Part shown: positions 1-64,000 of the stretch, piece after piece | Position numbering within the stretch: the stretch's first letter is position 1 | Layout of the letters: every line of letters starts with the position of its first letter | Origin: an uncultured Actinomycetes bacterium | GTDB taxonomy: Bacteria; Actinomycetota; CADDZG01; WHSQ01 | DNA: 64,000 nt | Assembly (NCBI GenBank): GCA_937863385.1 | Contig: CALMBW010000020.1 | Span: 62,001-126,000 of the forward strand | Direction of reading: 5' to 3' | The notes under the pieces: generated by a model | What the model was told of the DNA's origin: nothing | What the model saw: the letters and a program-made list of their open reading frames with translations, nothing else | The model's database searches: none | Made by a program: the position numbers and the translations under genes

Positions 1-215
1 GGCGCAAGCTGACCCAGTTCCCCGTTGGCCTGCGCCGCGGCCTTCTTCAACAATCCCAGCGCGCGGATAACCCGGCGTCCCCAGACGAACCGATCACGTC
101 CGATGGGGAAGTTCTCGATCGATCGCTGGGTCTGGGCCCCCCAGAGCTTGTCGGCTGGAACCTTGACCTCGCCGAGCGAATCCTTGTCGATGCGGAAAGC
201 GCCGTTGTTCTCCAT
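1..215 (-). CDS. fumC: Class II fumarate hydratase, N-terminal fragment (runs off left edge)
   Basis: This is the first 71 codons of a class II fumarase, the cytosolic TCA-cycle enzyme interconverting fumarate and malate. The reverse-strand translation from the ATG at 215 gives [18 protein letters not shown] followed by IENFPIG, the opening block of the fumarase/aspartase superfamily. The catalytic serine loop lies outside the window. Aspartase shares this fold and cannot be fully excluded from 71 residues, but the block reads more like fumarase. The gene begins 9 bases after the stop of the DUF5658 gene on the same strand, so the two may share a transcript. Confidence 0.85.
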
Positions 216-224
216 GCCTAGATG

Positions 225-539
225 TTAGGACGCGAGAAGCAGACCGGCAGCCGTGTATGAGACCACCAGCGCCAAGACCACGATCGGTATCAACAGTGCC
301 CGAGGGCGCAAGACGGCGACGCCCATTCCGGCCACCGCCACCAAGACCACCTTCATCGTGATGCCCATCTCGGTCACCAGCGGGTTGGCCTCATAGGCGA
401 GACCCGACGAAAGGGCGCTGGTCGTGAGGGCCGCGTCAAGGAGATTCAAGAGGTTCAGCGCGGCCCACAGAACGATGGGCCGCGCTATAACCTTCCTAGA
501 TCCGGTTCGAGTCCCCTCCGTTGCTCTCGCCACTAGCAT
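225..539 (-). CDS. DUF5658-type small membrane protein
   Basis: A 104-residue integral membrane protein with a short basic N-terminus and three hydrophobic segments at about residues 20-43, 61-78 and 80-103. The segment NLLDAALTTSAL followed by EANPL resembles the DUF5658 pattern, in which an N-x-x-D-x-x-x-T helix is followed by an E-x-N-P loop. No function is established for the family. It lies just upstream of fumC on the same strand. The start at 539 is the first ATG of the frame; I see no clear Shine-Dalgarno sequence. Confidence 0.6.
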   Translation of the reverse strand: MLVARATEGTRTGSRKVIARPIVLWAALNLLNLLDAALTTSALSSGLAYEANPLVTEMGITMKVVLVAVAGMGVAVLRPRALLIPIVVLALVVSYTAAGLLLAS

Positions 540-738
540 CGATCACATCACCCTCGGCGACGTACGCGCTATCCCCTTCGGGCAAGAAAAGGCCGCGAAC
601 CAGTGAGCAGGCGCTTCTCCCGCGGAGGCAACCGCAGGCTGCCAAGATCTTCTCGGCCCGTCCCATCGGCTCGCCGTGAGGGCCGGACCCCCCTCTGCCG
701 GGGGACGGCTACCTTTGGGGGGTGAGGAGGAACCTTTG

Positions 739-1653
739 ATGAAGCTTGGGATGGTGGGTCTCGGCAAGATGGGCGCCAACATGACGCGCCGGCTGATCAG
801 GGGCGGTCACGAGGTTGCCGTTTTCGATATCGATCCTCAAGCCGTGGTTTCGCTGACCGAGGAGGGCGCCGAGGCGACCGGGTCTCTAGCCGATCTGGCA
901 ACCAAACTCTCCCCGCCAAGGCTTGTGTGGGTGATGGTTCCCAGCGGCGAGATCACCAACACCACGATCACTCAGCTCAAAGATGTCTTGTCAGAGGGTG
1001 ACCTCGTCGTCGACGGGGGCAACTCTCGCTACACCGACTCGATGCGTCACGGCCGCGAGCTGGCCGAGGCAGGCATCTCGTTCCTGGACGCCGGCACCTC
1101 GGGCGGCGTGTGGGGACTCGACAACGGCTACTGCTTGATGGTCGGGGGTGCACAGGAATCGTTCGAGCGCGCCGAGCCCGTGTTAGCCACACTGGCTCCG
1201 AAGAACGGCTACGCCCATGTCGGCGAGACTGGCGCCGGACACTTCACGAAGATGGTTCACAACGGCATCGAGTACGCATTGATGCAGGCATACGGCGAAG
1301 GGTTCGAGCTACTCCATCAGAGCGAGTTCGACATCCCGATCGGAGAGGTTGCCGAGGTATGGCGTCACGGAAGCGTGGTGCGATCGTGGCTGTTGGATCT
1401 CTTGGCCAAAGCACTCGAGGATGATCCCGATCTCAGCGAGCTCGATGACTACGTCGATGATTCCGGCGAAGGTCGATGGACGGTGGAAACGGCGATCCGC
1501 TACGCGATCCCAACTCCGACGATCGCCATGTCGCTGTTCCAGAGATTCGCGTCTCGCCAAGATGCCTCGTACGCGGGAAAGATGATCTCGGCGCTTCGGC
1601 GCGAGTTCGGCGGGCATGCGGTCCGTTCCATCGAGGATCAAGGCGAGAAGTGA
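739..1653 (+). CDS. gnd: 6-phosphogluconate dehydrogenase, decarboxylating (short, YqeC-type)
   Basis: Oxidises and decarboxylates 6-phosphogluconate to ribulose 5-phosphate in the oxidative pentose phosphate pathway. The 304-residue length matches the short YqeC/GntZ-type enzymes, many of which prefer NAD, rather than the roughly 470-residue NADP form. Visible motifs are the N-terminal dinucleotide fold (GLGKMG at residues 7-12), GGNSRYTD, the substrate-loop GTSGGVWG near residue 121, and the catalytic lysine K171 in HFTKMVHNGIEY. The start at 739 was chosen because GGTGAGGAGG lies 9-18 bases upstream; the open frame extends further 5' but without a ribosome site. The partner genes zwf and pgl are about 25 kb away. 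Confidence 0.93.
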   Translation: MKLGMVGLGKMGANMTRRLIRGGHEVAVFDIDPQAVVSLTEEGAEATGSLADLATKLSPPRLVWVMVPSGEITNTTITQLKDVLSEGDLVVDGGNSRYTDSMRHGRELAEAGISFLDAGTSGGVWGLDNGYCLMVGGAQESFERAEPVLATLAPKNGYAHVGETGAGHFTKMVHNGIEYALMQAYGEGFELLHQSEFDIPIGEVAEVWRHGSVVRSWLLDLLAKALEDDPDLSELDDYVDDSGEGRWTVETAIRYAIPTPTIAMSLFQRFASRQDASYAGKMISALRREFGGHAVRSIEDQGEK

Positions 1654-1946
1654 GCACCAAGACCGCGCCGGTTCGGGTTCGCGACAGCGAAACAACGGAT
1701 GACGTCAGTCCGGAAAAGCCGTGGCTTGTCATCGTGTGGAACGATCCGATCAATCTCATGCCCTACGTGACCTGGGTGCTCCAGAAACTGTTCGGTTACC
1801 CCAAGCACAAGGCCGAGAAGCTGATGCTCGACGTCCATCACAAAGGCAAGGCGGTCGTTTCTTCCGGGGCGAAAGAGAAAGCCGAACTCGATTGCTTCCG
1901 CCTGCACGGCTACGGCTTGTGGGCGACGATGTCCAAGAGCGAATGA
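1650..1946 (+). CDS. clpS: ATP-dependent Clp protease adaptor ClpS
   Basis: A 98-residue adaptor that delivers N-degron substrates to the ClpA/ClpC unfoldase in the cytosol. The ClpS core is clear: a disordered N-terminus, then PWLVIVWNDPINLMPYVTWV and a VHHKGKAVV segment. The N-D-P residues are those that contact the substrate amino terminus in characterised ClpS proteins. The GTG start overlaps the gnd stop by four bases (GTGA), so translation is probably coupled. The DUF2017 gene follows at once, a neighbour pair common in actinobacteria. Confidence 0.92.
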   Translation: MSTKTAPVRVRDSETTDDVSPEKPWLVIVWNDPINLMPYVTWVLQKLFGYPKHKAEKLMLDVHHKGKAVVSSGAKEKAELDCFRLHGYGLWATMSKSE

Positions 1947-1977
1947 TCCTTCCGATGTCACGGTCCCCGCGCCACCA

Positions 1978-2484
1978 TTGATGCCTTCGTTCGAGCTGAT
2001 CCCGGATGAGGGTCTTCGAGTTGGATTCGACAGGATCGAGGCGCGGCTGCTGCGCGAACTCGTTGCCGAGATGAAACTGCTCCTGGAGGTCGACATCCCC
2101 CCTACAGACCCGGTGCTGGAGCGTCTCTTCCCACAGGCCTCAGATGACCCCGAAGAAGCCGCTCTCTATCGCGAACTCGTCGGAAGCGAGCTCAAGGCAG
2201 TGAAGGTCGAAGCTCTTAGGCTGGTTGCCGATCGGCTCGGACAGCGTGGCCCCCTCGAGACTTCGATCCCCGAAGAGGAATGGGACGCATGGTTGTCGTT
2301 GTTGACCGACATGCGACTCGCCATCGGGACCCGCATGCAGGTGACCGAAGCGATGATGGAAGCGGAGCTAGATCCCGAAGACCCAGACACTCCCGCGATG
2401 TCGGTGCTGCACTGGCTCGGGTGGGTCCAGGGTTCGATGCTGGCAGCTATCCAACAGGAGGACGAAGATGGCCACTTTGAATGA
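1978..2484 (+). CDS. DUF2017 family protein
   Basis: A 168-residue acidic, probably helical cytosolic protein of the DUF2017 family, which commonly sits beside clpS in actinobacteria. Recognisable pieces are FELIPDEGLRVGFDRIEARL, LRELVAEMKLLL, a D-P-V-L-E-R-L-F-P segment, and a C-terminal LHWLGWVQGSMLAAI helix. Function is unknown; the constant clpS linkage suggests a role near Clp proteolysis, which is inference. Two ATG codons (1978 and 1981) could start it. The 3' end overlaps bcp by 17 bases and contains the bcp ribosome site. Confidence 0.82.
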   Translation: MMPSFELIPDEGLRVGFDRIEARLLRELVAEMKLLLEVDIPPTDPVLERLFPQASDDPEEAALYRELVGSELKAVKVEALRLVADRLGQRGPLETSIPEEEWDAWLSLLTDMRLAIGTRMQVTEAMMEAELDPEDPDTPAMSVLHWLGWVQGSMLAAIQQEDEDGHFE

Positions 2485-2932
2485 AGGAGACGCAGCTCCA
2501 GATTTCGAGCTACGGGACGGCGATGGGAAGACATGGAGCCTGAGAGATCTGAAGGGCTCGAGGGTGATCCTCTACTTCTACCCCGCCGATGACACGCCTG
2601 GCTGCACCGCTCAAGCGTGCGACTTCCGAGACTCGATGCAGCCGTTGACCGCCGCGGGGTACACCGTGCTGGGGATCAGTCCACAGGACGCTGACAGCCA
2701 TGGCAGGTTCGCTGAGAGATACTCCTTGAACTTCCCCTTGCTGGTCGATGAGGACCACAAGGTCGCCGAGGCCTACGGCGCTTGGGGCGAGAAGAAGAAC
2801 TACGGCAAGATCTACGAGGGGATCGTCCGTTCCACGTTCGTGATCGATGACAATGGCGTTGTCGAGAAGGCGCTCTACAACGTCAAAGCGACCGGCCATG
2901 TGTCTCGGCTGAAAGAACAGTTGTCTCTCTAG
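2468..2932 (+). CDS. bcp: Thioredoxin-dependent thiol peroxidase (Bcp/PrxQ)
   Basis: A 154-residue atypical 2-Cys peroxiredoxin that reduces hydrogen peroxide and organic hydroperoxides using thioredoxin. The motif DDTPGCTAQACDFRD places the peroxidatic cysteine at C46 and the resolving cysteine at C51, the PrxQ spacing. FYPADDTPGCT and the later FPLLVDEDHKVAEAYGAWG block are family hallmarks. AGGAGG just ahead of the ATG lies inside the DUF2017 gene. The 3' end meets the convergent endonuclease IV gene with a four-base overlap. Confidence 0.94.
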   Translation: MATLNEGDAAPDFELRDGDGKTWSLRDLKGSRVILYFYPADDTPGCTAQACDFRDSMQPLTAAGYTVLGISPQDADSHGRFAERYSLNFPLLVDEDHKVAEAYGAWGEKKNYGKIYEGIVRSTFVIDDNGVVEKALYNVKATGHVSRLKEQLSL

Positions 2933-3687
2933 AGATCCAGGTTCGCTCGCAGATAGTCGAGATCGGCTGCTATGCCCGGCCAAGGTGTCTCGCAGATGAC
3001 GGCAGGCGCTCCGGAGGCCGCGATCATCGAGACGATCGACTCGGGATCCATCAGCCCTTGGTCGAAGTTCGCGTGGCGGTCTGCCCCGGTTCCCGCCTCA
3101 TCGCGTGAGCTGTTCGCATGCACCAGATCGATGCGCCCGGTCGCTTCGAGGACCCGCTCGATGACGGAATCCAACTCTTCCCCGGCGGCGTGTGCATGGC
3201 AGGTGTCGAAGCAGAAGCCGACGCTGTAGTCAGTGAGGTAGGTCCATAGCTTGGCGATGTTCTCCACGTAGCGCGCCATCGCGTTCTCACCTCCGGCCGT
3301 GTTCTCGATCAGGATCGGAACCGGTGGTTCACCTAGCTCCTCGAAGACCTTGGCCCAACGCACGTATCCCGCCTCGACCCCGTCTTCGGCATGGCCACCG
3401 TGCACGATGAAACCTGCGGCACCGATCTCGGCCGCGCGCTGCAGCGCGCCTTGCAAGGTCTTGCGAGACGGGATGCGGATGCGCGGGTTGGGGTGAGCGA
3501 CATTGATCCGGTACGGGGCGTGCACGTAGATGGGCACGTCCGAGGTTGCCAGCTCGTCGATGTCATCACGCGGCGGGGGTTGCTTGAACTCTTGCGGTGG
3601 CCCCACGAACATCTGCAGGCAAGAAGCGTCTAGGGATGCAGCTTCTTCTAGGGGGGCATCGCCGGGGACGTGGGCTCCAAGGATCAT
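2929..3687 (-). CDS. nfo: Deoxyribonuclease IV (AP endonuclease, Nfo family)
   Basis: A 252-residue TIM-barrel AP endonuclease that cleaves the backbone 5' of abasic sites in base-excision repair. The trinuclear metal-site segments occur in order: VHAPYRINVAHPN, VHGGHAEDG, ENTAGGENAMARY, FCFDTCHAHAAGEE, HANSSRDEAGTGADRHANFD and a final VICETPWPG. These match endonuclease IV rather than sugar isomerases of the same fold. It is slightly shorter than the E. coli enzyme (285 residues). It converges with bcp. Confidence 0.92.
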   Translation of the reverse strand: MILGAHVPGDAPLEEAASLDASCLQMFVGPPQEFKQPPPRDDIDELATSDVPIYVHAPYRINVAHPNPRIRIPSRKTLQGALQRAAEIGAAGFIVHGGHAEDGVEAGYVRWAKVFEELGEPPVPILIENTAGGENAMARYVENIAKLWTYLTDYSVGFCFDTCHAHAAGEELDSVIERVLEATGRIDLVHANSSRDEAGTGADRHANFDQGLMDPESIVSMIAASGAPAVICETPWPGIAADLDYLRANLDL

Positions 3688-3770
3688 CCAGGGACGCTAC
3701 CAACCGCAGCCCCATCGGTGTTTCCGGGCGCCGTTTGCCAGGCGGAAGGCGCATGGGGCAGGATGCCCGC

Positions 3771-4172
3771 ATGAAACTGCTCAGGGATGTGGGCATCCGC
3801 CATCTGGTGACCGTCGACCCCCAAGTCACGCTTAGGCATGCAGCACGAGCGATGATGGACCGAGGCGTCGGTTGTGCCGTGGTTATCGACGGCGAACAGG
3901 TCGCAGGCATCATCACCGAGCGAGACATCCTCAGATCGGTTTCTCAGAGCCAGGATCTCGACGCGGTCCTTGTGGGCAGCGCGATGACTCGCCATGTCGT
4001 CAGCGGTTCGCCCGGGTGGACCTTGGTCCAAGCCGTCAATGCGATGGTCGAAGGTGGCTTCCGTCATCTGTTGATCACCGAGATGGACGAACCCGTCGGC
4101 ATCGTGTCACTGCGCGACCTCATGGACTCGATGGTCGAGATGGTGCAAACCCAAGACACCGCGACTGCCTGA
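3771..4172 (+). CDS. Tandem CBS-domain protein
   Basis: A 133-residue protein made of two CBS domains (about residues 5-60 and 70-128), a module that binds adenosine nucleotides. The pattern TLRHAARAMMDRGVGCAVVI then VAGIITERDILRSV, followed by AMTRHVVSGSPG and GIVSLRDLMDSM, is the classical paired-CBS layout with GIITERD and GIVSLRD ends. No effector domain is attached. The start at 3771 has GGGGCAGG at suitable spacing; an in-frame ATG at 3753 is the alternative and adds six residues. Confidence 0.85.
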   Translation: MKLLRDVGIRHLVTVDPQVTLRHAARAMMDRGVGCAVVIDGEQVAGIITERDILRSVSQSQDLDAVLVGSAMTRHVVSGSPGWTLVQAVNAMVEGGFRHLLITEMDEPVGIVSLRDLMDSMVEMVQTQDTATA

Positions 4173-4202
4173 GCCCCACGGGCCCACAACAGATCTGCGC
4201 TT

Positions 4203-4643
4203 CTAGGAAGCTTCCGCTTGGGCTTTCAGTGCTTGCAACAACTCCGCCTGCATCTTCCGCAGGCGCCTTGCTAAGAACACCGCCAGCACACGGCCGAGGA
4301 CCCCGGCCGGCAGCTGAGAAGAAAGCGAATGTTCGATCGTGGTTCCGCTCGGGGTGCTCGATACCGTGTAGGTGATCTGCATCCCAACGCCGACCACCAC
4401 GCTCTGCTCGTATCTGTCTTCCGACACGTGCGTAGTTACCGACTTCCCATCAACGTCGAACCCGAGCATCCGGGCACGTCCATCCACAACGTCGGAGGGG
4501 GCCAGGGGGGCGGGTCCCTCGGCGATTCTGATCTCGGCCTGCCACTTCGGCCAGGTTGAGGGGTCGAGGATCAGCGCCATGACCTCAGCCCAGGATGCAT
4601 CGGTAGTGACCGACCTCGTGATCTCGAGTCTCTTGGTGAACAT
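4203..4643 (-). CDS. SRPBCC (START/Bet v 1-like) family protein
   Basis: A 146-residue single-domain protein of the SRPBCC helix-grip fold, which makes a hydrophobic ligand cavity. The N-terminal ITRSVTTDASWAEVMALILD strand-helix, the WPKWQAEIRIAEG segment and the long C-terminal helix LRKMQAELLQALKAQ match polyketide cyclase/dehydrase-like members. Ligand and role are not predictable. The ATG at 4643 starts the domain; an ATG 30 bases upstream is possible. It is divergent from the gamma-glutamyltransferase gene. Confidence 0.7.
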   Translation of the reverse strand: MFTKRLEITRSVTTDASWAEVMALILDPSTWPKWQAEIRIAEGPAPLAPSDVVDGRARMLGFDVDGKSVTTHVSEDRYEQSVVVGVGMQITYTVSSTPSGTTIEHSLSSQLPAGVLGRVLAVFLARRLRKMQAELLQALKAQAEAS

Positions 4644-4728
4644 CACAGCAGAGTGTAGGCAGCTTGCCTTCATGGGTACGGAGGTTTTCGCTGCGTTACC
4701 TCCCAGTACGAGCGGCTACCCTCAATAG

Positions 4729-6243
4729 GTGGACGCGAGATTAGGGATCGCCGCGGGTAGCACTCTGGGAGCCGAAGCGGCTGCCGAGATAGCGCGCGAG
4801 GGCGGCAATGCGGTCGATGCCTGCCTGGCGGCCGCCGTCATGGGGTGGGTGGCGGAACCGTTCTTCACCTCGATCGGTGGCTCGGGGTTCGTCGCGGTGC
4901 GCACGGCCGAAGGAAACGTCGAGATCATCGACGGCAACCAGATGATGCCGTTCACCGACCCGGCCGAGCCGGGCCAAGGGATCAAGCGCACCTTCCTGGA
5001 CTACTCAGACGGGATGTATACCGGCATCGGTGGAGGCTCGGTTGGAGTGCCCGGGATCCTCGCCGCAGTGCGACGTGCGTGGGAGCGCCATGGCAACGCC
5101 GATTGGGATGCACTGTTCGCACCGGCGATCCGAGCCGCTCGCGACGGCTTTCCCTTTCCCAAGACCTCCGCTTATTACCTGAGCGTCACCTTCGACGAGA
5201 TCTGGTCCAAATACCCCGAAGCCAAAGCACTGTTCGGCGACAGAGATGGACAGCCGCTCAAAGAGGGTGCTTTGTTCGTACAACCCGAGCTTGCCGATTC
5301 TCTCGAAACGATCGCGCAAGAGGGCCCCCGGACTTTCTACAAGGGCGAGCTTGCGCACCTGATCACCGATGCACTGCGCGCCGACGGCGGCTTCATGGAA
5401 GTTGCCGACCTGGAGGGTTACGAAGCCTACGTGCGCTTGCCACTGATCTCGGAGTGTTTCGGGTGGAGGCTGCACACCAACCCGCCGCCGGCATCAGGTG
5501 GCGCCTCTCTGGTGCATGTCTTGTCCATGCTCGAAAGCTCCCGGTTGAACGACCCCGTCGAACGACTTCGGGCCATCGCCGAAGCCCAACGTGCTGCGAC
5601 GATGCTGTCCTTCGAGGGCATGCAGGATGCCGATGACATCGCAGCCGAAGCCGAAGAAACCACTCTTTCCCCGACCGCCGTCGCGCAACAGCCCAGCAAG
5701 CGCGGCGAGACCACCCACTCGTCCAGCGCCGACATCGACGGATACGCGTGTGCGATCACGGAATCAGCGGGTTACGGAGCGGGCCTGGTGATCGCGGGCA
5801 TGTTGATGAACAACACGCTGGGTGAAGAAGAGCTGAATCCGCTAGGGGTACATGGTCTGGCTCCCGGGGCTCGCTGTCACACCAACATGGCCCCCACGAT
5901 CGCGTCGCGCGAGGACGACGGAAGCATCGTGGCGCTCGGCTCACCCGGAGCGACCCGCATCGTCGGAGCGATCGCCCAGACCTTCTTGCGCGTGGCGGTC
6001 GACGACATGCCCCTGCAAGAAGCGGTCGCGGCCCCCCGGGCTCACCTCGATCGCCGGGAAGCCGGGGACACGCTGTGTTTCGAGCCGGGCCTGCCCGGAA
6101 GCGAGATCGAGAACTTCCTGCACCGGCCCTACGAGGAGATTCACATGTTCTTCGGGGCCGTCCAGGCCGCGGGAGTAGATGCGAGCGGCCGAGTCCACGC
6201 GGCCCACGATCCCCGGCGCTCCGGCGGCTCCACCCTGATCTAG
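4729..6243 (+). CDS. ggt: Gamma-glutamyltransferase family protein (Ntn hydrolase)
   Basis: A 504-residue member of the gamma-glutamyltranspeptidase family, which autoprocesses into two subunits and hydrolyses or transfers gamma-glutamyl groups, typically of glutathione. The processing site GETTHSSSADIDGYA places the N-terminal nucleophile at T328. Other family blocks are GGNAVDACLAAAVMGWVAEP, IGGSGFVAV, MNNTLGEEELNPLG and GSPGATRI. There is no signal peptide, so unlike many bacterial homologues it may be cytosolic. The start is a GTG. Substrate is uncertain: cephalosporin acylases share the fold and processing. Confidence 0.88.
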   Translation: MDARLGIAAGSTLGAEAAAEIAREGGNAVDACLAAAVMGWVAEPFFTSIGGSGFVAVRTAEGNVEIIDGNQMMPFTDPAEPGQGIKRTFLDYSDGMYTGIGGGSVGVPGILAAVRRAWERHGNADWDALFAPAIRAARDGFPFPKTSAYYLSVTFDEIWSKYPEAKALFGDRDGQPLKEGALFVQPELADSLETIAQEGPRTFYKGELAHLITDALRADGGFMEVADLEGYEAYVRLPLISECFGWRLHTNPPPASGGASLVHVLSMLESSRLNDPVERLRAIAEAQRAATMLSFEGMQDADDIAAEAEETTLSPTAVAQQPSKRGETTHSSSADIDGYACAITESAGYGAGLVIAGMLMNNTLGEEELNPLGVHGLAPGARCHTNMAPTIASREDDGSIVALGSPGATRIVGAIAQTFLRVAVDDMPLQEAVAAPRAHLDRREAGDTLCFEPGLPGSEIENFLHRPYEEIHMFFGAVQAAGVDASGRVHAAHDPRRSGGSTLI

Positions 6244-6432
6244 TTATCAGGGAAGGATCGCGCGGTTATCCCGCCAGTACCGCGCGCGGAAACGGCTCAA
6301 GTGCCTCCCTGCTCCGCACAGGACATCGACCCCAGCGACTCTCGCGGGAGGGTTCGTGGCCGGCCGAGGGGGAACATCTGGATTGCGGGCTTGTTCTCCC
6401 GAAGTGAGACATCGTCGACAAAGGGGGTAACG

Positions 6433-7017
6433 ATGCGGCTGTTCTCGGTAAAGCCGACGCTCACCATCAAAGGCCGAAAGTTCAAGGGCATCAGAGGGTG
6501 GTCGGGCAAACCGACGCATCCACCACTGACCGACATCCCCATCGGGGCGTACGTGCTCGCAGCGGTTTTCGATCTGCTGTCGGTCGTCGTCGGAGAGGGC
6601 GAGACCGGTCGCAACCTCTTTGTAGCGGCCACCTACGTGATGCTCGGTGGCCTGATCGTTTCCATCCCGACGGCGATCACCGGCCTGGTCGACTGGAAGA
6701 CCTCGACCCCCAAGGGCACCCAAGCGTGGCGCACCGCGAACACGCACATGGCGATCATGCTCACCACCACGGCCGTGGTCGTCCTTGACCTTGTGCTTCG
6801 CTGGAGCGACTTCGACACCAGCCTCGCGACTCCGATCTCGATCATGGTGCTGACTCTGTTGATCGGGGGAGCCGTCGCCCTGGGGGCCACCTACGGCGGA
6901 ACGCTCGTCTACGACTACGAGTTCAACGTCGAGCAGGACCGTGGCTACGCGTGGGAAGAATCAGAGACCGACTACCTCCCCGGCGAGAAACCCGATAAAC
7001 CCGGCCAGCACGCCTGA
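6433..7017 (+). CDS. DUF2231 membrane protein
   Basis: A 194-residue protein with about four transmembrane helices. The segment KPTHPPLTDIPIGAYVLAAV is the DUF2231 signature, and the following GLVDWKTSTP and HMAIMLTTTAVVVLDL regions fit the family, which has no settled function. The soluble C-terminal tail is acidic. AAGGGGG just upstream of the ATG supports the start. The 189 bases between this gene and ggt hold no gene I can support. Confidence 0.8.
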   Translation: MRLFSVKPTLTIKGRKFKGIRGWSGKPTHPPLTDIPIGAYVLAAVFDLLSVVVGEGETGRNLFVAATYVMLGGLIVSIPTAITGLVDWKTSTPKGTQAWRTANTHMAIMLTTTAVVVLDLVLRWSDFDTSLATPISIMVLTLLIGGAVALGATYGGTLVYDYEFNVEQDRGYAWEESETDYLPGEKPDKPGQHA

Positions 7018-7021
7018 GCGG

Positions 7022-7798
7022 TTACGCGTCGTGGAGGACGCGGCCTTCCATGCCTCCGGCGACGGTCACAACTTGGCCAGTCACGTGACCGGAGATGTGG
7101 TCGGACGCAAGAGCAACGATCGTGGAAGCGACATCGGTAGCTTCACCTAGCTTGCGCAGCGCCATCGTGCGCGTGATGCGCTTGGGGAACTCGGGATCTG
7201 CAAGAACATCGCGGGTCATGTCGGTCTTGGTCCACCCGGGACACACGACGTTGACCCGTCCGTTGGGAGCGATGCGCACGATCTCGTTCTTCAAACTCGA
7301 CAAGAGGCCCGAGGCGATAGCGCCCTTTGAGGCCGCATAGTCCGCATGACCCGCCTCTCCCATCAGGCCCGCGGTTGAGGCGACCATGACGATGTTCCCC
7401 TCGCCGGTTGTTGCGACGTGCTTGAGGAAAGCTCGGCAGGTGAGAAAGACGCTGTCGAGATTGGCCGTAACGGTGTCGCGCCAGCGCTCGTAGGACATCT
7501 CCCAGATCGGCTCGTCGGCGCTGGGCCAGGCGCCGGCGTTGGCGACGCAGATCTCGAGCCCACCCAGCTTCTCGATCGCGCCCGAGAAGAGCGACTCCAC
7601 CTCCGACTCAACGGTCAGATCCGCCTGTAGAGCGATTCCTCCCGTTTCATCCGCAAGAGCTTCGGCTCGTTGAGCACTGCTTCGGTAATGGATGGCAACC
7701 TTGGCTCCCTCGTCAGCAAAGGCCTTGACGATCGCCCCGCCGATGCCTCCGCCGGCCCCGGTCACCAGCACCCTTTTGCCCGCCAGTCCTGTGTCCAT
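7022..7798 (-). CDS. SDR family oxidoreductase
   Basis: A 258-residue classical short-chain dehydrogenase/reductase. The Rossmann motif TGAGGGIGGA sits at residues 13-22, NAG at 87-89, and the catalytic set S141, Y154 and K158 (HADYAASKGA) is intact. The C-terminal HISGHVTGQVVTVAGGM is typical of FabG-like members. Substrate is not predictable; a 3-oxoacyl-ACP reductase-like role is only one option. It converges with the DUF2231 gene and is divergent from the YchF-like gene 26 bases away. Confidence 0.85.
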   Translation of the reverse strand: MDTGLAGKRVLVTGAGGGIGGAIVKAFADEGAKVAIHYRSSAQRAEALADETGGIALQADLTVESEVESLFSGAIEKLGGLEICVANAGAWPSADEPIWEMSYERWRDTVTANLDSVFLTCRAFLKHVATTGEGNIVMVASTAGLMGEAGHADYAASKGAIASGLLSSLKNEIVRIAPNGRVNVVCPGWTKTDMTRDVLADPEFPKRITRTMALRKLGEATDVASTIVALASDHISGHVTGQVVTVAGGMEGRVLHDA

Positions 7799-7824
7799 GG
7801 CAGCACGCTATAACCTCGCCCACG

Positions 7825-8811
7825 ATGAAGGACATAGGAATCGTCGGTCTGCCTTACACGGGGAAGTCCACGATCTTCACGGCGCTGACCCGCAGTGGGA
7901 GTCAGGGGGGCCGCAGCAACCAGGCCGTGGTAGACGTGCCCGACGAACGCTTGCAGGTGCTCACCGACATCGAGAGCAGCAAGAAAACCGTTCACGCCAA
8001 GGTGCGCTTCGTCGATGTGCCCGGAGGTTTCACCGCGCAAGGCATCGCCGAGTTCCGCACCATGGATGCATTGTGCATCGTGCTGAACGCGTTCGGGCCG
8101 GACAACGACCCCGTCAAGGAGCTGGGCTCGGTCGAAGCCGAGCTCGTCATCAACGACCTCACTAGCATCGAAAGCGGGCTTGAGAAAGCTCGCAAGCGCG
8201 CCAAGAGTCAGAAGGAAGCCGTTGCCGAAGTCGCAGTGCTCGAACGCGCTTCGGCGCTTCTCGAACAGGAACGCCCCTTGCGCGAAGGTGACTTCTCTGA
8301 TCCCGAAGATCGCAAGATCCTGCGCGGTTATGGCCCATTGACCCTCAAGCCCTGGGTCATCGTGGCAAACGTCGAGGAAGGCGGTGATGTGCCGGGTGGC
8401 CTTCCGGACGGCTCCATCGCGATCTCCGCTGCCCTCGAAGCCGAGGTCGCCGGCGTCGAAGACCCCGCCGAAGCGCGCGAACTACTGGCCGGTTTCGGCG
8501 TCGAAGAGCCCGGCCTCGACAAGGTCATCGACGCTTGCTACCGAGCGCTCGATCTCATCACCTTCCTCACCACCGGAGCAGACGAAACCCGAGCATGGGA
8601 GGTCCGCAAAGGTGCCAAAGCCCCTGAAGCCGCCGGCGCCATCCACTCAGACCTAGAGCGCGGCTTCATCCGGGCCGAAGTGATCCACTACGACACCCTG
8701 GTCGAGGCCGGTTCATGGGACGCTGCCAAAGCCAAGGGGGCCTTGCGAGTCGAGGGCAAGGACTACACCGTCGTGGAAGGCGACATCCTCAACATCCGCT
8801 TCGCCGTCTAG
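7825..8811 (+). CDS. Divergent YchF/OLA1-like P-loop NTPase with TGS domain
   Basis: A 328-residue cytosolic GTPase-superfamily protein resembling YchF, a ribosome-associated ATPase of about 360 residues. It has a P-loop GLPYTGKST at residues 8-16, a DVPGGF switch region, a helical insertion rich in charged residues, a VIVANVEE stretch at the base-recognition position, and a C-terminal TGS domain ending DYTVVEGDILNIRF. It departs from canonical YchF, which has GLPNVGKST and a long G-x-G-L-G-N switch segment that is missing here. I therefore call it YchF-like rather than ychF. Confidence 0.75.
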   Translation: MKDIGIVGLPYTGKSTIFTALTRSGSQGGRSNQAVVDVPDERLQVLTDIESSKKTVHAKVRFVDVPGGFTAQGIAEFRTMDALCIVLNAFGPDNDPVKELGSVEAELVINDLTSIESGLEKARKRAKSQKEAVAEVAVLERASALLEQERPLREGDFSDPEDRKILRGYGPLTLKPWVIVANVEEGGDVPGGLPDGSIAISAALEAEVAGVEDPAEARELLAGFGVEEPGLDKVIDACYRALDLITFLTTGADETRAWEVRKGAKAPEAAGAIHSDLERGFIRAEVIHYDTLVEAGSWDAAKAKGALRVEGKDYTVVEGDILNIRFAV

Positions 8812-8826
8812 CCAACCTTCAGAACC

Positions 8827-8975
8827 TCATTGGACGAGCATCGGGCACACGATGAGTTCGAAATCGCCACCCTCCCAGTCGTCGAGTGACCTCGACGTCG
8901 CTCCTTGCGGGGTCAGGACGCCGGCGATCAGGCAGTCGGCATCGACCACCAAGGAGAGGGATCGCTGAGTCAGCG
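8827..8975 (-). pseudogene. Truncated PIN-domain toxin remnant
   Basis: Directly after the RHH gene on the same strand, the translation reads LSLVVDADCLIAGVLTPQG, then continues to EGGDFELIVCPMLVQ and a TGA after about 43 residues. This matches the start of PIN-family RNase toxins (hydrophobic-V-x-D-x-x-x-L, then F-E-L-I-V-x-P), which are normally about 130-140 residues. The first metal-binding aspartate remains, but all later acidic residues are missing. A one-base shift at the end would continue NEVLKVG before another stop, consistent with decay by frameshift and deletion against the convergent YchF-like gene. A CTG overlapping the RHH stop, or an internal TTG or GTG, could have been the original start. 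Confidence 0.6.
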
Positions 8976-9197
8976 GGCGGTCTCCCGACGGACCTCGTGA
9001 ACCGCTTCGGAAGCCAGAGTTAGGGCTTCCTCTTCATCGGCCGCGGCCTTGCCACGGATGCGATGGATCACTCCCAGTCCGTCGCGTAGAGCCTCGTCGA
9101 GCACTTCCGACTGCGTTCGACCGGTGCGCGCGGCCCGAACGCGCACGTGGCGCATCAATTCCTCGTCCACGGAGAGCGTGGTCTTGACTCTTGCCAT
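8970..9197 (-). CDS. Ribbon-helix-helix antitoxin-like DNA-binding protein
   Basis: A 75-residue RHH (CopG/VapB-like) protein. MARVKTTLSVDEELMRHVRV gives the DNA-contacting strand plus first helix, and RTGRTQSEVLDEALRDGLG the second; the acidic C-terminal half would be the toxin-binding tail. It is followed by a remnant PIN toxin, so it looks like an orphan antitoxin that may still autoregulate. The ATG at 9197 keeps the full RHH strand; an in-frame GTG at 9218 would add seven residues and coincides with GGAGGTG. Confidence 0.7.
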   Translation of the reverse strand: MARVKTTLSVDEELMRHVRVRAARTGRTQSEVLDEALRDGLGVIHRIRGKAAADEEEALTLASEAVHEVRRETAR

Positions 9198-9214
9198 ATC
9201 GCCATATTGCCGTA
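9191..9214. promoter_or_regulatory. Three tandem 8-bp repeats at the antitoxin start (candidate operator)
   Basis: On the plus strand TTGCCATA, TCGCCATA and TTGCCGTA follow each other without gaps and overlap the start codon of the RHH gene. Closely spaced repeated half-sites are how RHH repressors usually bind their own promoters. Because the repeats overlap the start codon, chance or coding constraint remains possible. Confidence 0.35.
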
Positions 9215-9260
9215 TCACCTCCCACTGGCAAGAGGTTGCGCCTTCCTACGCGCCACGCCG

Positions 9261-11327
9261 CTAGGGCGCGGCGGCAGCGGATCCAGGCGGCCGCCGGGGC
9301 TGCACAGCCGCCTGATGATCGCCGGCTAACTCCGCGCTGAAGAGGGCGGAGCCCACCGCCAGCATCGAGGCGGTCCGCTCCTCGTCGGCCGGCCGGGCGA
9401 TCAGGAAACCCTGTCCGAGCTTGCACCCCATGGACCGGATGCTCATGAGTTGTTCTGTCGTCTCTATGCCCTCTGCGACAGCTTCCAAGCCCAGATCCTG
9501 CGAGAGTGTGACGATGGCGCGAGCAACGGCAGCATCCTGCCCGCCGTGCGCAACACCTTCGACGAACTGCCGGTCGATCTTGACGATATCGAAAGGAAAA
9601 CGGCGGAGGTAGCTAAGCGACGAATAGCCCGTACCGAAATCGTCGATCGCGACGCGGACTCCTACTCCCCGGAGTGTCTCAAGACGGTTGATCACGGTCT
9701 CTGCATCGCTCACAAGAACGGTTTCCGTGATCTCAAGCAAGAGAGCCGTCGGATCGACCCCAGAATCCCTCAGCGCAGCTTCGACATCGGCTTCGAACAC
9801 AGACTCAAGGAGTTGGCGGCCGGACACGTTGACTCCGATCCCTAGATCAGAGTGAAAGGGGAATGCCTCCTGGTATTCGCGCAGCTTTCGACAGGCATGG
9901 TTCAGGACCCAGCGACCGAGTGGAACCACCAGACCAGTCTGCTCCGCCACCTCGATGAAAGCGGACGGCGGCAGAAGACCTCTGGTGGGATGCTGCCATC
10001 GCACCAAGGCCTCAAGTTCGCACACCCTTCCCGTCTCCAGGTCAACGATCGGCTGATAGTGGAGGACGAACTCATCGCGCTGCATCGCGAGTTGAAGATC
10101 CGAGATCAGTTGCCGGCGGGCGATGAGTGAAGCATGCAGCCTCCGGCTGAAGAACCTGTAGCCTCCCGTCCCCTTGCGCTTGGCGGCATACATCGCCAGA
10201 TCTGCTTCCCGTAGCAGCCTTTCGGCCTTCCCTTTCGTGTAGTCGCTAACCGAGATTCCTAGGCTGGCGCCGACCATGACTTCTCTTTCGCCAACCAAGA
10301 CCGGCAGCTTCAGCGCGTGCAGGATGCGGTCGGCGACTTGGGCCACCTCCCGCTGCTCTGACAAGCTCTCGAGCAGGATCGCAAACTCATCCCCACCGAT
10401 CCTTGCCACTGTGTCCTCTGGTCGAACGCATTCTTGTAGGCGCTCCGCCACCTTGATGAGCAAGTCATCACCGGATCCATGTCCGAGACTGTCATTGACC
10501 TCCTTGAAACTATCGAGATCGATGATCAAAACGGCGACCAATTCGGTGTGACGCGACCCGCGCGCAAGCGCCTGCTCGAGCCGAAAGCGGAACAATCTCC
10601 TGTTCGGAAGATTGGTTAGTGCATCGTGGCTCGCCTGCCGGACGAGCTCCTCCTCCAGGATCTTGCGCTCGGTTACGTCACGGATATTGAGGACGAGTCT
10701 CTCTACCTTGGGATCATCGAGGAGATTGGCCACGGTCATCTCCGCATGGCGCCAAGATCCATCCTGGTGCAACCATCTGCATTCGATCAGCGACGAATCC
10801 GTGGGGGATGTAGCCGCGTCGGCGATAGCGGCGAACGCTCGGGGCCAATCATCCGGATGAAGCAGTTCCCGGAGTCCGCGGCCGACCAGATGACCCGGAT
10901 CGTGTCCTAAGACGTGTCTCAACGAAGGGCTCAGGTATCGGATCGATCCGTCGGGTCCGATCACGGTGATGATGTCCGAGGAGTTGCGAACCAAGGCGTC
11001 GAAGTCTTCGCCCTGATCTTTGGGGAAGAGCACGCTGCGCATCATCAGAGTCGCGACCGCAACGATCGATACGGCCACGAACTCCACCACGACCGCAGCA
11101 ATCAACGACTCGCTCGCGTTCAGGAGAGCTGCTGCCCCCACAGCGACCGCGACAACCACAACGCACAGGAGACCCCCGCTCACCCATGGAGAGATGATCC
11201 TGCCGGCGTTCGCTGACGCCACGAAAGACCCGGAACTTGCACGCGCCTCGATCCCGGTCACAGTCGCACTTGCTTCGTCGTCCAGCGGAGGTGGACGCGG
11301 TCGGTCTGGCTCGTTCACAGTCCCCAT
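9261..11327 (-). CDS. Membrane-anchored PAS-GGDEF-EAL cyclic di-GMP protein
   Basis: A 688-residue signalling protein with both cyclic di-GMP synthesis (GGDEF) and hydrolysis (EAL) domains. It has two transmembrane helices within about residues 37-95, a PAS domain (about 105-225), GGDEF at 311-315 preceded by an RPED inhibitory site five residues earlier, and EAL at 439-441. The EAL domain keeps ELEALVRW, DDFGTGYSS, KIDRQFV and AVAEGIET, so both domains look catalytically competent. A YajQ cyclic di-GMP-binding homologue is encoded about 32 kb away. It is transcribed in the same direction as the upstream subtilase, from which a terminator separates it. Confidence 0.93.
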   Translation of the reverse strand: MGTVNEPDRPRPPPLDDEASATVTGIEARASSGSFVASANAGRIISPWVSGGLLCVVVVAVAVGAAALLNASESLIAAVVVEFVAVSIVAVATLMMRSVLFPKDQGEDFDALVRNSSDIITVIGPDGSIRYLSPSLRHVLGHDPGHLVGRGLRELLHPDDWPRAFAAIADAATSPTDSSLIECRWLHQDGSWRHAEMTVANLLDDPKVERLVLNIRDVTERKILEEELVRQASHDALTNLPNRRLFRFRLEQALARGSRHTELVAVLIIDLDSFKEVNDSLGHGSGDDLLIKVAERLQECVRPEDTVARIGGDEFAILLESLSEQREVAQVADRILHALKLPVLVGEREVMVGASLGISVSDYTKGKAERLLREADLAMYAAKRKGTGGYRFFSRRLHASLIARRQLISDLQLAMQRDEFVLHYQPIVDLETGRVCELEALVRWQHPTRGLLPPSAFIEVAEQTGLVVPLGRWVLNHACRKLREYQEAFPFHSDLGIGVNVSGRQLLESVFEADVEAALRDSGVDPTALLLEITETVLVSDAETVINRLETLRGVGVRVAIDDFGTGYSSLSYLRRFPFDIVKIDRQFVEGVAHGGQDAAVARAIVTLSQDLGLEAVAEGIETTEQLMSIRSMGCKLGQGFLIARPADEERTASMLAVGSALFSAELAGDHQAAVQPRRPPGSAAAAP

Positions 11328-11567
11328 CCCCTGGTGGGTTGACGTTCACCGCGATATTCACACATTCGCACATAAGTGCCCAGAACAGACGATCGCTTCC
11401 GACATCGGCTCGGACCGGCCGCCAGAGGCCAAGGTACGTGCTCGGTACCTCGCGGTCGGAGCGGTGATCAGTGATCGTCACCGGGCTTCTGTTGGTTCCG
11501 GCCGTGCGTTCCCTCTATCCGGGGTAGCCCTTCACCCGAAGAGTTCGTGTTCAGCCTGGGGCTTAAA
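11328..11567 (-). other. 240-base leader upstream of the GGDEF-EAL gene, no gene seen
   Basis: This gap holds no convincing coding region. It contains GC-rich inverted segments on the minus strand (for example CCGGAACC with GGGTGAAGGG upstream, and a partly palindromic GGTGACGATCAC/TGATCACC). I compared it by eye with cyclic di-GMP and cyclic di-AMP riboswitch patterns and found no convincing match. Confidence 0.3.
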
Positions 11568-11599
11568 CCGAGCCGCCACGAAAGTGAGTGAAGGCTCGG
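11568..11599 (-). terminator. Hairpin after the first subtilase gene
   Basis: Starting three bases after the subtilase stop codon, the minus strand forms CCGAGCC...GGCTCGG, a perfect 7-bp stem with a further CAC/GTG pairing inside the loop, followed by TTTAA. This fits an intrinsic terminator separating the subtilase from the GGDEF-EAL gene. Confidence 0.6.
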
Positions 11600-11602
11600 A
11601 CG

Positions 11603-14050
11603 TTAGGTCTGGTAGGTGTTCGAAGCTGATGTGAAGTTGGCGTTACCGGAATAGATCGCCTCGAAGAGGAAGTGATCGCCCCTGTAAGTATTCGGCGGCG
11701 CGACGCTGAGGGCTCCCTGGCCATCGGTGACACCTCGGCCCACTTCGACCCCGTCGACGAAGAACACGACTTCCATCCCACTTAGAGCGCCACCGTCTTC
11801 TGTCAGCGTCACGTTCATGCGCCGGTTCTTGCCCTTACCCGAGACATCGAAAGTAAGGATCGAATCCTCTTTCTCCAAGGTGAATCCGGTGACGAGGTTC
11901 GAAGCTTCATAAGTGTCTTCGAGACCCGCATACTCGACGCTCAGCGCGTAGGACCCGGGTTCAAGATCGATGGTCTCGGTGACCGACGCCACCCCATCGA
12001 GACCCGTGAGTGCAGTCCACGACAACGAGTCCTCGGCGTCGGACAGTCCGAAGACGACCTCGGCCCCCGCGATGGGCAAGCCGTTCTCGTCCGTGAGCTG
12101 GGCTGCAAACGTCGACGAGTCACCGTACTGACCGGACGTGGCATTCGCATCGGTGAACCCCAATGAGGTGGCCAGTGCCGCGGCCGGAGCCTCGATCGAA
12201 CCGACCGCAGCCAACGCGTTGAGACGTCCGTAGCCGGAGACTGGGTCGTAGCCCGGCGTATACAGATCATCGGCACTGCCGATGATGGCATCGATCACGG
12301 CCCTGGCGTTCTCGGCCGACCGTGTGCCGCCCAGTCGCTCGTACACCAGAGCCGCAGCACCGGCGACGTGAGGTGACGCCATCGAGGTTCCGGCGATAGC
12401 GGAGTAACCCACGTCGCCACAAGTGTCGTTGCTGCGGAGCCAGGTCGAGAGGATCTCCTCGTCGTGCTGCTGGCAGAAGATCTGGCCGAGCGTCCCCGCT
12501 CCCCCCGGAGCCAGCAGACCCGGGCCGACGGTCTCGTCTCCATCGGGTTTAGCGGGGAAGTTCCCGTACCAGGAGTTGAGGTCACGGGTATCCGAGGCTC
12601 CGACACAGATCACATCCTCAGCCGTCGCGGGGATAGCACACAGCGGGAAGGTCTCGTTGCCGGCCGCAGCAACCACCACCACGCCCTGGGAGCGGGCGTA
12701 CTCGATCGCTTCATTGACCTCTGGGAACAGCGGCTCCACGACCTCGACCCCAGTCAACGCCGACGGCCAGCCAAGCGACATATTGATCACATGCGCTCCG
12801 GCATCGGTTGCGTGACGGATCCCGTCGGCCAGTTGATCGGCGGTGCCGCTGCCTTCCGCATCCAAGACCCGCACGGGGATGATCGTCGAGTCGGGGGCAA
12901 CCCCGGCGACGCCGACACCGTTGTTGGTGCATGCGCCGATGATCCCGGCGACGTGAGTCCCGTGACCGTTCTGGTCGTTAGCCACCGTGTCGCCTTCGAC
13001 CAGGTCGGCGCCCGCCGCCAGGTCGATCTTGCCATCACAAGACAGGTCCGGATGAGGGTCCGACCCGCTTCCGACGTCGATACCCGAGTCGAGAACGGCG
13101 ACCCGTACCCCACACCCGGTCACGCCATACTGAGCCCAGGTTTCAGGAGCCTTGACCTTGCGCAGACCCCACTGCCCGCCGTTCGTCCCACCAAGCAGGT
13201 CTTCTCCAGAGAACAGCGGATCGTTAGGTGTTGCTTCGTAAGAAGCACAGGAAGCGTTGCCTCCGCCACCACCACCACCGCCGCCACCACCGGTGTCGCA
13301 GGCGTCTCCGATCCCATCAGAGTCGGAGTCTTCTTGTCCGGGATTGGAAACGCTCGGGCAGTTGTCGGTCGCGTCATCGACGCCGTCACCGTCGGAATCG
13401 GTCCCTCCACCAGATCCACCACCACCATTGATGGAGAACCCGGAGGGGTAGTCGATGGAGTCGTACACGATGTAGCTGCCTGCCTCTTCATCGAGGAACG
13501 CACCGGCGATCGAGATCGTCACAGGTTGTCCGGCCGGGTCGATGGCGAGAGGGACTTCGTTACCCGCAGCGTCCAGCATCGTGGTGTAAGTCTTGGTGAA
13601 ACGGCTCGGCACATCCCCGATCTGAGGTTCGATCGTTTGCGACAGAGTGGGCAGTTTGAACGGGGTGGCTCCCACCCAGATGGTCGGCTTGTAATTCGCC
13701 TCGCCGAGAAGATCCCCGACCGGTGTTTTCGCCCAGAAGTCCAACGTGAAGCTTGTGATCGTCGTGTCCACCTGACCGAACCAGTTCGGGTCATAGAGGG
13801 CATTGGGTCCTCCGTTGCCGAGGAGGGGCACGTCGTTGAACTGGGAGGAGGTCTCAAAGGTGGGGAAGCTCTGATCGAACGTGTTCGAGCCATCCAGCAC
13901 GTCTGTGTTTCCAAGACCACTCACGGAATGGAAATAGAAGGTAGGGCCGGCAGCGGGTTCGACCTGGGCGGTGGCGGGGACGACGAAGGTTCCCAGCAAC
14001 ACGACGGTGGATAGGAGCGCGAGCCAGGTCGCCCGGCGAGAGATCGACAT
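11603..14050 (-). CDS. Secreted subtilisin-like (S8) serine protease with calcium-type repeats and Ig-like tail
   Basis: An 815-residue exported protease. A signal peptide (LALLSTVVLLGTFVVPATA) is followed by a beta-rich N-terminal region, thrombospondin type 3-like Ca-binding repeats (DSDGDGVDDATDNCP and DSDSDGIGDACD), and a polyglycine linker. The S8 domain has D321 in VLDSGID, H363 in NGHGTHVAG and S556 in GTSMASPHVAG. The C-terminal third looks like one or two Ig-like beta domains ending without a wall-anchor motif. The start at 14050 has TTGGAGGAC at good spacing; a longer in-frame extension lacks a ribosome site. The roughly 220 bases upstream show no gene. Confidence 0.92.
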   Translation of the reverse strand: MSISRRATWLALLSTVVLLGTFVVPATAQVEPAAGPTFYFHSVSGLGNTDVLDGSNTFDQSFPTFETSSQFNDVPLLGNGGPNALYDPNWFGQVDTTITSFTLDFWAKTPVGDLLGEANYKPTIWVGATPFKLPTLSQTIEPQIGDVPSRFTKTYTTMLDAAGNEVPLAIDPAGQPVTISIAGAFLDEEAGSYIVYDSIDYPSGFSINGGGGSGGGTDSDGDGVDDATDNCPSVSNPGQEDSDSDGIGDACDTGGGGGGGGGGGNASCASYEATPNDPLFSGEDLLGGTNGGQWGLRKVKAPETWAQYGVTGCGVRVAVLDSGIDVGSGSDPHPDLSCDGKIDLAAGADLVEGDTVANDQNGHGTHVAGIIGACTNNGVGVAGVAPDSTIIPVRVLDAEGSGTADQLADGIRHATDAGAHVINMSLGWPSALTGVEVVEPLFPEVNEAIEYARSQGVVVVAAAGNETFPLCAIPATAEDVICVGASDTRDLNSWYGNFPAKPDGDETVGPGLLAPGGAGTLGQIFCQQHDEEILSTWLRSNDTCGDVGYSAIAGTSMASPHVAGAAALVYERLGGTRSAENARAVIDAIIGSADDLYTPGYDPVSGYGRLNALAAVGSIEAPAAALATSLGFTDANATSGQYGDSSTFAAQLTDENGLPIAGAEVVFGLSDAEDSLSWTALTGLDGVASVTETIDLEPGSYALSVEYAGLEDTYEASNLVTGFTLEKEDSILTFDVSGKGKNRRMNVTLTEDGGALSGMEVVFFVDGVEVGRGVTDGQGALSVAPPNTYRGDHFLFEAIYSGNANFTSASNTYQT

Positions 14051-14272
14051 CGATGTCCTCCAAGGATTCTCCCGATCCAGCCCTCCCGGATCGAGTCGCT
14101 TGGGGGGATTCGCCCTTTTCGCCCAGAATCCCTGCAAAGCAAAGCAAGTTACTCAGATGACGGTCCGCCACGCTAACGAAGGTCGACGAAGCGGCCCAGC
14201 GGTTGGCTACACATGGGAAGCTTGCTCGCGGCCCGCCCGACGACCCGCATGACCAGCGACGAAAGGCACCGC

Positions 14273-14752
14273 ATGGACGAGACACCTGCGCCATCGCAAG
14301 GAAAGGGACCGGTTCCCTTCCCGCCCCCCGCCATCTACGTCACGGGCCTGTTGCTGGGGATCATCGTTGAATCGATCGAGCCCTCCCCCGCCTTGCATCC
14401 GGCGATAACGATCCCCGCTGCAGCGATATGTCTCGGCCTGGCGATCTATCTGGATGGCTCTGCAAGCAAGCGCTTCATCAGGAACAAGACCGCGATGATC
14501 CCGTGGAAGCCCGCAAGCGCCTTGGTCACCGACGGTCCCTACCGGTTCACCCGCAACCCGATGTATCTAGGGATGGTGTTCCTGTACTCCGGCCTGGCCT
14601 TCTCGTTCGGGCTGCTGTGGGCATTCGTCTTCTTGCCCGTAGTCATCCTGCTGATAGATAGAACGGTGATAGCACGCGAGGAACCTTATCTAGAGCGCCT
14701 CTTCGGAGAGGGATACCTCAACTACAAGGCCCGGGTCAGGCGCTGGATCTAG
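14273..14752 (+). CDS. Isoprenylcysteine carboxyl methyltransferase-like membrane protein
   Basis: A 159-residue protein with about four transmembrane helices, of the ICMT/phospholipid methyltransferase-like family. The diagnostic block is LVTDGPYRFTRNPMYLGMVF, followed by a C-terminal E-E-P-Y-L-E-R-L-F-G-E-x-Y-x-x-Y-K-x-R-V-R-R-W end. These use S-adenosylmethionine in characterised members; the bacterial substrate is unknown. The start at 14273 is favoured by GAAAGG six bases upstream; an ATG at 14249 is possible. Confidence 0.82.
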   Translation: MDETPAPSQGKGPVPFPPPAIYVTGLLLGIIVESIEPSPALHPAITIPAAAICLGLAIYLDGSASKRFIRNKTAMIPWKPASALVTDGPYRFTRNPMYLGMVFLYSGLAFSFGLLWAFVFLPVVILLIDRTVIAREEPYLERLFGEGYLNYKARVRRWI

Positions 14753-14795
14753 ATCACGCCTCGTCCTGTTAACCGGTGGGTCGTAGATTCGGGTC

Positions 14796-16109
14796 ATGAC
14801 TGACATCGCGTACACGGCAAGGGACGGGGTCAACCTCGCATACCGGGTTACCGGGCAAGGACCTCCCGACGTGGTGTTCGTTCCGATGTGGTTCTCGAAT
14901 CTAGACATCCTCCTAGAGTCTCCGTCGATCTCTCAAGGCGTAGACGGTTTCACATCGGTCGGCCGGCTCGTTCTGTGGGACCGGCGCGGTTCGGGATTGT
15001 CCGATCGTGGTGTCGAGCCCGCCGGCCTCGACGAACATGCCTTGGATCTGATCGCGGTGATGGACGCTGCCGGGGCGGAAGATCCGGCACTGTTCGGATT
15101 CAATGAGTCGGGGATCTTGGCTGCCTATGCCGCCGCACGTTTCCCGGACAGAGTCTCGAAGCTCGTCCTGTACGGCACCTACGCCACGACCCTGCAGCAG
15201 GACGACTACCCATGGGCGCCGCCGGAGGAAGAGCGCGCCTTGCAGGTTCAGTGGGTGACCAACGAGTGGGGGGCTCGGGATGCTGCGACGATGATGATGG
15301 CAGGAGGCAACGAACGGGACGTGCAGTGGGCCATGCGATGGATGCGAAATTCCGTCAGCCGTGACCGTCTGAAGGCTACTTACGACATGCTCGCTACCTA
15401 CGATGTTCGCGAGATGTTGACGGACATCAAGTGCCCGACGCTCGTTCTACACCGTCGCGACGACCTCAACGTCCCTGCGGCCAACGGCCGTTACATCGCA
15501 TCCAAGATTCCCGGTGCCCGCTACGTCGAGTTCCCAGGCTTCGAGCACTCGCCGTTCCTCGGAGATTGGGACACGATCGCCGGCGAGATCGAAGAGTTCC
15601 TCACGGGAAAGAGAAGGCCTCGGTTCAGTGACCGGGTCTTGGCCACGATCATGTTCACCGACATCGTGTCGTCGACCGAACAAGCTGCGCGCTTGGGTGA
15701 TGCCCGTTGGCGAACGATGCTCGATTCCTACGACGGTGTGGTTCGCAAGCAACTCGAACGGTTCGGCGGCCGCATGATCAAGTTCACCGGGGACGGCTCA
15801 TTGGTAACTTTCGATAGCCCGGCCCGGGCTATCCGCTGCGCTGCTGCGGTCCGAGATGAGCTGGGCGAGCTAGGCATCGAGGTCCGCTGTGGTGTTCACA
15901 CCGGCGAGGTCGAGCTGCGCGGCGATGATGTCGGAGGCATCGCCGTGCACATCGCCGCTCGCGTCATGGACCTTGCCACCTCAGGCGAGGTCCTAGTGTC
16001 GGCCGCGGTTCCGGCGCTCACAACAGGATCGGATGTCACCTTCGAAGAACGTGGCTCCCACCAACTCCGGGGTGTCGAGGGCGAGTGGAAGATCTACGCC
16101 GCAACCTGA
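14796..16109 (+). CDS. Alpha/beta hydrolase fold fused to class III adenylate/guanylate cyclase
   Basis: A 437-residue two-domain signalling protein with no membrane segment. Residues 1-270 form an alpha/beta hydrolase fold; residues 280-437 form a class III nucleotidyl cyclase. The cyclase keeps both metal aspartates, D289 in MFTDIVSST and D333 in KFTGDGSLVTF, and the transition-state arginine R389 in VHIAAR. In the hydrolase domain the nucleophile elbow reads GFNESG, so Asn (N103) stands where Ser is expected. The hydrolase part is therefore probably a sensor rather than an enzyme. A 51-bp palindromic repeat follows the gene. Confidence 0.88.
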   Translation: MTDIAYTARDGVNLAYRVTGQGPPDVVFVPMWFSNLDILLESPSISQGVDGFTSVGRLVLWDRRGSGLSDRGVEPAGLDEHALDLIAVMDAAGAEDPALFGFNESGILAAYAAARFPDRVSKLVLYGTYATTLQQDDYPWAPPEEERALQVQWVTNEWGARDAATMMMAGGNERDVQWAMRWMRNSVSRDRLKATYDMLATYDVREMLTDIKCPTLVLHRRDDLNVPAANGRYIASKIPGARYVEFPGFEHSPFLGDWDTIAGEIEEFLTGKRRPRFSDRVLATIMFTDIVSSTEQAARLGDARWRTMLDSYDGVVRKQLERFGGRMIKFTGDGSLVTFDSPARAIRCAAAVRDELGELGIEVRCGVHTGEVELRGDDVGGIAVHIAARVMDLATSGEVLVSAAVPALTTGSDVTFEERGSHQLRGVEGEWKIYAAT

Positions 16110-16115
16110 CCCAGT

Positions 16116-16166
16116 CGTTCTGTTAACAGATCCCGCCAACAGTTGGCCGTTTTGGTTAACAGAACG
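16116..16166. repeat. 51-bp palindromic intergenic repeat, copy 1
   Basis: Starts CGTTCTGTTAAC and ends GTTAACAGAACG, so the outer arms are perfectly complementary over 12 bases, with an inner palindrome GCCAACAGTTGGC. A second copy with 47 of 51 identical bases lies at 36054-36104. Here it sits between two convergent genes, where it could act as a bidirectional transcription stop. It resembles REP-type elements. Confidence 0.8.
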
Positions 16167-16169
16167 GAG

Positions 16170-17069
16170 TTAGAGGATGCGTTCACCTAGTGCGGAGGCG
16201 ACCAGCTCGACCGCTAGTTGGCCGGTGATATCCGCGTGGTCGAGGATCGGGTTCACCTCCACCACCTCGATCGACGTGAGGGCCTGTGACTCGGCCAGGA
16301 TCTCCATCGCGAGATGAGCCTCGCGGTAGCTGAGACCTCCCTTTACGGGCGTGCCGACCCCCGGCGCGATCTCTGGGTCACACACGTCCACGTCAAGAGA
16401 AAGGTGCACGAATCCTGGCCCTCCCACAACCTCCAAAGCTTCGTGCATCACGGCGTCGACCCCACGCTTGTCGATCTCGTGCATCGTGAAAGCAGTGATG
16501 CCCTGGCTGCGGATCAGGTCTTTCTCGCCGGGGTCGAGCGAGCGAACGCCGACCAGCGCGACCCTCTTTGGGTCAACCCACGGCGGCGCGCCCAGACCAT
16601 CCAGATCGAAGCCGCACACACCGAGCGCGGCGGCCAAAGGCATCCCGTGGACGTTGCCGGTTGGGGAACTGCCGGGGGTGTTCAGGTCGCCGTGGGCATC
16701 GACCCACAGGACGCCACCCGTCCCACTAGCGCGGTGGAGCCCGGCGAGCGTCCCCATCGCTATGGAATGGTCTCCGCCCAGAACGAGTGGGATGGCACCA
16801 GCCTTCGTGATCTCGGAAACGTGCGTAGCGATCTTCGAGCAGGCCGCGAGGATCTCAGGGAGATAGCGAGCATGCTCGTCGGCAACCGACGCTATCTCGG
16901 CGATCTCCACAAGCACGTTTCCGTGATCGCGAACCCCATAACCGAGCTTAGCGATGCGATCATCGAGTCCCGAATAGCGCAAAGCACTCGGACCCATATC
17001 GACACCTCGCCGAGAGGCACCGAGATCGAGTGCAGCACCGAGTATCGCAACCTGTCGTTTCTGATCCAT
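16170..17069 (-). CDS. rocF: Arginase / ureohydrolase family
   Basis: A 299-residue manganese-dependent ureohydrolase converting arginine to ornithine and urea. Metal-site motifs are complete: GGDHSIAMG, WVDAHGDLNTPGSSPTGNVH followed by GMP, and SLDVDVCDP. The N-S/T-x-S-G-N-x-H-G-M-P form favours arginase over agmatinase or formimidoylglutamase. No urease genes are in the window. It is divergent from the downstream SDR gene, with 14 bases between the two start codons, so their promoters must overlap coding or be very compact. Confidence 0.88.
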   Translation of the reverse strand: MDQKRQVAILGAALDLGASRRGVDMGPSALRYSGLDDRIAKLGYGVRDHGNVLVEIAEIASVADEHARYLPEILAACSKIATHVSEITKAGAIPLVLGGDHSIAMGTLAGLHRASGTGGVLWVDAHGDLNTPGSSPTGNVHGMPLAAALGVCGFDLDGLGAPPWVDPKRVALVGVRSLDPGEKDLIRSQGITAFTMHEIDKRGVDAVMHEALEVVGGPGFVHLSLDVDVCDPEIAPGVGTPVKGGLSYREAHLAMEILAESQALTSIEVVEVNPILDHADITGQLAVELVASALGERIL

Positions 17070-17083
17070 GCAAGCATGGTGGC

Positions 17084-17827
17084 ATGAAGTCCGACAGCCC
17101 GCGTACCGCCGTTGTCACCGGCGCATCGAGTGGGATCGGCGAGGCGACCGCTTACCGCCTGGCCGAGGAAGGTTTCGAGCTTGTTCTAGGAGCACGGCGC
17201 CTCGACCGTCTGCGCGAGGTGGCTGCCAAGTGTGGCGCGAAGGCCTACGAGCTAGACGTAACGGACAAGTCTTCGATCCGGGCCTTCTGCGAACGCATCG
17301 AGTCCTGCAACGTGCTGATCAACAACGCGGGGCTCGCGTCTGGCTTCGAACCCGTGACCTCACTTAGCGAAGAACGCCTCCGCGTCATGTGGGAGACGAA
17401 CGTGCTTGGTCTGATCTGGATGACGCAAGCGCTGCACGATCGCTTGGTTGCTTCAGGTAACGGACACGTTGTGAACGTGGGGTCCATCGCCGGGCGCGAG
17501 GTCTATCCCGGTGGCGGCGGCTACACGACCTCGAAACACGCCGTGCGCGTCCTGACCGAAACCATGCGCGTGGAGTGGGCCGGTGAACCCGTCCGGATCA
17601 CCGAGGTTGCCCCCGGCCTGGTCGAAACCGAATTCTCGGTGGTGCGCTTCGATGGCGATCTCGCCAAGGCCAAGAAGCCCTACGAAGGGATCGAGCCTCT
17701 CACCGCAACGGACATCGCAGACTGCATCGCCTGGGCAGTGACGCGGCCCCCTCGTGTGAACATCGACGAGATCGTGGTCAAGCCGGTGCGCCAAGCAACC
17801 GCAACCCACGTCGTGCGCGACCTCTAG
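17084..17827 (+). CDS. SDR family NAD(P)-dependent oxidoreductase (YdfG-like)
   Basis: A 247-residue classical SDR. TGASSGIGEA gives the cofactor fold, NNAG the structural turn, and NVGSIAGREVYPGGGGYTTS-K the catalytic Ser/Tyr/Lys set. The PGGGGYTTSKHAV and VETEFSVVRF segments resemble YdfG/serine 3-dehydrogenase-type enzymes acting on 3-hydroxy acids, but this is only a family-level guess. The ATG at 17084 leaves a short spacer to the divergent arginase gene; an upstream in-frame start would overlap arginase. Confidence 0.85.
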   Translation: MKSDSPRTAVVTGASSGIGEATAYRLAEEGFELVLGARRLDRLREVAAKCGAKAYELDVTDKSSIRAFCERIESCNVLINNAGLASGFEPVTSLSEERLRVMWETNVLGLIWMTQALHDRLVASGNGHVVNVGSIAGREVYPGGGGYTTSKHAVRVLTETMRVEWAGEPVRITEVAPGLVETEFSVVRFDGDLAKAKKPYEGIEPLTATDIADCIAWAVTRPPRVNIDEIVVKPVRQATATHVVRDL

Positions 17828-17836
17828 CCAAGGCCC

Positions 17837-18829
17837 TCAGACGGGGGGCGGAGTCCCTCCACCCGTAAGGTCCTCGTTGCGCTCCGCGCGTAACGAAGCG
17901 AAGATCGACACGGTCAACGTCACGAAGATGACACTCAAGCTGACCGGTATGGGCACGTGATACCACTCGACTATCAGCATCTTGATCCCAACGAACGCAA
18001 GGATCACCCCTAAGCCGATGTTCAGATAGCGGAACCTGTCTTTCATCCCAGCTAGTGCGAAGTACAAGGCGCGCAGCCCCAGGATCGCGAACGCGTTCGA
18101 GCTGAAGACGATGAACGGTTCGCGGCTGACCGCGAGGATGGCAGGAACCGAATCCACTGCGAAGACGACGTCGGTTGCCTCGATCATGATCAGCACCGCG
18201 AACAGTGGGGTTGCAAGCCGTTTGCCGTTCTGGATCGTGAAGATCTTCTGCCCATCGTAGTCATTGGTTGATCGGATCAAGCGACGAGCCACCTTCAGCA
18301 CAGGGTTCTGCTCGGGATGGACCTCGACTTCGTCATGTCGTGCGATCTTCCACGCCGTATAGATGAGGAAGGATCCGAACACGTAGAGGATCCAATCGAA
18401 CTGCTCGATAAGAGCAACACCGGCAAAGATGAAGATCGCTCGCAAGACGAGAGCCCCGAAGATGCCCCAGAAGAGAACCCGGAACTGATACTGCGCGGGC
18501 ACACCGAAGTAGGTGAAGATCACCGCCCACACGAAGACGTTGTCCACCGAGAGGCTCTTCTCGATCAAGTAGCCGGCCAGGTACTCACCGCCCGCCTGCG
18601 AGCCGTGCCACCACAACATCACGAGAGCGAAGCTGAGGCCCAGAGCGATCCACACGGCGCTCTCGATCAAGGCCTCTCTGACGGTGATCACGTGGGCCGT
18701 TCGGTGAACCAACAGGAGGTCCAAGAGGAGCAGGGCAACTATGACGGCCGCGAACACTCCCCATACCCACATAGGGACATCGAAGCTTGCGAAATTAACC
18801 TCGGCGGTCTCAGCAGCGAAGGTCGGCAC
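17837..18829 (-). CDS. terC: TerC family integral membrane protein
   Basis: A 330-residue membrane protein of the TerC/Alx family, whose studied members export manganese or support tellurite resistance and metalation of secreted proteins. About eight to nine helices are visible; the conserved acidic segments EKSLSVDNVFVWAVIF and MIEATDVVFAVDSVPAILAV are intact. The start is a GTG with a weak ribosome site. I looked upstream for a yybP-ykoY manganese riboswitch and did not find one. It converges with the SDR gene. Confidence 0.92.
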   Translation of the reverse strand: MPTFAAETAEVNFASFDVPMWVWGVFAAVIVALLLLDLLLVHRTAHVITVREALIESAVWIALGLSFALVMLWWHGSQAGGEYLAGYLIEKSLSVDNVFVWAVIFTYFGVPAQYQFRVLFWGIFGALVLRAIFIFAGVALIEQFDWILYVFGSFLIYTAWKIARHDEVEVHPEQNPVLKVARRLIRSTNDYDGQKIFTIQNGKRLATPLFAVLIMIEATDVVFAVDSVPAILAVSREPFIVFSSNAFAILGLRALYFALAGMKDRFRYLNIGLGVILAFVGIKMLIVEWYHVPIPVSLSVIFVTLTVSIFASLRAERNEDLTGGGTPPPV

Positions 18830-19011
18830 CTGTTACGACCGACCCGATCTTTGGATCGAACCTTCGCTTTGCATAGTGATGTCGCTATCCACTAACTCCT
18901 CCAGTTCGGGCGTGCGAGCACCTGGGCCGCTGCCCTAGATGTGCTTGAGGGAACGGACCAAGGATAGAGGAACTACAGACACAAGCAGCTAGCCCCTGCT
19001 CGCAAGGTCGC

Positions 19012-19473
19012 TCACAGCTTGCGGTGGTCCCAGGAAGTCAATGAGCTCAGGCTCAGAGCGATGCCTATCCGCTTGGCCGCCTGTCGTCTGATCTCGACGA
19101 TGGGGCCGTCGGACGCCGGGACCGAAGTCTGCGGCTGCGTATAGCGCTCGTAGAGGCGCAGCCCTATCGAGATGATCTCGTCGAGGTCTTCGATCACCTT
19201 GGCGTCACCGGTTACCAAAACACCCCGCAGCTCGTCGTAGGCAGTGCCATCCTCGACCAAGAAACAGCACCTTGGGTCACGAGCGATGTTCACCGCCTTC
19301 TGGCTCTTGGCGTACGTCCACATCAGGATCTCCTCGCCGGCGACCACGAACCACATCGCCGTCGAATGCGGGTAACCGGTGGGTCCGATCGTGGTCAGCA
19401 CCCCGTTACGCGCCTCGTCGAGATAGGCCGAGACCTCGCTACTCGAAAGCTCGGTGTTGCGGCGGGGGCTCAT
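19012..19473 (-). CDS. Pyridoxamine 5'-phosphate oxidase-fold (PPOX) flavin/F420-type protein
   Basis: A 153-residue split-barrel protein. The opening SAYLDEARNGVLTTIGPTG, then PHSTAMWFVVAGEEILMWTY and KSQKAVNIARDPRCCFLVED, is typical of the PPOX-class F420-dependent or flavin-binding family. The cofactor cannot be decided from sequence alone. A GTG nine bases upstream is an alternative start. It is divergent from the acyl-CoA synthetase; the roughly 80-base gap contains a 12-bp palindrome GTTGCGTGCAAC at 19528. Confidence 0.8.
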   Translation of the reverse strand: MSPRRNTELSSSEVSAYLDEARNGVLTTIGPTGYPHSTAMWFVVAGEEILMWTYAKSQKAVNIARDPRCCFLVEDGTAYDELRGVLVTGDAKVIEDLDEIISIGLRLYERYTQPQTSVPASDGPIVEIRRQAAKRIGIALSLSSLTSWDHRKL

Positions 19474-19554
19474 GGAAGCCACACGCTAACGCGTCCGGCG
19501 TGGATGCACCTACCAGGTTGCGGGTAGGTTGCGTGCAACAGGAAGGAGCCAACG

Positions 19555-21192
19555 ATGCCGGGAGGATTGGACGGACTTCGGCAGTTGACCGACATCGCCA
19601 AGCCGCGCACGCTGAAACGACTAGCCGCAGCCGGGACCTTCAGTCCCAAGACACCCTTCGCGCTGGCCACGGCGATCCCCTATCTGGTCGGTCGCGGGCC
19701 TTCCCTGGGGATCCTTTCTCAACTGAACTCACTCACCCTCGGCAACAAGCCCGCCATCATCGACCGGAACGGGACGATCACTTTCCGTGAGCTAGACAAA
19801 GAGGTCAACCGCACAGCTCGGGCGATGCTCGAAGCCGGGGTGTCACCCGGCCAGAACGTTGCGCTCTTGATGCGCAACGGCCGGGAGATGGCACAAGTGA
19901 TCCTCGCTTGTCAGAAGACCGGGATAGTTGCCTGCCCCGTGAACACGTGGGCCAAGACCAAAGAACTGAAGGCCGTGATGGACAACATCGATCCGGCTCT
20001 GGTGTTCTACGACACCGGCCATCGCGAGCAGGCCGAGGCGTCAGCTGGTTCTGAAACCGTGTTCGTCCATGTCGGAGATGACGTCAAAGCGATCCCGGGA
20101 TCGGTCGCCCTCGAGCAGCTACTCGAAGGTTCGTCTTCCATGCCACTCGGCCCCCTCACGCGCTCACGCGGATCGGTACGGATCATCATCCAGACCTCTG
20201 GGACGACGGGAACACCCAAAGGCGCAGCCCGAGATGCCAGCGCAAGCGGATTGGGTGCACTTGCGAACCTGCTCGGCGCCGTCCCGTACAAGCGCGAGGA
20301 CATCGTCTTGTGCCCGGCGCCTCTCTTTCATTCCTTCGGCCTGATCACGTTCACGCTGGCAACCGCCCTCGGGATGACGATCGTTCTTCCTTCGAAGTTC
20401 GATCCAGAGGATTGCTTGCGAGCGATCGAAGACAACGGCGTAACGGCAGCTTCGTTCGTTCCCGTCATGATCCGCCGGATCGTCTCCCTGGAGGGTTCGA
20501 AGCGCTCCGCTTACGACCTGTCCAGCCTTCGCATCGTCCTCGCAAGTGGTTCGGTGCTTAGCCTCGACCTGAAGAAAGCTGCGATGGAGCTGTTCGGGGA
20601 AGTGCTCTACGACCTGTACGGATCGACCGAGGCCGGGTGGGTAGCGATCGCTACCCCCGACGACATCCGCAATAAGCCCAAGAGCCTCGGCCGCCCGGTG
20701 GACGGTGTCGAGGTTGCCATCTTCGACCCCGATGGGAACAGGCTGGAGCCCGGTGTAACCGGTGACATCTACATCAAGAGCGATGTCATCTTCGAGGGCT
20801 ACACGTCTGGCGACAACAAGCCCCAGCGCGACGGATACATCTCTATAGGAGACGTCGGGCACCTCGATGACGATGGACACCTATATATCGAGTCTCGAGG
20901 AGATGACATGGTCGTGATCGGCGGCGAGAACGTCTACCCGATCGAGGTGGAGGAAGTGATCGAGTCGCTGGAAGGCGTGTCTGAGGTGACGGTCCTTGGT
21001 CTCGAGGACGACGAGTACGGCCACGTGCTGGCTGCTTACGTGGTCGGGACGACCACACCCGAGGCGATCGAGGAGGCCTGCAGGTCGGAGCTGGCCTCCT
21101 ACAAGGTGCCCAAGAAGATCGAGCTCCTCGACGAGCTGCCTCGAACCTCGACCGGCAAGGTCCTGAAACGAGACCTGGCTTCTCGCGCCTAA
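19555..21192 (+). CDS. AMP-dependent acyl-CoA synthetase/ligase
   Basis: A 545-residue ANL-superfamily ligase that activates a carboxylic acid, probably a fatty acid, through an acyl-adenylate to its CoA thioester. The P-loop TSGTTGTPKG begins at residue 214, the adenine motif is YDLYGSTEAGW, the hinge is GDVGHLDDDGHLYIESR, and the catalytic lysine K535 is in TSTGKVLKRDL. The VVIGGENVYPIEVE segment supports fatty-acyl or medium-chain types. GGAAGGAG precedes the ATG. Chain-length preference is not predictable. Confidence 0.9.
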   Translation: MPGGLDGLRQLTDIAKPRTLKRLAAAGTFSPKTPFALATAIPYLVGRGPSLGILSQLNSLTLGNKPAIIDRNGTITFRELDKEVNRTARAMLEAGVSPGQNVALLMRNGREMAQVILACQKTGIVACPVNTWAKTKELKAVMDNIDPALVFYDTGHREQAEASAGSETVFVHVGDDVKAIPGSVALEQLLEGSSSMPLGPLTRSRGSVRIIIQTSGTTGTPKGAARDASASGLGALANLLGAVPYKREDIVLCPAPLFHSFGLITFTLATALGMTIVLPSKFDPEDCLRAIEDNGVTAASFVPVMIRRIVSLEGSKRSAYDLSSLRIVLASGSVLSLDLKKAAMELFGEVLYDLYGSTEAGWVAIATPDDIRNKPKSLGRPVDGVEVAIFDPDGNRLEPGVTGDIYIKSDVIFEGYTSGDNKPQRDGYISIGDVGHLDDDGHLYIESRGDDMVVIGGENVYPIEVEEVIESLEGVSEVTVLGLEDDEYGHVLAAYVVGTTTPEAIEEACRSELASYKVPKKIELLDELPRTSTGKVLKRDLASRA

Positions 21193-21443
21193 CCGGGCCG
21201 GACGAACCTCTCTGGCCCGTCACCTTACTAACCAGGCATATCCCCTAAGTAGTCGTCTAACCACGCAAAGTTGCCCAAAGGTCCTAGAAAGGATAGGTTC
21301 TTCGTTGGACAGCACGGGGGCGGCAAAATTCTGTCTTTTCTTTAGAAGGAATGTGTAAGCGGCCGTCGAACCGGGCATGCGTAGGAGCAATCCGTAGTCA
21401 GGTGACCACAAAGAGTAGTCGCCGGCGCAAAGGAGGAGCAGGT

Positions 21444-22757
21444 ATGAGGCGTATCGCAGCGCTTGGGGCGCTTGTAGCCCTCGTCACCGCACTTGCATTG
21501 CCAGCAGGTGCAGCGACCACGAAGTCGACCGACTTCGTTCTGTCTGGTGAGGCCCGTGGCCTCGAAGTCGCGATCGGCGATCAGGGCGTAACGCTCGGCT
21601 TCGCTAAGTCGCTCGTAGATTCCACCCCCAAGGCGCTGGGTATCGGCGCCGGCCAGTGCGCGCTCCTGGGCGCCGACGGTGACCCCAGCAGCCTGTGTGC
21701 CGCTGAGAACACCGTGACCACCGCCTACCCCGGCAACGGCGGCGACGGTGCCGAGGTCTGCACCGCCGGTATGCCTGCTCCCCTGAACGACATCCTCGAC
21801 CTGCGCGTCGCTTGTGGCGCCAGCAAGACGGTGTTCCGCAAGGGTGTCGCTACCACCACCAACTCCGGCAAGGTTGCCTCGCTGTCTGCGAAGCTGCCCG
21901 TCGGCGTCAAGCTGGTTCCTGTCGACCTTTCTACCGAGCAGGTTCAGGAAGTCGTCAACACGCTGACTGACGTCCTTGCTCCGGTCCTCGACCAAACTCC
22001 TCAGGTCGTGCAGGACACCCTGCAGGGCGCTCAGGACACCGCTTTCGAAACCGTTGATGGTCTGCTCGAGGTCATCCAGAGTCTCGACGCAACCGACGCT
22101 CTGAAGGTCGAGCTCGGCACGTCCACCTCCAAGGTTGCCCACTCCGGCGACATGCTCGAGTCGGTTTCCGAGGCCGCAGGTGCGAAGATCGGACTGATCG
22201 GCGTTCCGACCGTCAAGACCGATGGCAGCATCCTCGAGCCTGCCGACCCTCTCACGAATGGTCTGGTCATCATCGAGGTTGGCACCGCTCGTGCCTCTGC
22301 TTCGGTAGACCGCAACACCGCCAAGTCCGGCGCTGCTGCTTCTCCTGCTCTCGTGACCGTCAAGGTCCGTGACATCACCAGCCCGACCCCGAAGTACGTC
22401 GAGGTTTCGGTGGCTCCCGGTCAGACCGTGACCCTGCTCGAGGGCACCCCGGCCGAGTCCACCATCGTGGCTGCCGACTCCGAGACCATCCAAGAGGCCG
22501 GTAAGGCTTCCGCAGTCGCCAAGGCTGTCGAGCTTCACCTGCTCAAGGGCGTCAACGGCGGCGTCAAGCTGGCTCTGGCCGGTGCTTCGGCTGCTGCCGA
22601 TGCCAAGATCACCGAGGAAGTTTCGCCTGCGACCCCGCAGAAGCGTGCACCGAAGGTGCTGCCTCTGACGGGTGCTCGTGACATGACCCTGGTGGCACTG
22701 GTTCTCATGGTCGCCGCAGCAGGTGCGCTCGCAGTGCGCCGCCGCTTCAACAGCTAA
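21444..22757 (+). CDS. LPXTG-type cell-wall surface protein, function unknown
   Basis: A 437-residue exported protein with a signal peptide (ALGALVALVTALALPAGAA), a large domain of no recognised family, and a complete C-terminal sorting signal: LPLTG at residues 406-410, a hydrophobic stretch and RRRFNS. It should be cleaved at T-G and linked to the wall by the sortase encoded next. AAAGGAGGAG is an ideal ribosome site. Codon choice is richer in pyrimidine-ending GCT, CGT and GTC than its neighbours, suggesting high expression. The 250-base upstream gap has no gene but carries a box (CCCAAAGG...GAAAGG at 21274) loosely shared with the CAP-protein gene leader. Confidence 0.85.
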   Translation: MRRIAALGALVALVTALALPAGAATTKSTDFVLSGEARGLEVAIGDQGVTLGFAKSLVDSTPKALGIGAGQCALLGADGDPSSLCAAENTVTTAYPGNGGDGAEVCTAGMPAPLNDILDLRVACGASKTVFRKGVATTTNSGKVASLSAKLPVGVKLVPVDLSTEQVQEVVNTLTDVLAPVLDQTPQVVQDTLQGAQDTAFETVDGLLEVIQSLDATDALKVELGTSTSKVAHSGDMLESVSEAAGAKIGLIGVPTVKTDGSILEPADPLTNGLVIIEVGTARASASVDRNTAKSGAAASPALVTVKVRDITSPTPKYVEVSVAPGQTVTLLEGTPAESTIVAADSETIQEAGKASAVAKAVELHLLKGVNGGVKLALAGASAAADAKITEEVSPATPQKRAPKVLPLTGARDMTLVALVLMVAAAGALAVRRRFNS

Positions 22758-22803
22758 GAACAACTCACTACAAGAGATAACTAGAAGGGAGGGGACGGGA
22801 CCG

Positions 22804-23439
22804 ATGAAGTTTCGTAAGCCAAGCGCCAAGGTGATGCGCCGGACTTTGACCGGACTGGCGATCTGCCTGGCACTGGGAGGCATCGGTCTCGTCGCCTACC
22901 CCTTCGCCACTAACCTGTGGGCTGCACGGATCCAAAGCAACCTCGTTAAAGAGTTCGCCTCTCCGGCAGCCGCACAGGCGTTCCGCTCAGGCAACATCGC
23001 AGTCGGCGACCCCGTCACCCGGATCGAGATCCCCAAGCTCGATGTCGACACGATGGTCGTCGAAGGAACATCGCTCTCAGCGCTTCGTGCTGGTGCCGGC
23101 CACTACCCCGAGACCCCGCTTCCGGGGGAGATGGGCAACGTAGCGATCGCCGGTCACCGCACTACTTACGGCCGCCCCTTCAACCGCCTTGACGAACTCG
23201 AGATCGGTGACAAGATCATCCTTGAGACGCCGATCGGAACCCACACCTACGAGGTTCTTGCAGCACCTTCGGTAGTGCTGCCGACCGACTGGGATCTCGT
23301 GGTTAACGACTACCCGCCCGGTGGCTCGTTTCTGACCTTGACGACGTGTCACCCCGAAGGTGCTGCCACTCACCGCATCGTGGTGCGGGCAGAACTGGTC
23401 GATTCGACCGACGCGGTAGCGAAGGCGGTGGGGAGCTGA
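22804..23439 (+). CDS. srtE: Class E sortase
   Basis: A 211-residue membrane-anchored transpeptidase that attaches LPXTG-like proteins to peptidoglycan. A single N-terminal transmembrane helix (LAICLALGGIGLVAYPF) precedes the sortase barrel. Catalytic residues are H118 in AGHRTTYG, C182 in TLTTCHPEG and R191 in ATHR. The TLTTCHPEGAATHR form fits class E enzymes, common in high-GC actinobacteria. Its probable substrate, the LPLTG protein, is 46 bases upstream. The TGA stop overlaps the ATG of the next gene (TGATG). Confidence 0.92.
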   Translation: MKFRKPSAKVMRRTLTGLAICLALGGIGLVAYPFATNLWAARIQSNLVKEFASPAAAQAFRSGNIAVGDPVTRIEIPKLDVDTMVVEGTSLSALRAGAGHYPETPLPGEMGNVAIAGHRTTYGRPFNRLDELEIGDKIILETPIGTHTYEVLAAPSVVLPTDWDLVVNDYPPGGSFLTLTTCHPEGAATHRIVVRAELVDSTDAVAKAVGS

Positions 23440-24818
23440 TGCTAAGGAAACTGTTCGTTGCCACGATGGCTGCAGCCGCACTGATCCTTCCGGCAGCCCC
23501 GGCCTTCGCCGGCACGGCCTCTCTATCGGGGGTCAGCAACGGTCAGGTTCTGACCGGCACCGTCCCCGTGCGCGGCGCTGCCAATGCCTCGACCGGAGAG
23601 AACGTCCGGCACCTCGAGATCACTATCAACGGCAACGTGGTTCGATCCGAGAACTACGACGGCATCAAGGCAAGTGCTTCGCTCGACTACTCATGGAACA
23701 CCCGGTCCTACAACAACGGTGAGTTCACCGTTCGTGTAAATGCGACCTTCTCTGGAGGCGGCTCGAGCTCCTCGAGCGCTTCGGTCAAGATCGCCAATGC
23801 ACCGGTCGCGCCGTCGGGCGTGTCCGTCAACCAATCGGGTGGGACGGTGACCATCTCCTGGAACGCCAACCCCGAATCCGACATCACCGGCTACCGCGTC
23901 GAGCGCAACGGTTCGTCGATCGGCAGCACCGGTGGGACCTCGATGACCGACAACCCCCCTGCCGGCGAGCACAGCTACCGAGTGATCGCCCTTCGTTCCA
24001 GCCCGGTTGGCGAAAAGGCCTCGTCGCCTAGCTCCGCTGCTTCGATCACGATCGCCGGCACCTCATCCGGCAGTGGCGATTCGGGCAGTGGCGATTCGGG
24101 CGGCGACAACGGTGGTGGCTACTGGGAAGATGATTCCGGTAGCGAAGCCGGTGGCTACTGGCAAGAGGATGGCAAGAGCTCCGGTGGCTACTGGCAGGGA
24201 GACGGCAAGAACTCCGATGGCGTAGCCGGTTACGGCGGGAACAACAAGCGCAGAGGCGCCAAGGATTCCAAGGGTGGCTCGGCGGACCCATGGGGCTTCG
24301 GTTCCTGGAGCGGTGGATCGATCGGCGGTCTGCGTTTCCTGGACATCAAACTTCCCGGCAGTCTCTCCGAAAACGCACAGGACAACATCGATTGGGGCAG
24401 CTACGAAGAGACGCTTCCCTACGACCTTTCCGGCGAGAACGGTGGAGCTTTCCCCGACGAGTTCCTCGGGGGCCGGGGCGTCGCAGCCCGCAGCTACTCC
24501 GTGATCCCACCTGACGGGCTTCGTTGGGTGGCGGCCGGACTCCTCTTCCTCGTGGCCGCCACACTGCTTAAGTTCCTCGAGGGCAGGCTCGCACTGGCGG
24601 AAGCCGCAGGTGAAGGTACGGGCGAGCTCGCCCACAAGAGCCTCAAGGACGTGGCTGCTGCTGCTCGCAAGATGTCGCTGCGTGAGCTCCTCGACGACGA
24701 TGTCGAACACGTCGAGACAGCCGAGGCCGAGGGGGTCATCGAGCAGGAGAAGGAAGCCGGCGGGGTATCGGTCAAGACCAAGCGCCATCTAAAGGTCGTG
24801 AAAGACGACGCCGCATAG
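23439..24818 (+). CDS. Exported fibronectin type III surface protein with C-terminal membrane anchor
   Basis: A 459-residue protein with a signal peptide (LFVATMAAAALILPAAPAFA), an N-terminal Ig-like domain (about residues 30-120), one fibronectin type III domain (about 125-205; VTISWNANPESDITGYRVER), and a Gly/Ser-rich linker with three GGYW repeats near residues 225-250. A transmembrane helix at about 362-384 is followed by a cytoplasmic charged tail. There is no LPXTG signal, so it is held by the helix. Translation is coupled to the sortase gene. A role as scaffold or partner for the sortase substrate is inference. Confidence 0.8.
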   Translation: MLRKLFVATMAAAALILPAAPAFAGTASLSGVSNGQVLTGTVPVRGAANASTGENVRHLEITINGNVVRSENYDGIKASASLDYSWNTRSYNNGEFTVRVNATFSGGGSSSSSASVKIANAPVAPSGVSVNQSGGTVTISWNANPESDITGYRVERNGSSIGSTGGTSMTDNPPAGEHSYRVIALRSSPVGEKASSPSSAASITIAGTSSGSGDSGSGDSGGDNGGGYWEDDSGSEAGGYWQEDGKSSGGYWQGDGKNSDGVAGYGGNNKRRGAKDSKGGSADPWGFGSWSGGSIGGLRFLDIKLPGSLSENAQDNIDWGSYEETLPYDLSGENGGAFPDEFLGGRGVAARSYSVIPPDGLRWVAAGLLFLVAATLLKFLEGRLALAEAAGEGTGELAHKSLKDVAAAARKMSLRELLDDDVEHVETAEAEGVIEQEKEAGGVSVKTKRHLKVVKDDAA

Positions 24819-24846
24819 AACCGCCCCTACACATCGGATCTCCTTT

Positions 24847-24878
24847 ACGACCCCGGCCCGCCGGGGTCGTACTCTTTA
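24847..24878 (+). terminator. Strong intrinsic terminator closing the sortase locus
   Basis: ACGACCCCGG, loop CCCG, then CCGGGGTCGT forms a perfect 10-bp stem followed by ACTCTTTA. It lies between the FnIII gene and the next hydrolase gene, marking the end of the surface-protein operon. Confidence 0.8.
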
Positions 24879-24884
24879 CCGGCG

Positions 24885-25691
24885 ATGTCCACTTTCAGAT
24901 ACGACGGTTTCAAGATCGCCTACGAAGAGCGCGGAGCGCGTAGCAGCGAGGGCCGTCCGATCGTCTTGATCCACGGTCTTCTGTTCCCTCGCAAGCATCA
25001 CTCTTCACTCGCCGACGCACTGGTGGAGCGTGGCAACCGTGTGATCCTGATCGATCTATTGGGCCACGGCGAAAGTGACAAGCCGAAGCACTCGCGCTAC
25101 TACACGATGGATATCTTCGGTCGTCAGGTCGTGGGGCTGCTGGACCATCTAGATATCCCCTCGGCTGTCGTTGGGGGAACATCGCTGGGCGCCAACGTGA
25201 CGCTTGAGGCAACGGTGGCTGCCCCCGAGCGTGTAAAAGCTCTGTTCATCGAGATGCCGGTCCTCGAACGCGCCGCACCGGCGGCCGCGATGATCTTTCT
25301 GCCACTGACGATCGGATACGCGCAAGCTGCAACACCCCTGGGATGGATGGCGTCTTTGATCTCGCGCCTGCCTCGCACCGGGAGCCTTTACCCCGACGTG
25401 CTGGCCGAACTCCTGTCGCGCGATCCGGTGCCCTCGGCCGCGGTGCTCCATGGTCTGTTGACCGGGCGGATAGCACCTCACCCGAACGATCGCGAGAAGA
25501 TCGAACAACCCGCCTTGATCATGGGACACCACCGGGACCTGCTGCACCCGTTCTCGGATGCCGAGGCCTTGTCCCGGGAGTTGCGCAACGCCGAGTTGAT
25601 GATGTCCAACAGCTTCTTCGAGCTGCGTTTCCCTCCGAATCGTTTGTCGGATCGCATCTGCGACTTCCTCGACGAGGTGTGGTCTAGCTGA
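24885..25691 (+). CDS. Alpha/beta hydrolase fold protein
   Basis: A 268-residue cytosolic hydrolase-fold protein. VLIHGLLFPRKHH gives the oxyanion region, LIDLLGHGESDKP the strand-loop after it, and GGTSLGA the nucleophile elbow with S100. The C-terminal MGHHRDLLHPF region carries the expected acid, but the usual catalytic histidine is not obvious in the final FFELRFPPNRLS segment. Substrate unknown. Its stop overlaps the probable start of zwf (CTGA), so the two are likely co-translated. Confidence 0.8.
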   Translation: MSTFRYDGFKIAYEERGARSSEGRPIVLIHGLLFPRKHHSSLADALVERGNRVILIDLLGHGESDKPKHSRYYTMDIFGRQVVGLLDHLDIPSAVVGGTSLGANVTLEATVAAPERVKALFIEMPVLERAAPAAAMIFLPLTIGYAQAATPLGWMASLISRLPRTGSLYPDVLAELLSRDPVPSAAVLHGLLTGRIAPHPNDREKIEQPALIMGHHRDLLHPFSDAEALSRELRNAELMMSNSFFELRFPPNRLSDRICDFLDEVWSS

Positions 25692-27139
25692 CGACCGTCC
25701 CGGACCCATGCATCGTCGTGATCTTCGGAGCTTCCGGGGACCTGGCGAAGCGGAAACTGCTCCCCGCCCTCTACAACCTTCACGTTCAAAAACTGATCCC
25801 AGATAACACGAAGATCGTCGGGACATCTCGAAGCGAGATCGACGACGAAGGTTTCAGGGCACAGATCAAAGAAGCGATCCTCGAACACTCCCGGATAGAG
25901 CTGGAGGAAAAAAGCTGGCCGAGCCTCGCCGAAGATATCCACTACATCCCCGGAGACGTCACCGACGAAGGCTCCATGCAGAAGCTGCGCACGATCCTCT
26001 CGGACATGGACGACCAGCATGGCACCGGCGGCAATCGCGTCTGGTACATGGCGCTGCTGCCACAGTTCTTCGGGAATACCGCCGAAACGATCGCCCGCAA
26101 CGGGATGCTGGACACCTCCGGGTGGCATCGATTGGTCATCGAGAAGCCGTTCGGCTTCGATCTGGCGTCGGCCACAGAGCTGTCGGCCACCATCGGTGCG
26201 CACTTCTCCGAAGACCAGATCTTCCGGATCGATCACTATCTCGGCAAGGAGACGGTCCAGAACCTTCTCGTCTTTCGTTTCGCCAATGCCATCTTCGAAC
26301 CGATCTGGAACCGTCGCCACATCGACAACGTGCAGATCACTGTCGCCGAAGACCTTGGGATCGAGAACCGAGGTGCCTTCTACGAACGGGTCGGGGCGTT
26401 GAGGGACGTGGGCCAGAACCACCTGCTGCAACTCTTGGCTCTCATCACCATGGAGCCACCGGTGTCGTGGGACGCCGAGTCGATCAGGAACGAGAAGGTG
26501 AAGATCCTTTCGTCGGTGCGGCGATGGTCGGTACGCGACTGCGAAACGACTATCGCTCGCGGTCAGTACGAAGGCTACCGGGACGAGAAGGACGTCGATC
26601 CGTCTTCGTCCGTCGAGACCTTCGTCGCGATGAAGCTGCTCATCGACAACTGGCGTTGGGCAGACGTACCGTTCTACGTCCGGACCGGAAAGGCCCTGGC
26701 TGCCAAAGAGACCGAGATCGTGATCAATTTCAAGCGGGTGCCACACCTGCTCTTCAGCAAGACCGATGTCGAAGAGCTCGAGCCCAACAGATTGATCATC
26801 CGCATCCAACCCAACGAAGGTTTCACGTTGACCTTCGGCACCAAGGTCCCCGGCCCCCAGGTGAACGTCCGAACGGTCGACATGGACTTCGACTACGAGA
26901 ACGAGTTCGGATCTGGAACGCCCGAAGCCTACGAGCGCCTCTTGCTCGATGCGATGAACGGTGACGCGACCCTTTTCACCCGCGCCGACGAGATCTTAGA
27001 AGCGTGGGAGATCGTCGACCCGATCCTGTCTTTCTGGTCCGGCGGAGGAAGGCCGGGTCGCTATGAGAAGGGGTCTTGGGGACCAGATGCCGCTAACGAG
27101 CTGCCGCGACAAGACGGGAACAGGTGGGCGAAGAGATGA
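25688..27139 (+). CDS. zwf: Glucose-6-phosphate 1-dehydrogenase (probable CTG start)
   Basis: Oxidises glucose 6-phosphate to 6-phosphogluconolactone with reduction of NADP. Family blocks include VIFGASGDLAKRKLLPALYN, RIDHYLGKETVQNLLVFRFA with the substrate/catalytic histidine, and the late YERLLLDAMNGDATLF. The only nearby standard start, GTG at 25718, would remove the DPCIVV residues that make the first beta strand. The frame is open back to a CTG at 25688 that overlaps the preceding TGA by four bases. I therefore place the start there (483 residues). The pgl gene follows with an ATGA overlap. Confidence 0.92.
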   Translation: MTTVPDPCIVVIFGASGDLAKRKLLPALYNLHVQKLIPDNTKIVGTSRSEIDDEGFRAQIKEAILEHSRIELEEKSWPSLAEDIHYIPGDVTDEGSMQKLRTILSDMDDQHGTGGNRVWYMALLPQFFGNTAETIARNGMLDTSGWHRLVIEKPFGFDLASATELSATIGAHFSEDQIFRIDHYLGKETVQNLLVFRFANAIFEPIWNRRHIDNVQITVAEDLGIENRGAFYERVGALRDVGQNHLLQLLALITMEPPVSWDAESIRNEKVKILSSVRRWSVRDCETTIARGQYEGYRDEKDVDPSSSVETFVAMKLLIDNWRWADVPFYVRTGKALAAKETEIVINFKRVPHLLFSKTDVEELEPNRLIIRIQPNEGFTLTFGTKVPGPQVNVRTVDMDFDYENEFGSGTPEAYERLLLDAMNGDATLFTRADEILEAWEIVDPILSFWSGGGRPGRYEKGSWGPDAANELPRQDGNRWAKR

Positions 27140-27801
27140 GCTTCAAGATCAAAACGTTCTCGACGACCGACTACGAGATGTCCGTTTCCGAAGAGGTCAT
27201 CACCGCTTCTCTGGCCGGGGCCTCCGTCGTGCTGACCGGTGGCACGACGGCCGAGAAGATCTACCCCATGCTGGCGCCCAAGCGCGACTGGAGCGGGGTG
27301 ACGTTCGCCTTCTCCGACGAACGATGCGTAGGGCCCGGCGATCCCGCGAGCAACTACGGGATGGCCCGCCGCCTGTTCCTGGACCCTGCCGGAGCGAACT
27401 CGATCCATAGGATGAAAGGAGAGCTCGACCCTCCTGCTGCAGCGGCCGCTTACTCCGATGAGATCGCGGGTCTCGTTCACCGAGGCTTCGACCTGCTGCT
27501 CCTAGGCATGGGGGCCGATGCCCACATCGGAGCTCTCTACCCCGGATCGCTTGCCCTGCAGGAGTCGAGCTACTGCGCCGCAGTGGACCGGCCCGATGGG
27601 ATGAAGGGGCTCACACTGACACCTCCGGCCATGTTGTCGGCGCGAAAGGTGCTGCTACTCGTCACTGGGACGGCCAAGGCCGCTACCGTGAAACGAGCTC
27701 TTTCCTCCGACGAGGCTCCGGCCACGTGCCCCGTACGGCTGTTCGCCTCGCACCCCGACGTGACTTTCCTTCTAGACGAGGCCGCCACCCCCGCCCTATA
27801 G
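27136..27801 (+). CDS. pgl: 6-phosphogluconolactonase
   Basis: A 221-residue lactonase of the NagB/DevB fold that hydrolyses 6-phosphogluconolactone, the product of the preceding gene. VVLTGGTTAEKIYPML, TFAFSDERCVGPGDPASNYGM and LLLLGMGADAHIGALYPGS are the three family blocks; the glucosamine-6-phosphate deaminase relatives differ in the last one. The ATG overlaps the zwf stop (ATGA). With zwf and the distant gnd it completes the oxidative pentose phosphate branch. Confidence 0.92.
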   Translation: MSFKIKTFSTTDYEMSVSEEVITASLAGASVVLTGGTTAEKIYPMLAPKRDWSGVTFAFSDERCVGPGDPASNYGMARRLFLDPAGANSIHRMKGELDPPAAAAAYSDEIAGLVHRGFDLLLLGMGADAHIGALYPGSLALQESSYCAAVDRPDGMKGLTLTPPAMLSARKVLLLVTGTAKAATVKRALSSDEAPATCPVRLFASHPDVTFLLDEAATPAL

Positions 27802-27863
27802 CCGGATCCACTCCTTCGGGGGGTAGTGCAGATGGGCGCCCCCTCGCAAGAGAGTGACGAGAA

Positions 27864-27901
27864 GTTACGGCAGAGAAACCACTTCGTTACGCGAAGGAAA
27901 C
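27864..27901 (+). promoter_or_regulatory. GlnR-type operator upstream of amt
   Basis: The sequence reads GTTAC-n6-GAAAC-n6-GTTAC-n6-GAAAC, four 5-mers at exact 11-base spacing. This is the double a-b site described as the consensus for the actinobacterial nitrogen regulator GlnR. It lies about 55-90 bases before the amt start, as expected for activation of amt-glnK-glnD under nitrogen limitation. No other copy was seen in the window. Confidence 0.8.
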
Positions 27902-27954
27902 AACCACACCTTCCAATGATCCAAGCGCACCAGCCTCGGAGAAGGGAAGATCTA

Positions 27955-29277
27955 GTGGATACAGGCGATACCGCTTTCATCCTCGTGTCGGCCGGTCTTG
28001 TGATGTTCATGACCCCCGGCCTCGCACTGTTCTACGGCGGAATGGTCAGAGCGAAGAACGTTCTCGCCACCCTCATGCACAGCATGTTCGCCCTTGGATT
28101 GATGTCGGTCTTGTGGGTGTTGATCGGGTACACACTCGCGTTCGGACCGGATAAGGGCGGCTTGATCGGGGGCCTCGACTACCTTGGATTCAGCGGAGTG
28201 GGCTTCGAGCCCAACCCAGATCTCGCGGCGACGATCCCCCACTCGTTGTTCGCAACTTTCCAGATGATGTTCGCCGTCATCACCCCAGCCCTAATCTCGG
28301 GCGCTTTCGCCGAGCGCATGAAGTTCTCGGGTTACGCACTGTTCACCGGACTCTGGTTGATCCTGGTCTACGCACCCGTCGCTCACTGGGTGTGGGCACC
28401 GGGTGGTTGGATCCGCGAGCTTGGAGCACTGGACTTCGCAGGTGGCACGGTCGTTCACATCAACGCGGGGATAGCTGCCCTCGTCGCAGCAGTCGTCGTC
28501 GGTAAGCGGAAGGGTTTCGGCAAAGAAGCATTCGTTCCTCACAACTTGCCACTGACGATCCTTGGAACAGGCATCCTGTGGATGGGATGGTTCGGGTTCA
28601 ACGCCGGTAGCGCCTTGGGGGCCAACGGACTTGCAGCCTCCGCGTTCCTCGCCACCAACCTCGGTGCGGCCGGCGGGGCGCTGGGGTGGGCGTTGGTCGA
28701 CGCTCGCAAAGAACGCAAGTCCACAACCTTGGGTGTCGCTTCCGGCGCGGTAGCCGGTCTCGTTGCGATCACACCCGGCGCCGGGTTCGTCGGCCCACTG
28801 CCGGCCATCGCTATCGGGTTGATCGGTGGGGTTGTCTGCGCCTATGCCGTCTCTCTGAAGTTCCGCTGGGGATACGACGACTCACTCGATGTCGTGGGCG
28901 TTCACTTCGTTGGTGGGCTGACCGGAGCACTGTTGACGGGCATCTTCGCCGACACCGCCATCAACGAGGCGGGCTTCGACGGGCTCTTCTACGGAGGCGG
29001 ACTCGACCTTCTCGGTAAGCAGGTCATCGCGATCGCAGTGACCATCGCCTTCTCCTTCATCGTGACCTACGGGATCCTCAAGCTCGTGCAGGCCACTGTG
29101 GGCTTGCGTGTGAGCGAGGACGAGGAGTTCGGTGGCGTTGACCTTGGCCAGCATGCAGAATCTGCCTATCAGTTCGCCGAAGGTTCGGGGGGCCTCTCTA
29201 TCTCGGAAGGCTCCACGGCCCATAGCCACGCACCTTCGGGAGCAGCTATCCGAGTGACGCAAGGCGGGGAGGCCTAG
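27955..29277 (+). CDS. amt: Ammonium transporter (Amt family)
   Basis: A 440-residue, roughly 11-helix channel for ammonium uptake. The N-terminal DTAFILVSAGLVMFMTPGLA then FYGGMVRAKN, the DFAGGTVVHINAG block with the first pore histidine, and VVGVHFVGGLTGALLTG with the second are all present. The C-terminal cytoplasmic tail of about 60 residues would contact PII. The GTG start is chosen because GAAGGGAAG lies just upstream and the protein begins right at the first helix. A GlnR-type box precedes the gene; glnK and glnD follow. Confidence 0.93.
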   Translation: MDTGDTAFILVSAGLVMFMTPGLALFYGGMVRAKNVLATLMHSMFALGLMSVLWVLIGYTLAFGPDKGGLIGGLDYLGFSGVGFEPNPDLAATIPHSLFATFQMMFAVITPALISGAFAERMKFSGYALFTGLWLILVYAPVAHWVWAPGGWIRELGALDFAGGTVVHINAGIAALVAAVVVGKRKGFGKEAFVPHNLPLTILGTGILWMGWFGFNAGSALGANGLAASAFLATNLGAAGGALGWALVDARKERKSTTLGVASGAVAGLVAITPGAGFVGPLPAIAIGLIGGVVCAYAVSLKFRWGYDDSLDVVGVHFVGGLTGALLTGIFADTAINEAGFDGLFYGGGLDLLGKQVIAIAVTIAFSFIVTYGILKLVQATVGLRVSEDEEFGGVDLGQHAESAYQFAEGSGGLSISEGSTAHSHAPSGAAIRVTQGGEA

Positions 29278-29615
29278 TGAAGATCGTCGTAGCGGTTATC
29301 AAGCCGTTCAAACTCGAAGAGGTCAAGGAAGCTTTGGAAGGTGTCGGGATCCAAGGGATGACGGTTTCCGACGCCCGAGGGTTCGGCCGGCAGCGTGGTC
29401 ACACCGAGGTCTATCGCGGGGCGGAGTATCAGGTGGACTTCATCCCGAAGACCCGGCTCGAGATCGCAGTTGATGACGACCAGGTCGACGAGGTGGTCAA
29501 AGCCATCGTGACATCCGCGAAGACGGATTCGATCGGCGACGGCAAGGTTTGGGTCATGGCGGCCGAAGAGGTCGTACGTATCCGGACCGGAGAAAAAGGC
29601 AGTGACGCTCTCTGA
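29277..29615 (+). CDS. glnK: Nitrogen regulatory protein P-II
   Basis: A 112-residue PII signal protein that binds ATP/ADP and 2-oxoglutarate and controls the ammonium channel. MKIVVAVIKPFKLEEVKEAL opens the fold, and the T-loop RGAEYQVDF carries Y51, the residue that is uridylylated in enterobacteria and adenylylated in studied actinobacteria. GDGKVWV and the EEVVRIRTGE end close the nucleotide site. The GTG start shares one base with the amt stop, and the 3' end overlaps glnD by 14 bases. Confidence 0.95.
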   Translation: MKIVVAVIKPFKLEEVKEALEGVGIQGMTVSDARGFGRQRGHTEVYRGAEYQVDFIPKTRLEIAVDDDQVDEVVKAIVTSAKTDSIGDGKVWVMAAEEVVRIRTGEKGSDAL

Positions 29616-32034
29616 TCTGAGGGCAGCGCGCCCCGTCGGGTTGACCGACGGGGCGCAGGCTTCTCGTCAACGCGCGGCCGACACAGACCGCGCGCTTTCT
29701 GATCTTCTGCATCGGGCTTTGGGGGAAGATCCGAAGCTGGGCCTCATCGCTGTAGGTGGGTACGGACGTCGAGAACTATCCCCCCACTCCGACATCGACC
29801 TCTTGTTCGTACATCGCGGGCACAAAGAGATCTCGAGTGCCACTCTGCGCAACGTCCTGTACCCGTTGTGGGACGCTGGATTCCAGATCGGTCACGCCGT
29901 CGGAACACCCAAGGAAGCCGTCGAGCGCGCCGATAGCGACATCCACGCTGCGACGTCCCTGCTCTCGGCACGCTTGATCGCCGGATCGCAGGAAGCATTC
30001 GCCGAACTCATCGACCGTCGCGATCGATCCATCGCCAAGAACCGCAGATCATTCGTGAGGCGCATCATCGAGTCGACTCAGGAAAGGCATCGGAGCGCCG
30101 ATCGAGCTGGATGGACACTAGCCCCCGATATCAAGAACGACATCGGTGGCCTTCGAGACGGCAACTCGGTTGGGTGGCTCGCCGCCGTCGTCGGAAGCGT
30201 GGCTATCCCCGAGCAACTCTCTACCGCCTACGACCTCTTGCTGGCCGTCCGCGAGGCACTTCATGCGGAGGTTACTCGCAAGACCGATCGGGTCCGTTTG
30301 GATCTTCAAGCCCCGGTTGCCGCTCGCTTGGGACTCTCGGGAGACGATGCCTCTGATGTCCTCATGGGTGCCGTGCATTCGGCTGCTCGCACGATCGAGC
30401 ACGTTGGTAGCAGCACCATCGATGCCCTTGCCGAAGGTGCCCTAGGGGGGCCGCGCCGGTCCGGCTCCACCCGCGCCCTCGATGACAAGGTCTCGTTACG
30501 CGACGGTCGGATCCACCTAGACGGACCCCCAGACCGGGTCGCAGTGCTGAATCTGGCCCGCGCCGTTTCCGAAACGGGTAAGCGTCTCGACCCCGGCACG
30601 GCGGCTAGCGCAACTCAAGCATTGGCCCATTCGAGCCCAACCGATTGGGAACCCGACACGCTGCATGCATTCTTTGCAGTCCTCAAAGGCCCGCATTGCG
30701 AAGAGGCCCTAGAACTCCTCGACCATCTATCTGCGTGGAGCGTTCTATTGCCGGAATGGAGCAATGTCCGGGGCCGGGCGCAGCATGACCCCTATCACCG
30801 CTACACGGTGGACGGGCACTCATTCCGTGCGGTCGCATGCATCCGCACGTTCATCGAGCAAGATGCTGCAGCTGCGCTCGCGTTGGGCGAGATCACCGAC
30901 GATCGTGCGCTCTACCTAGCCACGCTCTTGCACGACATCGGAAAGGGCAGCGGTGAAGACCACTCGGTCGCGGGCGCGAGGATGACCGTCACGGCATGCA
31001 GGAGGATGGGGCTACCTCACAAGGTGATCGCGGACGTCGAAGCATTGGTGCGTCATCACCTCTTACTATCCGACACCGCTACCCGCAGAGACATCGATGA
31101 CGGATCGGTCATCTCATCTGTGGCTTCAACCATCTCGGACCCGGACGTCTTGCGTTCGCTGTACATCCTCTCGGGCGCAGACGGTCTCGCCACCGGGCGG
31201 GGGTCTTGGAACGGTTGGAAGGCGTCGTTGGTATTCGCTCTCTACCGGCGGGTTCTGGTCGCTCTCGGCTCGGGAGAGATCCCCTCGCGATCTGATGTCG
31301 ATGCCCGCCTCCGAGAGCTTGAGGCATACGACCCGGTAGTTGCCGCAACGGCAGGCCCCATCCTCACCGCCTTGCCCCCCTCCTATCTCGCAGCAACCAG
31401 CGTGGAGGACATCGCCGACGACGTGCGGTTACTGGATACACCTCCCGCTCCCGGTCATGTCGTTACCCGTATCGACCCCGGCTTCGAGTCTGGTCGTTCC
31501 GTGGTCACCGTCTGCTTCGCCGACCGGCCCGGCTCTCTGGCGCGCACGGCTGGCGTCCTAACGCTTCACCGGGTAGGGGTTCTTTCGGCCCAGGCTTACA
31601 CCACCGACGCAGGATCGGCCCTCGAGCGATTCATAGTTGCCGAACCCGAAAAGATCGACTGGGCGAAGGTCGAGTCAGACATGTCGGCTGCGTATTCTGG
31701 GCGTCTGGCGCTCGATGCACGGTTAGAGCAGAAGGCACAGGCCTACAAGCCCAAGGAACCTCTCGAGATAAGCGTCAGGATCCTGCCCAACGAGTCCGAG
31801 CACTCGACGGTGGTCGAGGTACGTGCCCCCGACGCGCTGGGCCTGCTCTACGCCCTGTGTACGGCCATCTCAGGCATGGATATCAACATCCACGTCGCCA
31901 AGATCGACACCCTGGGAGAACGGGTAGTGGACGTCTTCTACCTGCGATCCTCGGATGGATCCAAGCTCGACGATCTTCAGAGCACGGAGCTGGTGACGGC
32001 CATGAAGCATCAGGTGGGCCGTCTCTTCGGCTGA
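29602..32034 (+). CDS. glnD: [Protein-PII] nucleotidylyltransferase GlnD
   Basis: An 810-residue bifunctional enzyme that modifies and demodifies PII in response to nitrogen status. Domains in order: nucleotidyltransferase with GGYGRRELSPHSDIDLLF from residue 52, a helical domain, an HD hydrolase domain (LLHDIGKGSGEDH; H444-D445), and two C-terminal ACT domains (about 630-700 and 735-810) that sense glutamine. It starts with GTG inside the end of glnK. Whether it adds UMP or AMP cannot be read from sequence; studied actinobacterial homologues adenylylate. Confidence 0.92.
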   Translation: MTLSDLRAARPVGLTDGAQASRQRAADTDRALSDLLHRALGEDPKLGLIAVGGYGRRELSPHSDIDLLFVHRGHKEISSATLRNVLYPLWDAGFQIGHAVGTPKEAVERADSDIHAATSLLSARLIAGSQEAFAELIDRRDRSIAKNRRSFVRRIIESTQERHRSADRAGWTLAPDIKNDIGGLRDGNSVGWLAAVVGSVAIPEQLSTAYDLLLAVREALHAEVTRKTDRVRLDLQAPVAARLGLSGDDASDVLMGAVHSAARTIEHVGSSTIDALAEGALGGPRRSGSTRALDDKVSLRDGRIHLDGPPDRVAVLNLARAVSETGKRLDPGTAASATQALAHSSPTDWEPDTLHAFFAVLKGPHCEEALELLDHLSAWSVLLPEWSNVRGRAQHDPYHRYTVDGHSFRAVACIRTFIEQDAAAALALGEITDDRALYLATLLHDIGKGSGEDHSVAGARMTVTACRRMGLPHKVIADVEALVRHHLLLSDTATRRDIDDGSVISSVASTISDPDVLRSLYILSGADGLATGRGSWNGWKASLVFALYRRVLVALGSGEIPSRSDVDARLRELEAYDPVVAATAGPILTALPPSYLAATSVEDIADDVRLLDTPPAPGHVVTRIDPGFESGRSVVTVCFADRPGSLARTAGVLTLHRVGVLSAQAYTTDAGSALERFIVAEPEKIDWAKVESDMSAAYSGRLALDARLEQKAQAYKPKEPLEISVRILPNESEHSTVVEVRAPDALGLLYALCTAISGMDINIHVAKIDTLGERVVDVFYLRSSDGSKLDDLQSTELVTAMKHQVGRLFG
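29628..29656 (+). promoter_or_regulatory. Perfect 12-bp hairpin inside the 5' end of glnD
   Basis: GCGCCCCGTCGG, loop GTTGA, CCGACGGGGCGC. It looks like an intrinsic-terminator stem but lies 26 bases into the glnD coding frame, 13 bases past the glnK stop, and no T tract follows. It could attenuate transcription, protect the amt-glnK message, or limit glnD translation. Confidence 0.5.
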
Positions 32035-32093
32035 CCTGGTGCCCACGTACGTGCAAGGCGTGGACACCGTCCCTTATGGGTAAGGCTTATCGG

Positions 32094-33662
32094 ATGACGT
32101 CCCAAGGCACCGGCGAACTCGTATCCGGGAGATATGAACTCCAAGATGCCCTCGGCAAGGGTGGCATGGGGGTGGTGTGGCGCGCCCACGACCGCCTTCT
32201 GAGACGAGAAGTCGCAGTCAAGGAGATCCGCTTCCCATCTGGTGGCGACGGGTCCCAGAACGACAATGCGGCTGCAAGGGTTATGCGCGAAGCCCGCGCC
32301 GCCGCCAGCCTGAACCATCCCAACGCCGTTGCCGTCTTCGACGTGATGAAAGAACAGGGGCGGGCATTCATCGTGATGGAACTGATCGACGCTCCGACCC
32401 TCAGCGAGGTCATCAAGGAGCAACCGATCACTCCAGAACGGGCAGCCGAGATCGGACTCGACGTGATCGAGGTTCTCGAGGTAGCGCATTCGCGGGGCCT
32501 CGTACATCGGGACGTGAAACCGGCGAATGTGATGGTTCTGAGGGACGGCCGCGTGAAGCTCGCCGATTTCGGGATCGTGTCGGTCAAGGGTGACCCGAAA
32601 CTGACGGCGTCGGGTGCGATCATGGGTTCACCTCAATACATGGCCCCGGAACAGGCGCGTGACGAACCCGCCACCGCTGCAACCGATGTCTGGGCCTTGG
32701 GGGCAACCCTGTTCTTCTGCGTCGAAGGCAAGCCGCCATTCGACCGGGGCCAACCGATCCCGACGCTGACCGCGGTGTTATCCGATGATCCCGAATTCAC
32801 ACAAGCCTCGGGTCAACTGCGCGATGCGATCACTGCGTGTCTTCGAAAGGATCCCGAAGAACGTCCCGATCTCGTGACCCTTTCCGTGATGCTGCAGCAA
32901 GCCACCGGGGACACGCCCACGAAAGCTCTCACGCTGGCGCCGGCACCCGCGAAGTCGATCGACGAACCTAGTCCCGGCGGAGGCGCCCAACCGACAAGCA
33001 ACGAACCTCGTGGACAAGAGCTCTCCTCGCAGCGAACCACGCTTCCTCCCCGACCGGCCGCGCCTGATAGCCGCCTGCTGAAATGGGTCGCCGCGGCACT
33101 GATCACGATGACCCTGATCGCAGGCGCTGTGGCCCTCATCCTTAGCAACGACAACAACGCAACGCAGGCTCGCAACAACGGCTCGAATGGGCAACGCGAG
33201 CAAGACCCCAGCGCCGGCGTCCCGGAGGGGTGGACCCGGTACGAGGACGCTGCAACCGGCTACACGATCGCCTATCCCGAAGGCTGGGAACCGATCTCCG
33301 GCAGGGGGACCGACCAGAGCGTCGATTTCGAAGACCCCGAGACGGGCGCGTACATGCGGGTGGATTGGACCGATACGCCGGGCGAGTCGGCCGTAGGGGC
33401 GTGGGAGGCGGCCGAGCCTGGTATGGAGGCCCGGCTCCCGAACTACCGGCGAATAACGATCGAACCGACGACCTTCCAGGAATACGAGGAAGCTGCTATC
33501 TGGGAGTACACCTGGGGGGCCGAGCGTGCCCTTCATGCGATAAATCTCGGCTTCGTCACCGGTGACTACGGCTTCGCCCTTAACTACCAGGCCCCCGAGG
33601 AGAGCTGGGACCAGCTCCAGGACACCTTCGAGACCTTCAAGGACACCTTCCGGGCCCCCTAG
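32094..33662 (+). CDS. Membrane Ser/Thr protein kinase (PknB-type) with extracellular lipid/PsbP-like domain
   Basis: A 522-residue Hanks-type kinase. The kinase domain (about 12-270) has LGKGGMGVVWRA, VAVKEI, the catalytic loop VHRDVKPANVMVL, ADFGI and GSPQYMAPEQ. A proline-rich linker leads to one transmembrane helix (VAAALITMTLIAGAVALIL) and an extracellular domain that is not PASTA; its YTIAYPEGWEPI opening and AINLGFVTGDYGFALNYQA end resemble PsbP/LpqN-like secreted domains. This suggests a sensor of something outside the cell. Neighbouring genes encode CAP-domain and amidase cell-envelope proteins. Confidence 0.9.
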   Translation: MTSQGTGELVSGRYELQDALGKGGMGVVWRAHDRLLRREVAVKEIRFPSGGDGSQNDNAAARVMREARAAASLNHPNAVAVFDVMKEQGRAFIVMELIDAPTLSEVIKEQPITPERAAEIGLDVIEVLEVAHSRGLVHRDVKPANVMVLRDGRVKLADFGIVSVKGDPKLTASGAIMGSPQYMAPEQARDEPATAATDVWALGATLFFCVEGKPPFDRGQPIPTLTAVLSDDPEFTQASGQLRDAITACLRKDPEERPDLVTLSVMLQQATGDTPTKALTLAPAPAKSIDEPSPGGGAQPTSNEPRGQELSSQRTTLPPRPAAPDSRLLKWVAAALITMTLIAGAVALILSNDNNATQARNNGSNGQREQDPSAGVPEGWTRYEDAATGYTIAYPEGWEPISGRGTDQSVDFEDPETGAYMRVDWTDTPGESAVGAWEAAEPGMEARLPNYRRITIEPTTFQEYEEAAIWEYTWGAERALHAINLGFVTGDYGFALNYQAPEESWDQLQDTFETFKDTFRAP

Positions 33663-33827
33663 CGCCTACGTAGAACTCCCGACAGACCGTCCTTTGCGGG
33701 TTCCCTAAAGTTCTCGAAAGGGCATCGAGCGGATTAATTCGCCCAAAGTGTGCATCTCACTCAAGTGAGGGCACCCACGTGCCGAAATCTCTGGAATCAG
33801 GGATAGAGCACTCGGGAACGGGGAGTC

Positions 33828-34346
33828 ATGGGTCACAAGATCAAGCGGCTTGCACTCATCTGCAGTCTCACGGTTATGGGGTCGATGCTGGTCCCGGCAA
33901 CCGCCTCCAGCCGCTCGGCCGACAACGCCTGCTGGGAGTACACCTCGGCAGAGAAGCGCTTCAAGCGCAAGATCAACGACGAGCGAGTGGGCGAGGCGCT
34001 GGGCAAACTGAAACTTGACCCCGAGCTCTCTAAGGTCGCCCGCAAGCACACCAAAGAGATGCTCCAGGCCGACAAGGGCCTCTTCCACACCACGTCCGAG
34101 CAGTTCAACAAACGCATCACCAACTGGAACCTGGTAGGAGAGAACGTCGGTTATGGCGGCGGTGTGAACTCTTTGCATGAAGCGTTCATGGACTCGCCGC
34201 CGCACGCGCAGAACGTCCTTACTGCAGCCTTCGTGTATGTCGGTATCGGAGCTCGTAGAGACGAAGACGGGACCATGTGGGTCACGATCATCTTCGAGGC
34301 CACCAACAACCCCGGCACGACGTTGCCGATGCCGTCCTGCGGTTAG
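33828..34346 (+). CDS. Secreted CAP-domain (SCP/PR1-like) protein
   Basis: A 172-residue exported protein: signal peptide (LALICSLTVMGSMLVPATA), then a CAP domain with FKRKINDERVGEALGKLKLD, ARKHTKEMLQ, LFHT, GENVGYG and a PHAQNVLTAAFVYVGIGARR end. The His/Glu positions of CAP metal sites are present (H in LFHT, E in GENV). Bacterial CAP proteins are little characterised. It converges with the amidase gene, overlapping by four bases. A second CAP protein is encoded about 8 kb away. Confidence 0.88.
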   Translation: MGHKIKRLALICSLTVMGSMLVPATASSRSADNACWEYTSAEKRFKRKINDERVGEALGKLKLDPELSKVARKHTKEMLQADKGLFHTTSEQFNKRITNWNLVGENVGYGGGVNSLHEAFMDSPPHAQNVLTAAFVYVGIGARRDEDGTMWVTIIFEATNNPGTTLPMPSCG

Positions 34347-36043
34347 CCGGACTCAGCCGCAAACAACACCGAGTTGCTTCGTCCCGCCGCCAGGGCTCGG
34401 TCGGTGCGGTACCAGACCACCGCCCGATAAGTGATCCCGGCTCGTTCGATGCGGTACCCAGTGGTGAACACCCCACGCTCGAGTCGAACGGTCTTTGACC
34501 GCGCGAGCTTCTCCTCGCGGGCGCCTCTCTGCTTGAAGATCTTGAGGACCACTTCACCGGAGACTTCCGGCTCTACCGTCCCTGACATCTCGACTCTCTG
34601 AGGCTGGGGGTAATAGAGCACCCCGTCGGAACGCGCCGCACCCCCCGCCGCTTGCAGTGACACGACCGCTTGCACCGCGACCTTGTCGCGCTCGCTCGCC
34701 GAAGACCAGGTGAGATCGTCACCCTCAAACACGGCCTCGAAACGGGTCGTCTTGCCCGGCGTATAGGAATAGCTGAAGTTGCCGGAACCGTCCGTTTGGA
34801 GTCGAGCTGCTTCTACCCATGGCTTGCGGCCGGTCTGCCGGTAGAGGATCACTTGTCGCTGCGGGGCAACGCTGCCCTCGATGTACAGGCTCCCTTCCAC
34901 AAGAACATCGCTGCCGGGCAAGACCTTGGCATCGGACACCGCCAGCGCCACCGACGACTCCGACCTCCCTGCGCCGACACGAACCGCGGCCTCTTCTCTT
35001 ATCGCTGGTAGATCTGCGTACAGCAGGTCACCCGGACACGCAGTAGATCCCGCGTCGCGGTGCCCCGCGATCACAGGAAGGAAGGTCTGCTGTCCCGTCT
35101 CGGGGTTCGAATAGATGTGCGAGGAAGCGGGGGCCAGGTCGTGACGGTCGGACTCCCACGCGAGCATCTCTACGAGCGCGGTTCGTGCCGGCTCACTCGG
35201 AGCCTTGGACTCGAAGTTCCCCATCAACGAGATGCCGACGCTGCCAGAGTTATAGCCACCGACGTGTGCACCCGCAACAGCCTCGCCCGAGCGGTTCTCG
35301 GAGGTCGGGGATTCCCAGTCCGAGTAATCACGCGCCCATCTCCCTTCGAAGACGGTCCCGTCGGGAGCGATCACGAAGTTGTACCCAACGTCGCACCAGC
35401 CCCGGCTCTGCGTGTGATAGGCGTAGATCGCTCGCATCTCTGCCGCGAAATCGGTCGTGCTGTTGTTGCCTGCGGTGTGATGCACGAAAAGTTGCTGAAG
35501 GGGATAGAAGTCGCGATCACAGCCGCCGGATGTGGACTTCAGCGATTCGTCGGCGCCCCAAGCCTCACGAGGAACGATCTCCGGTTCGTTAGCAGACAGT
35601 TGCTGTGGCTCGATGGTGCGGTACGTGACCGGCCCATCTAAGACGTTCATGTAGAAGGCCTCGATCCGGCCCTCGAAGCTGCCCCGCGCGGGAGCCCACT
35701 CGATGGCGATGGCCCGCCCGAGAGAAAGCACACCCGTGGAGCGCTCGCGGCCGGACTGCAGATCGTGTGCCGCTCGCGCCTTGCGCCATCGCCCTAGAAC
35801 CCCTGCGGGCGAGATCGGCCGGTAACGGATCACCAGGCGCTCGGGTCCCATCCAGCTGAGCCCCACATGGGTGGCCGGGAAGGCGAAAGGTATGGTCCCA
35901 GGCCCCTCACGTTCGGCCGTCAGCGCCCACAGCTGTGGCACGCCCACCCGCTCACCGGTCGCAGAGGCAGGCCCGGCGCCGGCGCCGGGCACCAGGAGCA
36001 AGGCGCACAGCACGGCCACGATCATCGCCCTCATGAGCAACAT
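34343..36043 (-). CDS. Secreted N-acetylmuramoyl-L-alanine amidase / PGRP-type protein
   Basis: A 566-residue exported protein. After a signal peptide (IVAVLCALLLVPGAGAGPASA) comes an N-terminal beta domain, then an amidase_2/peptidoglycan-recognition domain (about 190-370): PREAWGADES, LFVHHTAGNNSTTD with the first zinc histidine, GWCDVGYNFVIAPDGTVFEG, GAHVGGYNSGSVGISLMGNF and VIAGHRDAGSTACPG with the later zinc ligands. The C-terminal 190 residues look like one or two beta-sandwich repeats. It should cleave the stem-peptide amide in peptidoglycan. The start at 36043 precedes the signal peptide; the 51-bp repeat copy 2 lies just upstream. Confidence 0.88.
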   Translation of the reverse strand: MLLMRAMIVAVLCALLLVPGAGAGPASATGERVGVPQLWALTAEREGPGTIPFAFPATHVGLSWMGPERLVIRYRPISPAGVLGRWRKARAAHDLQSGRERSTGVLSLGRAIAIEWAPARGSFEGRIEAFYMNVLDGPVTYRTIEPQQLSANEPEIVPREAWGADESLKSTSGGCDRDFYPLQQLFVHHTAGNNSTTDFAAEMRAIYAYHTQSRGWCDVGYNFVIAPDGTVFEGRWARDYSDWESPTSENRSGEAVAGAHVGGYNSGSVGISLMGNFESKAPSEPARTALVEMLAWESDRHDLAPASSHIYSNPETGQQTFLPVIAGHRDAGSTACPGDLLYADLPAIREEAAVRVGAGRSESSVALAVSDAKVLPGSDVLVEGSLYIEGSVAPQRQVILYRQTGRKPWVEAARLQTDGSGNFSYSYTPGKTTRFEAVFEGDDLTWSSASERDKVAVQAVVSLQAAGGAARSDGVLYYPQPQRVEMSGTVEPEVSGEVVLKIFKQRGAREEKLARSKTVRLERGVFTTGYRIERAGITYRAVVWYRTDRALAAGRSNSVLFAAESG

Positions 36044-36053
36044 GCTAACGACC

Positions 36054-36104
36054 CGTTCTGTTAACAGATCCGGCCAACAGTTGGCGGTTCTGGTTAACAG
36101 AAGG
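36054..36104. repeat. 51-bp palindromic intergenic repeat, copy 2
   Basis: Shares 47 of 51 bases with copy 1, including CGTTCTGTTAACAGATCC, the inner GCCAACAGTTGGC and GGTTAACAGAA. Here it lies between divergent genes, ten bases upstream of the amidase start, so it must be in the leader or promoter of that gene. Confidence 0.8.
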
Positions 36105-36127
36105 GGCGGTGGGTGGTTTGACACTCT

Positions 36128-36148
36128 TATAGGAGTGTTATAGGAGTA
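36128..36148 (+). repeat. Duplicated ribosome-binding segment
   Basis: TTATAGGAGT occurs twice, separated by a single G, directly ahead of the transporter start codon. Each copy contains a GGAG ribosome-binding core; the second copy is correctly spaced for the ATG at 36154. Confidence 0.5.
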
Positions 36149-36153
36149 GGCGG

Positions 36154-37275
36154 ATGGATAGCCGGGCCGAGCCCACCAGCGCGCCTGCAGGCGGGCCCAA
36201 GACACTTTTGCAGGCAACCACGTCGGCCAGTTCGTGGACGTTGCGGCTCTTGCTCGCGTTGTTCCTGTTCGTGGGCTCACTGCAACTCATGAAGACCGGA
36301 GCCGCATCCTTGGACCTGTTCAAGGCGGGTGGATACCTGGTACGAAACGCCGGATCGACCCTTGGGTTGGGGTGGCTCGGAGCCCTGTTCGTCCTATCGG
36401 GATCGCCTGTTGCCGCTACGGCTCTGACGTTAGTAGCAGCCGAAAGCATCACCGAGACGCAGGGGTTCACGATGCTCACGGGTTCCAGGCTGGGGGCCGC
36501 CTTCGTCGTCTTGGTTACGGCGGTCATCTTCGCCTTGCGAGCCGACGAGGGCGAGAAGATGAAGCCCGTGTCAACGGCGGTCATGGCGCTCAGCACTACC
36601 GCTCTCATCTACGTACCCTCCGCCCTACTCGGCTTCGTGCTGCTCAACTGGGGCCCCTTCTCGGGGCTCGATCTCGAGTTCCCCGGACAGTTCGCAGACC
36701 TCCTGGACATCATCTACGGGGGCATCCTCGATAGGGTCGGGACGTGGCCGGCGACCTTGGTCTTCTTGGGTGGCCTTGGAGCTCTGCTACTGAGCCTCAA
36801 GGCGCTGGATTCGGTGATGCCACAGCTGGACGGCGAGGAAGGCATCGGCGACCGGCGGCTGACCTGGCTACGAAAGAAGTGGACGATGTTCGCTCTCGGC
36901 TGTGCCGTCGCACTCGTCACGATGTCGGTGTCCGTGGCTCTGACGGTCTTGGTGCCACTCGTTTCGAAGGGCTACGCCAAACGAGAGGACATCATCCCCT
37001 ACATCATGGGCGCCAACATCACGACCTTGGGCGACACGCTGCTTGCAGCCTTTGCTCTTAACTCACCGGCATCAGTGCGCATCGTTCTCGCCGGCATCAT
37101 CTCGACCACCATCTTGAGTGTCTTCCTGCTGGCGTTCTTCTATCCTCAGATCAAGCGAAGTATCTGGAGATTCCAGAGGCTGATGGTTCGCAGCCGGAGC
37201 CGGCTGGCGTTTTTCACGGCGGGACTGTTCCTGGTTCCCGTCGCTATCATCACGATCTCAGGATGGGCAGGATGA
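36154..37275 (+). CDS. Na+/phosphate symporter-like membrane transporter
   Basis: A 373-residue membrane protein with about nine helices. Two inverted-repeat signature segments, LSGSPVAATALTLVAAESI and MGANITTLGDTLLAAFAL, resemble the paired Na/Pi-cotransporter (PF02690-like) repeats, so phosphate uptake or efflux is the leading guess. The usual Q-S-S-S in repeat one is replaced by G-S-P-V. No PhoU domain is attached. The next gene overlaps by four bases (ATGA) and encodes an RHH protein. Confidence 0.75.
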   Translation: MDSRAEPTSAPAGGPKTLLQATTSASSWTLRLLLALFLFVGSLQLMKTGAASLDLFKAGGYLVRNAGSTLGLGWLGALFVLSGSPVAATALTLVAAESITETQGFTMLTGSRLGAAFVVLVTAVIFALRADEGEKMKPVSTAVMALSTTALIYVPSALLGFVLLNWGPFSGLDLEFPGQFADLLDIIYGGILDRVGTWPATLVFLGGLGALLLSLKALDSVMPQLDGEEGIGDRRLTWLRKKWTMFALGCAVALVTMSVSVALTVLVPLVSKGYAKREDIIPYIMGANITTLGDTLLAAFALNSPASVRIVLAGIISTTILSVFLLAFFYPQIKRSIWRFQRLMVRSRSRLAFFTAGLFLVPVAIITISGWAG

Positions 37276-37523
37276 GCAAACAAGAACAAGTGACACTGAA
37301 GATCCCTCGGCCGCTCTACGAGCAGCTCAAACAGGTGATCGCCGAGTCCGGGTTCCACTCGGTCACGGAGTTCGCCGTCTACGTGTTGCGCGATCTCGTC
37401 TCCCACCATGGGCAGCGGCCGGCGACGCCGGCCCCGGACCCATCGAACCCCTCGGCCGAGCCCCTCTCGCCCGACGAGATCGAGATGATCCGCCAGCGCC
37501 TGACCTCTCTCGGCTACCTGTGA
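37272..37523 (+). CDS. Small ribbon-helix-helix-like protein with an LGY tail
   Basis: An 83-residue protein. QVTLKIPRPLYEQLKQVI and FHSVTEFAVYVLRDLVS look like an RHH strand-helix-helix DNA-binding unit. A proline-rich linker leads to the C-terminal tail LSPDEIEMIRQRLTSLGYL. A similar tail, EEEAAAVAEHLKDLGYIE, ends the phosphodiesterase encoded at 57032-58621. Translation is coupled to the transporter (ATGA). It may regulate that operon; this is inference. Confidence 0.7.
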   Translation: MSKQEQVTLKIPRPLYEQLKQVIAESGFHSVTEFAVYVLRDLVSHHGQRPATPAPDPSNPSAEPLSPDEIEMIRQRLTSLGYL

Positions 37524-37545
37524 TCCGGTTCTCTTACTCGCTGAT

Positions 37546-37614
37546 CCCAGATCACAGCTAGCCAAGCCTCTCCTGCCTGTTCGGTACGAAAGTGGTGGCT
37601 TGGGATTATCTGGG
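37546..37614. promoter_or_regulatory. Nested inverted repeats upstream of the glutamate-type ABC operon
   Basis: Outer arms CCCAGAT/ATCTGGG enclose inner arms CCAAGCC/GGCTTGG around a 28-base centre. The structure lies after the RHH gene and before a candidate -10 element, so it could be the terminator of the first operon, an operator or a structured leader. No T tract follows the stem. Confidence 0.4.
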
Positions 37615-37630
37615 CATAGCCGGACATCCT

Positions 37631-37638
37631 GCTACACT
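37631..37638 (+). promoter_or_regulatory. Candidate extended -10 promoter element for the ABC operon
   Basis: TGCTACACT (TGn plus TACACT) lies 12 bases before the ATG of the ATPase gene. No good -35 hexamer is seen 17 bases upstream, as is common with extended -10 promoters. The leader would be very short. Confidence 0.3.
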
Positions 37639-37649
37639 CCTGCCCATCA

Positions 37650-38408
37650 ATGGGGGATAGCACGGGTTCCACGAAACATCTCGTCGAGATCGACGACGTA
37701 TCCAAGAACTTCGGCGCCAACCAGGTCCTCAGGGGCGTAAGCCTGTCCGTGGACCGGGGGGAAGCCGTCGTCATCGCGGGCCCATCTGGCTCTGGGAAGA
37801 GCACGCTCCTTCGCTGCATCAATGCTCTCGAGACGATCGACTCCGGGGAGATCCGGTTCGAAGGAAGGTCTGTATCGGCTGCCGGGAAGGATGTCTACGG
37901 ACTACGCGCCGAGATGGGGATGGTCTTCCAACAGTTCAACCTGTTCCCGCACAAAACGGTGCTCGAGAACGTGACCCTCGGCCCCGTCGAAGTCAAAGGT
38001 ATCGACCGCTCCCAGGCCGTGAGCAAGGCAGAAGAGCTTCTGGCGCGCGTCGGCATCTCCGAGAAAGCCTCTGCCTCTCCAGCCGATCTCTCGGGAGGCC
38101 AACAGCAACGTGTCGCGATCGCCCGCGCACTGGCGATGGAACCCAAGCTGATGCTCTTCGACGAACCCACCTCGGCACTCGACCCCGAGATGATCCGAGA
38201 GGTACTGGATGTCATGCGCGATCTCGCTCGAGATGGGATGACCATGATCGTCGTGACTCACGAGATGGGATTCGCACGTGAGGTCTGCGACCGCCTTGTC
38301 TTCATCGACGAAGGGGTCATCGTCGAAGAAGGCCCCCCGGACGAGTTCTTCACTGCTGCGAAGAGCGAGCGGGCGCGCGACTTCGTGGACAAGATCCTTC
38401 ACCACTGA
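37650..38408 (+). CDS. gluA: Polar amino acid ABC transporter ATP-binding protein
   Basis: A 252-residue ATPase of the polar amino acid (GlnQ/GluA) family that powers glutamate/glutamine-type import. Walker [11 protein letters not shown]-loop [18 protein letters not shown], signature [15 protein letters not shown] and Walker [15 protein letters not shown] are intact, followed by the switch histidine in VVTHEMGF. It opens a five-gene run with binding protein, two permeases and an extra binding lipoprotein. The glutamate assignment rests on gene order and the DPCS-like lipoprotein, not on binding residues. Confidence 0.9.
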
Positions 38409-38474
38409 CGAGTTTTCTAACGCATCGCTGATGGACGGATGAGTCGCATGGGCGGCTCGGAAAGGAGGAAACGT

Positions 38475-39386
38475 ATGCAAGGTGTGCGCAACTGGCGTCT
38501 CTTGGTCGCTCTCCTCGCTGTGTTCGCGGTTCTGGGAGCAGCGTGTGGTGGCGACGACGGGGCCGAGCCCGGCGCGGATGTGGAGGCTGGGGAGTTCGAA
38601 GAAGGCACCACGATGGCCGAACTACAGGAAAAGGGCGAGGTGGTGATCGGTGTCAAGTACGACGTACCTCCGTTCGGATTCGAGAACCCGGACACCGGTG
38701 AGGTTGAGGGCTTCGACGTAGACCTGGCCAAGTACATCGCCGCAAAGCTGGGGGTCGAGCCGGTCTTCAAGGAAGCTATCTCCGACAACCGCATCCCGTT
38801 CCTTCAGGACGGCACCGTCGACCTGATCCTCTCGACGATGACGATCACCACGGACCGGGACGCAGAGATCGACTATTCGCGTCCGTACTTCATCGCTCAG
38901 GGCCGCATCCTGGTTCCCGAGGACAGCGACATCGCCGGCATCGAGGATCTTGCCGGTCGCAGCGTGTGCACCGCTCTGGGATCGACCTACGAGTCGACCC
39001 TGAAGGAGCAGGCACCCGACGCCGACGTGGTCACGGTCGACGCTTACAGCGACTGTCTCGCTCAGCTTCAGAGCGGCCAGGTGGACGCAGTCTCGACGGA
39101 CAACATCATCCTCACCGGCATGATCATCCAGGCAGGCGAGGACTTCCCGATGAAGCTCGTCGGTGACCCTCTGACCACCGAGCCTTACGGCATCGGTCTC
39201 CCGGATGGCGACAGCGAACTGCAAGCCTTCCTCGACCAGACGATCGAAGAAGCCTTCGAGGACGGTACCTGGGACGAGATCTACGACTCGTGGGTGGGTC
39301 AGTACGTCGAGGGTGAGCCGGAGCACCCGAGCGACTACACGCTCGAGGACGCTCTGGAACTCTTCCCGTGCTCGGAGACCTGCTAG
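38475..39386 (+). CDS. gluB: Glutamate-type ABC transporter substrate-binding lipoprotein
   Basis: A 303-residue lipoprotein with a signal peptide and lipobox LGAAC, then a type 3 periplasmic-binding fold. GEVVIGVKYDVPPFGFENPD, GFDVDLAKYIAAKLG, DLILSTMTITTDRDAEIDYS, the SVCTALGSTYESTLKEQ hinge and DAVSTDNIILTGM match glutamate/aspartate-binding proteins. AAAGGAGGAAACGT immediately before the ATG is an ideal ribosome site and fixes the start. A small hairpin follows the gene, perhaps allowing more binding protein than permease to be made. Confidence 0.9.
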   Translation: MQGVRNWRLLVALLAVFAVLGAACGGDDGAEPGADVEAGEFEEGTTMAELQEKGEVVIGVKYDVPPFGFENPDTGEVEGFDVDLAKYIAAKLGVEPVFKEAISDNRIPFLQDGTVDLILSTMTITTDRDAEIDYSRPYFIAQGRILVPEDSDIAGIEDLAGRSVCTALGSTYESTLKEQAPDADVVTVDAYSDCLAQLQSGQVDAVSTDNIILTGMIIQAGEDFPMKLVGDPLTTEPYGIGLPDGDSELQAFLDQTIEEAFEDGTWDEIYDSWVGQYVEGEPEHPSDYTLEDALELFPCSETC

Positions 39387-39408
39387 CAGCGACCTCTTTG
39401 GTCGACTG
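39387..39408 (+). promoter_or_regulatory. Hairpin between binding-protein and permease genes
   Basis: CAGCGACC, loop TCTTT, GGTCGACTG form a short stem with one bulge. Such intercistronic stems often stabilise the 3' end of the binding-protein message in ABC operons. Confidence 0.35.
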
Positions 39409-39418
39409 AGGAAGCCGG

Positions 39419-40081
39419 ATGGGTGACTACTGGAACGTTCTAAGGAACAACTTCCCAGAGATCGCGTCCGGCTTCCTCATGACCTGCCGCATCGTCGCGG
39501 TGGCGTTTCTCATCGCGATGGGTGTTGGCATCTTCGTGGGGGCCCTTCGTGCGGCCCCCTCGAAGATGCTCAACCGCATCGGACTCGTCTACGTCGAGTT
39601 CTTCCGCAATATCCCCCTGCTGGTTCTGATCTACATCGTCTTCTACGGCGTGAACCAGGCAGACATCGTCTCTCTCGACCGCTTCGTAGCCGGGGCCCTG
39701 TGTCTCGGCCTCTACACCGCCGCCTACATCGCCGAAGCAGTTAGGTCGGGCGTCTTCACGGTAGGCAGAGGTCAGATGGACGCAGCTCTTTCGCTAGGGC
39801 TCACCCAGCGTGAAGCGCTGCAGAAGGTCGTCTTGCCCCAAGCCGTTCGGACCGTGATCCCGCCGATCGGAAGCCTGATCATCGCCATGACCAAGAACTC
39901 GGCGATCCTGGGCGGGGCGCTGGGGGTCAACGACATCCTGCACAGGACTCGACAGATCTACAACGACAACTTCAAGTTCGCAGAGACATTCCTATGGGCA
40001 ACACTTGCCTATCTGATCCTTACCGTCTCCGTCACCATCATCGTCCGGAAGCTTGAGACTCGCTTGGCGATCCGGAGGTGA
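39419..40081 (+). CDS. gluC: Amino acid ABC transporter permease (GluC-like)
   Basis: A 220-residue inner-membrane permease with five helices. The His/Glu/Gln-permease N-terminal pattern (FLMTCRIVAVAFLIAMGVG, EFFRNIPLLVLIYIVFYG) and the EAA loop with AALSLGLTQREALQKVVLPQ are clear. It starts with ATG after GAGGAAGCCGG. It forms a heterodimer with the next permease in characterised systems. Confidence 0.9.
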   Translation: MGDYWNVLRNNFPEIASGFLMTCRIVAVAFLIAMGVGIFVGALRAAPSKMLNRIGLVYVEFFRNIPLLVLIYIVFYGVNQADIVSLDRFVAGALCLGLYTAAYIAEAVRSGVFTVGRGQMDAALSLGLTQREALQKVVLPQAVRTVIPPIGSLIIAMTKNSAILGGALGVNDILHRTRQIYNDNFKFAETFLWATLAYLILTVSVTIIVRKLETRLAIRR

Positions 40082-40086
40082 TGTAG

Positions 40087-40881
40087 ATGGGTCAGATCTT
40101 CGATCCATCCAATTGGGAGTGGATCACCTCCGGCAACAACCTCTCCTTCATCTTCGAAGGATTCTTGATCAACCTTCAGATCGCAATCGTCGCTATGGCG
40201 TTCGCCCTCATCTTCGGGTTGGTGCTAGCCCTCGGCAGCATCTCGAAGGCTCGCCCCCTCAGAGCGGTTTCACGCATGTGGGTGGACGTCTGGCGGAACC
40301 TGCCGCTGATCTTCATCCTTCTCGGTTTCGGCCTCGCTCTGCCCGGCTCTATCTACTCCTTCTGGGAAGACAACGTTCCAGCATTCCTTCCCAGCGCGTA
40401 TCAGAACGGCCGGATCGTCGCGGCGGTACTCGGCCTTGTCGTCTACAACTCCGCAGTCATGGCCGAAATCATGCGCGCCGGCATCGTGTCCTTAGAGCGA
40501 GGTCAGGGCGATGCGGCAGCAGCCCTGGGAATGACGCATCGTCAATCATTGCGGCTCGTGATCCTGCCTCAGGGACTGCGGCGCATGGTTCCCGCTACCG
40601 TGTCCCAGCTGATCACCCTGAACAAGGACACGACACTGGTTAGCATCCTGGCCATACGCGAGGTGGTTCGTCATGCACGGACCATCACCAACGCCAACCC
40701 ATTCACCCCAGACTTCGTCAAGGGTCCGCCCCTGCAGGTCTATCTGGTGGTTGGGCTGATGTTCATCATCGTGAACCTGCTTCTTAGCCGCTTATCCACC
40801 CGTCTCGAGATCAAGCAGCGACGTGAGTCTGGCGTGAAGATCGAAAGCGTCACGGGGCTCGAGGATCAGATCGCGGTCTAA
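40087..40881 (+). CDS. gluD: Amino acid ABC transporter permease (GluD-like)
   Basis: A 264-residue second permease of the polar amino acid family, five to six helices. VWRNLPLIFILLGFGLALPG and the EAA loop AAAALGMTHRQSLRLVILPQ match GluD/GltK types. A C-terminal extension of about 25 charged residues reaches beyond the last helix. It begins five bases after the first permease stop. Confidence 0.9.
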   Translation: MGQIFDPSNWEWITSGNNLSFIFEGFLINLQIAIVAMAFALIFGLVLALGSISKARPLRAVSRMWVDVWRNLPLIFILLGFGLALPGSIYSFWEDNVPAFLPSAYQNGRIVAAVLGLVVYNSAVMAEIMRAGIVSLERGQGDAAAALGMTHRQSLRLVILPQGLRRMVPATVSQLITLNKDTTLVSILAIREVVRHARTITNANPFTPDFVKGPPLQVYLVVGLMFIIVNLLLSRLSTRLEIKQRRESGVKIESVTGLEDQIAV

Positions 40882-40933
40882 GCGCCGTCTAGGCGCGGTC
40901 CTACAGGACAACGACTCGCTATCCTGTCGGGCG

Positions 40934-41806
40934 ATGCATCGACTTTTGTCCGTCCTCGCCTGCGCCGCTCTTCTCGCCTCCTGCGTTCCGCCAGAGAAGG
41001 AGGAGAACCTGGGCAAGCGCTGGGACGAAACGACCGTGATGGGCGAACTGCAACAGCGTGGCTCCATCCGCATCGGCGCATCTACCGACTCTCTCACCCG
41101 CCTTCAGGATGGAGAGCCTGGCGGATACGACTCTTTCACGGAGGACTTCGCTCTGTATCTCGCCGACACCCTGAAGGTCGATCCAGAGATCGTCGAGGTT
41201 CCCAGCTCGCAACTATCCACCGGGATCGACACTGGCGACATAGACATCGCCTTTCCTTTGCAGGTGGTTACGGAGCAGCTCGTGAGGCAACGATCTTTCA
41301 CCGATCCACTGCTGATCACCCATCAGCGTCTCTTAGTGGAAAAGGGCTCCGGCATCGAGCAAGCCGGCGATCTGGCCGGCCAAGAGGTCTGCGGGATCCT
41401 GGACGAGACCGGACTGGATCTATCCACTGTCGACCCCACCATCGATCAGCGCACGGAGCGCGACCCAACGGTCTGCGCGGCAGCATTACTCCGCGGCGAA
41501 GTGGTTGCTGTAACCGGCCAAGACGTGGTGCTGACTTCGCTGTTAGCTCGGATCGAGGAAGTCTGTAGAGACGGCGACTGCGCAACCGGTTACGAGATCA
41601 CCGGCGACCAGCTCACGACCGGAGGACTCAGCGCAATGGTGGTCTCCGGGGCACAGGCATGGACGGACTACGTGTCGTTGGTTCTGCAGCAGTGGAAAGA
41701 GGACGGCGGATGGGACGAAGCCTATGTGGAGTCGTTAGGACCTGAGAGCCCCGGCCCCCCCGACCTAACCATCGAAGAATCGGCCGCCCTCTATCCGCGG
41801 GGCTAG
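40934..41806 (+). CDS. Second ABC-type solute-binding lipoprotein
   Basis: A 290-residue lipoprotein (lipobox LLASC at the N-terminus) with a weaker type 3 binding-protein fold: GSIRIGASTDSLTRLQD, GYDSFTEDFALYLADTL and the LAGQEVCGILDETGL hinge. Compared with the first binding protein, the ligand-binding signature is degraded (the aromatic and Asp residues after the first strand differ). It may bind another ligand or modulate the transporter. It follows the permease by about 50 bases on the same strand. Confidence 0.75.
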   Translation: MHRLLSVLACAALLASCVPPEKEENLGKRWDETTVMGELQQRGSIRIGASTDSLTRLQDGEPGGYDSFTEDFALYLADTLKVDPEIVEVPSSQLSTGIDTGDIDIAFPLQVVTEQLVRQRSFTDPLLITHQRLLVEKGSGIEQAGDLAGQEVCGILDETGLDLSTVDPTIDQRTERDPTVCAAALLRGEVVAVTGQDVVLTSLLARIEEVCRDGDCATGYEITGDQLTTGGLSAMVVSGAQAWTDYVSLVLQQWKEDGGWDEAYVESLGPESPGPPDLTIEESAALYPRG

Positions 41807-41815
41807 AAGGTCACG

Positions 41816-42319
41816 CTAGCCGGTTCCATAAACGTTGCCGGGGTTGGCTTTCCACTCGAAGACCTGCTGTACGTACATGCGCCCGCCGGCACGTTGGACC
41901 CCGACCCCCATGAACCGCCATCGCCCCAGGATGTTGTGACGGTGGCTGCTCGACCGCATGAAAGCCGCGAAGAGGGAATCACAGCCGCCCCCGCGCCCGG
42001 TGTTCTGACCGAGCCGACGCCACCCTGTTATCTCCGTGCCGTAGTTGTAGTCGTGGCGTAACGAACGTTCCGCTCCGATCTGGCGGGCATGCCTGCGGGC
42101 TACGTAGCCGAGGTCCCGATCCCACGCGAGGGACCGAAGCCCTTTGGCGCGCCTCTGTAGATTGATCTTCCGCATGAAGCAGCGTTCGGGCTTCGAGAAG
42201 CTGAAGCGGCCGCTCGCATCCGCCACGTCGACCGGCGGGCCCGCAGGAAGCAACAGCGAAGCCAGTGCCACCGATACCGTTGCGACGAGCCCACTGGGAC
42301 GCAGACGGATACCCCTCAC
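41816..42319 (-). CDS. Secreted CAP-domain (SCP/PR1-like) protein, second copy
   Basis: A 167-residue exported protein with a signal peptide (LVATVSVALASLLLPAGPPV) and a CAP domain: MRKINLQRRAKGLRSLAWD, YVARRHARQIGAE, LRHD, LGQNTGRGG, SSSHRHNILGRWRFMGVGVQ. The glutamate of the metal-site motif GENV is changed to Gln (LGQNT), unlike the first CAP protein. AAGGGGAGAC before the ATG is a good ribosome site. Confidence 0.85.
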   Translation of the reverse strand: MRGIRLRPSGLVATVSVALASLLLPAGPPVDVADASGRFSFSKPERCFMRKINLQRRAKGLRSLAWDRDLGYVARRHARQIGAERSLRHDYNYGTEITGWRRLGQNTGRGGGCDSLFAAFMRSSSHRHNILGRWRFMGVGVQRAGGRMYVQQVFEWKANPGNVYGTG

Positions 42320-42488
42320 ATGTCTCCCCTTCTTGAAGGCCGTGAAAGTGATGCACGTTTCAACCAGTCGCTAGTGGGTACCGGAATCGCGATACGTCTG
42401 TCCACTCACTACATCGACGCTCAGTGGTCGCGCGGCACCACAAGGTGACGATGTGCAGGTAGGGCGTCCGCAAGAAATATCGATTCTC

Positions 42489-42505
42489 TTGTTCACTAGG
42501 AACAA
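42489..42505. promoter_or_regulatory. Palindrome upstream of the receiver-domain gene
   Basis: TTGTTC-ACTAG-GAACAA is a perfect 6-base inverted repeat around a 5-base centre, 41 bases before the response-regulator ATG. It is a possible operator in the roughly 226-base divergent region between the CAP and receiver genes, which otherwise holds no gene I can support. Confidence 0.3.
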
Positions 42506-42545
42506 AGGGGTGGACACAGAGGTTCCGACCCACGATGCTTGCCAC

Positions 42546-42914
42546 ATGACCGAGGTGGAAACCACGACCAGTCAGACCGTTCTGATCGTCGACGACGACG
42601 AGGAGATCCGCCACGTCCTCAGGTTGCTTTGCGAAACCGAAGGCATGGAGGTGATCGGAGAAGCCGCCACCGGGGTCGAAGCCGTCCCTCAGGCCTTAAG
42701 GCATCAGCCCGATGTCGTGATCCTCGATTACATGCTCCCCCGGCTAGACGGTGAGGGCACCGCAGAGATCCTCCGCGCCGTTGTACCAGGAACCAAGATC
42801 GTCGCATTCTCGGCGATCCTCGACAGTCAGCCGGGGTGGGCCGACGCCTACTTGAACAAGGAGCGCATCTCCGAACTCATGCCGCTGCTACAAACACTCA
42901 TCCCCAACAATTAG
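42546..42914 (+). CDS. Stand-alone response-regulator receiver protein
   Basis: A 122-residue CheY-like receiver with no output domain. Acidic pocket D16-D18 in LIVDDDEEIR, phospho-acceptor D61 in VVILDYMLP, S89 in VAFSAI and K105 in LNKERI are all present, so it should be phosphorylated. No histidine kinase is in the window. The start at 42546 sits just before the first strand; an upstream GTG at 42510 lacks spacing to its AAAGG. Confidence 0.85.
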   Translation: MTEVETTTSQTVLIVDDDEEIRHVLRLLCETEGMEVIGEAATGVEAVPQALRHQPDVVILDYMLPRLDGEGTAEILRAVVPGTKIVAFSAILDSQPGWADAYLNKERISELMPLLQTLIPNN

Positions 42915-42956
42915 CGCCCTAGCCGGCCCACTCCGCAGGTCGGATATCGTGAGGGA

Positions 42957-43460
42957 ATGGCTAAGGATTCCTCATTCGACGTCGTTTCAGAGATAGACCT
43001 GCAAGAACTTCGCAACGCGGTTGACCAAGCTCATCGCGAGATCTCGACCCGCTTCGACTTCAAGGACACCGGCTCGGACCTAGACCTGTCGATCCAAACA
43101 GATAACGTGACGATCACCGCCCGTTCCAACACCGAGCAGAAGGTGAAAGACGTGGTCCGAGTGCTCGAAGAGAAGCTCGTCAAGCGCAAGATCGCCACAA
43201 AGGCTTTGCAGAAGGGCAACATCGAGCCGGCCGCCGGAGGCACCGCTCGTCAAACGATGACCATCACCCAGGGGATCTCCACCGAGAAGGCTAGGGAGAT
43301 CGTCAAGTTCATCAAGGATCAGAAACTGAAGGCTCAGGTAGCCATCCAAGGCGACCAAGTCCGCGTCAGTTCTAAGTCGCGCGATATCTTGCAAGACGTG
43401 ATCGCCTCCCTGAAGGAACACGACTTCGGGATCCCGCTCCAGTTCGTCAACTACCGCTAA
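42957..43460 (+). CDS. yajQ: YajQ family (cyclic di-GMP-binding) protein
   Basis: A 167-residue protein of the DUF520/YajQ family, two ferredoxin-like domains. FDVVSEIDLQELRNAVDQA, STRFDFKDT, and the final KEHDFGIPLQFVNYR are hallmark segments. Some members bind cyclic di-GMP or nucleic acids. A GGDEF-EAL protein in this window could supply that signal. Confidence 0.93.
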   Translation: MAKDSSFDVVSEIDLQELRNAVDQAHREISTRFDFKDTGSDLDLSIQTDNVTITARSNTEQKVKDVVRVLEEKLVKRKIATKALQKGNIEPAAGGTARQTMTITQGISTEKAREIVKFIKDQKLKAQVAIQGDQVRVSSKSRDILQDVIASLKEHDFGIPLQFVNYR

Positions 43461-43464
43461 CCGA

Positions 43465-43484
43465 AGCGACCAAGTTAGGTCGCT
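43465..43484. terminator. Hairpin between convergent yajQ and HAD genes
   Basis: AGCGACC, loop AAGTTA, GGTCGCT is a perfect 7-bp stem between the two convergent stop codons, a plausible bidirectional terminator though without clear T tracts. Confidence 0.45.
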
Positions 43485-44118
43485 ACCCCAGCTCGATCCC
43501 CAGCAGGTCTTGCAACTCACTGATCGTCGCCGACGGACTCCGGTGAAGCACGGTGGACATCCCGATCTCCTTGGCCGTCGCCAGATGTCCGGGGTGATCG
43601 TCGACGAAGACACAGACGTCGTGGCCGAGGCCCAATCGCTGAACCGTTAGATCGAAGATCTCCCGATCGGGTTTCCGCATCCCCACTTCGCCCGAGATCA
43701 CGACCACATCGAACAGGCCGGGGAATCGCTCTAGCGGGTAGAGTCCCATGCCCCACGAATTCGAGCAGAGCGCCGTCTTGAGCCCAGCCGCCTTGGCCCT
43801 CTCGACCGCGGTGTACATCTCTTCCTCAGGTTCGAGGGTTTCGAAGATGCGATCGACAAGTCCCGACGGATCGATGGTCTTGCCGGTCTCTTCTTCGAGG
43901 CGCTTCGCAAAGCCGATGCTGAACTCTTCTTCCGGGATCTTTCCCGTCTCGAACCCTTTCACGAGGTCGTCCTCGTAGCCGGAGTATGCGCGCAGCGCCG
44001 CCCGCACGAGATCCTGGAACTCGATCCCCAGCACCCCTGCGAAGGCCGCCATCGACTTGTCCAAAGAGGTGGTCAGAACCCCTCCGAAATCAACGATCAA
44101 AGCCTCGTAACGATCCAC
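43483..44118 (-). CDS. HAD-superfamily hydrolase
   Basis: A 211-residue haloacid dehalogenase-like phosphatase. Motif I is IVDFGGVLT, so the second Asp of the usual D-x-D is Gly, as in YihX-type and epoxide hydrolase-type HADs. Motif II is ALCSNSWG and the later KPDREIFDLTVQRLG, then VFVDDHPGHLATAKEIGM. The C1 cap is helical. The GTG at 44118 is preceded by AAAGG; a TTG at 44124 overlapping the phosphotransferase stop is the alternative. It follows the acyl-CoA dehydrogenase/phosphotransferase pair. Confidence 0.85.
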   Translation of the reverse strand: MDRYEALIVDFGGVLTTSLDKSMAAFAGVLGIEFQDLVRAALRAYSGYEDDLVKGFETGKIPEEEFSIGFAKRLEEETGKTIDPSGLVDRIFETLEPEEEMYTAVERAKAAGLKTALCSNSWGMGLYPLERFPGLFDVVVISGEVGMRKPDREIFDLTVQRLGLGHDVCVFVDDHPGHLATAKEIGMSTVLHRSPSATISELQDLLGIELG

Positions 44119-44120
44119 AT

Positions 44121-45164
44121 TCAACCTTTCGCAAGATCCAGAGCGATAGAGGCAAGTTCTGGGACTCCCGACTCCATCTTGGCGAAGAAAGGATCGTCGG
44201 TCATGCCTGCAAGATGGCGTGCATATGAACCTTCGAGCAGGATCGCCAGCTTCCAGATCGCCAGAACCCGGTACCAATCGAGTCCATCCACATCCCGTCC
44301 CGTAGCGTCCTGGTAACGAGAAACCAGTTCGTCTCGAGACGAGAACCCTTCCATCTCGGTTACCCGGGTCGTGTCCGAGAAGATCGAACCCGCAGCGTCC
44401 CCCGGCTCCCGCCAGAAAGAGATGAGCCAACCAAGATCCGCGAGTGGGTCACCCAGGGTCGACATCTCCCAATCCAGGATCGCGTTGAGGCGAGCGGGCA
44501 AGACGGGGGCAAACATCACGTTATCGAGCTTGTAATCACCATGTACCAGCGTGGAAGGGCCGGACTCGGGAAGCTCCGTCGCAAGCCACTCGCCCACCGC
44601 AACCAGGTCAGGGATCGGCCGTGTGTGCGGCAAGGTCAGCTCCATCTGCCCGGTCCACCGCTTGAGCTGCCTGGCGAGATATCCGTCCGGCCGGCCGAAG
44701 CCTTCTAGTCCTGCGAGCTTCACGTCCACTGCATGCAGCTCGACCAGGGAGTCGATCAACTCCTGCCCGATACGTGCGCGTTCACCAACATCGAACCGGG
44801 ATGGGAGCGAGTCGCGGATCACATCTCCGTGCATGCGCTCCATCAGGTAGAACGGAGCTCCGATCACCGACCCGTCCTCGCAGGAGGCGATCGTTCGTGG
44901 GGCACGCACTTCGGTCGGCCCGAGCGCCGAAAGAACTCGGTACTCGCGTACGACGTCGTGTGCGGAAGGCAGGAAAGCCCCCAAAGGAGGTCTGCGAAGC
45001 ACCAGATCTCTCTTGCCGAACCGCAAGAAGAACGTCTCGTTGCTGTGGCCGGCTTGGTGACGCTCGATCTCGAGCTCTTGCTCGGCCGAAGCATCGGGGA
45101 TCGCTTCGGCGAGAAACGTTCGAAGCGCGTCGACGCTCACAAGCGCGTCGAGCGGAGTGCTCAC
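44121..45164 (-). CDS. Acyl-CoA dehydrogenase-associated phosphotransferase (APH family)
   Basis: A 347-residue kinase-fold protein of the aminoglycoside phosphotransferase/choline kinase family. HQAGHSNETFFLRFGKRDLV and LRRPP make the nucleotide region, LVHGDYKLDNVMF the catalytic loop and ILDWEMSTLGDPLADLGWL the metal site. This subtype is typically beside acyl-CoA dehydrogenases in actinobacteria and resembles the kinase half of ACAD10/11, which phosphorylates 4-hydroxy acids. Its GTG start overlaps the dehydrogenase stop by four bases. Confidence 0.87.
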   Translation of the reverse strand: MSTPLDALVSVDALRTFLAEAIPDASAEQELEIERHQAGHSNETFFLRFGKRDLVLRRPPLGAFLPSAHDVVREYRVLSALGPTEVRAPRTIASCEDGSVIGAPFYLMERMHGDVIRDSLPSRFDVGERARIGQELIDSLVELHAVDVKLAGLEGFGRPDGYLARQLKRWTGQMELTLPHTRPIPDLVAVGEWLATELPESGPSTLVHGDYKLDNVMFAPVLPARLNAILDWEMSTLGDPLADLGWLISFWREPGDAAGSIFSDTTRVTEMEGFSSRDELVSRYQDATGRDVDGLDWYRVLAIWKLAILLEGSYARHLAGMTDDPFFAKMESGVPELASIALDLAKG

Positions 45165-46384
45165 GCTAGGCCACCCGTAGCAGGCTTCGCGGTGCCGGCC
45201 GTCATCACCGTTCTCAAGACGTTTCGAGCGATCACCATACGATGGACCTCAGACGGCCCATCGTAGATACGTGCAGCCCTAGCGTCTCGATAGAAGCGCT
45301 CCAGGGGCATGTCGCCCGAGTAACCGAGTGCTCCGTGGATCTGCAGCGCTCTATCGACGACCTTGTTGAGTATCTCTGAGATGTAGACCTTGCTCATCGA
45401 CACTTCCTGCCTGTAGTCCTTGTTCTTCTCGATCAAGTAAGCAGCGTGCAGCACCATCAGCCGGCTCGCGTAGAGCTCGATAGCGGAGTCGGCCAACCAG
45501 TTCTGAACGGTCTGCCGTTTCGCAAGCGGTTCACCAAACGTGTGACGTTCCAGCGCACGCTGCGCTGCCAGATCAAGTGCGCGTTGCGCCACACCGATCC
45601 AGCGCATGGCATGAGCCAGTCGTGCGGGGCCAAGCCGCACCTGGGCAAGCTTGTAACCTTCGCCCGGTCCCCCCAACATCGAATCTGAGCCCACCCGGCA
45701 ATCCTCGAGCAGGACCTCACAATGTCCACCGGGCCCGTGCGTGCCCATCACCGGGATCTCTCTCAGCACCTTCCATCCGGGGTTATCTCCGTCTACGAGG
45801 AACAACGAGTAGGAGTTGCGTTCGCTGTCCCCAGAAGCAGTCTTGGCAACGACGATGGCGAACGCGGCCCCCATGGCGCCGGTGATGAACCACTTCTCGC
45901 CGTTCAGCACCCAGTCATCACCATCTCTCTCAGCAGTGGTCGCGATCCCCAGCGGGTCTGCTCCCGCCGCGCGTTCCGTCATCGCGAAGCAGCTCCGAGC
46001 ACGGCCCTCTGCCAATGGGCGGAGATACGTCTCGTTCTGTTCGCCGGTCCCGGCATGCAGGAGCAGATGCATGTTGCCCTCGTCCGGTGCCATGCAGTTC
46101 AGCGCCAAGCTGGCTAGCCCCGACACCCCACATTCCTGCGAGACGATCGCCATCCCTAAAGCCCCGAGCCCCAATCCCCCCCACGACTCGGGCATATGCG
46201 GGTTGAACAGACCGGCTGCTCGCGCCTTGTCCCGAAGTCCGGCCACTACCTCTGCCAGGCCGTCCCCCTCCAGTTCCACGTCCGGTCCGAGTGCGGCTTC
46301 GGTGGGCAGAACCACATCGGTCACGAAGGTCGCTACCTTCGTTTGGATCTGCTTTACGTCTTCGGGGAGTTCGAAATCGATCAT
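45161..46384 (-). CDS. Acyl-CoA dehydrogenase (ACAD10/11-like)
   Basis: A 407-residue flavoenzyme that oxidises acyl-CoA thioesters. MIDFELPEDVKQIQTKVATF opens the helical domain; SCFAMTERAAGADPLGI and VLNGEKWFITGAM bind FAD; HTFGEPLAKRQTVQNWLADS, QIHGALGYSGDMPLERFYRD and RIYDGPSEVHRMVIARNVL form the C-terminal domain. The long-chain/ACAD11-like form and the adjacent phosphotransferase suggest breakdown of 4-hydroxy fatty acids, by analogy with ACAD10/11. AAGGACGAG precedes the ATG. Confidence 0.9.
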   Translation of the reverse strand: MIDFELPEDVKQIQTKVATFVTDVVLPTEAALGPDVELEGDGLAEVVAGLRDKARAAGLFNPHMPESWGGLGLGALGMAIVSQECGVSGLASLALNCMAPDEGNMHLLLHAGTGEQNETYLRPLAEGRARSCFAMTERAAGADPLGIATTAERDGDDWVLNGEKWFITGAMGAAFAIVVAKTASGDSERNSYSLFLVDGDNPGWKVLREIPVMGTHGPGGHCEVLLEDCRVGSDSMLGGPGEGYKLAQVRLGPARLAHAMRWIGVAQRALDLAAQRALERHTFGEPLAKRQTVQNWLADSAIELYASRLMVLHAAYLIEKNKDYRQEVSMSKVYISEILNKVVDRALQIHGALGYSGDMPLERFYRDARAARIYDGPSEVHRMVIARNVLRTVMTAGTAKPATGGLA

Positions 46385-46439
46385 CTCGTCCTTCTCGCAG
46401 TAGCAGGAACGACCGAGCCTACTGTTAGCCTCAGGATCG

Positions 46440-47144
46440 ATGACCCCCGCGCGCCGGACATCTGCCGCTGCCTGTCTGCTGCTCCTCGCTGCTTGCGCAC
46501 CCGAAGCGGCGAGCGAGGAGGGCGGCAAGGTAGCTGGCCTCTACCAGATCTTCTTCTACGTAGCAGTGGTGATCTTCGTCTCGGTGGCGGGATTGATCGG
46601 TTGGAGCATCATCGCCTTTCGCGACCGGGGCGACTCAGACGAGCCCACCCAGTTCCACACGAAGCTGGGACTCGAGATCCTCTGGTTCGCCATCCCGACG
46701 GTGATAGTCATCGTGCTATTCATCTTGTCGACAGGCGTTCTGGGCGAAGTGAACGAAGAGACGCCGGAGGGGGCCGGCGTGGTCGTCGAGGTTCAAGGTT
46801 TCCAGTGGGGTTGGCGCTTCACATGGCCGGACGGCACCAGCCTCGACAGCCTCCCCGATGATCCCGCCACGATCTATCTACCCACACGGACACCGATCAC
46901 TTTCGAGCTGAAGTCTCAGGACGTGATCCATTCCTTTTACGTACCGCGTTTCTTGATCAAGCGAGATGTCGTACCGGGAAGGAACAACAGGATCGATCTA
47001 ACGATCGAGGATGAAGGTACCTACGGTGGGAAGTGCGCGGAGTTCTGTGGTCTGCTGCACGATCAGATGGACTTCACGATCCAAGCCGTCCCTCAAGATG
47101 AGTTCGAAGATTGGCTGTCAGGCCTGGGATCCGAGGACGAATGA
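46440..47144 (+). CDS. ctaC: Cytochrome c oxidase subunit II
   Basis: A 234-residue lipoprotein-type subunit II with lipobox LLAAC, two transmembrane helices, and a cupredoxin domain binding the CuA centre: [10 protein letters not shown] and [16 protein letters not shown] carry the ligands. The [14 protein letters not shown] aromatic segment for electron entry is present. It feeds electrons from the bcc complex to subunit I. The stop overlaps ctaD (ATGA). Divergent from the acyl-CoA dehydrogenase gene. Confidence 0.93.
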
Positions 47145-48775
47145 TGAACACCGAACAACACACCACCAAGCCGAAACCGGGTCTGGCCGACTGGTTCTCG
47201 ACCGTCGATCACAAGAAGATCGGCATCCTCTACATCATCTCGGCCTTCGCCTTCTTCTTGCTTTCGGGGCTGCTGGCCCTTGTCATGCGACTCGAACTGG
47301 CTGAGCCCGGACTTCAATTTCTAGATCGCCAGGCTTACAACGAGCTGTTCACGATGCACGGAACCGGGATGCTCTTCTTCTTTGGAACCCCAATGGTTTT
47401 CGGGCTCGCCAACTACTTCGTCCCGCTACACATCGGAGCACCGGACATGGCCTATCCGCGCTTGAACGCCTTCTCATTCTGGCTATCTCTTACCGGTGCG
47501 ATCGTCGCTTTCGCAGGTTTCTTGACCGCGTCGGGTGCCGCAGCTTTTGGGTGGACCGCCTACCCACCTCTGTCCACCGAGACGTACTCACCTGGGCCCG
47601 GTGGGGATCTGTGGATCATCGGCATCGCACTGGCAGGGCTTGCTTCAACCTTAGGAGCGATCAATCTCATCGCGACCATCTTCGGCTTGAGGGCGCCAGG
47701 CATGACGATGTTCCGCATACCGATCTTCGTTTGGAACGTGCTAGTGACCTCGGCCTTGGTGCTGTTCACATTTCCGGTTCTCACGGCAGCGCTTGCCGCA
47801 CTTTTCATCGATCGAAACCTGGGTGGAAGCTTCTTCGAAGCCAGCAACGGCGGCGACCCAGTGTTGTTCCAACACCTGTTCTGGTTCTTCGGCCATCCCG
47901 AGGTCTACATCCTGATCCTGCCGTTCTTCGGGGTGATCTCCGAGATCATCCCGGTGTTCTCTCGCAAGCCGCTATTCGGCTACAAGGGATTCGTGTTCGC
48001 CACGATATTGATCGGTGTCTTCAGCTTCTCGGTGTGGGCCCACCACATGTTCACTACGGGCGTGGTTGACAACCCGTTCTTCAGTGCCACCTCGATGGTG
48101 ATCGCCGTTCCCACCGGTGTGAAGTTCTTCAACTGGATCGCAACGATGTGGCGAGGCAAGATCCGTTTCCCGACCCCGATGTTGTTCTCGGTGGGCTTCC
48201 TATTCATGTTCCTGATGGGAGGCATCACCGGCATCTTCCTTGCCTCACCCCCCATCGATTACGCGACGCACGACACCTATTACGTCGTAGCCCACTTCCA
48301 CTACACACTGTTCGGTGGCAGCGTCTTTGCGCTGTTCGCGGGCATGTACTACTGGGTACCGAAGATGTCGGGCCGGATGCTGCGGGAAGGGCTGGGCAAA
48401 CTCCATTTCTGGACCATGTTGGTCGGCTTCAATCTGACTTTCTTCCCCCAACATCAATTGGGGCTTAACGGGATGCAGCGCAGGGTCGCCGACTACCCAG
48501 CGGGCTCGGGGTACGAAGACATGAACCTGTTGAGCACGGTCGGGGCATTCCTGGTCGCCCTTAGCGTCGGGGTGTTCCTCGTGAACGTCTATGTCTCGCT
48601 ACGACACGGCCCGCGCGCCGGGGACGACCCATGGCAAGGAAACACGCTGGAGTGGGCCACCTCTTCCCCGCCGCCCGAGCACAACTTCCATTCACTCCCC
48701 CCTATCCATTCCGAACGACCGGTCTACGACGCGCGCAACCCGTCCGATAAGCCATCGGGTGGACCATCCCGATGA
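47141..48775 (+). CDS. ctaD: Cytochrome c oxidase subunit I
   Basis: A 544-residue, 12-helix heme-copper oxidase core. [12 protein letters not shown] supplies a low-spin heme ligand, [14 protein letters not shown] the CuB histidine with the cross-linking tyrosine and the D-channel glutamate, WAHHMFT two CuB histidines, and [17 protein letters not shown] the heme ligands. The GHPEVY form places it in the A-type family. ATG overlaps the ctaC stop; ctaF follows with an ATGA overlap. Confidence 0.95.
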
Positions 48776-49188
48776 GTGAAGAGGTTCGGTTCTTCCTCCG
48801 GATCGCCGCGTACACGGCATTCATAGCTACCGTCTATTGGTTCGTCAGCTACGAGCCGGCTGGGACGGTGCTTCTCCTGTTCTTGCTCGCGGCTGCGGGT
48901 ACCTTCGGCCTGGTGGTCTTGAGCCACGTAGAAGCAGCTCGGGGTGTTGCATCCAGCGGGATGGTCAGACGCGCCCTCGGCTTCGACGACCCCACTCCCT
49001 CTGCCTCCGAGCCACTTCAGATCCAAGAGGACCTCTACCCGACGGCGACCCTGTGGCCGCTGGGTGTCGCTTCCGGAGTAACGCTGGCAGCCCTGGGTCT
49101 CATCTACGGCGCGTGGCTATGGATCCCTGGGCTGGCGATGACGATCGGTTGTGCGATCTCGTGGCTAACAGAACTCGACCATTCATGA
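48772..49188 (+). CDS. ctaF: Actinobacterial cytochrome c oxidase subunit IV (CtaF)
   Basis: A 138-residue membrane protein with about four helices; [36 protein letters not shown] and the C-terminal SLYP-type segment ([18 protein letters not shown]) match the actinobacterial subunit IV that helps join the oxidase to the bcc complex. Subunit III (ctaE) is not in this cluster. Confidence 0.85.
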
Positions 49189-49214
49189 AGAGGTCTTAGG
49201 GGTCCGCTGCACCC

Positions 49215-49970
49215 TTAGAACGGGATCAGTTCGGCCCCCTCACACACAACCCTGAAGTAGCGGCGCAATGCAGGATCGACGTAGTTGTCGAACCTCTCGA
49301 TACTGCGCTCCTCTCCGACATAAGAAGCAGTGGTCCCTTCGATCCGATAGGTCCGCCGGGACAGCTCCCACCTCGTGTTCTGGGGATCCTGGGCCTCCGC
49401 CCGGAAGAGGGTGACCTCGCCCGGCGAGCAAGAAGCTCCTTCACCCAGACGGGTGATGCCGCCATAGTTGACGGCCATCGGTTCTCCATCGAGTGTCAGC
49501 GGTACAAGGGCATCGCCTTGAACGAACATCAGGTTCAATCGAGCCCAAGGCGCACCATGACTCGCGTAGTCGAGAACCTTCAGCCACCATTCCATGTCGC
49601 CGTCGCCGTCGACGTCCGACGCCCCCACAGCCCGGGGATAGTCCGCTCCGGCTTCGAGCCCTTGGTCGATCTCTGCTCCTGACGTGACCAACCGCACGCG
49701 CCAACCCTGAGGTTTCTCGTCTGCCGACGTCAGCGCGTAGATAGTGAAGACGGCCCCTCCGGCTTCCACCACAGAGGCGCACCCAGCTTCCTTGGGGAAA
49801 TCAGGATCATCGAGCTGGGGACACGGACCCCCGTTCACGAAGGTCGGTGGTGAAGATCGGTGGGAGAGGGGGGCGGACGGGTCTGCCTCGCCCGCCGGCG
49901 TTCGGGAACTGCATGAAACGAGCGCTGCGGCAGAGAACGCTGCGAGGCCGGCAAAGAGCAGGCGTGGCAT
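49215..49970 (-). CDS. Lipoprotein of unknown function downstream of qcrB
   Basis: A 251-residue lipoprotein (lipobox ALVSC). The mature part is beta-rich; DVDGDGDMEWW looks like an FG-GAP/EF-hand type calcium loop. Two cysteine pairs (GGPCPQL, KEAGCASVV, SCSPGE, VVCEGAE) suggest disulfides. No family is recognised. It starts one base after the qcrB stop, so it probably belongs to the respiratory operon. Confidence 0.65.
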   Translation of the reverse strand: MPRLLFAGLAAFSAAALVSCSSRTPAGEADPSAPLSHRSSPPTFVNGGPCPQLDDPDFPKEAGCASVVEAGGAVFTIYALTSADEKPQGWRVRLVTSGAEIDQGLEAGADYPRAVGASDVDGDGDMEWWLKVLDYASHGAPWARLNLMFVQGDALVPLTLDGEPMAVNYGGITRLGEGASCSPGEVTLFRAEAQDPQNTRWELSRRTYRIEGTTASYVGEERSIERFDNYVDPALRRYFRVVCEGAELIPF

Positions 49971-49971
49971 C

Positions 49972-51312
49972 TCAGAACCCGCCGGTCGGGCCGCGTCGCA
50001 GCTTCACCCCTCGCTTGCGCCCCAGCAGGTTCGACTTGTTGTTCCCCAGCGAGGCGGCGATCCGGTATGCGAGCCATCCACCCGATGCGGGGAGGACGAA
50101 GATCGCGATGCGCAGAACGTTGGTGATCTGTTCGACCGATGCGTTGAACATGATCGCTAGGACGTCGTTGCCGCCCGCGAGGGTGAGCAGACCGAAGAAG
50201 ATCAGTCCCGCCACCCCGATACCGACCCGGATAGGAACATCCGTGGGGTCGTCCAGCAGGTGGTGCTCCGCTTCGTCCCGGGTGACACGGCGTTCGATCC
50301 ATGGCCAGGCCCCCATGACCGTGAATGCAAGGCCCGGCATAACGACTCCAGGCCAGAACGGTGACGGGATCGTGATCCCGAATAGAGTCAGATCGAGTGG
50401 CGGAAACAGCCGAAGGGCACCTTCGAGCCATCCTACGTACCAGTCCGGTTGGGAAGGTGCGCTAACGGTTGTTGCATCGAACGGACCGAAGTCCCAGATC
50501 GGGTTGATCTGAAGAAGTCCGCCCATGAAAGCGAGCACCGCAGCCGTCAGCGCAAGTAGCGCCGCGGACTTCATCACCTGTTGTGGCCAGAAGGCCTTGC
50601 CGACGACGTTGCCTTCGGTCCTGCCGGCACCTTTGTATTGCGTGTGCTTCTGGCGCCACAGGATCGCTAGATGCACCGACACCAAGCCGATGATCAAGGC
50701 AGGGATCAGCATCACGTGCATAACGAACAGGCGCGAGATGATCCCTTCGGTCGGGAACTCTCCACCGAAGGCGAGGAAGGCTAGATGGGGGCCGAGTAAG
50801 GGAACCGAGATGAGAACGGAGTAGGCGATCCGCAAGCCGGTTCCCGACAAGAGATCGTCGGGCAATGAATATCCGGTGAATCCAGCGCCGATCCCGAGAA
50901 GGAGCAGGACCACACCGACAACCCAGTTCACGTCGCGGGGACGACGGAACGCGCCGGTAAAGAAGACGCGCATCATGTGAACCACGATGGAACCAACGAA
51001 TACCAGCGCTGCCCAATGGTGGATCTGGCGCATCACGAGTCCGGAGCGCACCTCGAACGAGATCCGCAAAACCGACTCGTAAGCTGCCGAGACCTCTTGA
51101 CCTTGCAGGGGTGCATATGGCCCGCGGTACGTCACGAGCTGAGCGTCCGGCCGGTAGAAGAGCGTCAGGAAAACCCCAGTAGCCAACAGGATGATGAAAG
51201 AGAACAGGGCCAGTTCCCCCAGCAGGAACGACCAATGGTCGGGGAAGACCTTCTTGAGGCTCTTTCGCGCCAGTCCGGCGATGCCCAGACGGCCGTCCAG
51301 CCATCTCAGCAT
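49972..51312 (-). CDS. qcrB: Cytochrome b subunit of the bcc complex (QcrB)
   Basis: A 446-residue integral membrane cytochrome b. FPDHWSFLLGELALFSFIIL, RQIHHWAALVFVGSIVVHMM with heme histidines, VNWVVGVVLLLLGIGAGFTG, then FVMHVMLIPALIIGLVSVHL with the second pair, and the quinol-site PDWYVGW (PEWY-type) are present. Actinobacterial length with a long C-terminal tail. It starts at the qcrA stop (TGATG). Confidence 0.94.
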   Translation of the reverse strand: MLRWLDGRLGIAGLARKSLKKVFPDHWSFLLGELALFSFIILLATGVFLTLFYRPDAQLVTYRGPYAPLQGQEVSAAYESVLRISFEVRSGLVMRQIHHWAALVFVGSIVVHMMRVFFTGAFRRPRDVNWVVGVVLLLLGIGAGFTGYSLPDDLLSGTGLRIAYSVLISVPLLGPHLAFLAFGGEFPTEGIISRLFVMHVMLIPALIIGLVSVHLAILWRQKHTQYKGAGRTEGNVVGKAFWPQQVMKSAALLALTAAVLAFMGGLLQINPIWDFGPFDATTVSAPSQPDWYVGWLEGALRLFPPLDLTLFGITIPSPFWPGVVMPGLAFTVMGAWPWIERRVTRDEAEHHLLDDPTDVPIRVGIGVAGLIFFGLLTLAGGNDVLAIMFNASVEQITNVLRIAIFVLPASGGWLAYRIAASLGNNKSNLLGRKRGVKLRRGPTGGF

Positions 51313-52148
51313 CAGCCGCCCCCGCCGGTCATGTTCCAGAACCCCGGACCCACAGGTTCGGTGAAGTCACCGAGCGCGATCAGAAAGCCTTCTTCGTCCA
51401 CACTGATCGGCAGTTGCGGCAGGGGGCGGTCGGCGGGTCCGAACGTCACGCTGCATCCCCGCAAGACATCGAAGGTGGACTGGTGACAAGGACACAGCAG
51501 CTCGTGTGCCTTCGCCCTGTAGAGGCCCACGGGGCACCCGGCATGGGTGCAGATCTTCGAATAGCCGATACAGCCGTCTGGGGCCCACGCGATCCTGTCC
51601 TCGGGCATCTCTAGATCTTGCACGTCGACCTTTATGAGAAGGGTCTGAGCGTCCGGGGAACCGACGTGACCCTCCGGGTAAACGGTGGTCACGCTATCCA
51701 GAACGAGATCGCCCGGGCGAAGGGGTGCACCCTCGGGATCGACCAAGCGAGCCCCTGCGGTCCACGGCGTGGTGAACAGATCCTGGCCGGGCCGGGGCCC
51801 TAGCGAGAGAGCTGGGATCGCAAGGGCTCCGGCGAGGGTTCCGCCCGCTCCCGCCATCAGGCGAACGAGCGCCTTGCGGCGGGTGATGTCAGAGGGGTGC
51901 AGGTCGTCCTCGGCGCGATCCACAAGAGCATCATCAGAAGAAAGCGGCTCACGCTCTTCGGATCTGGTCCTGGATGGGAGGAGGCCGACGGACCACACCG
52001 CCAGCCCAACGCCGAGGCCGCCCAGAGCTGTTCCCAGCAATGCGCCCTCGGCTTGAGCCTGCCCGCCTGAGACGTAGACGCCGACCAGACCCATGGACGC
52101 CATGATCGATACCGCGAACGCTACAGCGACGACCCTTTCAGGCTTCAT
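51312..52148 (-). CDS. qcrA: Rieske iron-sulfur subunit of the bcc complex (QcrA)
   Basis: A 278-residue actinobacterial Rieske protein with three transmembrane helices before the cluster domain. The 2Fe-2S motifs CTHAGCPVG and CPCHQSTFD are intact, each giving one Cys and one His ligand plus the disulfide cysteines. Start chosen at MKPERVVAVAF, after a ribosome site inside the qcrC end; the two genes overlap by 11 bases. Confidence 0.93.
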   Translation of the reverse strand: MKPERVVAVAFAVSIMASMGLVGVYVSGGQAQAEGALLGTALGGLGVGLAVWSVGLLPSRTRSEEREPLSSDDALVDRAEDDLHPSDITRRKALVRLMAGAGGTLAGALAIPALSLGPRPGQDLFTTPWTAGARLVDPEGAPLRPGDLVLDSVTTVYPEGHVGSPDAQTLLIKVDVQDLEMPEDRIAWAPDGCIGYSKICTHAGCPVGLYRAKAHELLCPCHQSTFDVLRGCSVTFGPADRPLPQLPISVDEEGFLIALGDFTEPVGPGFWNMTGGGG

Positions 52149-52863
52149 CACGTTTCCTCTTGGACCCAAGCAGCACGGAGATGGCAACCAAGCATGCGAC
52201 ACCGAGCCCCAATCCAACGAAACCCTCCGGCACCGGACCGATCCCACCTAGGTCCGCGCCCCCGAACGCACGCTGTTCGCGCAGATGCACAACGTAGGCA
52301 ACGATGTCCTGGATGTCCTCACTTTCGATCGCCGTGAACACGGGCATCTGTCCCGGGCCGGTGAGCATCGCTTCGGCGATCTCAACCGGGTCGGCAACAC
52401 TAAGGCTCGGTGCAAGAGCACCGGCTCCGACCGCGCCACCGCTACCAGTTGCTCCGTGGCAGGCAGCACAGTTCGCAACAAAGAGCTCCTGTCCATCCGA
52501 TAGATCAGCACCGTCAAGATCTACCGTTGGGATCTCGGGGCCCTCCCCTAGGGACGCGACGAACGCGGTCAGGGCTTCGATCTCATCTGGCGAGAAGGCA
52601 GGAGGCTTACGAACCGCCTGCGCACCATCGTCCGCCAGAGGCATCCGCCCGGTTCGCAGCTGAAAATCTGCGGCGGCCGCGCCTGCATCGATGATGCTCG
52701 GGCCGGCATCCGTCCCTTGGCCCTCGCTACCGTGACACGAGGCACACGACTCGATGAAGAGTTCACGCCCGTCTGGCTCCGCGGCAACCGATACGGACAG
52801 GGGAGCTAGTACCGCGCCCAGGCAGACAACGAGAGAAACCCGGCGTGAAACGGCTGAAGACAT
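52138..52863 (-). CDS. qcrC: Diheme cytochrome c subunit of the bcc complex (QcrC)
   Basis: A 241-residue exported c-type cytochrome: signal segment SLVVCLGAVLAPLSVSVAA, two heme motifs CASCHG and CAACHG with distal methionines in RMPLAD and QMPVFT, and a C-terminal transmembrane anchor followed by KRKRDEA. The diheme form is what actinobacteria use in place of a soluble cytochrome c. First gene of the operon qcrC-qcrA-qcrB-lipoprotein. Confidence 0.93.
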   Translation of the reverse strand: MSSAVSRRVSLVVCLGAVLAPLSVSVAAEPDGRELFIESCASCHGSEGQGTDAGPSIIDAGAAAADFQLRTGRMPLADDGAQAVRKPPAFSPDEIEALTAFVASLGEGPEIPTVDLDGADLSDGQELFVANCAACHGATGSGGAVGAGALAPSLSVADPVEIAEAMLTGPGQMPVFTAIESEDIQDIVAYVVHLREQRAFGGADLGGIGPVPEGFVGLGLGVACLVAISVLLGSKRKRDEA

Positions 52864-52931
52864 CGACGCCACGATATAAGGCAGACGAGTAGTATGCGGC
52901 CCGCACCCTTGAATCGCGATCGGAGGATCCA

Positions 52932-53168
52932 TTGGCGGAGGTTCGTGCTTACATCCTGATCCAGACCGCAGTGAATGCAGGCCACGTGGCCAAAGAGATC
53001 CGCGCCATCGAAGGGGTCGAGTCCGCAGAGGACGTTTCGGGTCCCTACGACGTGATCGTCGCCACCTCGGCCCCAGACATGGATGCCTTGGGCAGGATGG
53101 TCGTTGCCAAGATCCAAGCGGTCGAGGGGATCACTCGCACCCTGACCTGCCCCGTAGTCCAGCTCTGA
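52932..53168 (+). CDS. Stand-alone Lrp/AsnC ligand-binding (RAM) domain protein
   Basis: A 78-residue protein consisting only of the Lrp/AsnC effector domain without a helix-turn-helix. VRAYILIQTAVNAGHVAKEI, VESAEDVSGPYDVIVATSA and the GITRTLTCPVVQL end are typical of these small amino acid-sensing proteins. The start is TTG, supported by GGAGG six bases upstream. It is divergent from qcrC. Confidence 0.85.
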   Translation: MAEVRAYILIQTAVNAGHVAKEIRAIEGVESAEDVSGPYDVIVATSAPDMDALGRMVVAKIQAVEGITRTLTCPVVQL

Positions 53169-53315
53169 CCGGCGCAACTCGAGCCGAGGGCGGCGTACCC
53201 AACACCTCAGTAACTAAACGCAGCTAACTGAACGCGTTCTGGTTACATCCCCCTCCTGTGTGGGGATAGTTGTAGCAACCAGCGAGAAGCTAGCGCCGAT
53301 AGGAGGTTGAGACGG

Positions 53316-53375
53316 ATGCTGTGGACGATCCTTGCAGTGATCGGTCTGATCGTGGTGCTCCAAGCGATCTTCTAG
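53316..53375 (+). CDS. 19-residue hydrophobic peptide
   Basis: Codes for MLWTILAVIGLIVVLQAIF, a single-helix membrane peptide. AGGAGG is correctly spaced before the ATG, and an intrinsic-terminator-like hairpin begins 23 bases after the TAG, so this looks like a complete small transcription unit. The Met-Leu-Trp-Thr-Ile start resembles the N-terminus of short Lmo0937-like membrane proteins, but this one is less than half their length. It may be a truncated relative or a true micropeptide. Confidence 0.55.
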   Translation: MLWTILAVIGLIVVLQAIF

Positions 53376-53398
53376 ACCATTTTGATGCTCAACCGAAC

Positions 53399-53420
53399 GG
53401 GCCCTGCGGGGCCCTTTCGT
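53399..53420 (+). terminator. Terminator after the 19-residue peptide gene
   Basis: GGGCCC, loop TGCG, GGGCCC, then TTTCGTGTTT. Typical GC stem with a short T run, ending the small transcript and lying between it and the end of the convergent subtilase. Confidence 0.7.
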
Positions 53421-53460
53421 GTTTCCGGCTCCACCGAGGCAAGCGCCAACCTGGGAGCAT

Positions 53461-55935
53461 TCACGGCTCGACGATCTGCGCAGGGTTGGTCAACTGGTTC
53501 GGAAATACCACGAGCAGTCTCCTTCTCGGGACCTCCAACGGCAGGGCACAATCGGTCCGCCACCACCAGCCTCCACAACCAAGGTTGTCTTCGACCGATC
53601 CGTTGAGATCGATGTCGTCGATCTGGACCGTGTCGCATTCAGGCATCAGTATGTCTCCCGAGAAGGTGTCGCCGCACACCCTGAACGTCGCCGTAAGGGT
53701 GGGCTGCTCGAAGTCCTGCAAATCGGCCACCACCGACAACGAAGACGAGTGCAAGCTGGGGTAGCCCCCGCGCAGGGTGCCGGAGCAGCCACCGAAGGTC
53801 ACCCTGCACCAACCGGGCTCGTAAAGCGGCTTCCGATAAGTGACCGTGCGCTCCCCATCGTTGAGCGTCACGCTAGCGGTCAGGGCGCGGCTGGTTTCGA
53901 ATGCTTCATCGAGGACCGCCACGATCTCAACCGGTTCCGAGATGTCTTCATCACCCTCGGCGAACTCAAGCCAGGTTCGCCCGCGCGGGTCTTCGCCTGA
54001 CGGCAGGATCGCACCGGGGCCGGCGAAGGTACGCGCTCCGACGAAGACGATGTCGGCACCCTCCATCCCATCTCCGAAAGCATCGGAGTTCACGTGCGGA
54101 TACACCTCGGCCGCCGGGCGTCCGGGGGATCCCGATACATCGAGATCGATGGTCGCGGGGTCGCCATCTCCGAGCTTGCTTGGGGCCTCCATCTCCGAGG
54201 CCGGCATCAAGGTCGCTTGCCAGACAGCCGTGTTTGATCGTGGTGCCGAGAACCTCAAACGCCCCCACGCCTGGATCTGGCGTTCGTACCACCTGTCTGA
54301 CTGAGCACGACCTGAGATCTTGCTCTCAGCCGGAACGAAACGCACCCAGATGGTCGTCTCAGGATCGGCTTGAAAGGTGAGCTCGGACTGAAACGATCCT
54401 CCTTCGGCAGAGAACGAGACCTCGAACCCAAGAGGCCCGCGCACGTCGGAGGCAGAAACGGTTCCAACCGTCGCGCTATCGGTCAGGGATCGCACGGTTA
54501 CCGGAAGCACGAGATCGCCCTCTGTCAGTTCTAGCCGGCCCAGCGAGACACTGGGGGGTAACACAACGAAACCCGCTCGCGCGCTTCGGTATATGTCGAC
54601 CCTGCCCGCTCCCGTTACCGTCGGGTCCTGGGAGTTGGACACCTGGGCCGGGCGCGCGCGACCCATCAACATCGCTGCAACTTCCGCAGGTGAAGCGCCC
54701 GGATGACGTTGAAGCAGCAGTGCCGCACTCCCCGACACATGGGGGGCCGCCATAGAGGTTCCCGACTTGTAGCTGCCGCCATCACCAGAACCAACCTCGG
54801 CGGAGAGGATCCCGGCACCGGGCGCGACGACATCGGGCTTCAAGGCAGAAGTCGTGCGGGCCGGGCCTTGCGACGAGAACGCCGCGGCATCGTCGGCGAG
54901 GTCGGTTGCACCGACCGCTACAACGCCCGGCGCCGTAGCTGGTGAGCCGACCATATAGGCAGCAACACCTGAGTACTCGTTGCCCGCATTGCCGGCGGCT
55001 GCGACGAACGAGATGCCAGCGTCAACGAGATTCTGAGCTGCCACCGACTCGGCCGAATCCTGAGTGCCGAAGGTGACTCCGCCGGAGAACGACACAACGT
55101 CCACTCGATCCGATGTGTCGCCATCGTCGTTGGGATCCAAGGCCCGTTCGTATGCGGCGATGAGTACGTCTGCCGTCGACGCACCACCGTTGCCCCAGAC
55201 CTTCAATGCAACGATCTTGGTGCCGGGCGCGACTCCCCGGCCGACCACGCCGGGTACACCCTTGCCGCAGCAGGTCGCACCCACATGGGTTCCATGTCCT
55301 TCAACGTCTAGTGGGTCGGGATCCGGATCGGGCACATCGTTATCCGAGCGCGAATCGATAGGGTCGTAGGGATCCCCCACGAAGTCATAACCGTCGATCA
55401 CTTTGGGGGTTGGGAACGAGCCCTCCTCGATCACCTCAGGGTCGTTACCGCGATAAGCCGCAACGGACCCCGATCCCCCAAACGCCCGATGGGTGTAATC
55501 GATGCCGGAATCGACAACCGCAACGGTGATGCCCTTTCCGGTCAACCCGAGCTGCTTGCGGGCTCTGAAAGCTCCGATGTGTTTGACACTTTCTGAGTTG
55601 TAGGCGCGAACGATCCCTGCCTTCTCGACGCTTTGGACACCCGGCATCCCGGCCAGCCGTAGCGCAGACGCTTGACTCATCCGCGCCGAGAAGCCGTCCA
55701 AGACTCGCTCGTAGACGAACCCCACGCGACCACCGGCGCGGGCCACCGCTCGCCTGGCGCTCCGTGCCACCGCCCCGTCGGTGGACGTCCGGACGATGTA
55801 GACATCCGCAGCTTCGGGCGAAGCCGGCTGGGCCGCACGACCCCTCGCGATCGGGGTCTGCATCAGACCGAACAAGGATGCTGCCGCAAGGCATGCCGCG
55901 AGACTCTTGCGGGTCATCGAGCGTGAAGCGTTCAC
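53461..55935 (-). CDS. Secreted subtilisin-like (S8) serine protease, second copy
   Basis: An 824-residue exported protease: signal peptide (SLAACLAAASLFGLMQTPIA), an I9-type inhibitor propeptide (VYIVRTSTDGAVARSARR to about residue 115), and an S8 domain with D142 in VVDSGIDYTH, H214 in EGHGTHVGATC and S394 in SGTSMAAPHVSG. The C-terminal half is beta-rich with several cysteines and no known domain. The GTG at 55935 overlaps the larE stop (GTGA); an ATG 18 bases later is the alternative start. Confidence 0.92.
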   Translation of the reverse strand: MNASRSMTRKSLAACLAAASLFGLMQTPIARGRAAQPASPEAADVYIVRTSTDGAVARSARRAVARAGGRVGFVYERVLDGFSARMSQASALRLAGMPGVQSVEKAGIVRAYNSESVKHIGAFRARKQLGLTGKGITVAVVDSGIDYTHRAFGGSGSVAAYRGNDPEVIEEGSFPTPKVIDGYDFVGDPYDPIDSRSDNDVPDPDPDPLDVEGHGTHVGATCCGKGVPGVVGRGVAPGTKIVALKVWGNGGASTADVLIAAYERALDPNDDGDTSDRVDVVSFSGGVTFGTQDSAESVAAQNLVDAGISFVAAAGNAGNEYSGVAAYMVGSPATAPGVVAVGATDLADDAAAFSSQGPARTTSALKPDVVAPGAGILSAEVGSGDGGSYKSGTSMAAPHVSGSAALLLQRHPGASPAEVAAMLMGRARPAQVSNSQDPTVTGAGRVDIYRSARAGFVVLPPSVSLGRLELTEGDLVLPVTVRSLTDSATVGTVSASDVRGPLGFEVSFSAEGGSFQSELTFQADPETTIWVRFVPAESKISGRAQSDRWYERQIQAWGRLRFSAPRSNTAVWQATLMPASEMEAPSKLGDGDPATIDLDVSGSPGRPAAEVYPHVNSDAFGDGMEGADIVFVGARTFAGPGAILPSGEDPRGRTWLEFAEGDEDISEPVEIVAVLDEAFETSRALTASVTLNDGERTVTYRKPLYEPGWCRVTFGGCSGTLRGGYPSLHSSSLSVVADLQDFEQPTLTATFRVCGDTFSGDILMPECDTVQIDDIDLNGSVEDNLGCGGWWWRTDCALPLEVPRRRLLVVFPNQLTNPAQIVEP

Positions 55936-56762
55936 GCCATCGAGCGGCGCAGCGTCGGAAGGGGCAACGCCTCGTTGAGAGATCCGGAACGGAAACCCTT
56001 GGGGTCGATCGTCACGTCCACGTATCCGAGTGATCGCAGATGCTCCTCGATCCGAGCCAACTGCGAGGTTGCCCGTGGGATCTCGCTCACAAGGAACTCG
56101 AGGCGCGCAAGCTCACCGTGATCGCGGACCCGGAACTCAAAGAATCCAAGAGATGCGACGAAATCTTCGGCGGCTTCGACCCGCCTCAAGCCCGCCGGAG
56201 TCACGCGTACTCCATAGGCGAACCTTGATGCGAGACAAGGCGATGAGGGCTTGGTTGCCGTCGGCAGGCTCATGGCCGCAGACAACTCCCGTATCTCTGC
56301 TTTGCTTAGTGCTGCTGAGACCAAAGGAGATAGCACCCGATGCTCTTTCGCCGCCATCAGCCCAGGGCGGTGATCGCCAAGGTCGTCTGTGTTGGTTCCA
56401 ACGATCACCGCCGCATCAAGCTCTGCGGCTATCGGCTCGAGGGTCGAGAACAGCTCGTCTTTACACCAGTAACAGCGATCGGACCCGTTCACTGCGTAGG
56501 CTTCCAGGGATACCTCGTGCGTGCCTACGGTGCGGTGGCGCCACCCACGAGAACGTGCCAGATCTGCCGCTTTACGTAGTTCGGAACGGGCCAATGATGG
56601 GGATACTGCTGTGACTGCGAGACAATCGACCCCTAGGGTGTCGTGAGCAACCGCAGTAAGAAAGGCTGAATCGACCCCACCGGAGTAAGCAACGACTACG
56701 CGGCCAAGGTCGCCGATGAGATCGGAGAGCACACGTTGCTTGTGTACCGCAAGGCCTGGCAT
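55932..56762 (-). CDS. larE: ATP-dependent sacrificial sulfur transferase LarE
   Basis: A 276-residue PP-loop enzyme. VVAYSGGVDSAFLTAVAHD is the ATP pyrophosphatase loop, SDRCYWCKDELF a cysteine-rich helix, and SSPCLASRFAYG carries the cysteine that donates sulfur in LarE of lactate racemase nickel-pincer cofactor synthesis. larA, larB and larC are not in the window, so the product of this pathway here is uncertain. The start follows a long upstream open stretch; the ATG at 56762 fits the family N-terminus. Confidence 0.85.
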   Translation of the reverse strand: MPGLAVHKQRVLSDLIGDLGRVVVAYSGGVDSAFLTAVAHDTLGVDCLAVTAVSPSLARSELRKAADLARSRGWRHRTVGTHEVSLEAYAVNGSDRCYWCKDELFSTLEPIAAELDAAVIVGTNTDDLGDHRPGLMAAKEHRVLSPLVSAALSKAEIRELSAAMSLPTATKPSSPCLASRFAYGVRVTPAGLRRVEAAEDFVASLGFFEFRVRDHGELARLEFLVSEIPRATSQLARIEEHLRSLGYVDVTIDPKGFRSGSLNEALPLPTLRRSMA

Positions 56763-56797
56763 CACCCCATCTTCGCAGGGTTGCGACGGTTGGTGCC

Positions 56798-57022
56798 ATG
56801 ACTTCCCTCGCTCAGTCCTCTTTCGCAGACTCCCTCGAAGACCCGGCGTTGGCCGTCGCTGCGGTGCTGCTGATCGTCGTCTCCGTGGCGTACATAGTCG
56901 TGTCGCGTCTGATAACCCGAGAGATCCGCAAGCAAGCACTTCGCCAGATGCGGGCCCGCAAGCCCGGCGCCCCACCCCCTAAGCCGCCCAAGGACAAAGA
57001 CATCTGGTCTTACCCGCCCTAA
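56798..57022 (+). CDS. Small single-helix membrane protein
   Basis: A 74-residue protein with one hydrophobic segment (ALAVAAVLLIVVSVAYIVVS), then a basic helix and a proline-rich KPGAPPPKPPKDKD tail. No family recognised. It is divergent from larE with 35 bases between starts and converges with the phosphodiesterase gene. Confidence 0.6.
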   Translation: MTSLAQSSFADSLEDPALAVAAVLLIVVSVAYIVVSRLITREIRKQALRQMRARKPGAPPPKPPKDKDIWSYPP

Positions 57023-57031
57023 CGTCAACGT

Positions 57032-58621
57032 TTACTCGATGTAGCCGAGGTCTTTCAGGTGTTCGGCTACAGCCGCTGCCTCTTCCTCGGAATACTCCCC
57101 GCCTGCGTCGCGCTCATCGAGTGCGGCCGAGACGGTGACCGGGGTGGAGGTAAGGAAACCGGCATCGAGCGCAACGGTTGCGGGCTTCCCGTCGAGCCCT
57201 TCAGGCACCGCCTCACCCAAGAGCGCAAGGGTCGTGGGGCATACATCGAACAGGTCCAGTTCGTGACCGCTCCCGTGGGTGAAACCCGGGCCGGCGCCCA
57301 CGAAGATGCCGACGGGCCGGTGGTCTGAAGACCAAGCAACATCTACTCCGGCGAGCGGAGCCGGAGGGATGACGACGGGACCAAAGGGAACTCGTCCGGG
57401 AGCCATGCGGTAACCCGCCGACCACGTGTCGCAAACGAGATCGGGAGCCAGGTCAAGAGCCCGGCCGGAATAGATCTCCTCCTTGCGATGGACGGCTGCG
57501 ACCACCTGTTCGCCGGTCTCGGGGTCGGTGATCTCCAGCAACCCGGCCGAGATCTCATCGAGCAAGGCGCCGGCGTCGGCCTGGGCTACGCAACCTTGTG
57601 GTTCTCGCCCGGCGAGGTTCAGCCACAGGTCCGAGTGGACTCCCAAGAACGCCTTGGTGGTGGACCAATCGAATGCGCCCAGTTGCCCTGCAAGCTTCGC
57701 CCCCATGGCCTTGCGTGCCAAACCGGGGGCAAGTCTTCGACCCATCTTTCGAAGGACCGGTGGCAACGCCCAGGCAGCTTCAGCCGCTGCCGATCGCTGG
57801 GAACGGCCTGGGGTTGCTAGCTCTTGCTCGGCCAGCCAGGCTCCCACGTTGATATCTCCTTTGAGGGGGCCGGCGCCGTGGTCGCTCACGATCATCACGG
57901 TAGCTTGCTTGAACGCATCGACCAGGTGGCCCGTTGCGGCATCCATGGCCTCGTACACGTCTTCGATAGCTCCGGCAAGGCGATGATCGCTGTCACGGAA
58001 CTGCCAGAAGAAATGCTGTGCCCGATCGACGTGTGGCCACACGATCTCCACACAATCCGCCTCGGTCCTATCGATCGCCCACGCCAACGCTTCGGCTTGC
58101 ACGCCGAGTCCCCGGATCAAGTCATCACGGAAAACTTCGAGCGTGGAGTGCGGAGCACGGTCAAGCAGATCCTCGATCGGAAAGGCCGCGTTTAGCTCGT
58201 TCTGAAATCCCGCCGGCTCCGTGATCGATGCACCCGGAGGTGCCCCATAGCCTGCGACCATCACCCCCGGCACGGTTGTGGCCGGGAACGTCATCGGCAC
58301 GTTCCAAACCAGATGCTTGGTGTTCTCGGTCATCTCCCACAGCGCCGGAGCCCGGCGATCCCGGGACGAGAAGTACCGGCATGAATACGAACCAGGCGCT
58401 CGATACCAAGAACCGAAGATGCCGTGGGCACCGGGATTACGCCCCGTGAAGGCAGTGGTCCATGCACAGTCGGTCATGGGCGGCCACGTGGATCGCAATC
58501 CTGCCCGGTAGCCGCGATCGATCAGAGATCTAAGGGCGGGCAAGCGGCCGGCGGCGAGCATGGGATCGATGATGTCGAAGGTCGCCGAGTCCCACCCGAC
58601 GACCAGCACCTTTGGAGCCAT
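57032..58621 (-). CDS. Type I phosphodiesterase / nucleotide pyrophosphatase family protein
   Basis: A 529-residue alkaline-phosphatase-superfamily hydrolase without signal peptide. VLVVGWDSATFDIIDPML starts with the first metal aspartate; the nucleophile Thr or Ser is expected in the TWPPMTDCAWTTAFTG block; VMIVSDHGAGPLKGDINV and WSSDHRPVGIFVGAGPGF give the later metal ligands. Substrate is unknown; relatives act on phosphodiesters or phosphonates. The C-terminus ends EEEAAAVAEHLKDLGYIE, a tail shared with the small RHH protein at 37272. Confidence 0.85.
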   Translation of the reverse strand: MAPKVLVVGWDSATFDIIDPMLAAGRLPALRSLIDRGYRAGLRSTWPPMTDCAWTTAFTGRNPGAHGIFGSWYRAPGSYSCRYFSSRDRRAPALWEMTENTKHLVWNVPMTFPATTVPGVMVAGYGAPPGASITEPAGFQNELNAAFPIEDLLDRAPHSTLEVFRDDLIRGLGVQAEALAWAIDRTEADCVEIVWPHVDRAQHFFWQFRDSDHRLAGAIEDVYEAMDAATGHLVDAFKQATVMIVSDHGAGPLKGDINVGAWLAEQELATPGRSQRSAAAEAAWALPPVLRKMGRRLAPGLARKAMGAKLAGQLGAFDWSTTKAFLGVHSDLWLNLAGREPQGCVAQADAGALLDEISAGLLEITDPETGEQVVAAVHRKEEIYSGRALDLAPDLVCDTWSAGYRMAPGRVPFGPVVIPPAPLAGVDVAWSSDHRPVGIFVGAGPGFTHGSGHELDLFDVCPTTLALLGEAVPEGLDGKPATVALDAGFLTSTPVTVSAALDERDAGGEYSEEEAAAVAEHLKDLGYIE

Positions 58622-58630
58622 GCGTGAACC

Positions 58631-59221
58631 TTACGGGCTGGGCTCGGGTGACGGTGGATCGGTCGGGGTAACCGTCGGAGTGGGAGTCACATCAGGTCTC
58701 AGCTGGGTCACCACACCCGTGTCCGGGATGCGATCGATACACACCCTGCGGCAGTTCTCTGAGCTGAAGAGCGTCTTGACTATCCACCGGTAGTCGATCC
58801 GGTCCTCCCCTAGATGCAACTTGTCCAGAGGGATCCGGACCGAGATGCTCGATCGGTCCTTACGCCACACCTTTAACGATGCGATGCGGTAATCACTCTT
58901 CTTCTTACGGTCTCGATAGAGGTCGCCATGGAACCCGCGGCCATCCGAATAGAGCAGAGCGTAATGATCGAAGCGTCCATCGCCGAAGCCATCGATGTGC
59001 ACCATCACGAAACCGGCGTCCCACATGTCAAACGCCCTGAACTTGGAGAACGAGATGGTGCGCCATACGGGAGAGTTGCTAGACGACATGCGAACCTGAC
59101 TGACGTCGAGCACTCCGTCCGTATCGTTCGGATCATCGAACGGCTGCGCAGCAGCTCTAACGAGCAGTGGCGATGACGCTAGGAGCAGCACCAGCAGGGC
59201 TAACCATCTCAACCTGGTCAT
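58631..59221 (-). CDS. Secreted protein of unknown function in the Mau-like module
   Basis: A 196-residue exported protein with signal peptide (LALLVLLLASSPLLVRAAA), an acidic DDPNDTDGVLDVSQVRM start, a beta-rich body (RTISFSKFRAFDMWDAGFVM, RFDHYALLYSDGRG, RIPLDKLHLGEDRIDYRWIV), two cysteines in CRRVCIDR, and a Pro/Thr-rich tail. No known domain. The ATG overlaps the mauE stop by four bases, so the two are co-translated. Confidence 0.75.
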   Translation of the reverse strand: MTRLRWLALLVLLLASSPLLVRAAAQPFDDPNDTDGVLDVSQVRMSSSNSPVWRTISFSKFRAFDMWDAGFVMVHIDGFGDGRFDHYALLYSDGRGFHGDLYRDRKKKSDYRIASLKVWRKDRSSISVRIPLDKLHLGEDRIDYRWIVKTLFSSENCRRVCIDRIPDTGVVTQLRPDVTPTPTVTPTDPPSPEPSP

Positions 59222-59748
59222 TCGATACCTCTCTTGAACGAACGAGTGACCGAGTAAAGCAGCCACACCGCAGCGGCAGCAGCCAGCAACATGAGCAAGG
59301 CCGGGACGATCTGGTCCCCGCTGGGCACCCCGACACCTTCCAACAGATCCACCTCGCGATCCCCCAGAAGCATCACGGCGGCGGCGCCGCCGAGAACGGT
59401 ATTGCGCAAGAGGATGACCCTGTAGTCCCGAACCTTGCTTGACCCGAAGCATCCACATGGAAGCCGATCGCCCTGAAGATTCCTCAGTCTTACCGCGGCA
59501 AAGGTGAATGCACTCAACATCCCGACCGACATCGCGCCGGCGGTTCGGGTCTCGCCCGCCAGTACCAAGGCGGTCACAAGAGCTTCGGTCAAGGGCACCA
59601 GGAGGGCGGCGAAAGCCGTTAAGGCACCCAAACGATAGTTCTTCAGAACGTCTCGCCATGCCTGGGGTCGAGCCATCTTGGCCCCGGCGGACCAAGCAAA
59701 CACAACCGCTATCAACGCTGAACAGACTTGGATCGTCGCAGCCGGCAC
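59218..59748 (-). CDS. mauE: MauE/DoxX-like redox membrane protein
   Basis: A 176-residue four-helix membrane protein of the MauE family. The signature LPCGCFGSSK lies after the second helix; its paired cysteines are thought to pass reducing or oxidising equivalents across the membrane. In methylotrophs MauE and MauD are needed for folding of the methylamine dehydrogenase light chain. It is divergent from the MauD gene with a 126-base spacer. Confidence 0.88.
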   Translation of the reverse strand: MPAATIQVCSALIAVVFAWSAGAKMARPQAWRDVLKNYRLGALTAFAALLVPLTEALVTALVLAGETRTAGAMSVGMLSAFTFAAVRLRNLQGDRLPCGCFGSSKVRDYRVILLRNTVLGGAAAVMLLGDREVDLLEGVGVPSGDQIVPALLMLLAAAAAVWLLYSVTRSFKRGIE

Positions 59749-59874
59749 GTCCGCATACTAGTGCGCCGTCTCGCAAATGCCGCCTTCTAGCAACGAGCCG
59801 CTGCCGCGTACGGAAAGCATCACGGACCACGCTACGGTGGACGCTCGGTAGGCACTCGCGGAAGGTCGCTCTGC

Positions 59875-60435
59875 TTGGACGGTTGGTGGGCAGCTTCGTA
59901 CATCGCACTGTGGTTGTTGGTCATCGTCCTGGCAGTGGTCGTCGCTGCCCTTGCCCGCCAGATCGGCACCTTGCACCTACGGCTCGGCCCCCGCGGAGCC
60001 CTCGAACTAGACGATGAGGGGCCCGCTCTGGAAGAGATTCTTCCCGTGACCACTGCGACCTCGGTGGAGGGAACGGCAGTGTCGTTAGGGGGACCGGGAG
60101 AAGCCCAGCTCCTGCTCTTCGTATCGCCTGGGTGCGGCGTCTGTGAGCAGGTGCTTCCGTCGATCCCGGTCATCGCCCAAGCCGGACGGATCGCTCCCTA
60201 TGTCCTTACCGATGTGGACGCAGAAGAGACCGAGCTCGCCTACAAGAACAAGCGACTTGGGGTACCGCTCGTTCCGGCAAGTGAGGCCGTGCTCCGCTAT
60301 GGGATCCCGGGCACCCCTTATGTTGTCGTGACAGACGCTACGGGGACGGTGCGGGCGAAGGGCACAGTGAACAATCTCGAGCAGATGGAAGGTTTGGTTG
60401 ATTCAGCGGACAAGAGGAGCAGAACAGGTGCTTGA
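59875..60435 (+). CDS. mauD: MauD-like thioredoxin-fold membrane protein
   Basis: A 186-residue protein with one N-terminal transmembrane helix (ASYIALWLLVIVLAVVVAAL), the MauD-type HLRLGPRGALELDDEG linker, and a thioredoxin-like domain facing outward with the redox motif CGVC in LLFVSPGCGVCEQVLPS and a cis-proline GIPGTPYVVV. It is expected to make or reshuffle disulfides in the exported MauA-like protein next door. It starts with TTG after GGAAGG. Confidence 0.87.
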   Translation: MDGWWAASYIALWLLVIVLAVVVAALARQIGTLHLRLGPRGALELDDEGPALEEILPVTTATSVEGTAVSLGGPGEAQLLLFVSPGCGVCEQVLPSIPVIAQAGRIAPYVLTDVDAEETELAYKNKRLGVPLVPASEAVLRYGIPGTPYVVVTDATGTVRAKGTVNNLEQMEGLVDSADKRSRTGA

Positions 60436-60958
60436 TTCGATCACGACCAAGGTGAGTGTCGGCCTGGCTGGATCGACGAGCAGACGATCCTTTTTGGGCC
60501 GGCTCGGCGCAGGTGTCGTGGCTCTAGCTGGTGGTCCTTTAGTTGCTGCGGCCTTGAGGCCGGAGAGGGCCGAGGCGTATCACATCTGTGGGCACACCTA
60601 CACGACGGACTCTTGCCCGCATCCGTACCGTCCGCTCAGCCGTGTTGACAGATTCGGCTACCCGATCCATCCAACCTACGGATATCCCGTTGACGACAAG
60701 GGCCGCATCTACAAGAGCAAGCATCAGAAACGCAGCCTCATGTGTCAGGACTTGGTCAAGAAGAGATACCCCCATACAGGCGAACCTCGTTACGGCGGTG
60801 GCTGGAGTCGCTGTTGCAACGGGCGCGTTCGTCGTATCGCGGATTGTTGCAGCTACTCGCGCACCCGGATCAATGGCGACGCCAGCGTGACCGGATACTG
60901 CTACAGCGGTACTCGGGTGTTCTGCATCGGCTACCGCGACACCAACGTTCGCTGCTAA
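60428..60958 (+). CDS. Tat-exported cysteine-rich MauA-like (light chain-like) protein
   Basis: A 176-residue protein with a twin-arginine signal (STSRRSFLGRLGAG then a hydrophobic stretch), processed near AEAYH. The mature part has ten cysteines (including CC pairs in SRCCNG and ADCCSY) and many Gly/Tyr/Arg residues. Its place after MauD and its Cys pattern resemble methylamine dehydrogenase light chain. However, the mature chain has only one tryptophan (in GGGWSRCC), so the two-Trp cofactor TTQ cannot form. No heavy chain or MauG is nearby. The GTG overlaps mauD by eight bases, with GAGGAG upstream. Confidence 0.75.
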   Translation: MLDSITTKVSVGLAGSTSRRSFLGRLGAGVVALAGGPLVAAALRPERAEAYHICGHTYTTDSCPHPYRPLSRVDRFGYPIHPTYGYPVDDKGRIYKSKHQKRSLMCQDLVKKRYPHTGEPRYGGGWSRCCNGRVRRIADCCSYSRTRINGDASVTGYCYSGTRVFCIGYRDTNVRC

Positions 60959-60961
60959 CCC

Positions 60962-61036
60962 ATGAACGAGGTAACGGTGGTTGTCACCGTCCTCGCGTCG
61001 ATCATCGCCGGGTGGTCGACCTTGTTCGGCCCCTGA
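60962..61036 (+). CDS. Possible 24-residue hydrophobic peptide
   Basis: An open frame from ATG to TGA beginning MNEVTVVVTVLASIIAGWST and ending L-F-G-P, a single membrane-spanning helix. It begins three bases after the MauA-like stop and ends nine bases before the next gene. There is no good Shine-Dalgarno, so coupled translation would be required. Support is position and composition only. Confidence 0.35.
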   Translation: MNEVTVVVTVLASIIAGWSTLFGP

Positions 61037-61045
61037 GGTCTTTCG

Positions 61046-61645
61046 ATGGTGGAAACCATCTCCCCCATGGTGCATGGGGGCCGTAATGCCTCTTACTACA
61101 GAGCCGTAGCGCTGCACACACTAGGTGCGTCACTTTCTGCGGCCGCGCTCGGAACAGCACTGGGCGTTTTCGGCAGTACGCTCGGCGCGCCATGGGGTGA
61201 CGGCGGACTGTGGGTTGTTGCAGGGATCGCAGCACTGTATGCGCTACGCGAGCTTGCAGGGGTGAACATCCCATTGTTGGACCTGGACCGACAGGTACCC
61301 ATGTGGTGGCGCAGCTTCTTTAGCAACGACATCGCAGCGCTCCTCTACGGACTCGGCTTAGGCGTTGGATTCGTTACTTACCTCAGCTTCGGGACGCTGA
61401 TCGCCGTGGCAGCAACCGCTTTGGTGTCTGGCTCCCCAGGCATAGGGGTGCTTTGCTTGCTCCCGTTCGGCATCGCCCGCGGACTATCAGTCCTCGCCGT
61501 AGGAAAGGGCGAACCCAGCGACCTCCTCGAACGGCTGGAAGACCCGGCGATCCGAGCCCGAGCAAAACTCGTCAACGGTCTCGCTTTGGTGACGGCGGCA
61601 GTCGCGGTTGCCGCCCCGACCCTAGTCGATAGTCCTTTTCCCTAG
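61046..61645 (+). CDS. Integral membrane protein of the Mau-like module
   Basis: A 199-residue protein with about five helices. The N-terminal TISPMVHGGRNASYYRAVAL, the loop LDLDRQVPMWWRSFFSNDIA and the LLPFGIARGLSVLAVGKGE segment look like conserved family features, but I know no function. GAGG is well placed before the ATG. The stop overlaps the CCCTAGGA element ahead of the regulator gene. Confidence 0.7.
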   Translation: MVETISPMVHGGRNASYYRAVALHTLGASLSAAALGTALGVFGSTLGAPWGDGGLWVVAGIAALYALRELAGVNIPLLDLDRQVPMWWRSFFSNDIAALLYGLGLGVGFVTYLSFGTLIAVAATALVSGSPGIGVLCLLPFGIARGLSVLAVGKGEPSDLLERLEDPAIRARAKLVNGLALVTAAVAVAAPTLVDSPFP

Positions 61646-61668
61646 GATTAACCCTCGTTCCCCTAGGA
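61640..61668. promoter_or_regulatory. Pair of CCCTAGGA elements before the LuxR-family ATPase gene
   Basis: CCCTAGGA at 61640 and CCCTAGGA at 61661 are 21 bases apart, two helical turns, each with a CCTAGG palindrome. A site pair like this could bind a dimeric regulator, possibly the downstream gene's own product. Confidence 0.35.
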
Positions 61669-61770
61669 ACTGTCATAAGGACACTGGATGTGTCGCTGAG
61701 GCCATCTACATTTCCGATACACGCCGACAGCGCGCGGACCAGGACCGTTATGGGATGGTGGGGGTGGTTG

Positions 61771-64000
61771 ATGAACGACGGGGACAGATTCGTCGACACC
61801 CCCTTGCTCGAACGCACGGTCGAGTGCGGTCTCTTGGATCGGGTGATGGAATCCGCCCACTCTGGATCTGGTCGTTTCGTTTTCATCGAGGGCACCGCAG
61901 GGGTGGGCAAGTCGAGCATGCTCGGATACCTCCGTAAGTCAGCACATGGGTCTCTCGTCTTACATGCACAGGCAACCCCTATCGAACGCCCTGCACCCTT
62001 CGCCGTCGTCACCAAAGCCCTGCGAGATGCGCTCGATGAACTCGACCCCGCTGAACGGAATCTCATATTCGTGGGATCTGCGCGCTTGAGCCGCCCTCTT
62101 TTCGAACCCTTGACCCCTGGGGGCTCAGCGAGCGATCCACATGGCTTCTCCCGGTTACACGGTCTGTACTGGCTGTTGTCGAATCTCAGTGAAGCCACTC
62201 CCGTGGTGTTCATGATCGACGATCTGCACTGGGCAGACGCGTCCTCGATGCGGTTCCTTCTGTACCTCGCACATCGTGTGGACACACTTCCTGTCGCTGT
62301 CGTTGCAACGCGCAGGATCGAGGGACCTGGTGACTCCGAGGGATTGGTTTCCCAATTGCGCGCTCACCCGTCCGTTCAAAGCCTCCGACTCGAATCCCTC
62401 AGCGCCGAGGCAACCCGGGACCTGCTCAAGACGCGGCTGAGCAGCAGCCCCACCGACAGCATGGTTAGGCGTGCACACGAACTAACGGGGGGTAACCCTT
62501 TCTTGTTGAAAGAACTCGCAGACAGCATGCGCGAGGGCGCCGACACCGGGTCTAGAGATATCTCCTCGATCGGATCGGAAGTGAGCTCGGTTCACCAGAC
62601 GATCCGGCGCAGACTCACCGGTCTGCCAGACAACGCGTACAGCTTGGCGCGCGCTCTCGCTGTGCTCGGAGACGGAACATCACTTCGCTCTGCCGCGCGG
62701 CTCACCGGCCTCGAGTACGAGGGGGCGCAAGATGCTCTCACACTTCTGATCGAGCGAGGCCTGGCGATGGGGGGAGACCAGTTGAGCTTCGCGCACCCTT
62801 TGATCGCGTCCGCCGTCTACGATGAGATCCCTCCTGCTCGGCGTATGGCGATGCACACCCGGGCGGCCCTGATCATCGATTCTGATGGTGCTTCTATCCA
62901 ACGCGTTGCTTCACACCTCTTGCTAGGCGACATCACCGAAGAGGCCTGGGCGTTCGACAAGCTTAGGTCCGCTGGGCAGGATGCGGTATCGCTCGGCGCA
63001 CTCGAATCTGCGTCGATCTTCTTGCGAAAAGCTCTTGATCACGCGACAGAGCCCCACTTGCGGGCGGAGCTCTTGATGGAGCTTGCCGAGGTTGAGGCTC
63101 CGAACGATCTCCCAAGCTCGCTTGCTCACCTTAGAGAAGCATCCGAGATAGTTGACGATGCCGGTCGTAGAGCAGAGGTTCACCGGAGGATCGGGCGAGC
63201 TCTCTACGGTCTCGGAAAACCGGCCGAAGCTGTTCCCTTCTTCGAACTTGCCATGCAAGACCTCCATGGGCATCCTGAACTCCTTGCCGAAGTGAAGGGT
63301 GAAACGATCGCGGTCGCCCGGCTCGATCTGTCCACGCGACCTAGATCGCTGGAGTTGCTCGACGAGCTCACATCTTCTGAGCTGAAGCGGAACGACAACA
63401 ACCTCCGCAGCATCCACGTAGAACTTGCCCTTTCGAGCATCCGAGATATCGAGCCGGTTGAGAAGGCTGTAGCGCATCTGCAGAACGCCCGGTTCCCCCT
63501 CACGCAACCACTCGTCGAGAACGGTGACGGCGCCTTGATCCCGCCATTCATCATGGGGCTGGTGTGGTCCGATCAACTCGCCGAGGCACGCCGCGTCATG
63601 GATGCGGTGGTGGAAGACGCTCAAGTCAGAGGGTCCATCATGGCGTTCGCCACCGGCCGAGCCTTCGGTGCGACCGTTCTCTTCAGGATGGGCCAGGTAG
63701 ACGAGGCGGTCGCCGCCGCTCAAGATGCGATCGATGCCGAGCCTCACGGCTGGGGCGTGGGTCGATTCATCGTCCGTGCCTGGCTCGCCCATGGACTGAT
63801 GGAGCGTCATGAGCTTGCAGCCGCCGAGCACATCCTCGACCAGGCAATGGCGGACAGCTCGATCTCACAGTCGATACAACAGGTTTTCGTCTTCGACGCC
63901 CGAGCTCGGCTCCTCATCCTTCAGGGACGGCCTGTCGAGGCGATGGCCGAGGCGAATCGGGCTCGCTCTCTTGCCCTTGAGCAGCTCAACAACATCAACC
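61771..64000 (+). CDS. Large LuxR/MalT-type AAA ATPase regulator, N-terminal part (runs off right edge)
   Basis: At least 743 residues are visible. The AAA/STAND NTPase has Walker A EGTAGVGKSS, Walker B VVFMIDDLHWAD and ELTGGNPFLLKELAD, followed by helical and TPR-like repeats (AEAVPFFELAMQDL and related). The C-terminal LuxR helix-turn-helix expected in the family would lie beyond the window. Such proteins sense a ligand through their repeats and activate transcription. An ATG at 61750 would add seven residues. Confidence 0.82.
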   Translation, partial: MNDGDRFVDTPLLERTVECGLLDRVMESAHSGSGRFVFIEGTAGVGKSSMLGYLRKSAHGSLVLHAQATPIERPAPFAVVTKALRDALDELDPAERNLIFVGSARLSRPLFEPLTPGGSASDPHGFSRLHGLYWLLSNLSEATPVVFMIDDLHWADASSMRFLLYLAHRVDTLPVAVVATRRIEGPGDSEGLVSQLRAHPSVQSLRLESLSAEATRDLLKTRLSSSPTDSMVRRAHELTGGNPFLLKELADSMREGADTGSRDISSIGSEVSSVHQTIRRRLTGLPDNAYSLARALAVLGDGTSLRSAARLTGLEYEGAQDALTLLIERGLAMGGDQLSFAHPLIASAVYDEIPPARRMAMHTRAALIIDSDGASIQRVASHLLLGDITEEAWAFDKLRSAGQDAVSLGALESASIFLRKALDHATEPHLRAELLMELAEVEAPNDLPSSLAHLREASEIVDDAGRRAEVHRRIGRALYGLGKPAEAVPFFELAMQDLHGHPELLAEVKGETIAVARLDLSTRPRSLELLDELTSSELKRNDNNLRSIHVELALSSIRDIEPVEKAVAHLQNARFPLTQPLVENGDGALIPPFIMGLVWSDQLAEARRVMDAVVEDAQVRGSIMAFATGRAFGATVLFRMGQVDEAVAAAQDAIDAEPHGWGVGRFIVRAWLAHGLMERHELAAAEHILDQAMADSSISQSIQQVFVFDARARLLILQGRPVEAMAEANRARSLALEQLNNIN

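Follow-up and report, generated by a model that had tools for sequence, protein, structure and literature searches.

Organization of the locus

The window, a stretch of 64 000 nucleotides from the genome of an uncultured actinomycete (99.8% complete, 2.77 Mb), contains a divergent group of mau-like genes. On the minus strand, a gene for a MauE-like membrane protein with a conserved CGCFG motif (59218..59748) lies next to one for a secreted protein of 196 amino acids (58634..59221), which is predicted to be β-rich and has a conserved C-x3-C motif near its C-terminus. On the plus strand lie the genes for a MauD-like membrane-anchored thioredoxin with a CxxC motif (59875..60435), a Tat-exported Cys-rich protein (60428..60958) and a MauF homologue (60962..61645), which would be read through an in-frame TGA at 61034..61036 and is a predicted selenoprotein of 227 amino acids with selenocysteine (Sec) as residue 25. 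Two SECIS-like hairpins lie on the same strand downstream of this codon: GAUGGU-GGAA-ACCAUC (61045..61060) and CCCCCAUG-GUG-CAUGGGGG (61062..61080).

The genes of the module were assigned by profile matches and not from lists of open reading frames, because high-GC loci of this kind contain many antisense frames. The MauE-like protein clears the Pfam cut-off (PF07291, 78.9 versus 27 bits), whereas the MauD-like protein stays below the equivalog cut-off of TIGR02661 (96.5 versus 188.6 bits) but retains the CxxC motif; both assignments were also supported by alignment, and the Tat signal of the Cys-rich protein was recognized by TIGR01409 (22.6 bits). The initial annotation had grouped these four proteins, and it had noted a four-base overlap between mauE and the secreted-protein gene, which agrees with mauE at 59218–59748 and the ATG of its neighbour at 59221. 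The secreted-protein gene is real, but its frame is 58634–59221 and not the 425-residue open reading frame starting at 59908. The classical partners are missing, as had been proposed: the MauB model (PF06433), which scores 702 bits on the Paracoccus plasmid as a positive control, has no match in the whole genome, and MauG, amicyanin (MauC) and MauJ have none in the neighbourhoods of the module (Paracoccus MauG and MauC being used as tblastn queries).

The Cys-rich gene was found in 14 of the 16 genomes of the family to which the source genome belongs, with 66–73% identity in the others (also measured as 65–72% within the family), and the same neighbours are present wherever the contig extends far enough, so that the module is conserved beyond chance; none of eight genomes from the two remaining families of this class has the Cys-rich protein. 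The secreted protein is present in 12 genomes of the same family. In another family (f9) MauF and MauE are fused in a single frame with the secreted-protein gene next on the same strand, and this gene is collinear downstream of MauF-MauE in seven loci of that family; the linkage of the flanking genes that the initial annotation had expected is therefore conserved. MauE and MauD are fused in three further families (f16, f31 and f40), and MauE- and/or MauD-like genes lie close by in most of the wider set of copies encoding the Sec form of MauF (Sec-MauF). The module that recurs across families consists of MauE, MauD, Sec-MauF and a Tat-exported Cys-rich protein. The AF2 model of the secreted protein is β-rich with a pLDDT of 63, and a fold search with it gave no PDB match with E < 1e-3.

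Two other frames lie close to the module. A few genes away, 55932–56975 resembles, by eye, an ATP-dependent sulfur transferase of the LarE/ExsB type, and immediately 3' of mauF, 61690–64000 is the beginning of a large ATPase/repeat protein, which looks like a LuxR-type regulator and extends past the window.

A mauF frame interrupted by TGA

In the initial annotation, a possible 24-residue peptide (60962–61036) and a membrane protein (61046–61645) were listed as separate items. They form one frame with a TGA between them, and both halves are conserved. In relatives the stop of the ‘peptide’ always lies nine bases ahead of the ATG of the membrane protein, a constancy that would be odd for two genes. 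Distant homologues in five genomes (G075, G345, G390, G115 and G036) have a single open frame with TGC in place of TGA and read ...GTWSPCGLSMIETI, compared with ...STLFGP-TGA-GLSMVETI in the TGA forms, and MauF of Paracoccus reads ...LLSTWSPCGYSS at the aligned site. The read-through protein matches Paracoccus MauF with a profile score of 112 bits and, in profile–profile comparison, with an E value of 9.6e-23 over 179 columns, and the UGA falls on the invariant Cys of the SPCG motif of MauF; the part downstream of the TGA alone, used as a query against the plasmid, led nowhere. Because the window copy has UGA at the SPCG Cys, it would be a Sec variant and not a classical MauF.

The codons themselves appear to be selected as protein. 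The Gly-Leu-Ser codons between the TGA and the ATG, which would be translated in neither of two separate reading frames, vary synonymously (pN/pS 0.14, on three codons only), and the part upstream of the TGA has a pN/pS of 0.40 in this frame compared with 1.4 and 2.0 when it is read in the alternative frames. In four genomes (G271, G236, G210 and G131) ATG, GTG and TTG are all absent at the position downstream of the TGA. From these comparisons, 60962–61645 is read as a single gene encoding a homologue of MauF. In four of the genomes with the Cys form (G075, G345, G036 and G115; L069, L070, L073 and L074), the Cys-form MauF runs in frame into a repeat-rich domain of about 250 residues that looks β-propeller-like by eye.

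When 397 Actinomycetota genomes were surveyed in six frames, 68 gave a MauF match, and 56 of these have a copy in which a single TGA is the only stop. Among the aligned copies in which the codon could be read, 55 have TGA and nine have TGC, and on a quick tree three changes suffice to account for the Sec/Cys label. About 14% of the sampled species genomes (56/397) thus hold a gene of this kind, which routine gene calling would split; if the product is a selenoprotein, it is widespread in the phylum and would be a reason for many genomes to retain the Sec machinery. Two further, divergent MauF-like copies (L212 in G115, C81, and L213 in G258) also have TGA at the aligned position, so that G115 combines a Cys form with a TGA form.

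Selenium machinery and recoding hairpins

The source genome encodes SelA (535 bits), SelB (296 bits) and SelD (390 bits), together with a tRNA-Sec with a UCA anticodon. A selA gene is present in 54 of the 56 genomes with the TGA form, in two of the nine with the Cys form and in 231 of all 397 (Fisher p = 2e-6 and 8e-12, values that overstate independence because the genomes are related). The two TGA-form genomes in which selA had no match, G007 and G398, are both fragmented MAGs. In another genome (G101, L197), the opposite strand carries a selA-like gene some 2.5 kb downstream of the codon for Sec in MauF, adjoining a gene for a Tat-exported Cys-rich protein with LGFP repeats.

Two tandem hairpins lie just downstream of the TGA in the TGA copies. 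Of the hairpin cells in an alignment of 19 TGA sequences, 95% are paired, with three compensated pairs, a result reached in none of 500 shuffles; in the Cys homologues (n = 5) 44% of these cells are paired. Across groups of the wider family, stem 1 switches from GAUGGU/ACCAUC to GAUGCU/AGCAUC, that is, from GGU/ACC to GCU/AGC. At least five of the six pairs of hairpin 1 are kept in 48 of 55 TGA copies versus two of nine Cys copies (p = 1.6e-4); the seven remaining TGA copies have fewer than five pairs in the common register, and the type found in G271 pairs in a shifted register. The wobble sites within the stems are frozen (TCG in 18/18 and Thr ACC in 18/18 sequences; in the wider group, Ser AGC in 29/29 and Pro CCG in 29/29), and those Cys homologues of families f31, f40 and f16 that have Thr at the frozen ACC codon use ACG. 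An Rfam search of the recoding site matched no SECIS family. Folded singly, the window copy is weak and unremarkable (z = −1.85); the case rests on comparison. Decoding of the UGA as Sec through the downstream hairpin is strongly supported as a prediction by the comparative evidence, from which we infer Sec insertion in vivo.

The conventional reading of the site, namely a 24-residue membrane peptide ending at an ordinary stop and a separate protein started from the ATG at 61046 by translational coupling, draws on TGA being the codon that most often serves as an ordinary stop in these genomes, which counts against the Sec reading, and on a GAGG at the TGA that looks like a ribosome-binding site ahead of this ATG. 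It is nevertheless very improbable, since the site is a Cys both in canonical MauF and in homologues with an unbroken frame, the codons between the TGA and the ATG behave as protein, four genomes have no start there, the stem wobble sites are frozen and the TGA form is associated with selA; on these grounds a separate micropeptide was rejected. That the TGA is read through or reassigned to another residue, such as Trp, Cys or Arg, draws on the fact that the identity of the residue is not given by sequence alone, and we consider it slightly more improbable still: TGC is the only alternative seen at the site, the genome has the Sec machinery and tRNA-Sec(UCA), and the neighbouring Cys-rich gene itself ends in TGA in most of the same genomes, which rules out genome-wide reassignment. 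The internal TGA very probably encodes selenocysteine, and Sec-MauF would constitute a predicted selenoprotein family.

The Cys-rich exported protein

The protein encoded at 60428–60958 had been described as MauA-like, a description that applies to its leader and its gene position but not to its mature part. It shares with MauA (PF02975, TIGR02659) a Tat-type leader, the position after mauD and the richness in Cys, and the resemblance of the leader is significant (E = 4.8e-10 over 32 residues). In a 27-sequence alignment, the mature part has ten conserved Cys residues and a single invariant Trp (GW/SW..RCC), whereas MauA has the two Trp residues of tryptophan tryptophylquinone (TTQ), the second of which is missing here. 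No match of the mature domain to PF02975, TIGR02659 or a MauA profile was found (in the first PF02975 search of the genome the control was silent), and its alignment with MauA by hhalign is not significant (probability 0.4%, E = 0.14); with the leader alone matching, the case for a demonstrable homology of the mature domain to MauA was rejected. The AF2 model of this protein has a pLDDT of 40, too poor for use, and was therefore excluded from the fold search.

A Tat-signal Cys-rich protein is also encoded near most of the wider Sec-MauF copies, with the motif CPPGS..GWWK..RYIIDCN..FRYGQCN and, in at least one case, with LGFP repeats. In two genomes (G271, L075, and G210, L077) the Cys-rich protein is far longer, about 460–500 amino acids from stop to stop, with a long C-terminal part that follows a short N-terminal domain rich in Cys.

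A putative selenium-assisted thiol–disulfide relay

In the reading that we consider highly probable as a whole, 60962–61645 is one Sec-MauF gene, the UGA of which is decoded by SelA, SelB, SelC and SelD with the hairpin, and Sec-MauF forms a thiol–disulfide relay with MauE and MauD for the Cys-rich client. In such a scheme, the UGA at 61034 would be read as Sec through the hairpin structure just downstream, and MauF (related to DsbD/CcdA, with a single Sec), MauE (CGC) and MauD (the CxxC thioredoxin) would act as an extracytoplasmic relay. The Sec of MauF may exchange electrons with the cysteines of MauE, and MauD may hand electrons to the exported Cys-rich protein, in which up to five disulfides would be correctly formed or reshuffled; by analogy with DsbD, the direction may be guessed to be reductive or isomerizing. 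The MauF-MauE and MauE-MauD fusions suggest that MauE is a working partner of both MauF and MauD. The secreted protein at 58634 would be an additional member of the module. In Paracoccus, methylamine metabolism requires MauE and MauD, and MauE has been proposed to aid disulfide formation in the small subunit (cited in PMC7794033 from van der Palen, 1997). The initial annotation had assigned to MauE and MauD the folding of the Cys-rich protein; this protein is indeed the likely client of the module, but the central Sec-MauF had been missed.

A different task for the module has some points in its favour. Sec-MauF may be real and the main task of the module may be not disulfide handling but the addition of another modification or a protein-derived cofactor to the Cys-rich protein: the methylamine dehydrogenase cluster includes MauE, MauD and MauF, the Cys-rich proteins retain one invariant Trp, and in one genome (G398) Sec-MauF is paired with a true TTQ-type light chain. 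However, MauG is not nearby, the second TTQ Trp is missing and the conserved redox motifs of the module are all of the thiol type (CGC in MauE, CxxC in MauD and one Sec/Cys in MauF), so that we regard this as unlikely. A stronger form of the idea, in which Sec-MauF, MauE and MauD would be a selenium-dependent maturation machine that adds a covalent modification beyond disulfides to exported Cys-rich proteins keeping one of two TTQ-like Trp residues, giving a new type of protein-derived cofactor without MauG, is likewise doubtful. The predicted natural exchange of Cys for Sec marks the single redox residue of MauF and offers a handle on this poorly understood protein, and it becomes testable whether Tat-exported Cys-rich proteins have a dedicated folding route that is assisted by selenium.

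Relation to known systems

DsbD and CcdA carry a conserved Cys pair. Sec-MauF resembles this group (PF02683, PF13386) in the full read-through protein giving a sub-threshold match to DsbD_TM (19.5 bits, residues 7–216) and in the location of the Cys/Sec, close to where the first membrane segment ends, but it has one conserved Cys/Sec position and no conserved transmembrane Cys pair. With MauF of P. denitrificans PD1222 (WP_011750949) it shares homology as a membrane protein, the SPCG site and clustering with mauE, mauD and mauA; it differs in the Sec codon in place of Cys, a shorter N-terminus, the fusion with MauE in family f9 and the lack of mauB, mauG and amicyanin genes.

Mau-like clusters around Cys-rich products have already been noticed: the sections of PMC7794033 on decRiPPter describe Streptomyces clusters in which MauE, and in one family also MauD, lie beside a Cys-rich ‘precursor’ gene with the other mau genes absent. 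These were interpreted there as candidate RiPP clusters, and the same sections mention neither MauF nor selenocysteine. Membrane selenoproteins are also known, including the YeeE/YedE transporter family (GUxSG) and the rhodanese/DsbD-fusion-like TsoB (table in PMC13188914), which like Sec-MauF combine Sec with thiol or sulfur chemistry but differ in family and motif. A MauF-like entry is absent from the 2026 inventory of 119 prokaryotic selenoprotein families and subfamilies (PMC13188914), none of the selenoprotein models in NCBIfam (June 2026) matches Sec-MauF, and a literature search outside subscription papers and preprints, where an earlier mention is possible, found no work naming both ‘MauF’ and ‘selenoprotein’.

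The arrangement closest to the classical one was seen in G398 (L182, oriented 1077–5366), in which MauE, MauD, a true MauA, Sec-MauF and a secreted, possibly propeller-like protein of 450 amino acids follow each other in a near-classical methylamine dehydrogenase operon. The light chain encoded there matches PF02975 with 102 bits and has both TTQ Trp residues. Together with the modules that lack a heavy chain, this operon indicates that Sec-MauF occurs in both types of module.

Follow-up and report, generated by a model that had tools for sequence, protein, structure and literature searches.

Gene content of the locus

The window, i.e., the whole 64,000-nt stretch of DNA that was analyzed, carries towards its end a cluster of mau-like genes with the following features.

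58631..59221, minus strand: Sec196, a secreted 196-aa protein with no family assigned, described from an AlphaFold2 model and locus conservation
59218..59748, minus strand: MauE-like membrane protein with a PCGCFG motif (PF07291, 78.9 bits, cut-off 27)
59875..60435, plus strand: MauD-like thioredoxin-family protein with a CGVC motif (TIGR02661, 96.5 bits, E 1.3e-27, below the cut-off of 188.6)
60428..60958, plus strand: MauA-like, Tat-exported, ten-Cys protein of 176 aa, GTG start to TAA; precursor residues C54, C63, C106, W126, C129, C130, D139, C140, C141, Y157, C158, C166, and C176
60803, 60842, and 60896, plus strand: codons of W126, D139, and Y157, respectively
60962..61645, plus strand: MauF-like membrane protein of 227 aa, obtained via UGA read-through, with a proposed Sec25 (GPUGLSMVET)
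61034..61036, plus strand: proposed selenocysteine (Sec) codon, an in-frame UGA at the conserved MauF Cys
61062..61080, plus strand: hairpin CCCCCAUGGUGCAUGGGGG, a proposed bacterial SECIS whose apical loop begins 32-33 nt after the UGA

At its 3′ end, the mauD-like gene runs into the beginning of the MauA-like gene, and it is divergent from the mauE-like gene, whose product has the CGCF motif in common with MauE from P. denitrificans. The cluster corresponds to P. denitrificans mauFBEDA minus mauB. Across 63 homologous loci, a MauD-like protein is found in 60, a MauF-like protein in 58, and a MauE-like protein in 56, some of the misses being contig ends. Fusions occur as well: in one family, MauF and MauE form a single ORF, and in the class of genome G055, MauE and MauD are mostly one ORF and MauF mostly carries a tail of ~250 residues. 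A profile of this tail matches TolB β-propellers (E 0.004-0.016), which account for 11 of the 14 chains listed. In two genomes of one genus, a TolB-like propeller is encoded directly after the MauA-like gene (L063, 8902-10347; L139, 4949-6349), and no MauF match was found at either locus. No MauB or MauG homolog was found in the 30 homologous-locus stretches searched, and the MauB family PF06433 had no match in the source genome, a search in which no control gave a signal. At L045 (genome G103), the MauD-like gene is apparently split into overlapping frames beside an intact MauA-like gene, and neither MauF nor MauE was found in that stretch.

Sec196, a label coined here that is unrelated to selenocysteine, is a conserved neighbor of the cluster in two families, one of them the window's. 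It was found in 19 of the 63 loci, and in 18 of the 63 it lies no more than 3 kb from the MauA-like gene. Its AlphaFold2 model is a β-sandwich of modest confidence (pLDDT 61.5), for which Foldseek returned nothing with E ≤0.001. The best VIA match is glucodextranase 1ug9 (Z 8.9, rmsd 3.8, 132 residues aligned), nearly tied with many antibody domains, and no family was drawn from it. Also near the cluster are a subtilase (53461-55935) and a type I phosphodiesterase (57032-58621), the latter being close to the cluster in several genomes of the same family as well. Farther upstream (49972-52932) lie genes that, named from their ORF translations, presumably encode proteins resembling cytochrome b, a Rieske protein, and a c-type cytochrome.

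Conservation of the MauA-like protein

The MauA-like gene is single-copy in the source genome. Its frame has no stop between the GTG and the TAA. As the original prediction had it, the mature part of the 176-aa product contains ten Cys and a single Trp, which lies within GGGWSRCC. The precursor begins with a twin-arginine signal (TIGR01409, 22.6 bits, exceeding the cut-off of 16.7).

Searching 396 genomes of the phylum with the protein gave matches in 30 (the matches L028 and L030 were dropped as chance), and a profile search of 396 genomes matched 31, one of which (E 1.7e-4) was taken as chance. Homologs are present in 38 of 299 genomes in the class of G055 and in 2 of 66 in the class of G118; the named relatives with a homolog are all Actinomycetota metagenome bins (9/9). 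None was found on plasmids, and none of 37 pattern matches on viral contigs was confirmed as a homolog. The resulting set comprises 63 homologs, 59 of them full-length and four short versions in fusion with a cell-wall-binding-2-like part. These short fused forms (L066, 7134-8642; L168, 6601-7992; L169, 6346-7743; L068) are adjoined by a UGA-containing mauF in four of four cases and by mauD in three, and the one fused protein tested against CW_binding_2 in Pfam scored 24.2 bits, just below the cut-off.

The ten Cys and the Trp are present in 26/26 of the homologs first aligned. In the larger set, the full-length proteins retain every one of the ten Cys along with W126, D139, and Y157 (59/59); the latter three residues are kept in 63/63 homologs, the four fused members included. 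Apart from Cys and Gly, the residues that do not vary across an 18-row joint alignment are W, D, Y, and V. The conserved Trp is the sole Trp in 35 of the 59 full-length proteins, and the rest have two to five, with the extra ones at nonconserved positions. A second Trp is not conserved in any of the 63 homologs. With the Cys and the Trp this well conserved, neither chance nor a sequencing change lies behind the pattern in the window.

Probable relationship to the MADH light chain

The tryptophan tryptophylquinone (TTQ) cofactor of the methylamine dehydrogenase (MADH) light chain forms from two Trp residues. The original prediction that the MauA-like protein cannot carry TTQ is supported by the missing second Trp and by the genome, in which no MauG-type protein was found (no match for the MauG family PF03150, with 2 of 14 controls giving a signal).

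Its description as MauA-like stands on gene context and on bridging alignments, and fails with direct family models and the PDB. A Pfam scan of the protein gave no family, PF02975 included. TIGR02659 scored 24.7 bits against a cut-off of 196.85, over residues 2-45 only, which is the leader. PF02975 found nothing in the source genome, where search controls were silent too, and a single weak match under cut-off across 296 genomes of the phylum. A PDB search retrieved no MADH chain, and comparing the mature family with MauA by hhalign gave a nonsignificant probability of 0.4%. The AlphaFold2 model of the mature protein, built with ten close sequences in the alignment, is uninformative (pLDDT 40.3). 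Searched with the A2 profile, plasmids from T. roseum, P. denitrificans, and N. aromaticivorans yielded one match (E 0.098), which is not at the light-chain genes.

The bridge is the cell-wall-fused family. Against Cys-preserving shuffles, the main family aligns with the cell-wall-fused family at z 12-13, the fused family with T. roseum light chains at z 3.2-4.3, and the T. roseum light chains with MauA at z 10-16. Unanchored alignment of the main family to MauA or T. roseum was no better than shuffles. A Trp-anchored T. roseum alignment equates W126 with Trp57, D139 with Asp76, C140/C141 with Cys77/Cys78, Y157 with Trp108, and C166 with Cys121 (MADH numbering). The anchored C-terminal alignment, with Y157 on Trp108, was equaled by none of 200 shuffles; its z is inflated because the null is itself anchored at the Trp. 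Direct alignment to MauA favors another register, with Phe165 on Trp108, at a z of about 1. This register (VFC versus IIWC) was tried first and then dropped for Tyr157, since position 165 is F in 55 and Y in 4 of the 59 full-length homologs, Tyr157 is present in 59/59, and T. roseum prefers Tyr157. A CTQ-like site with a Cys replacing Trp108, considered from the sequence, was dropped as well because MauA has a Cys to match the aligned one.

Kinship of the protein with MauA is thus likely but not proven. By way of the bridge family, the retained Trp aligns with the residue that bears the quinone, and Tyr stands at the position of Trp108, to which that residue is cross-linked in MADH; TTQ is therefore excluded.

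The main alternative is that an unrelated Cys-rich exported protein took over a MauD/MauE/MauF relay, its W/D/Y coincidence with the TTQ site being due to chance aided by Cys-adjacent positions. The failure to find a Pfam family, a PDB match, or a significant direct profile comparison is what this reading would predict, as is an N-terminal half that differs from MauA, and Streptomyces mauE/mauD homologs are described as existing without other mau genes in PMC7794033. Against it, the gene order after MauD is the same, the long Tat leader is of the same kind (TIGR02659), the bridge family does align, and one class has a β-propeller partner. We regard an unrelated origin as rather unlikely.

Alternatively, the protein might be an enzyme with another Trp-derived group, either an Asp-assisted hydroxy-Trp or a Trp-Tyr cross-link replacing the Trp-Trp one. 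Invariance of W, D, and Y in all 63 homologs fits this idea, and the propeller partner recalls MADH architecture. For MADH and LodA/GoxA, PMC7876137 describes the initial hydroxylation of Trp as probably autocatalytic and assisted by a neighboring Asp, and the conserved Trp and Asp thus leave room for such a group. However, no MauG-type protein was found in the genome, Tyr119 and Thr122 of MADH are not kept in the family at the T. roseum register, and there is no sign of any modification. An enzyme of this sort is in our view unlikely. Quite unlikely, too, is an MADH-like light chain whose TTQ site has been rebuilt on Trp/Asp/Tyr into a new Trp-Tyr or hydroxy-Trp cofactor, with maturation that depends on a Sec-containing MauF.

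An in-frame UGA in the mauF-like gene

A plain ORF list gives the mauF-like gene as 61046-61645 only, and the original prediction overlooked its UGA-containing form. Its frame, however, extends back to an ATG at 60962, just past the stop of the MauA-like gene, with the UGA as the sole interruption. The protein scores below the cut-off for DsbD_TM (PF02683, 19.5 bits versus 27.1), and no NCBIfam model scored above cut-off. The window ORF from 61046 matches P. denitrificans MauF at 1e-7 in phmmer, and a profile of 58 MauF-like proteins matches it with 115.6 bits, no shuffled decoy being listed at E ≤10. Judged by these matches, the MauF-like proteins are true MauF relatives.

We scanned 64 loci for the MauF motif, which 58 possess. 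At the motif position, UGA is found in 43 of the 58 genes, Cys in 15, and UAA or UAG in none. No other Cys/Sec position is conserved in 58/58, which leaves the chain without a second conserved Cys; in P. denitrificans MauF, the residue at this position is Cys (P-C-G). Cys-type mauF genes continue without interruption across the same region. In the UGA genes, a coding pattern is seen on either side of the UGA (codon-position differences of 2286, 1613, and 3369 before it and 4092, 3227, and 6154 after it), and the 16 codons before it contain no further in-frame stop in any of the 43. The tree requires three Sec/Cys changes, two of which are forced by well-supported branches. A clade of four UGA genes is nested within the Cys group, and their hairpin differs, lying 20-21 nt from the UGA.

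A covarying hairpin downstream of the UGA

The hairpin after the UGA has at least six of seven pairs in 36 of the 43 UGA genes and in none of the 15 Cys genes. Over all 43 UGA genes, it shows 39 two-sided changes versus a shuffled mean of 14.7, a value reached by 0 of 500 shuffles (these counts are not probabilities because the sequences are related). When the position was slid along the 35 of 43 UGA sequences used for this control, covariation was lower everywhere, and the Cys genes show no excess at the hairpin position.

Bacterial SECIS elements are described in PMC13188914 as having a loop of 3-9 nt, a stem of 4-16 bp, and a G in the first two loop positions, at a distance of 16-37 nt from the UGA, and the window hairpin satisfies these rules. 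A conforming hairpin of at least 6 bp is present in 43/43 UGA genes. The rules are loose, however, and in this GC-rich sequence 5 of 15 Cys genes and 1224 of 2866 control windows have such a hairpin too. With a stem of at least 7 bp required, the corresponding figures are 36/43, 2/15, and 664/2866. Folded as a single sequence, the window region does only modestly better than its shuffles (z -2.4 to -0.6, depending on the span), and comparison with synonymous recoding gives a weak difference between UGA genes (mean z -1.3) and Cys genes (mean z -1.0). Rfam had no match at the hairpin except for a chance-level CRISPR-repeat.

The source genome encodes a tRNA-Sec (81.4 bits versus 47), which ARAGORN also calls as tRNA-SeC. 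Among the eight ORFs of at least 280 aa near it, no SelA, SelB, or SelD was recognized by eye. Searches for tRNA-Sec were successful in 31 of 43 genomes with a UGA-containing mauF, 9 of 15 with the Cys form, and 18 of 22 others. Because these proportions do not separate the groups (Fisher p 0.52 for co-occurrence with UGA/Cys), the distribution of tRNA-Sec is compatible with a link to Sec-containing MauF without supporting it.

It is very unlikely that the UGA is an ordinary stop, with a shorter MauF starting at Met 61046 and the upstream piece forming a separate small peptide: an ATG does lie at 61046, four codons past the UGA, and 12 of the 43 UGA genomes have no tRNA-Sec that we could find, but the stop is UGA in 43/43 and never UAA or UAG, it replaces the Cys of 15 homologs and of P. 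denitrificans MauF, the covarying hairpin is confined to UGA genes, and the Cys genes read through. With a UGA at a conserved Cys and a covarying hairpin downstream, the MauF-like protein is a selenoprotein candidate and likely represents a selenoprotein family. Ordinary ORF calling cuts its gene at the UGA, and the redox residue is therefore lost.

Interpretation

We computed here the conservation of the cluster, the invariance of W/D/Y and of the Cys, the exchange of UGA and Cys, the covarying hairpin, and the tRNA-Sec. Our preferred explanation, which we consider probable, is that the MauA-like protein is an exported, disulfide-rich relative of the MADH light chain that lacks TTQ, is served by a relay of MauD, MauE, and Sec-containing MauF, and probably acts as a rigid scaffold. 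What we infer is that the protein has a MauA fold, which way the redox relay runs, which proteins act as partners, and that there is no cofactor.

In outline, a light-chain relative would have lost TTQ, keeping the quinone-bearing Trp and the adjacent Asp while Trp108 became an invariant Tyr. The Tat system would export it, and a dedicated relay of MauD (CxxC), MauE (CxC), and MauF would oxidize it. In the source genome and most relatives, MauF would have Sec rather than Cys at its single conserved redox position, the UGA being recoded as Sec through the hairpin just downstream. This Sec may exchange with the CxC of MauE or the CxxC of MauD, thereby setting the ten Cys of the exported protein. 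The mature product would probably be a rigid five-disulfide scaffold acting with a partner, which could be the TolB-like β-propeller in one class and perhaps Sec196 in the window's group. The role of MauE in forming light-chain disulfides is itself called speculative in PMC7794033.

No paper on this family was found in the open-access literature, searched for MauA/MauE/TTQ homologs and for MauF selenoproteins, and no link between selenium and mau maturation was seen there. A table of 119 selenoprotein families or subfamilies in a 2026 selenoproteome review (PMC13188914) does not list MauF, which would be a likely addition. More broadly, what was presumed to be an accessory cluster for amine oxidation may serve more generally in the folding of exported proteins, also where TTQ is absent. 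Because Cys and Sec forms of MauF occur side by side in nature, what selenium contributes to membrane thiol transfer can be tested directly, and the invariant Trp/Asp/Tyr trio offers a ready test of TTQ-site repurposing.

Comparison with known systems

Like P. denitrificans MauA (PF02975, TIGR02659), the protein described here is a small Cys-rich exported protein with a Tat leader, encoded after mauD, and the bridge alignment suggests that it shares the Trp57/Asp76/CysCys pattern. It differs in that Trp108 is missing (Tyr in the preferred register), that there are ten rather than twelve Cys, that the N-terminal half is new, and that neither MauB nor MauG was found.

The light chains on T. roseum plasmid NC_011961 (L072) have GGAWYVCC, YRDCC, and then W-C, where our protein has Y-C. 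In Trd1 as in our protein, the next Cys comes eight residues after this W-C, and there is an extra C-terminal Cys; unlike our protein, the T. roseum light chains keep both Trp and are adjoined by β-propeller genes. The light-chain-like ORFs on this plasmid are at 12097-12537, 15956-16417, 16720-17172, and 19836-20189, one of them annotated as a light chain. The genes of ~400 aa interleaved with them match or resemble β-propellers, and one of these propeller-like proteins is a fusion with MauE.

As for MauF, whole-length profile matching and the single conserved Cys position place the MauF-like proteins with MauF and other DsbD/CcdA-type membrane proteins. In contrast to known MauF, 43 of the 58 have UGA at that position, one class is fused to a TolB-like propeller, and another family is fused to MauE. 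A further parallel is TsoB (NF045694), a DsbD-related selenoprotein that resembles a rhodanese/DsbD fusion and is included in the 2026 table (PMC13188914). TsoB has two Sec in a UxxxxU motif and a rhodanese domain, whereas the MauF-like protein would have one Sec.
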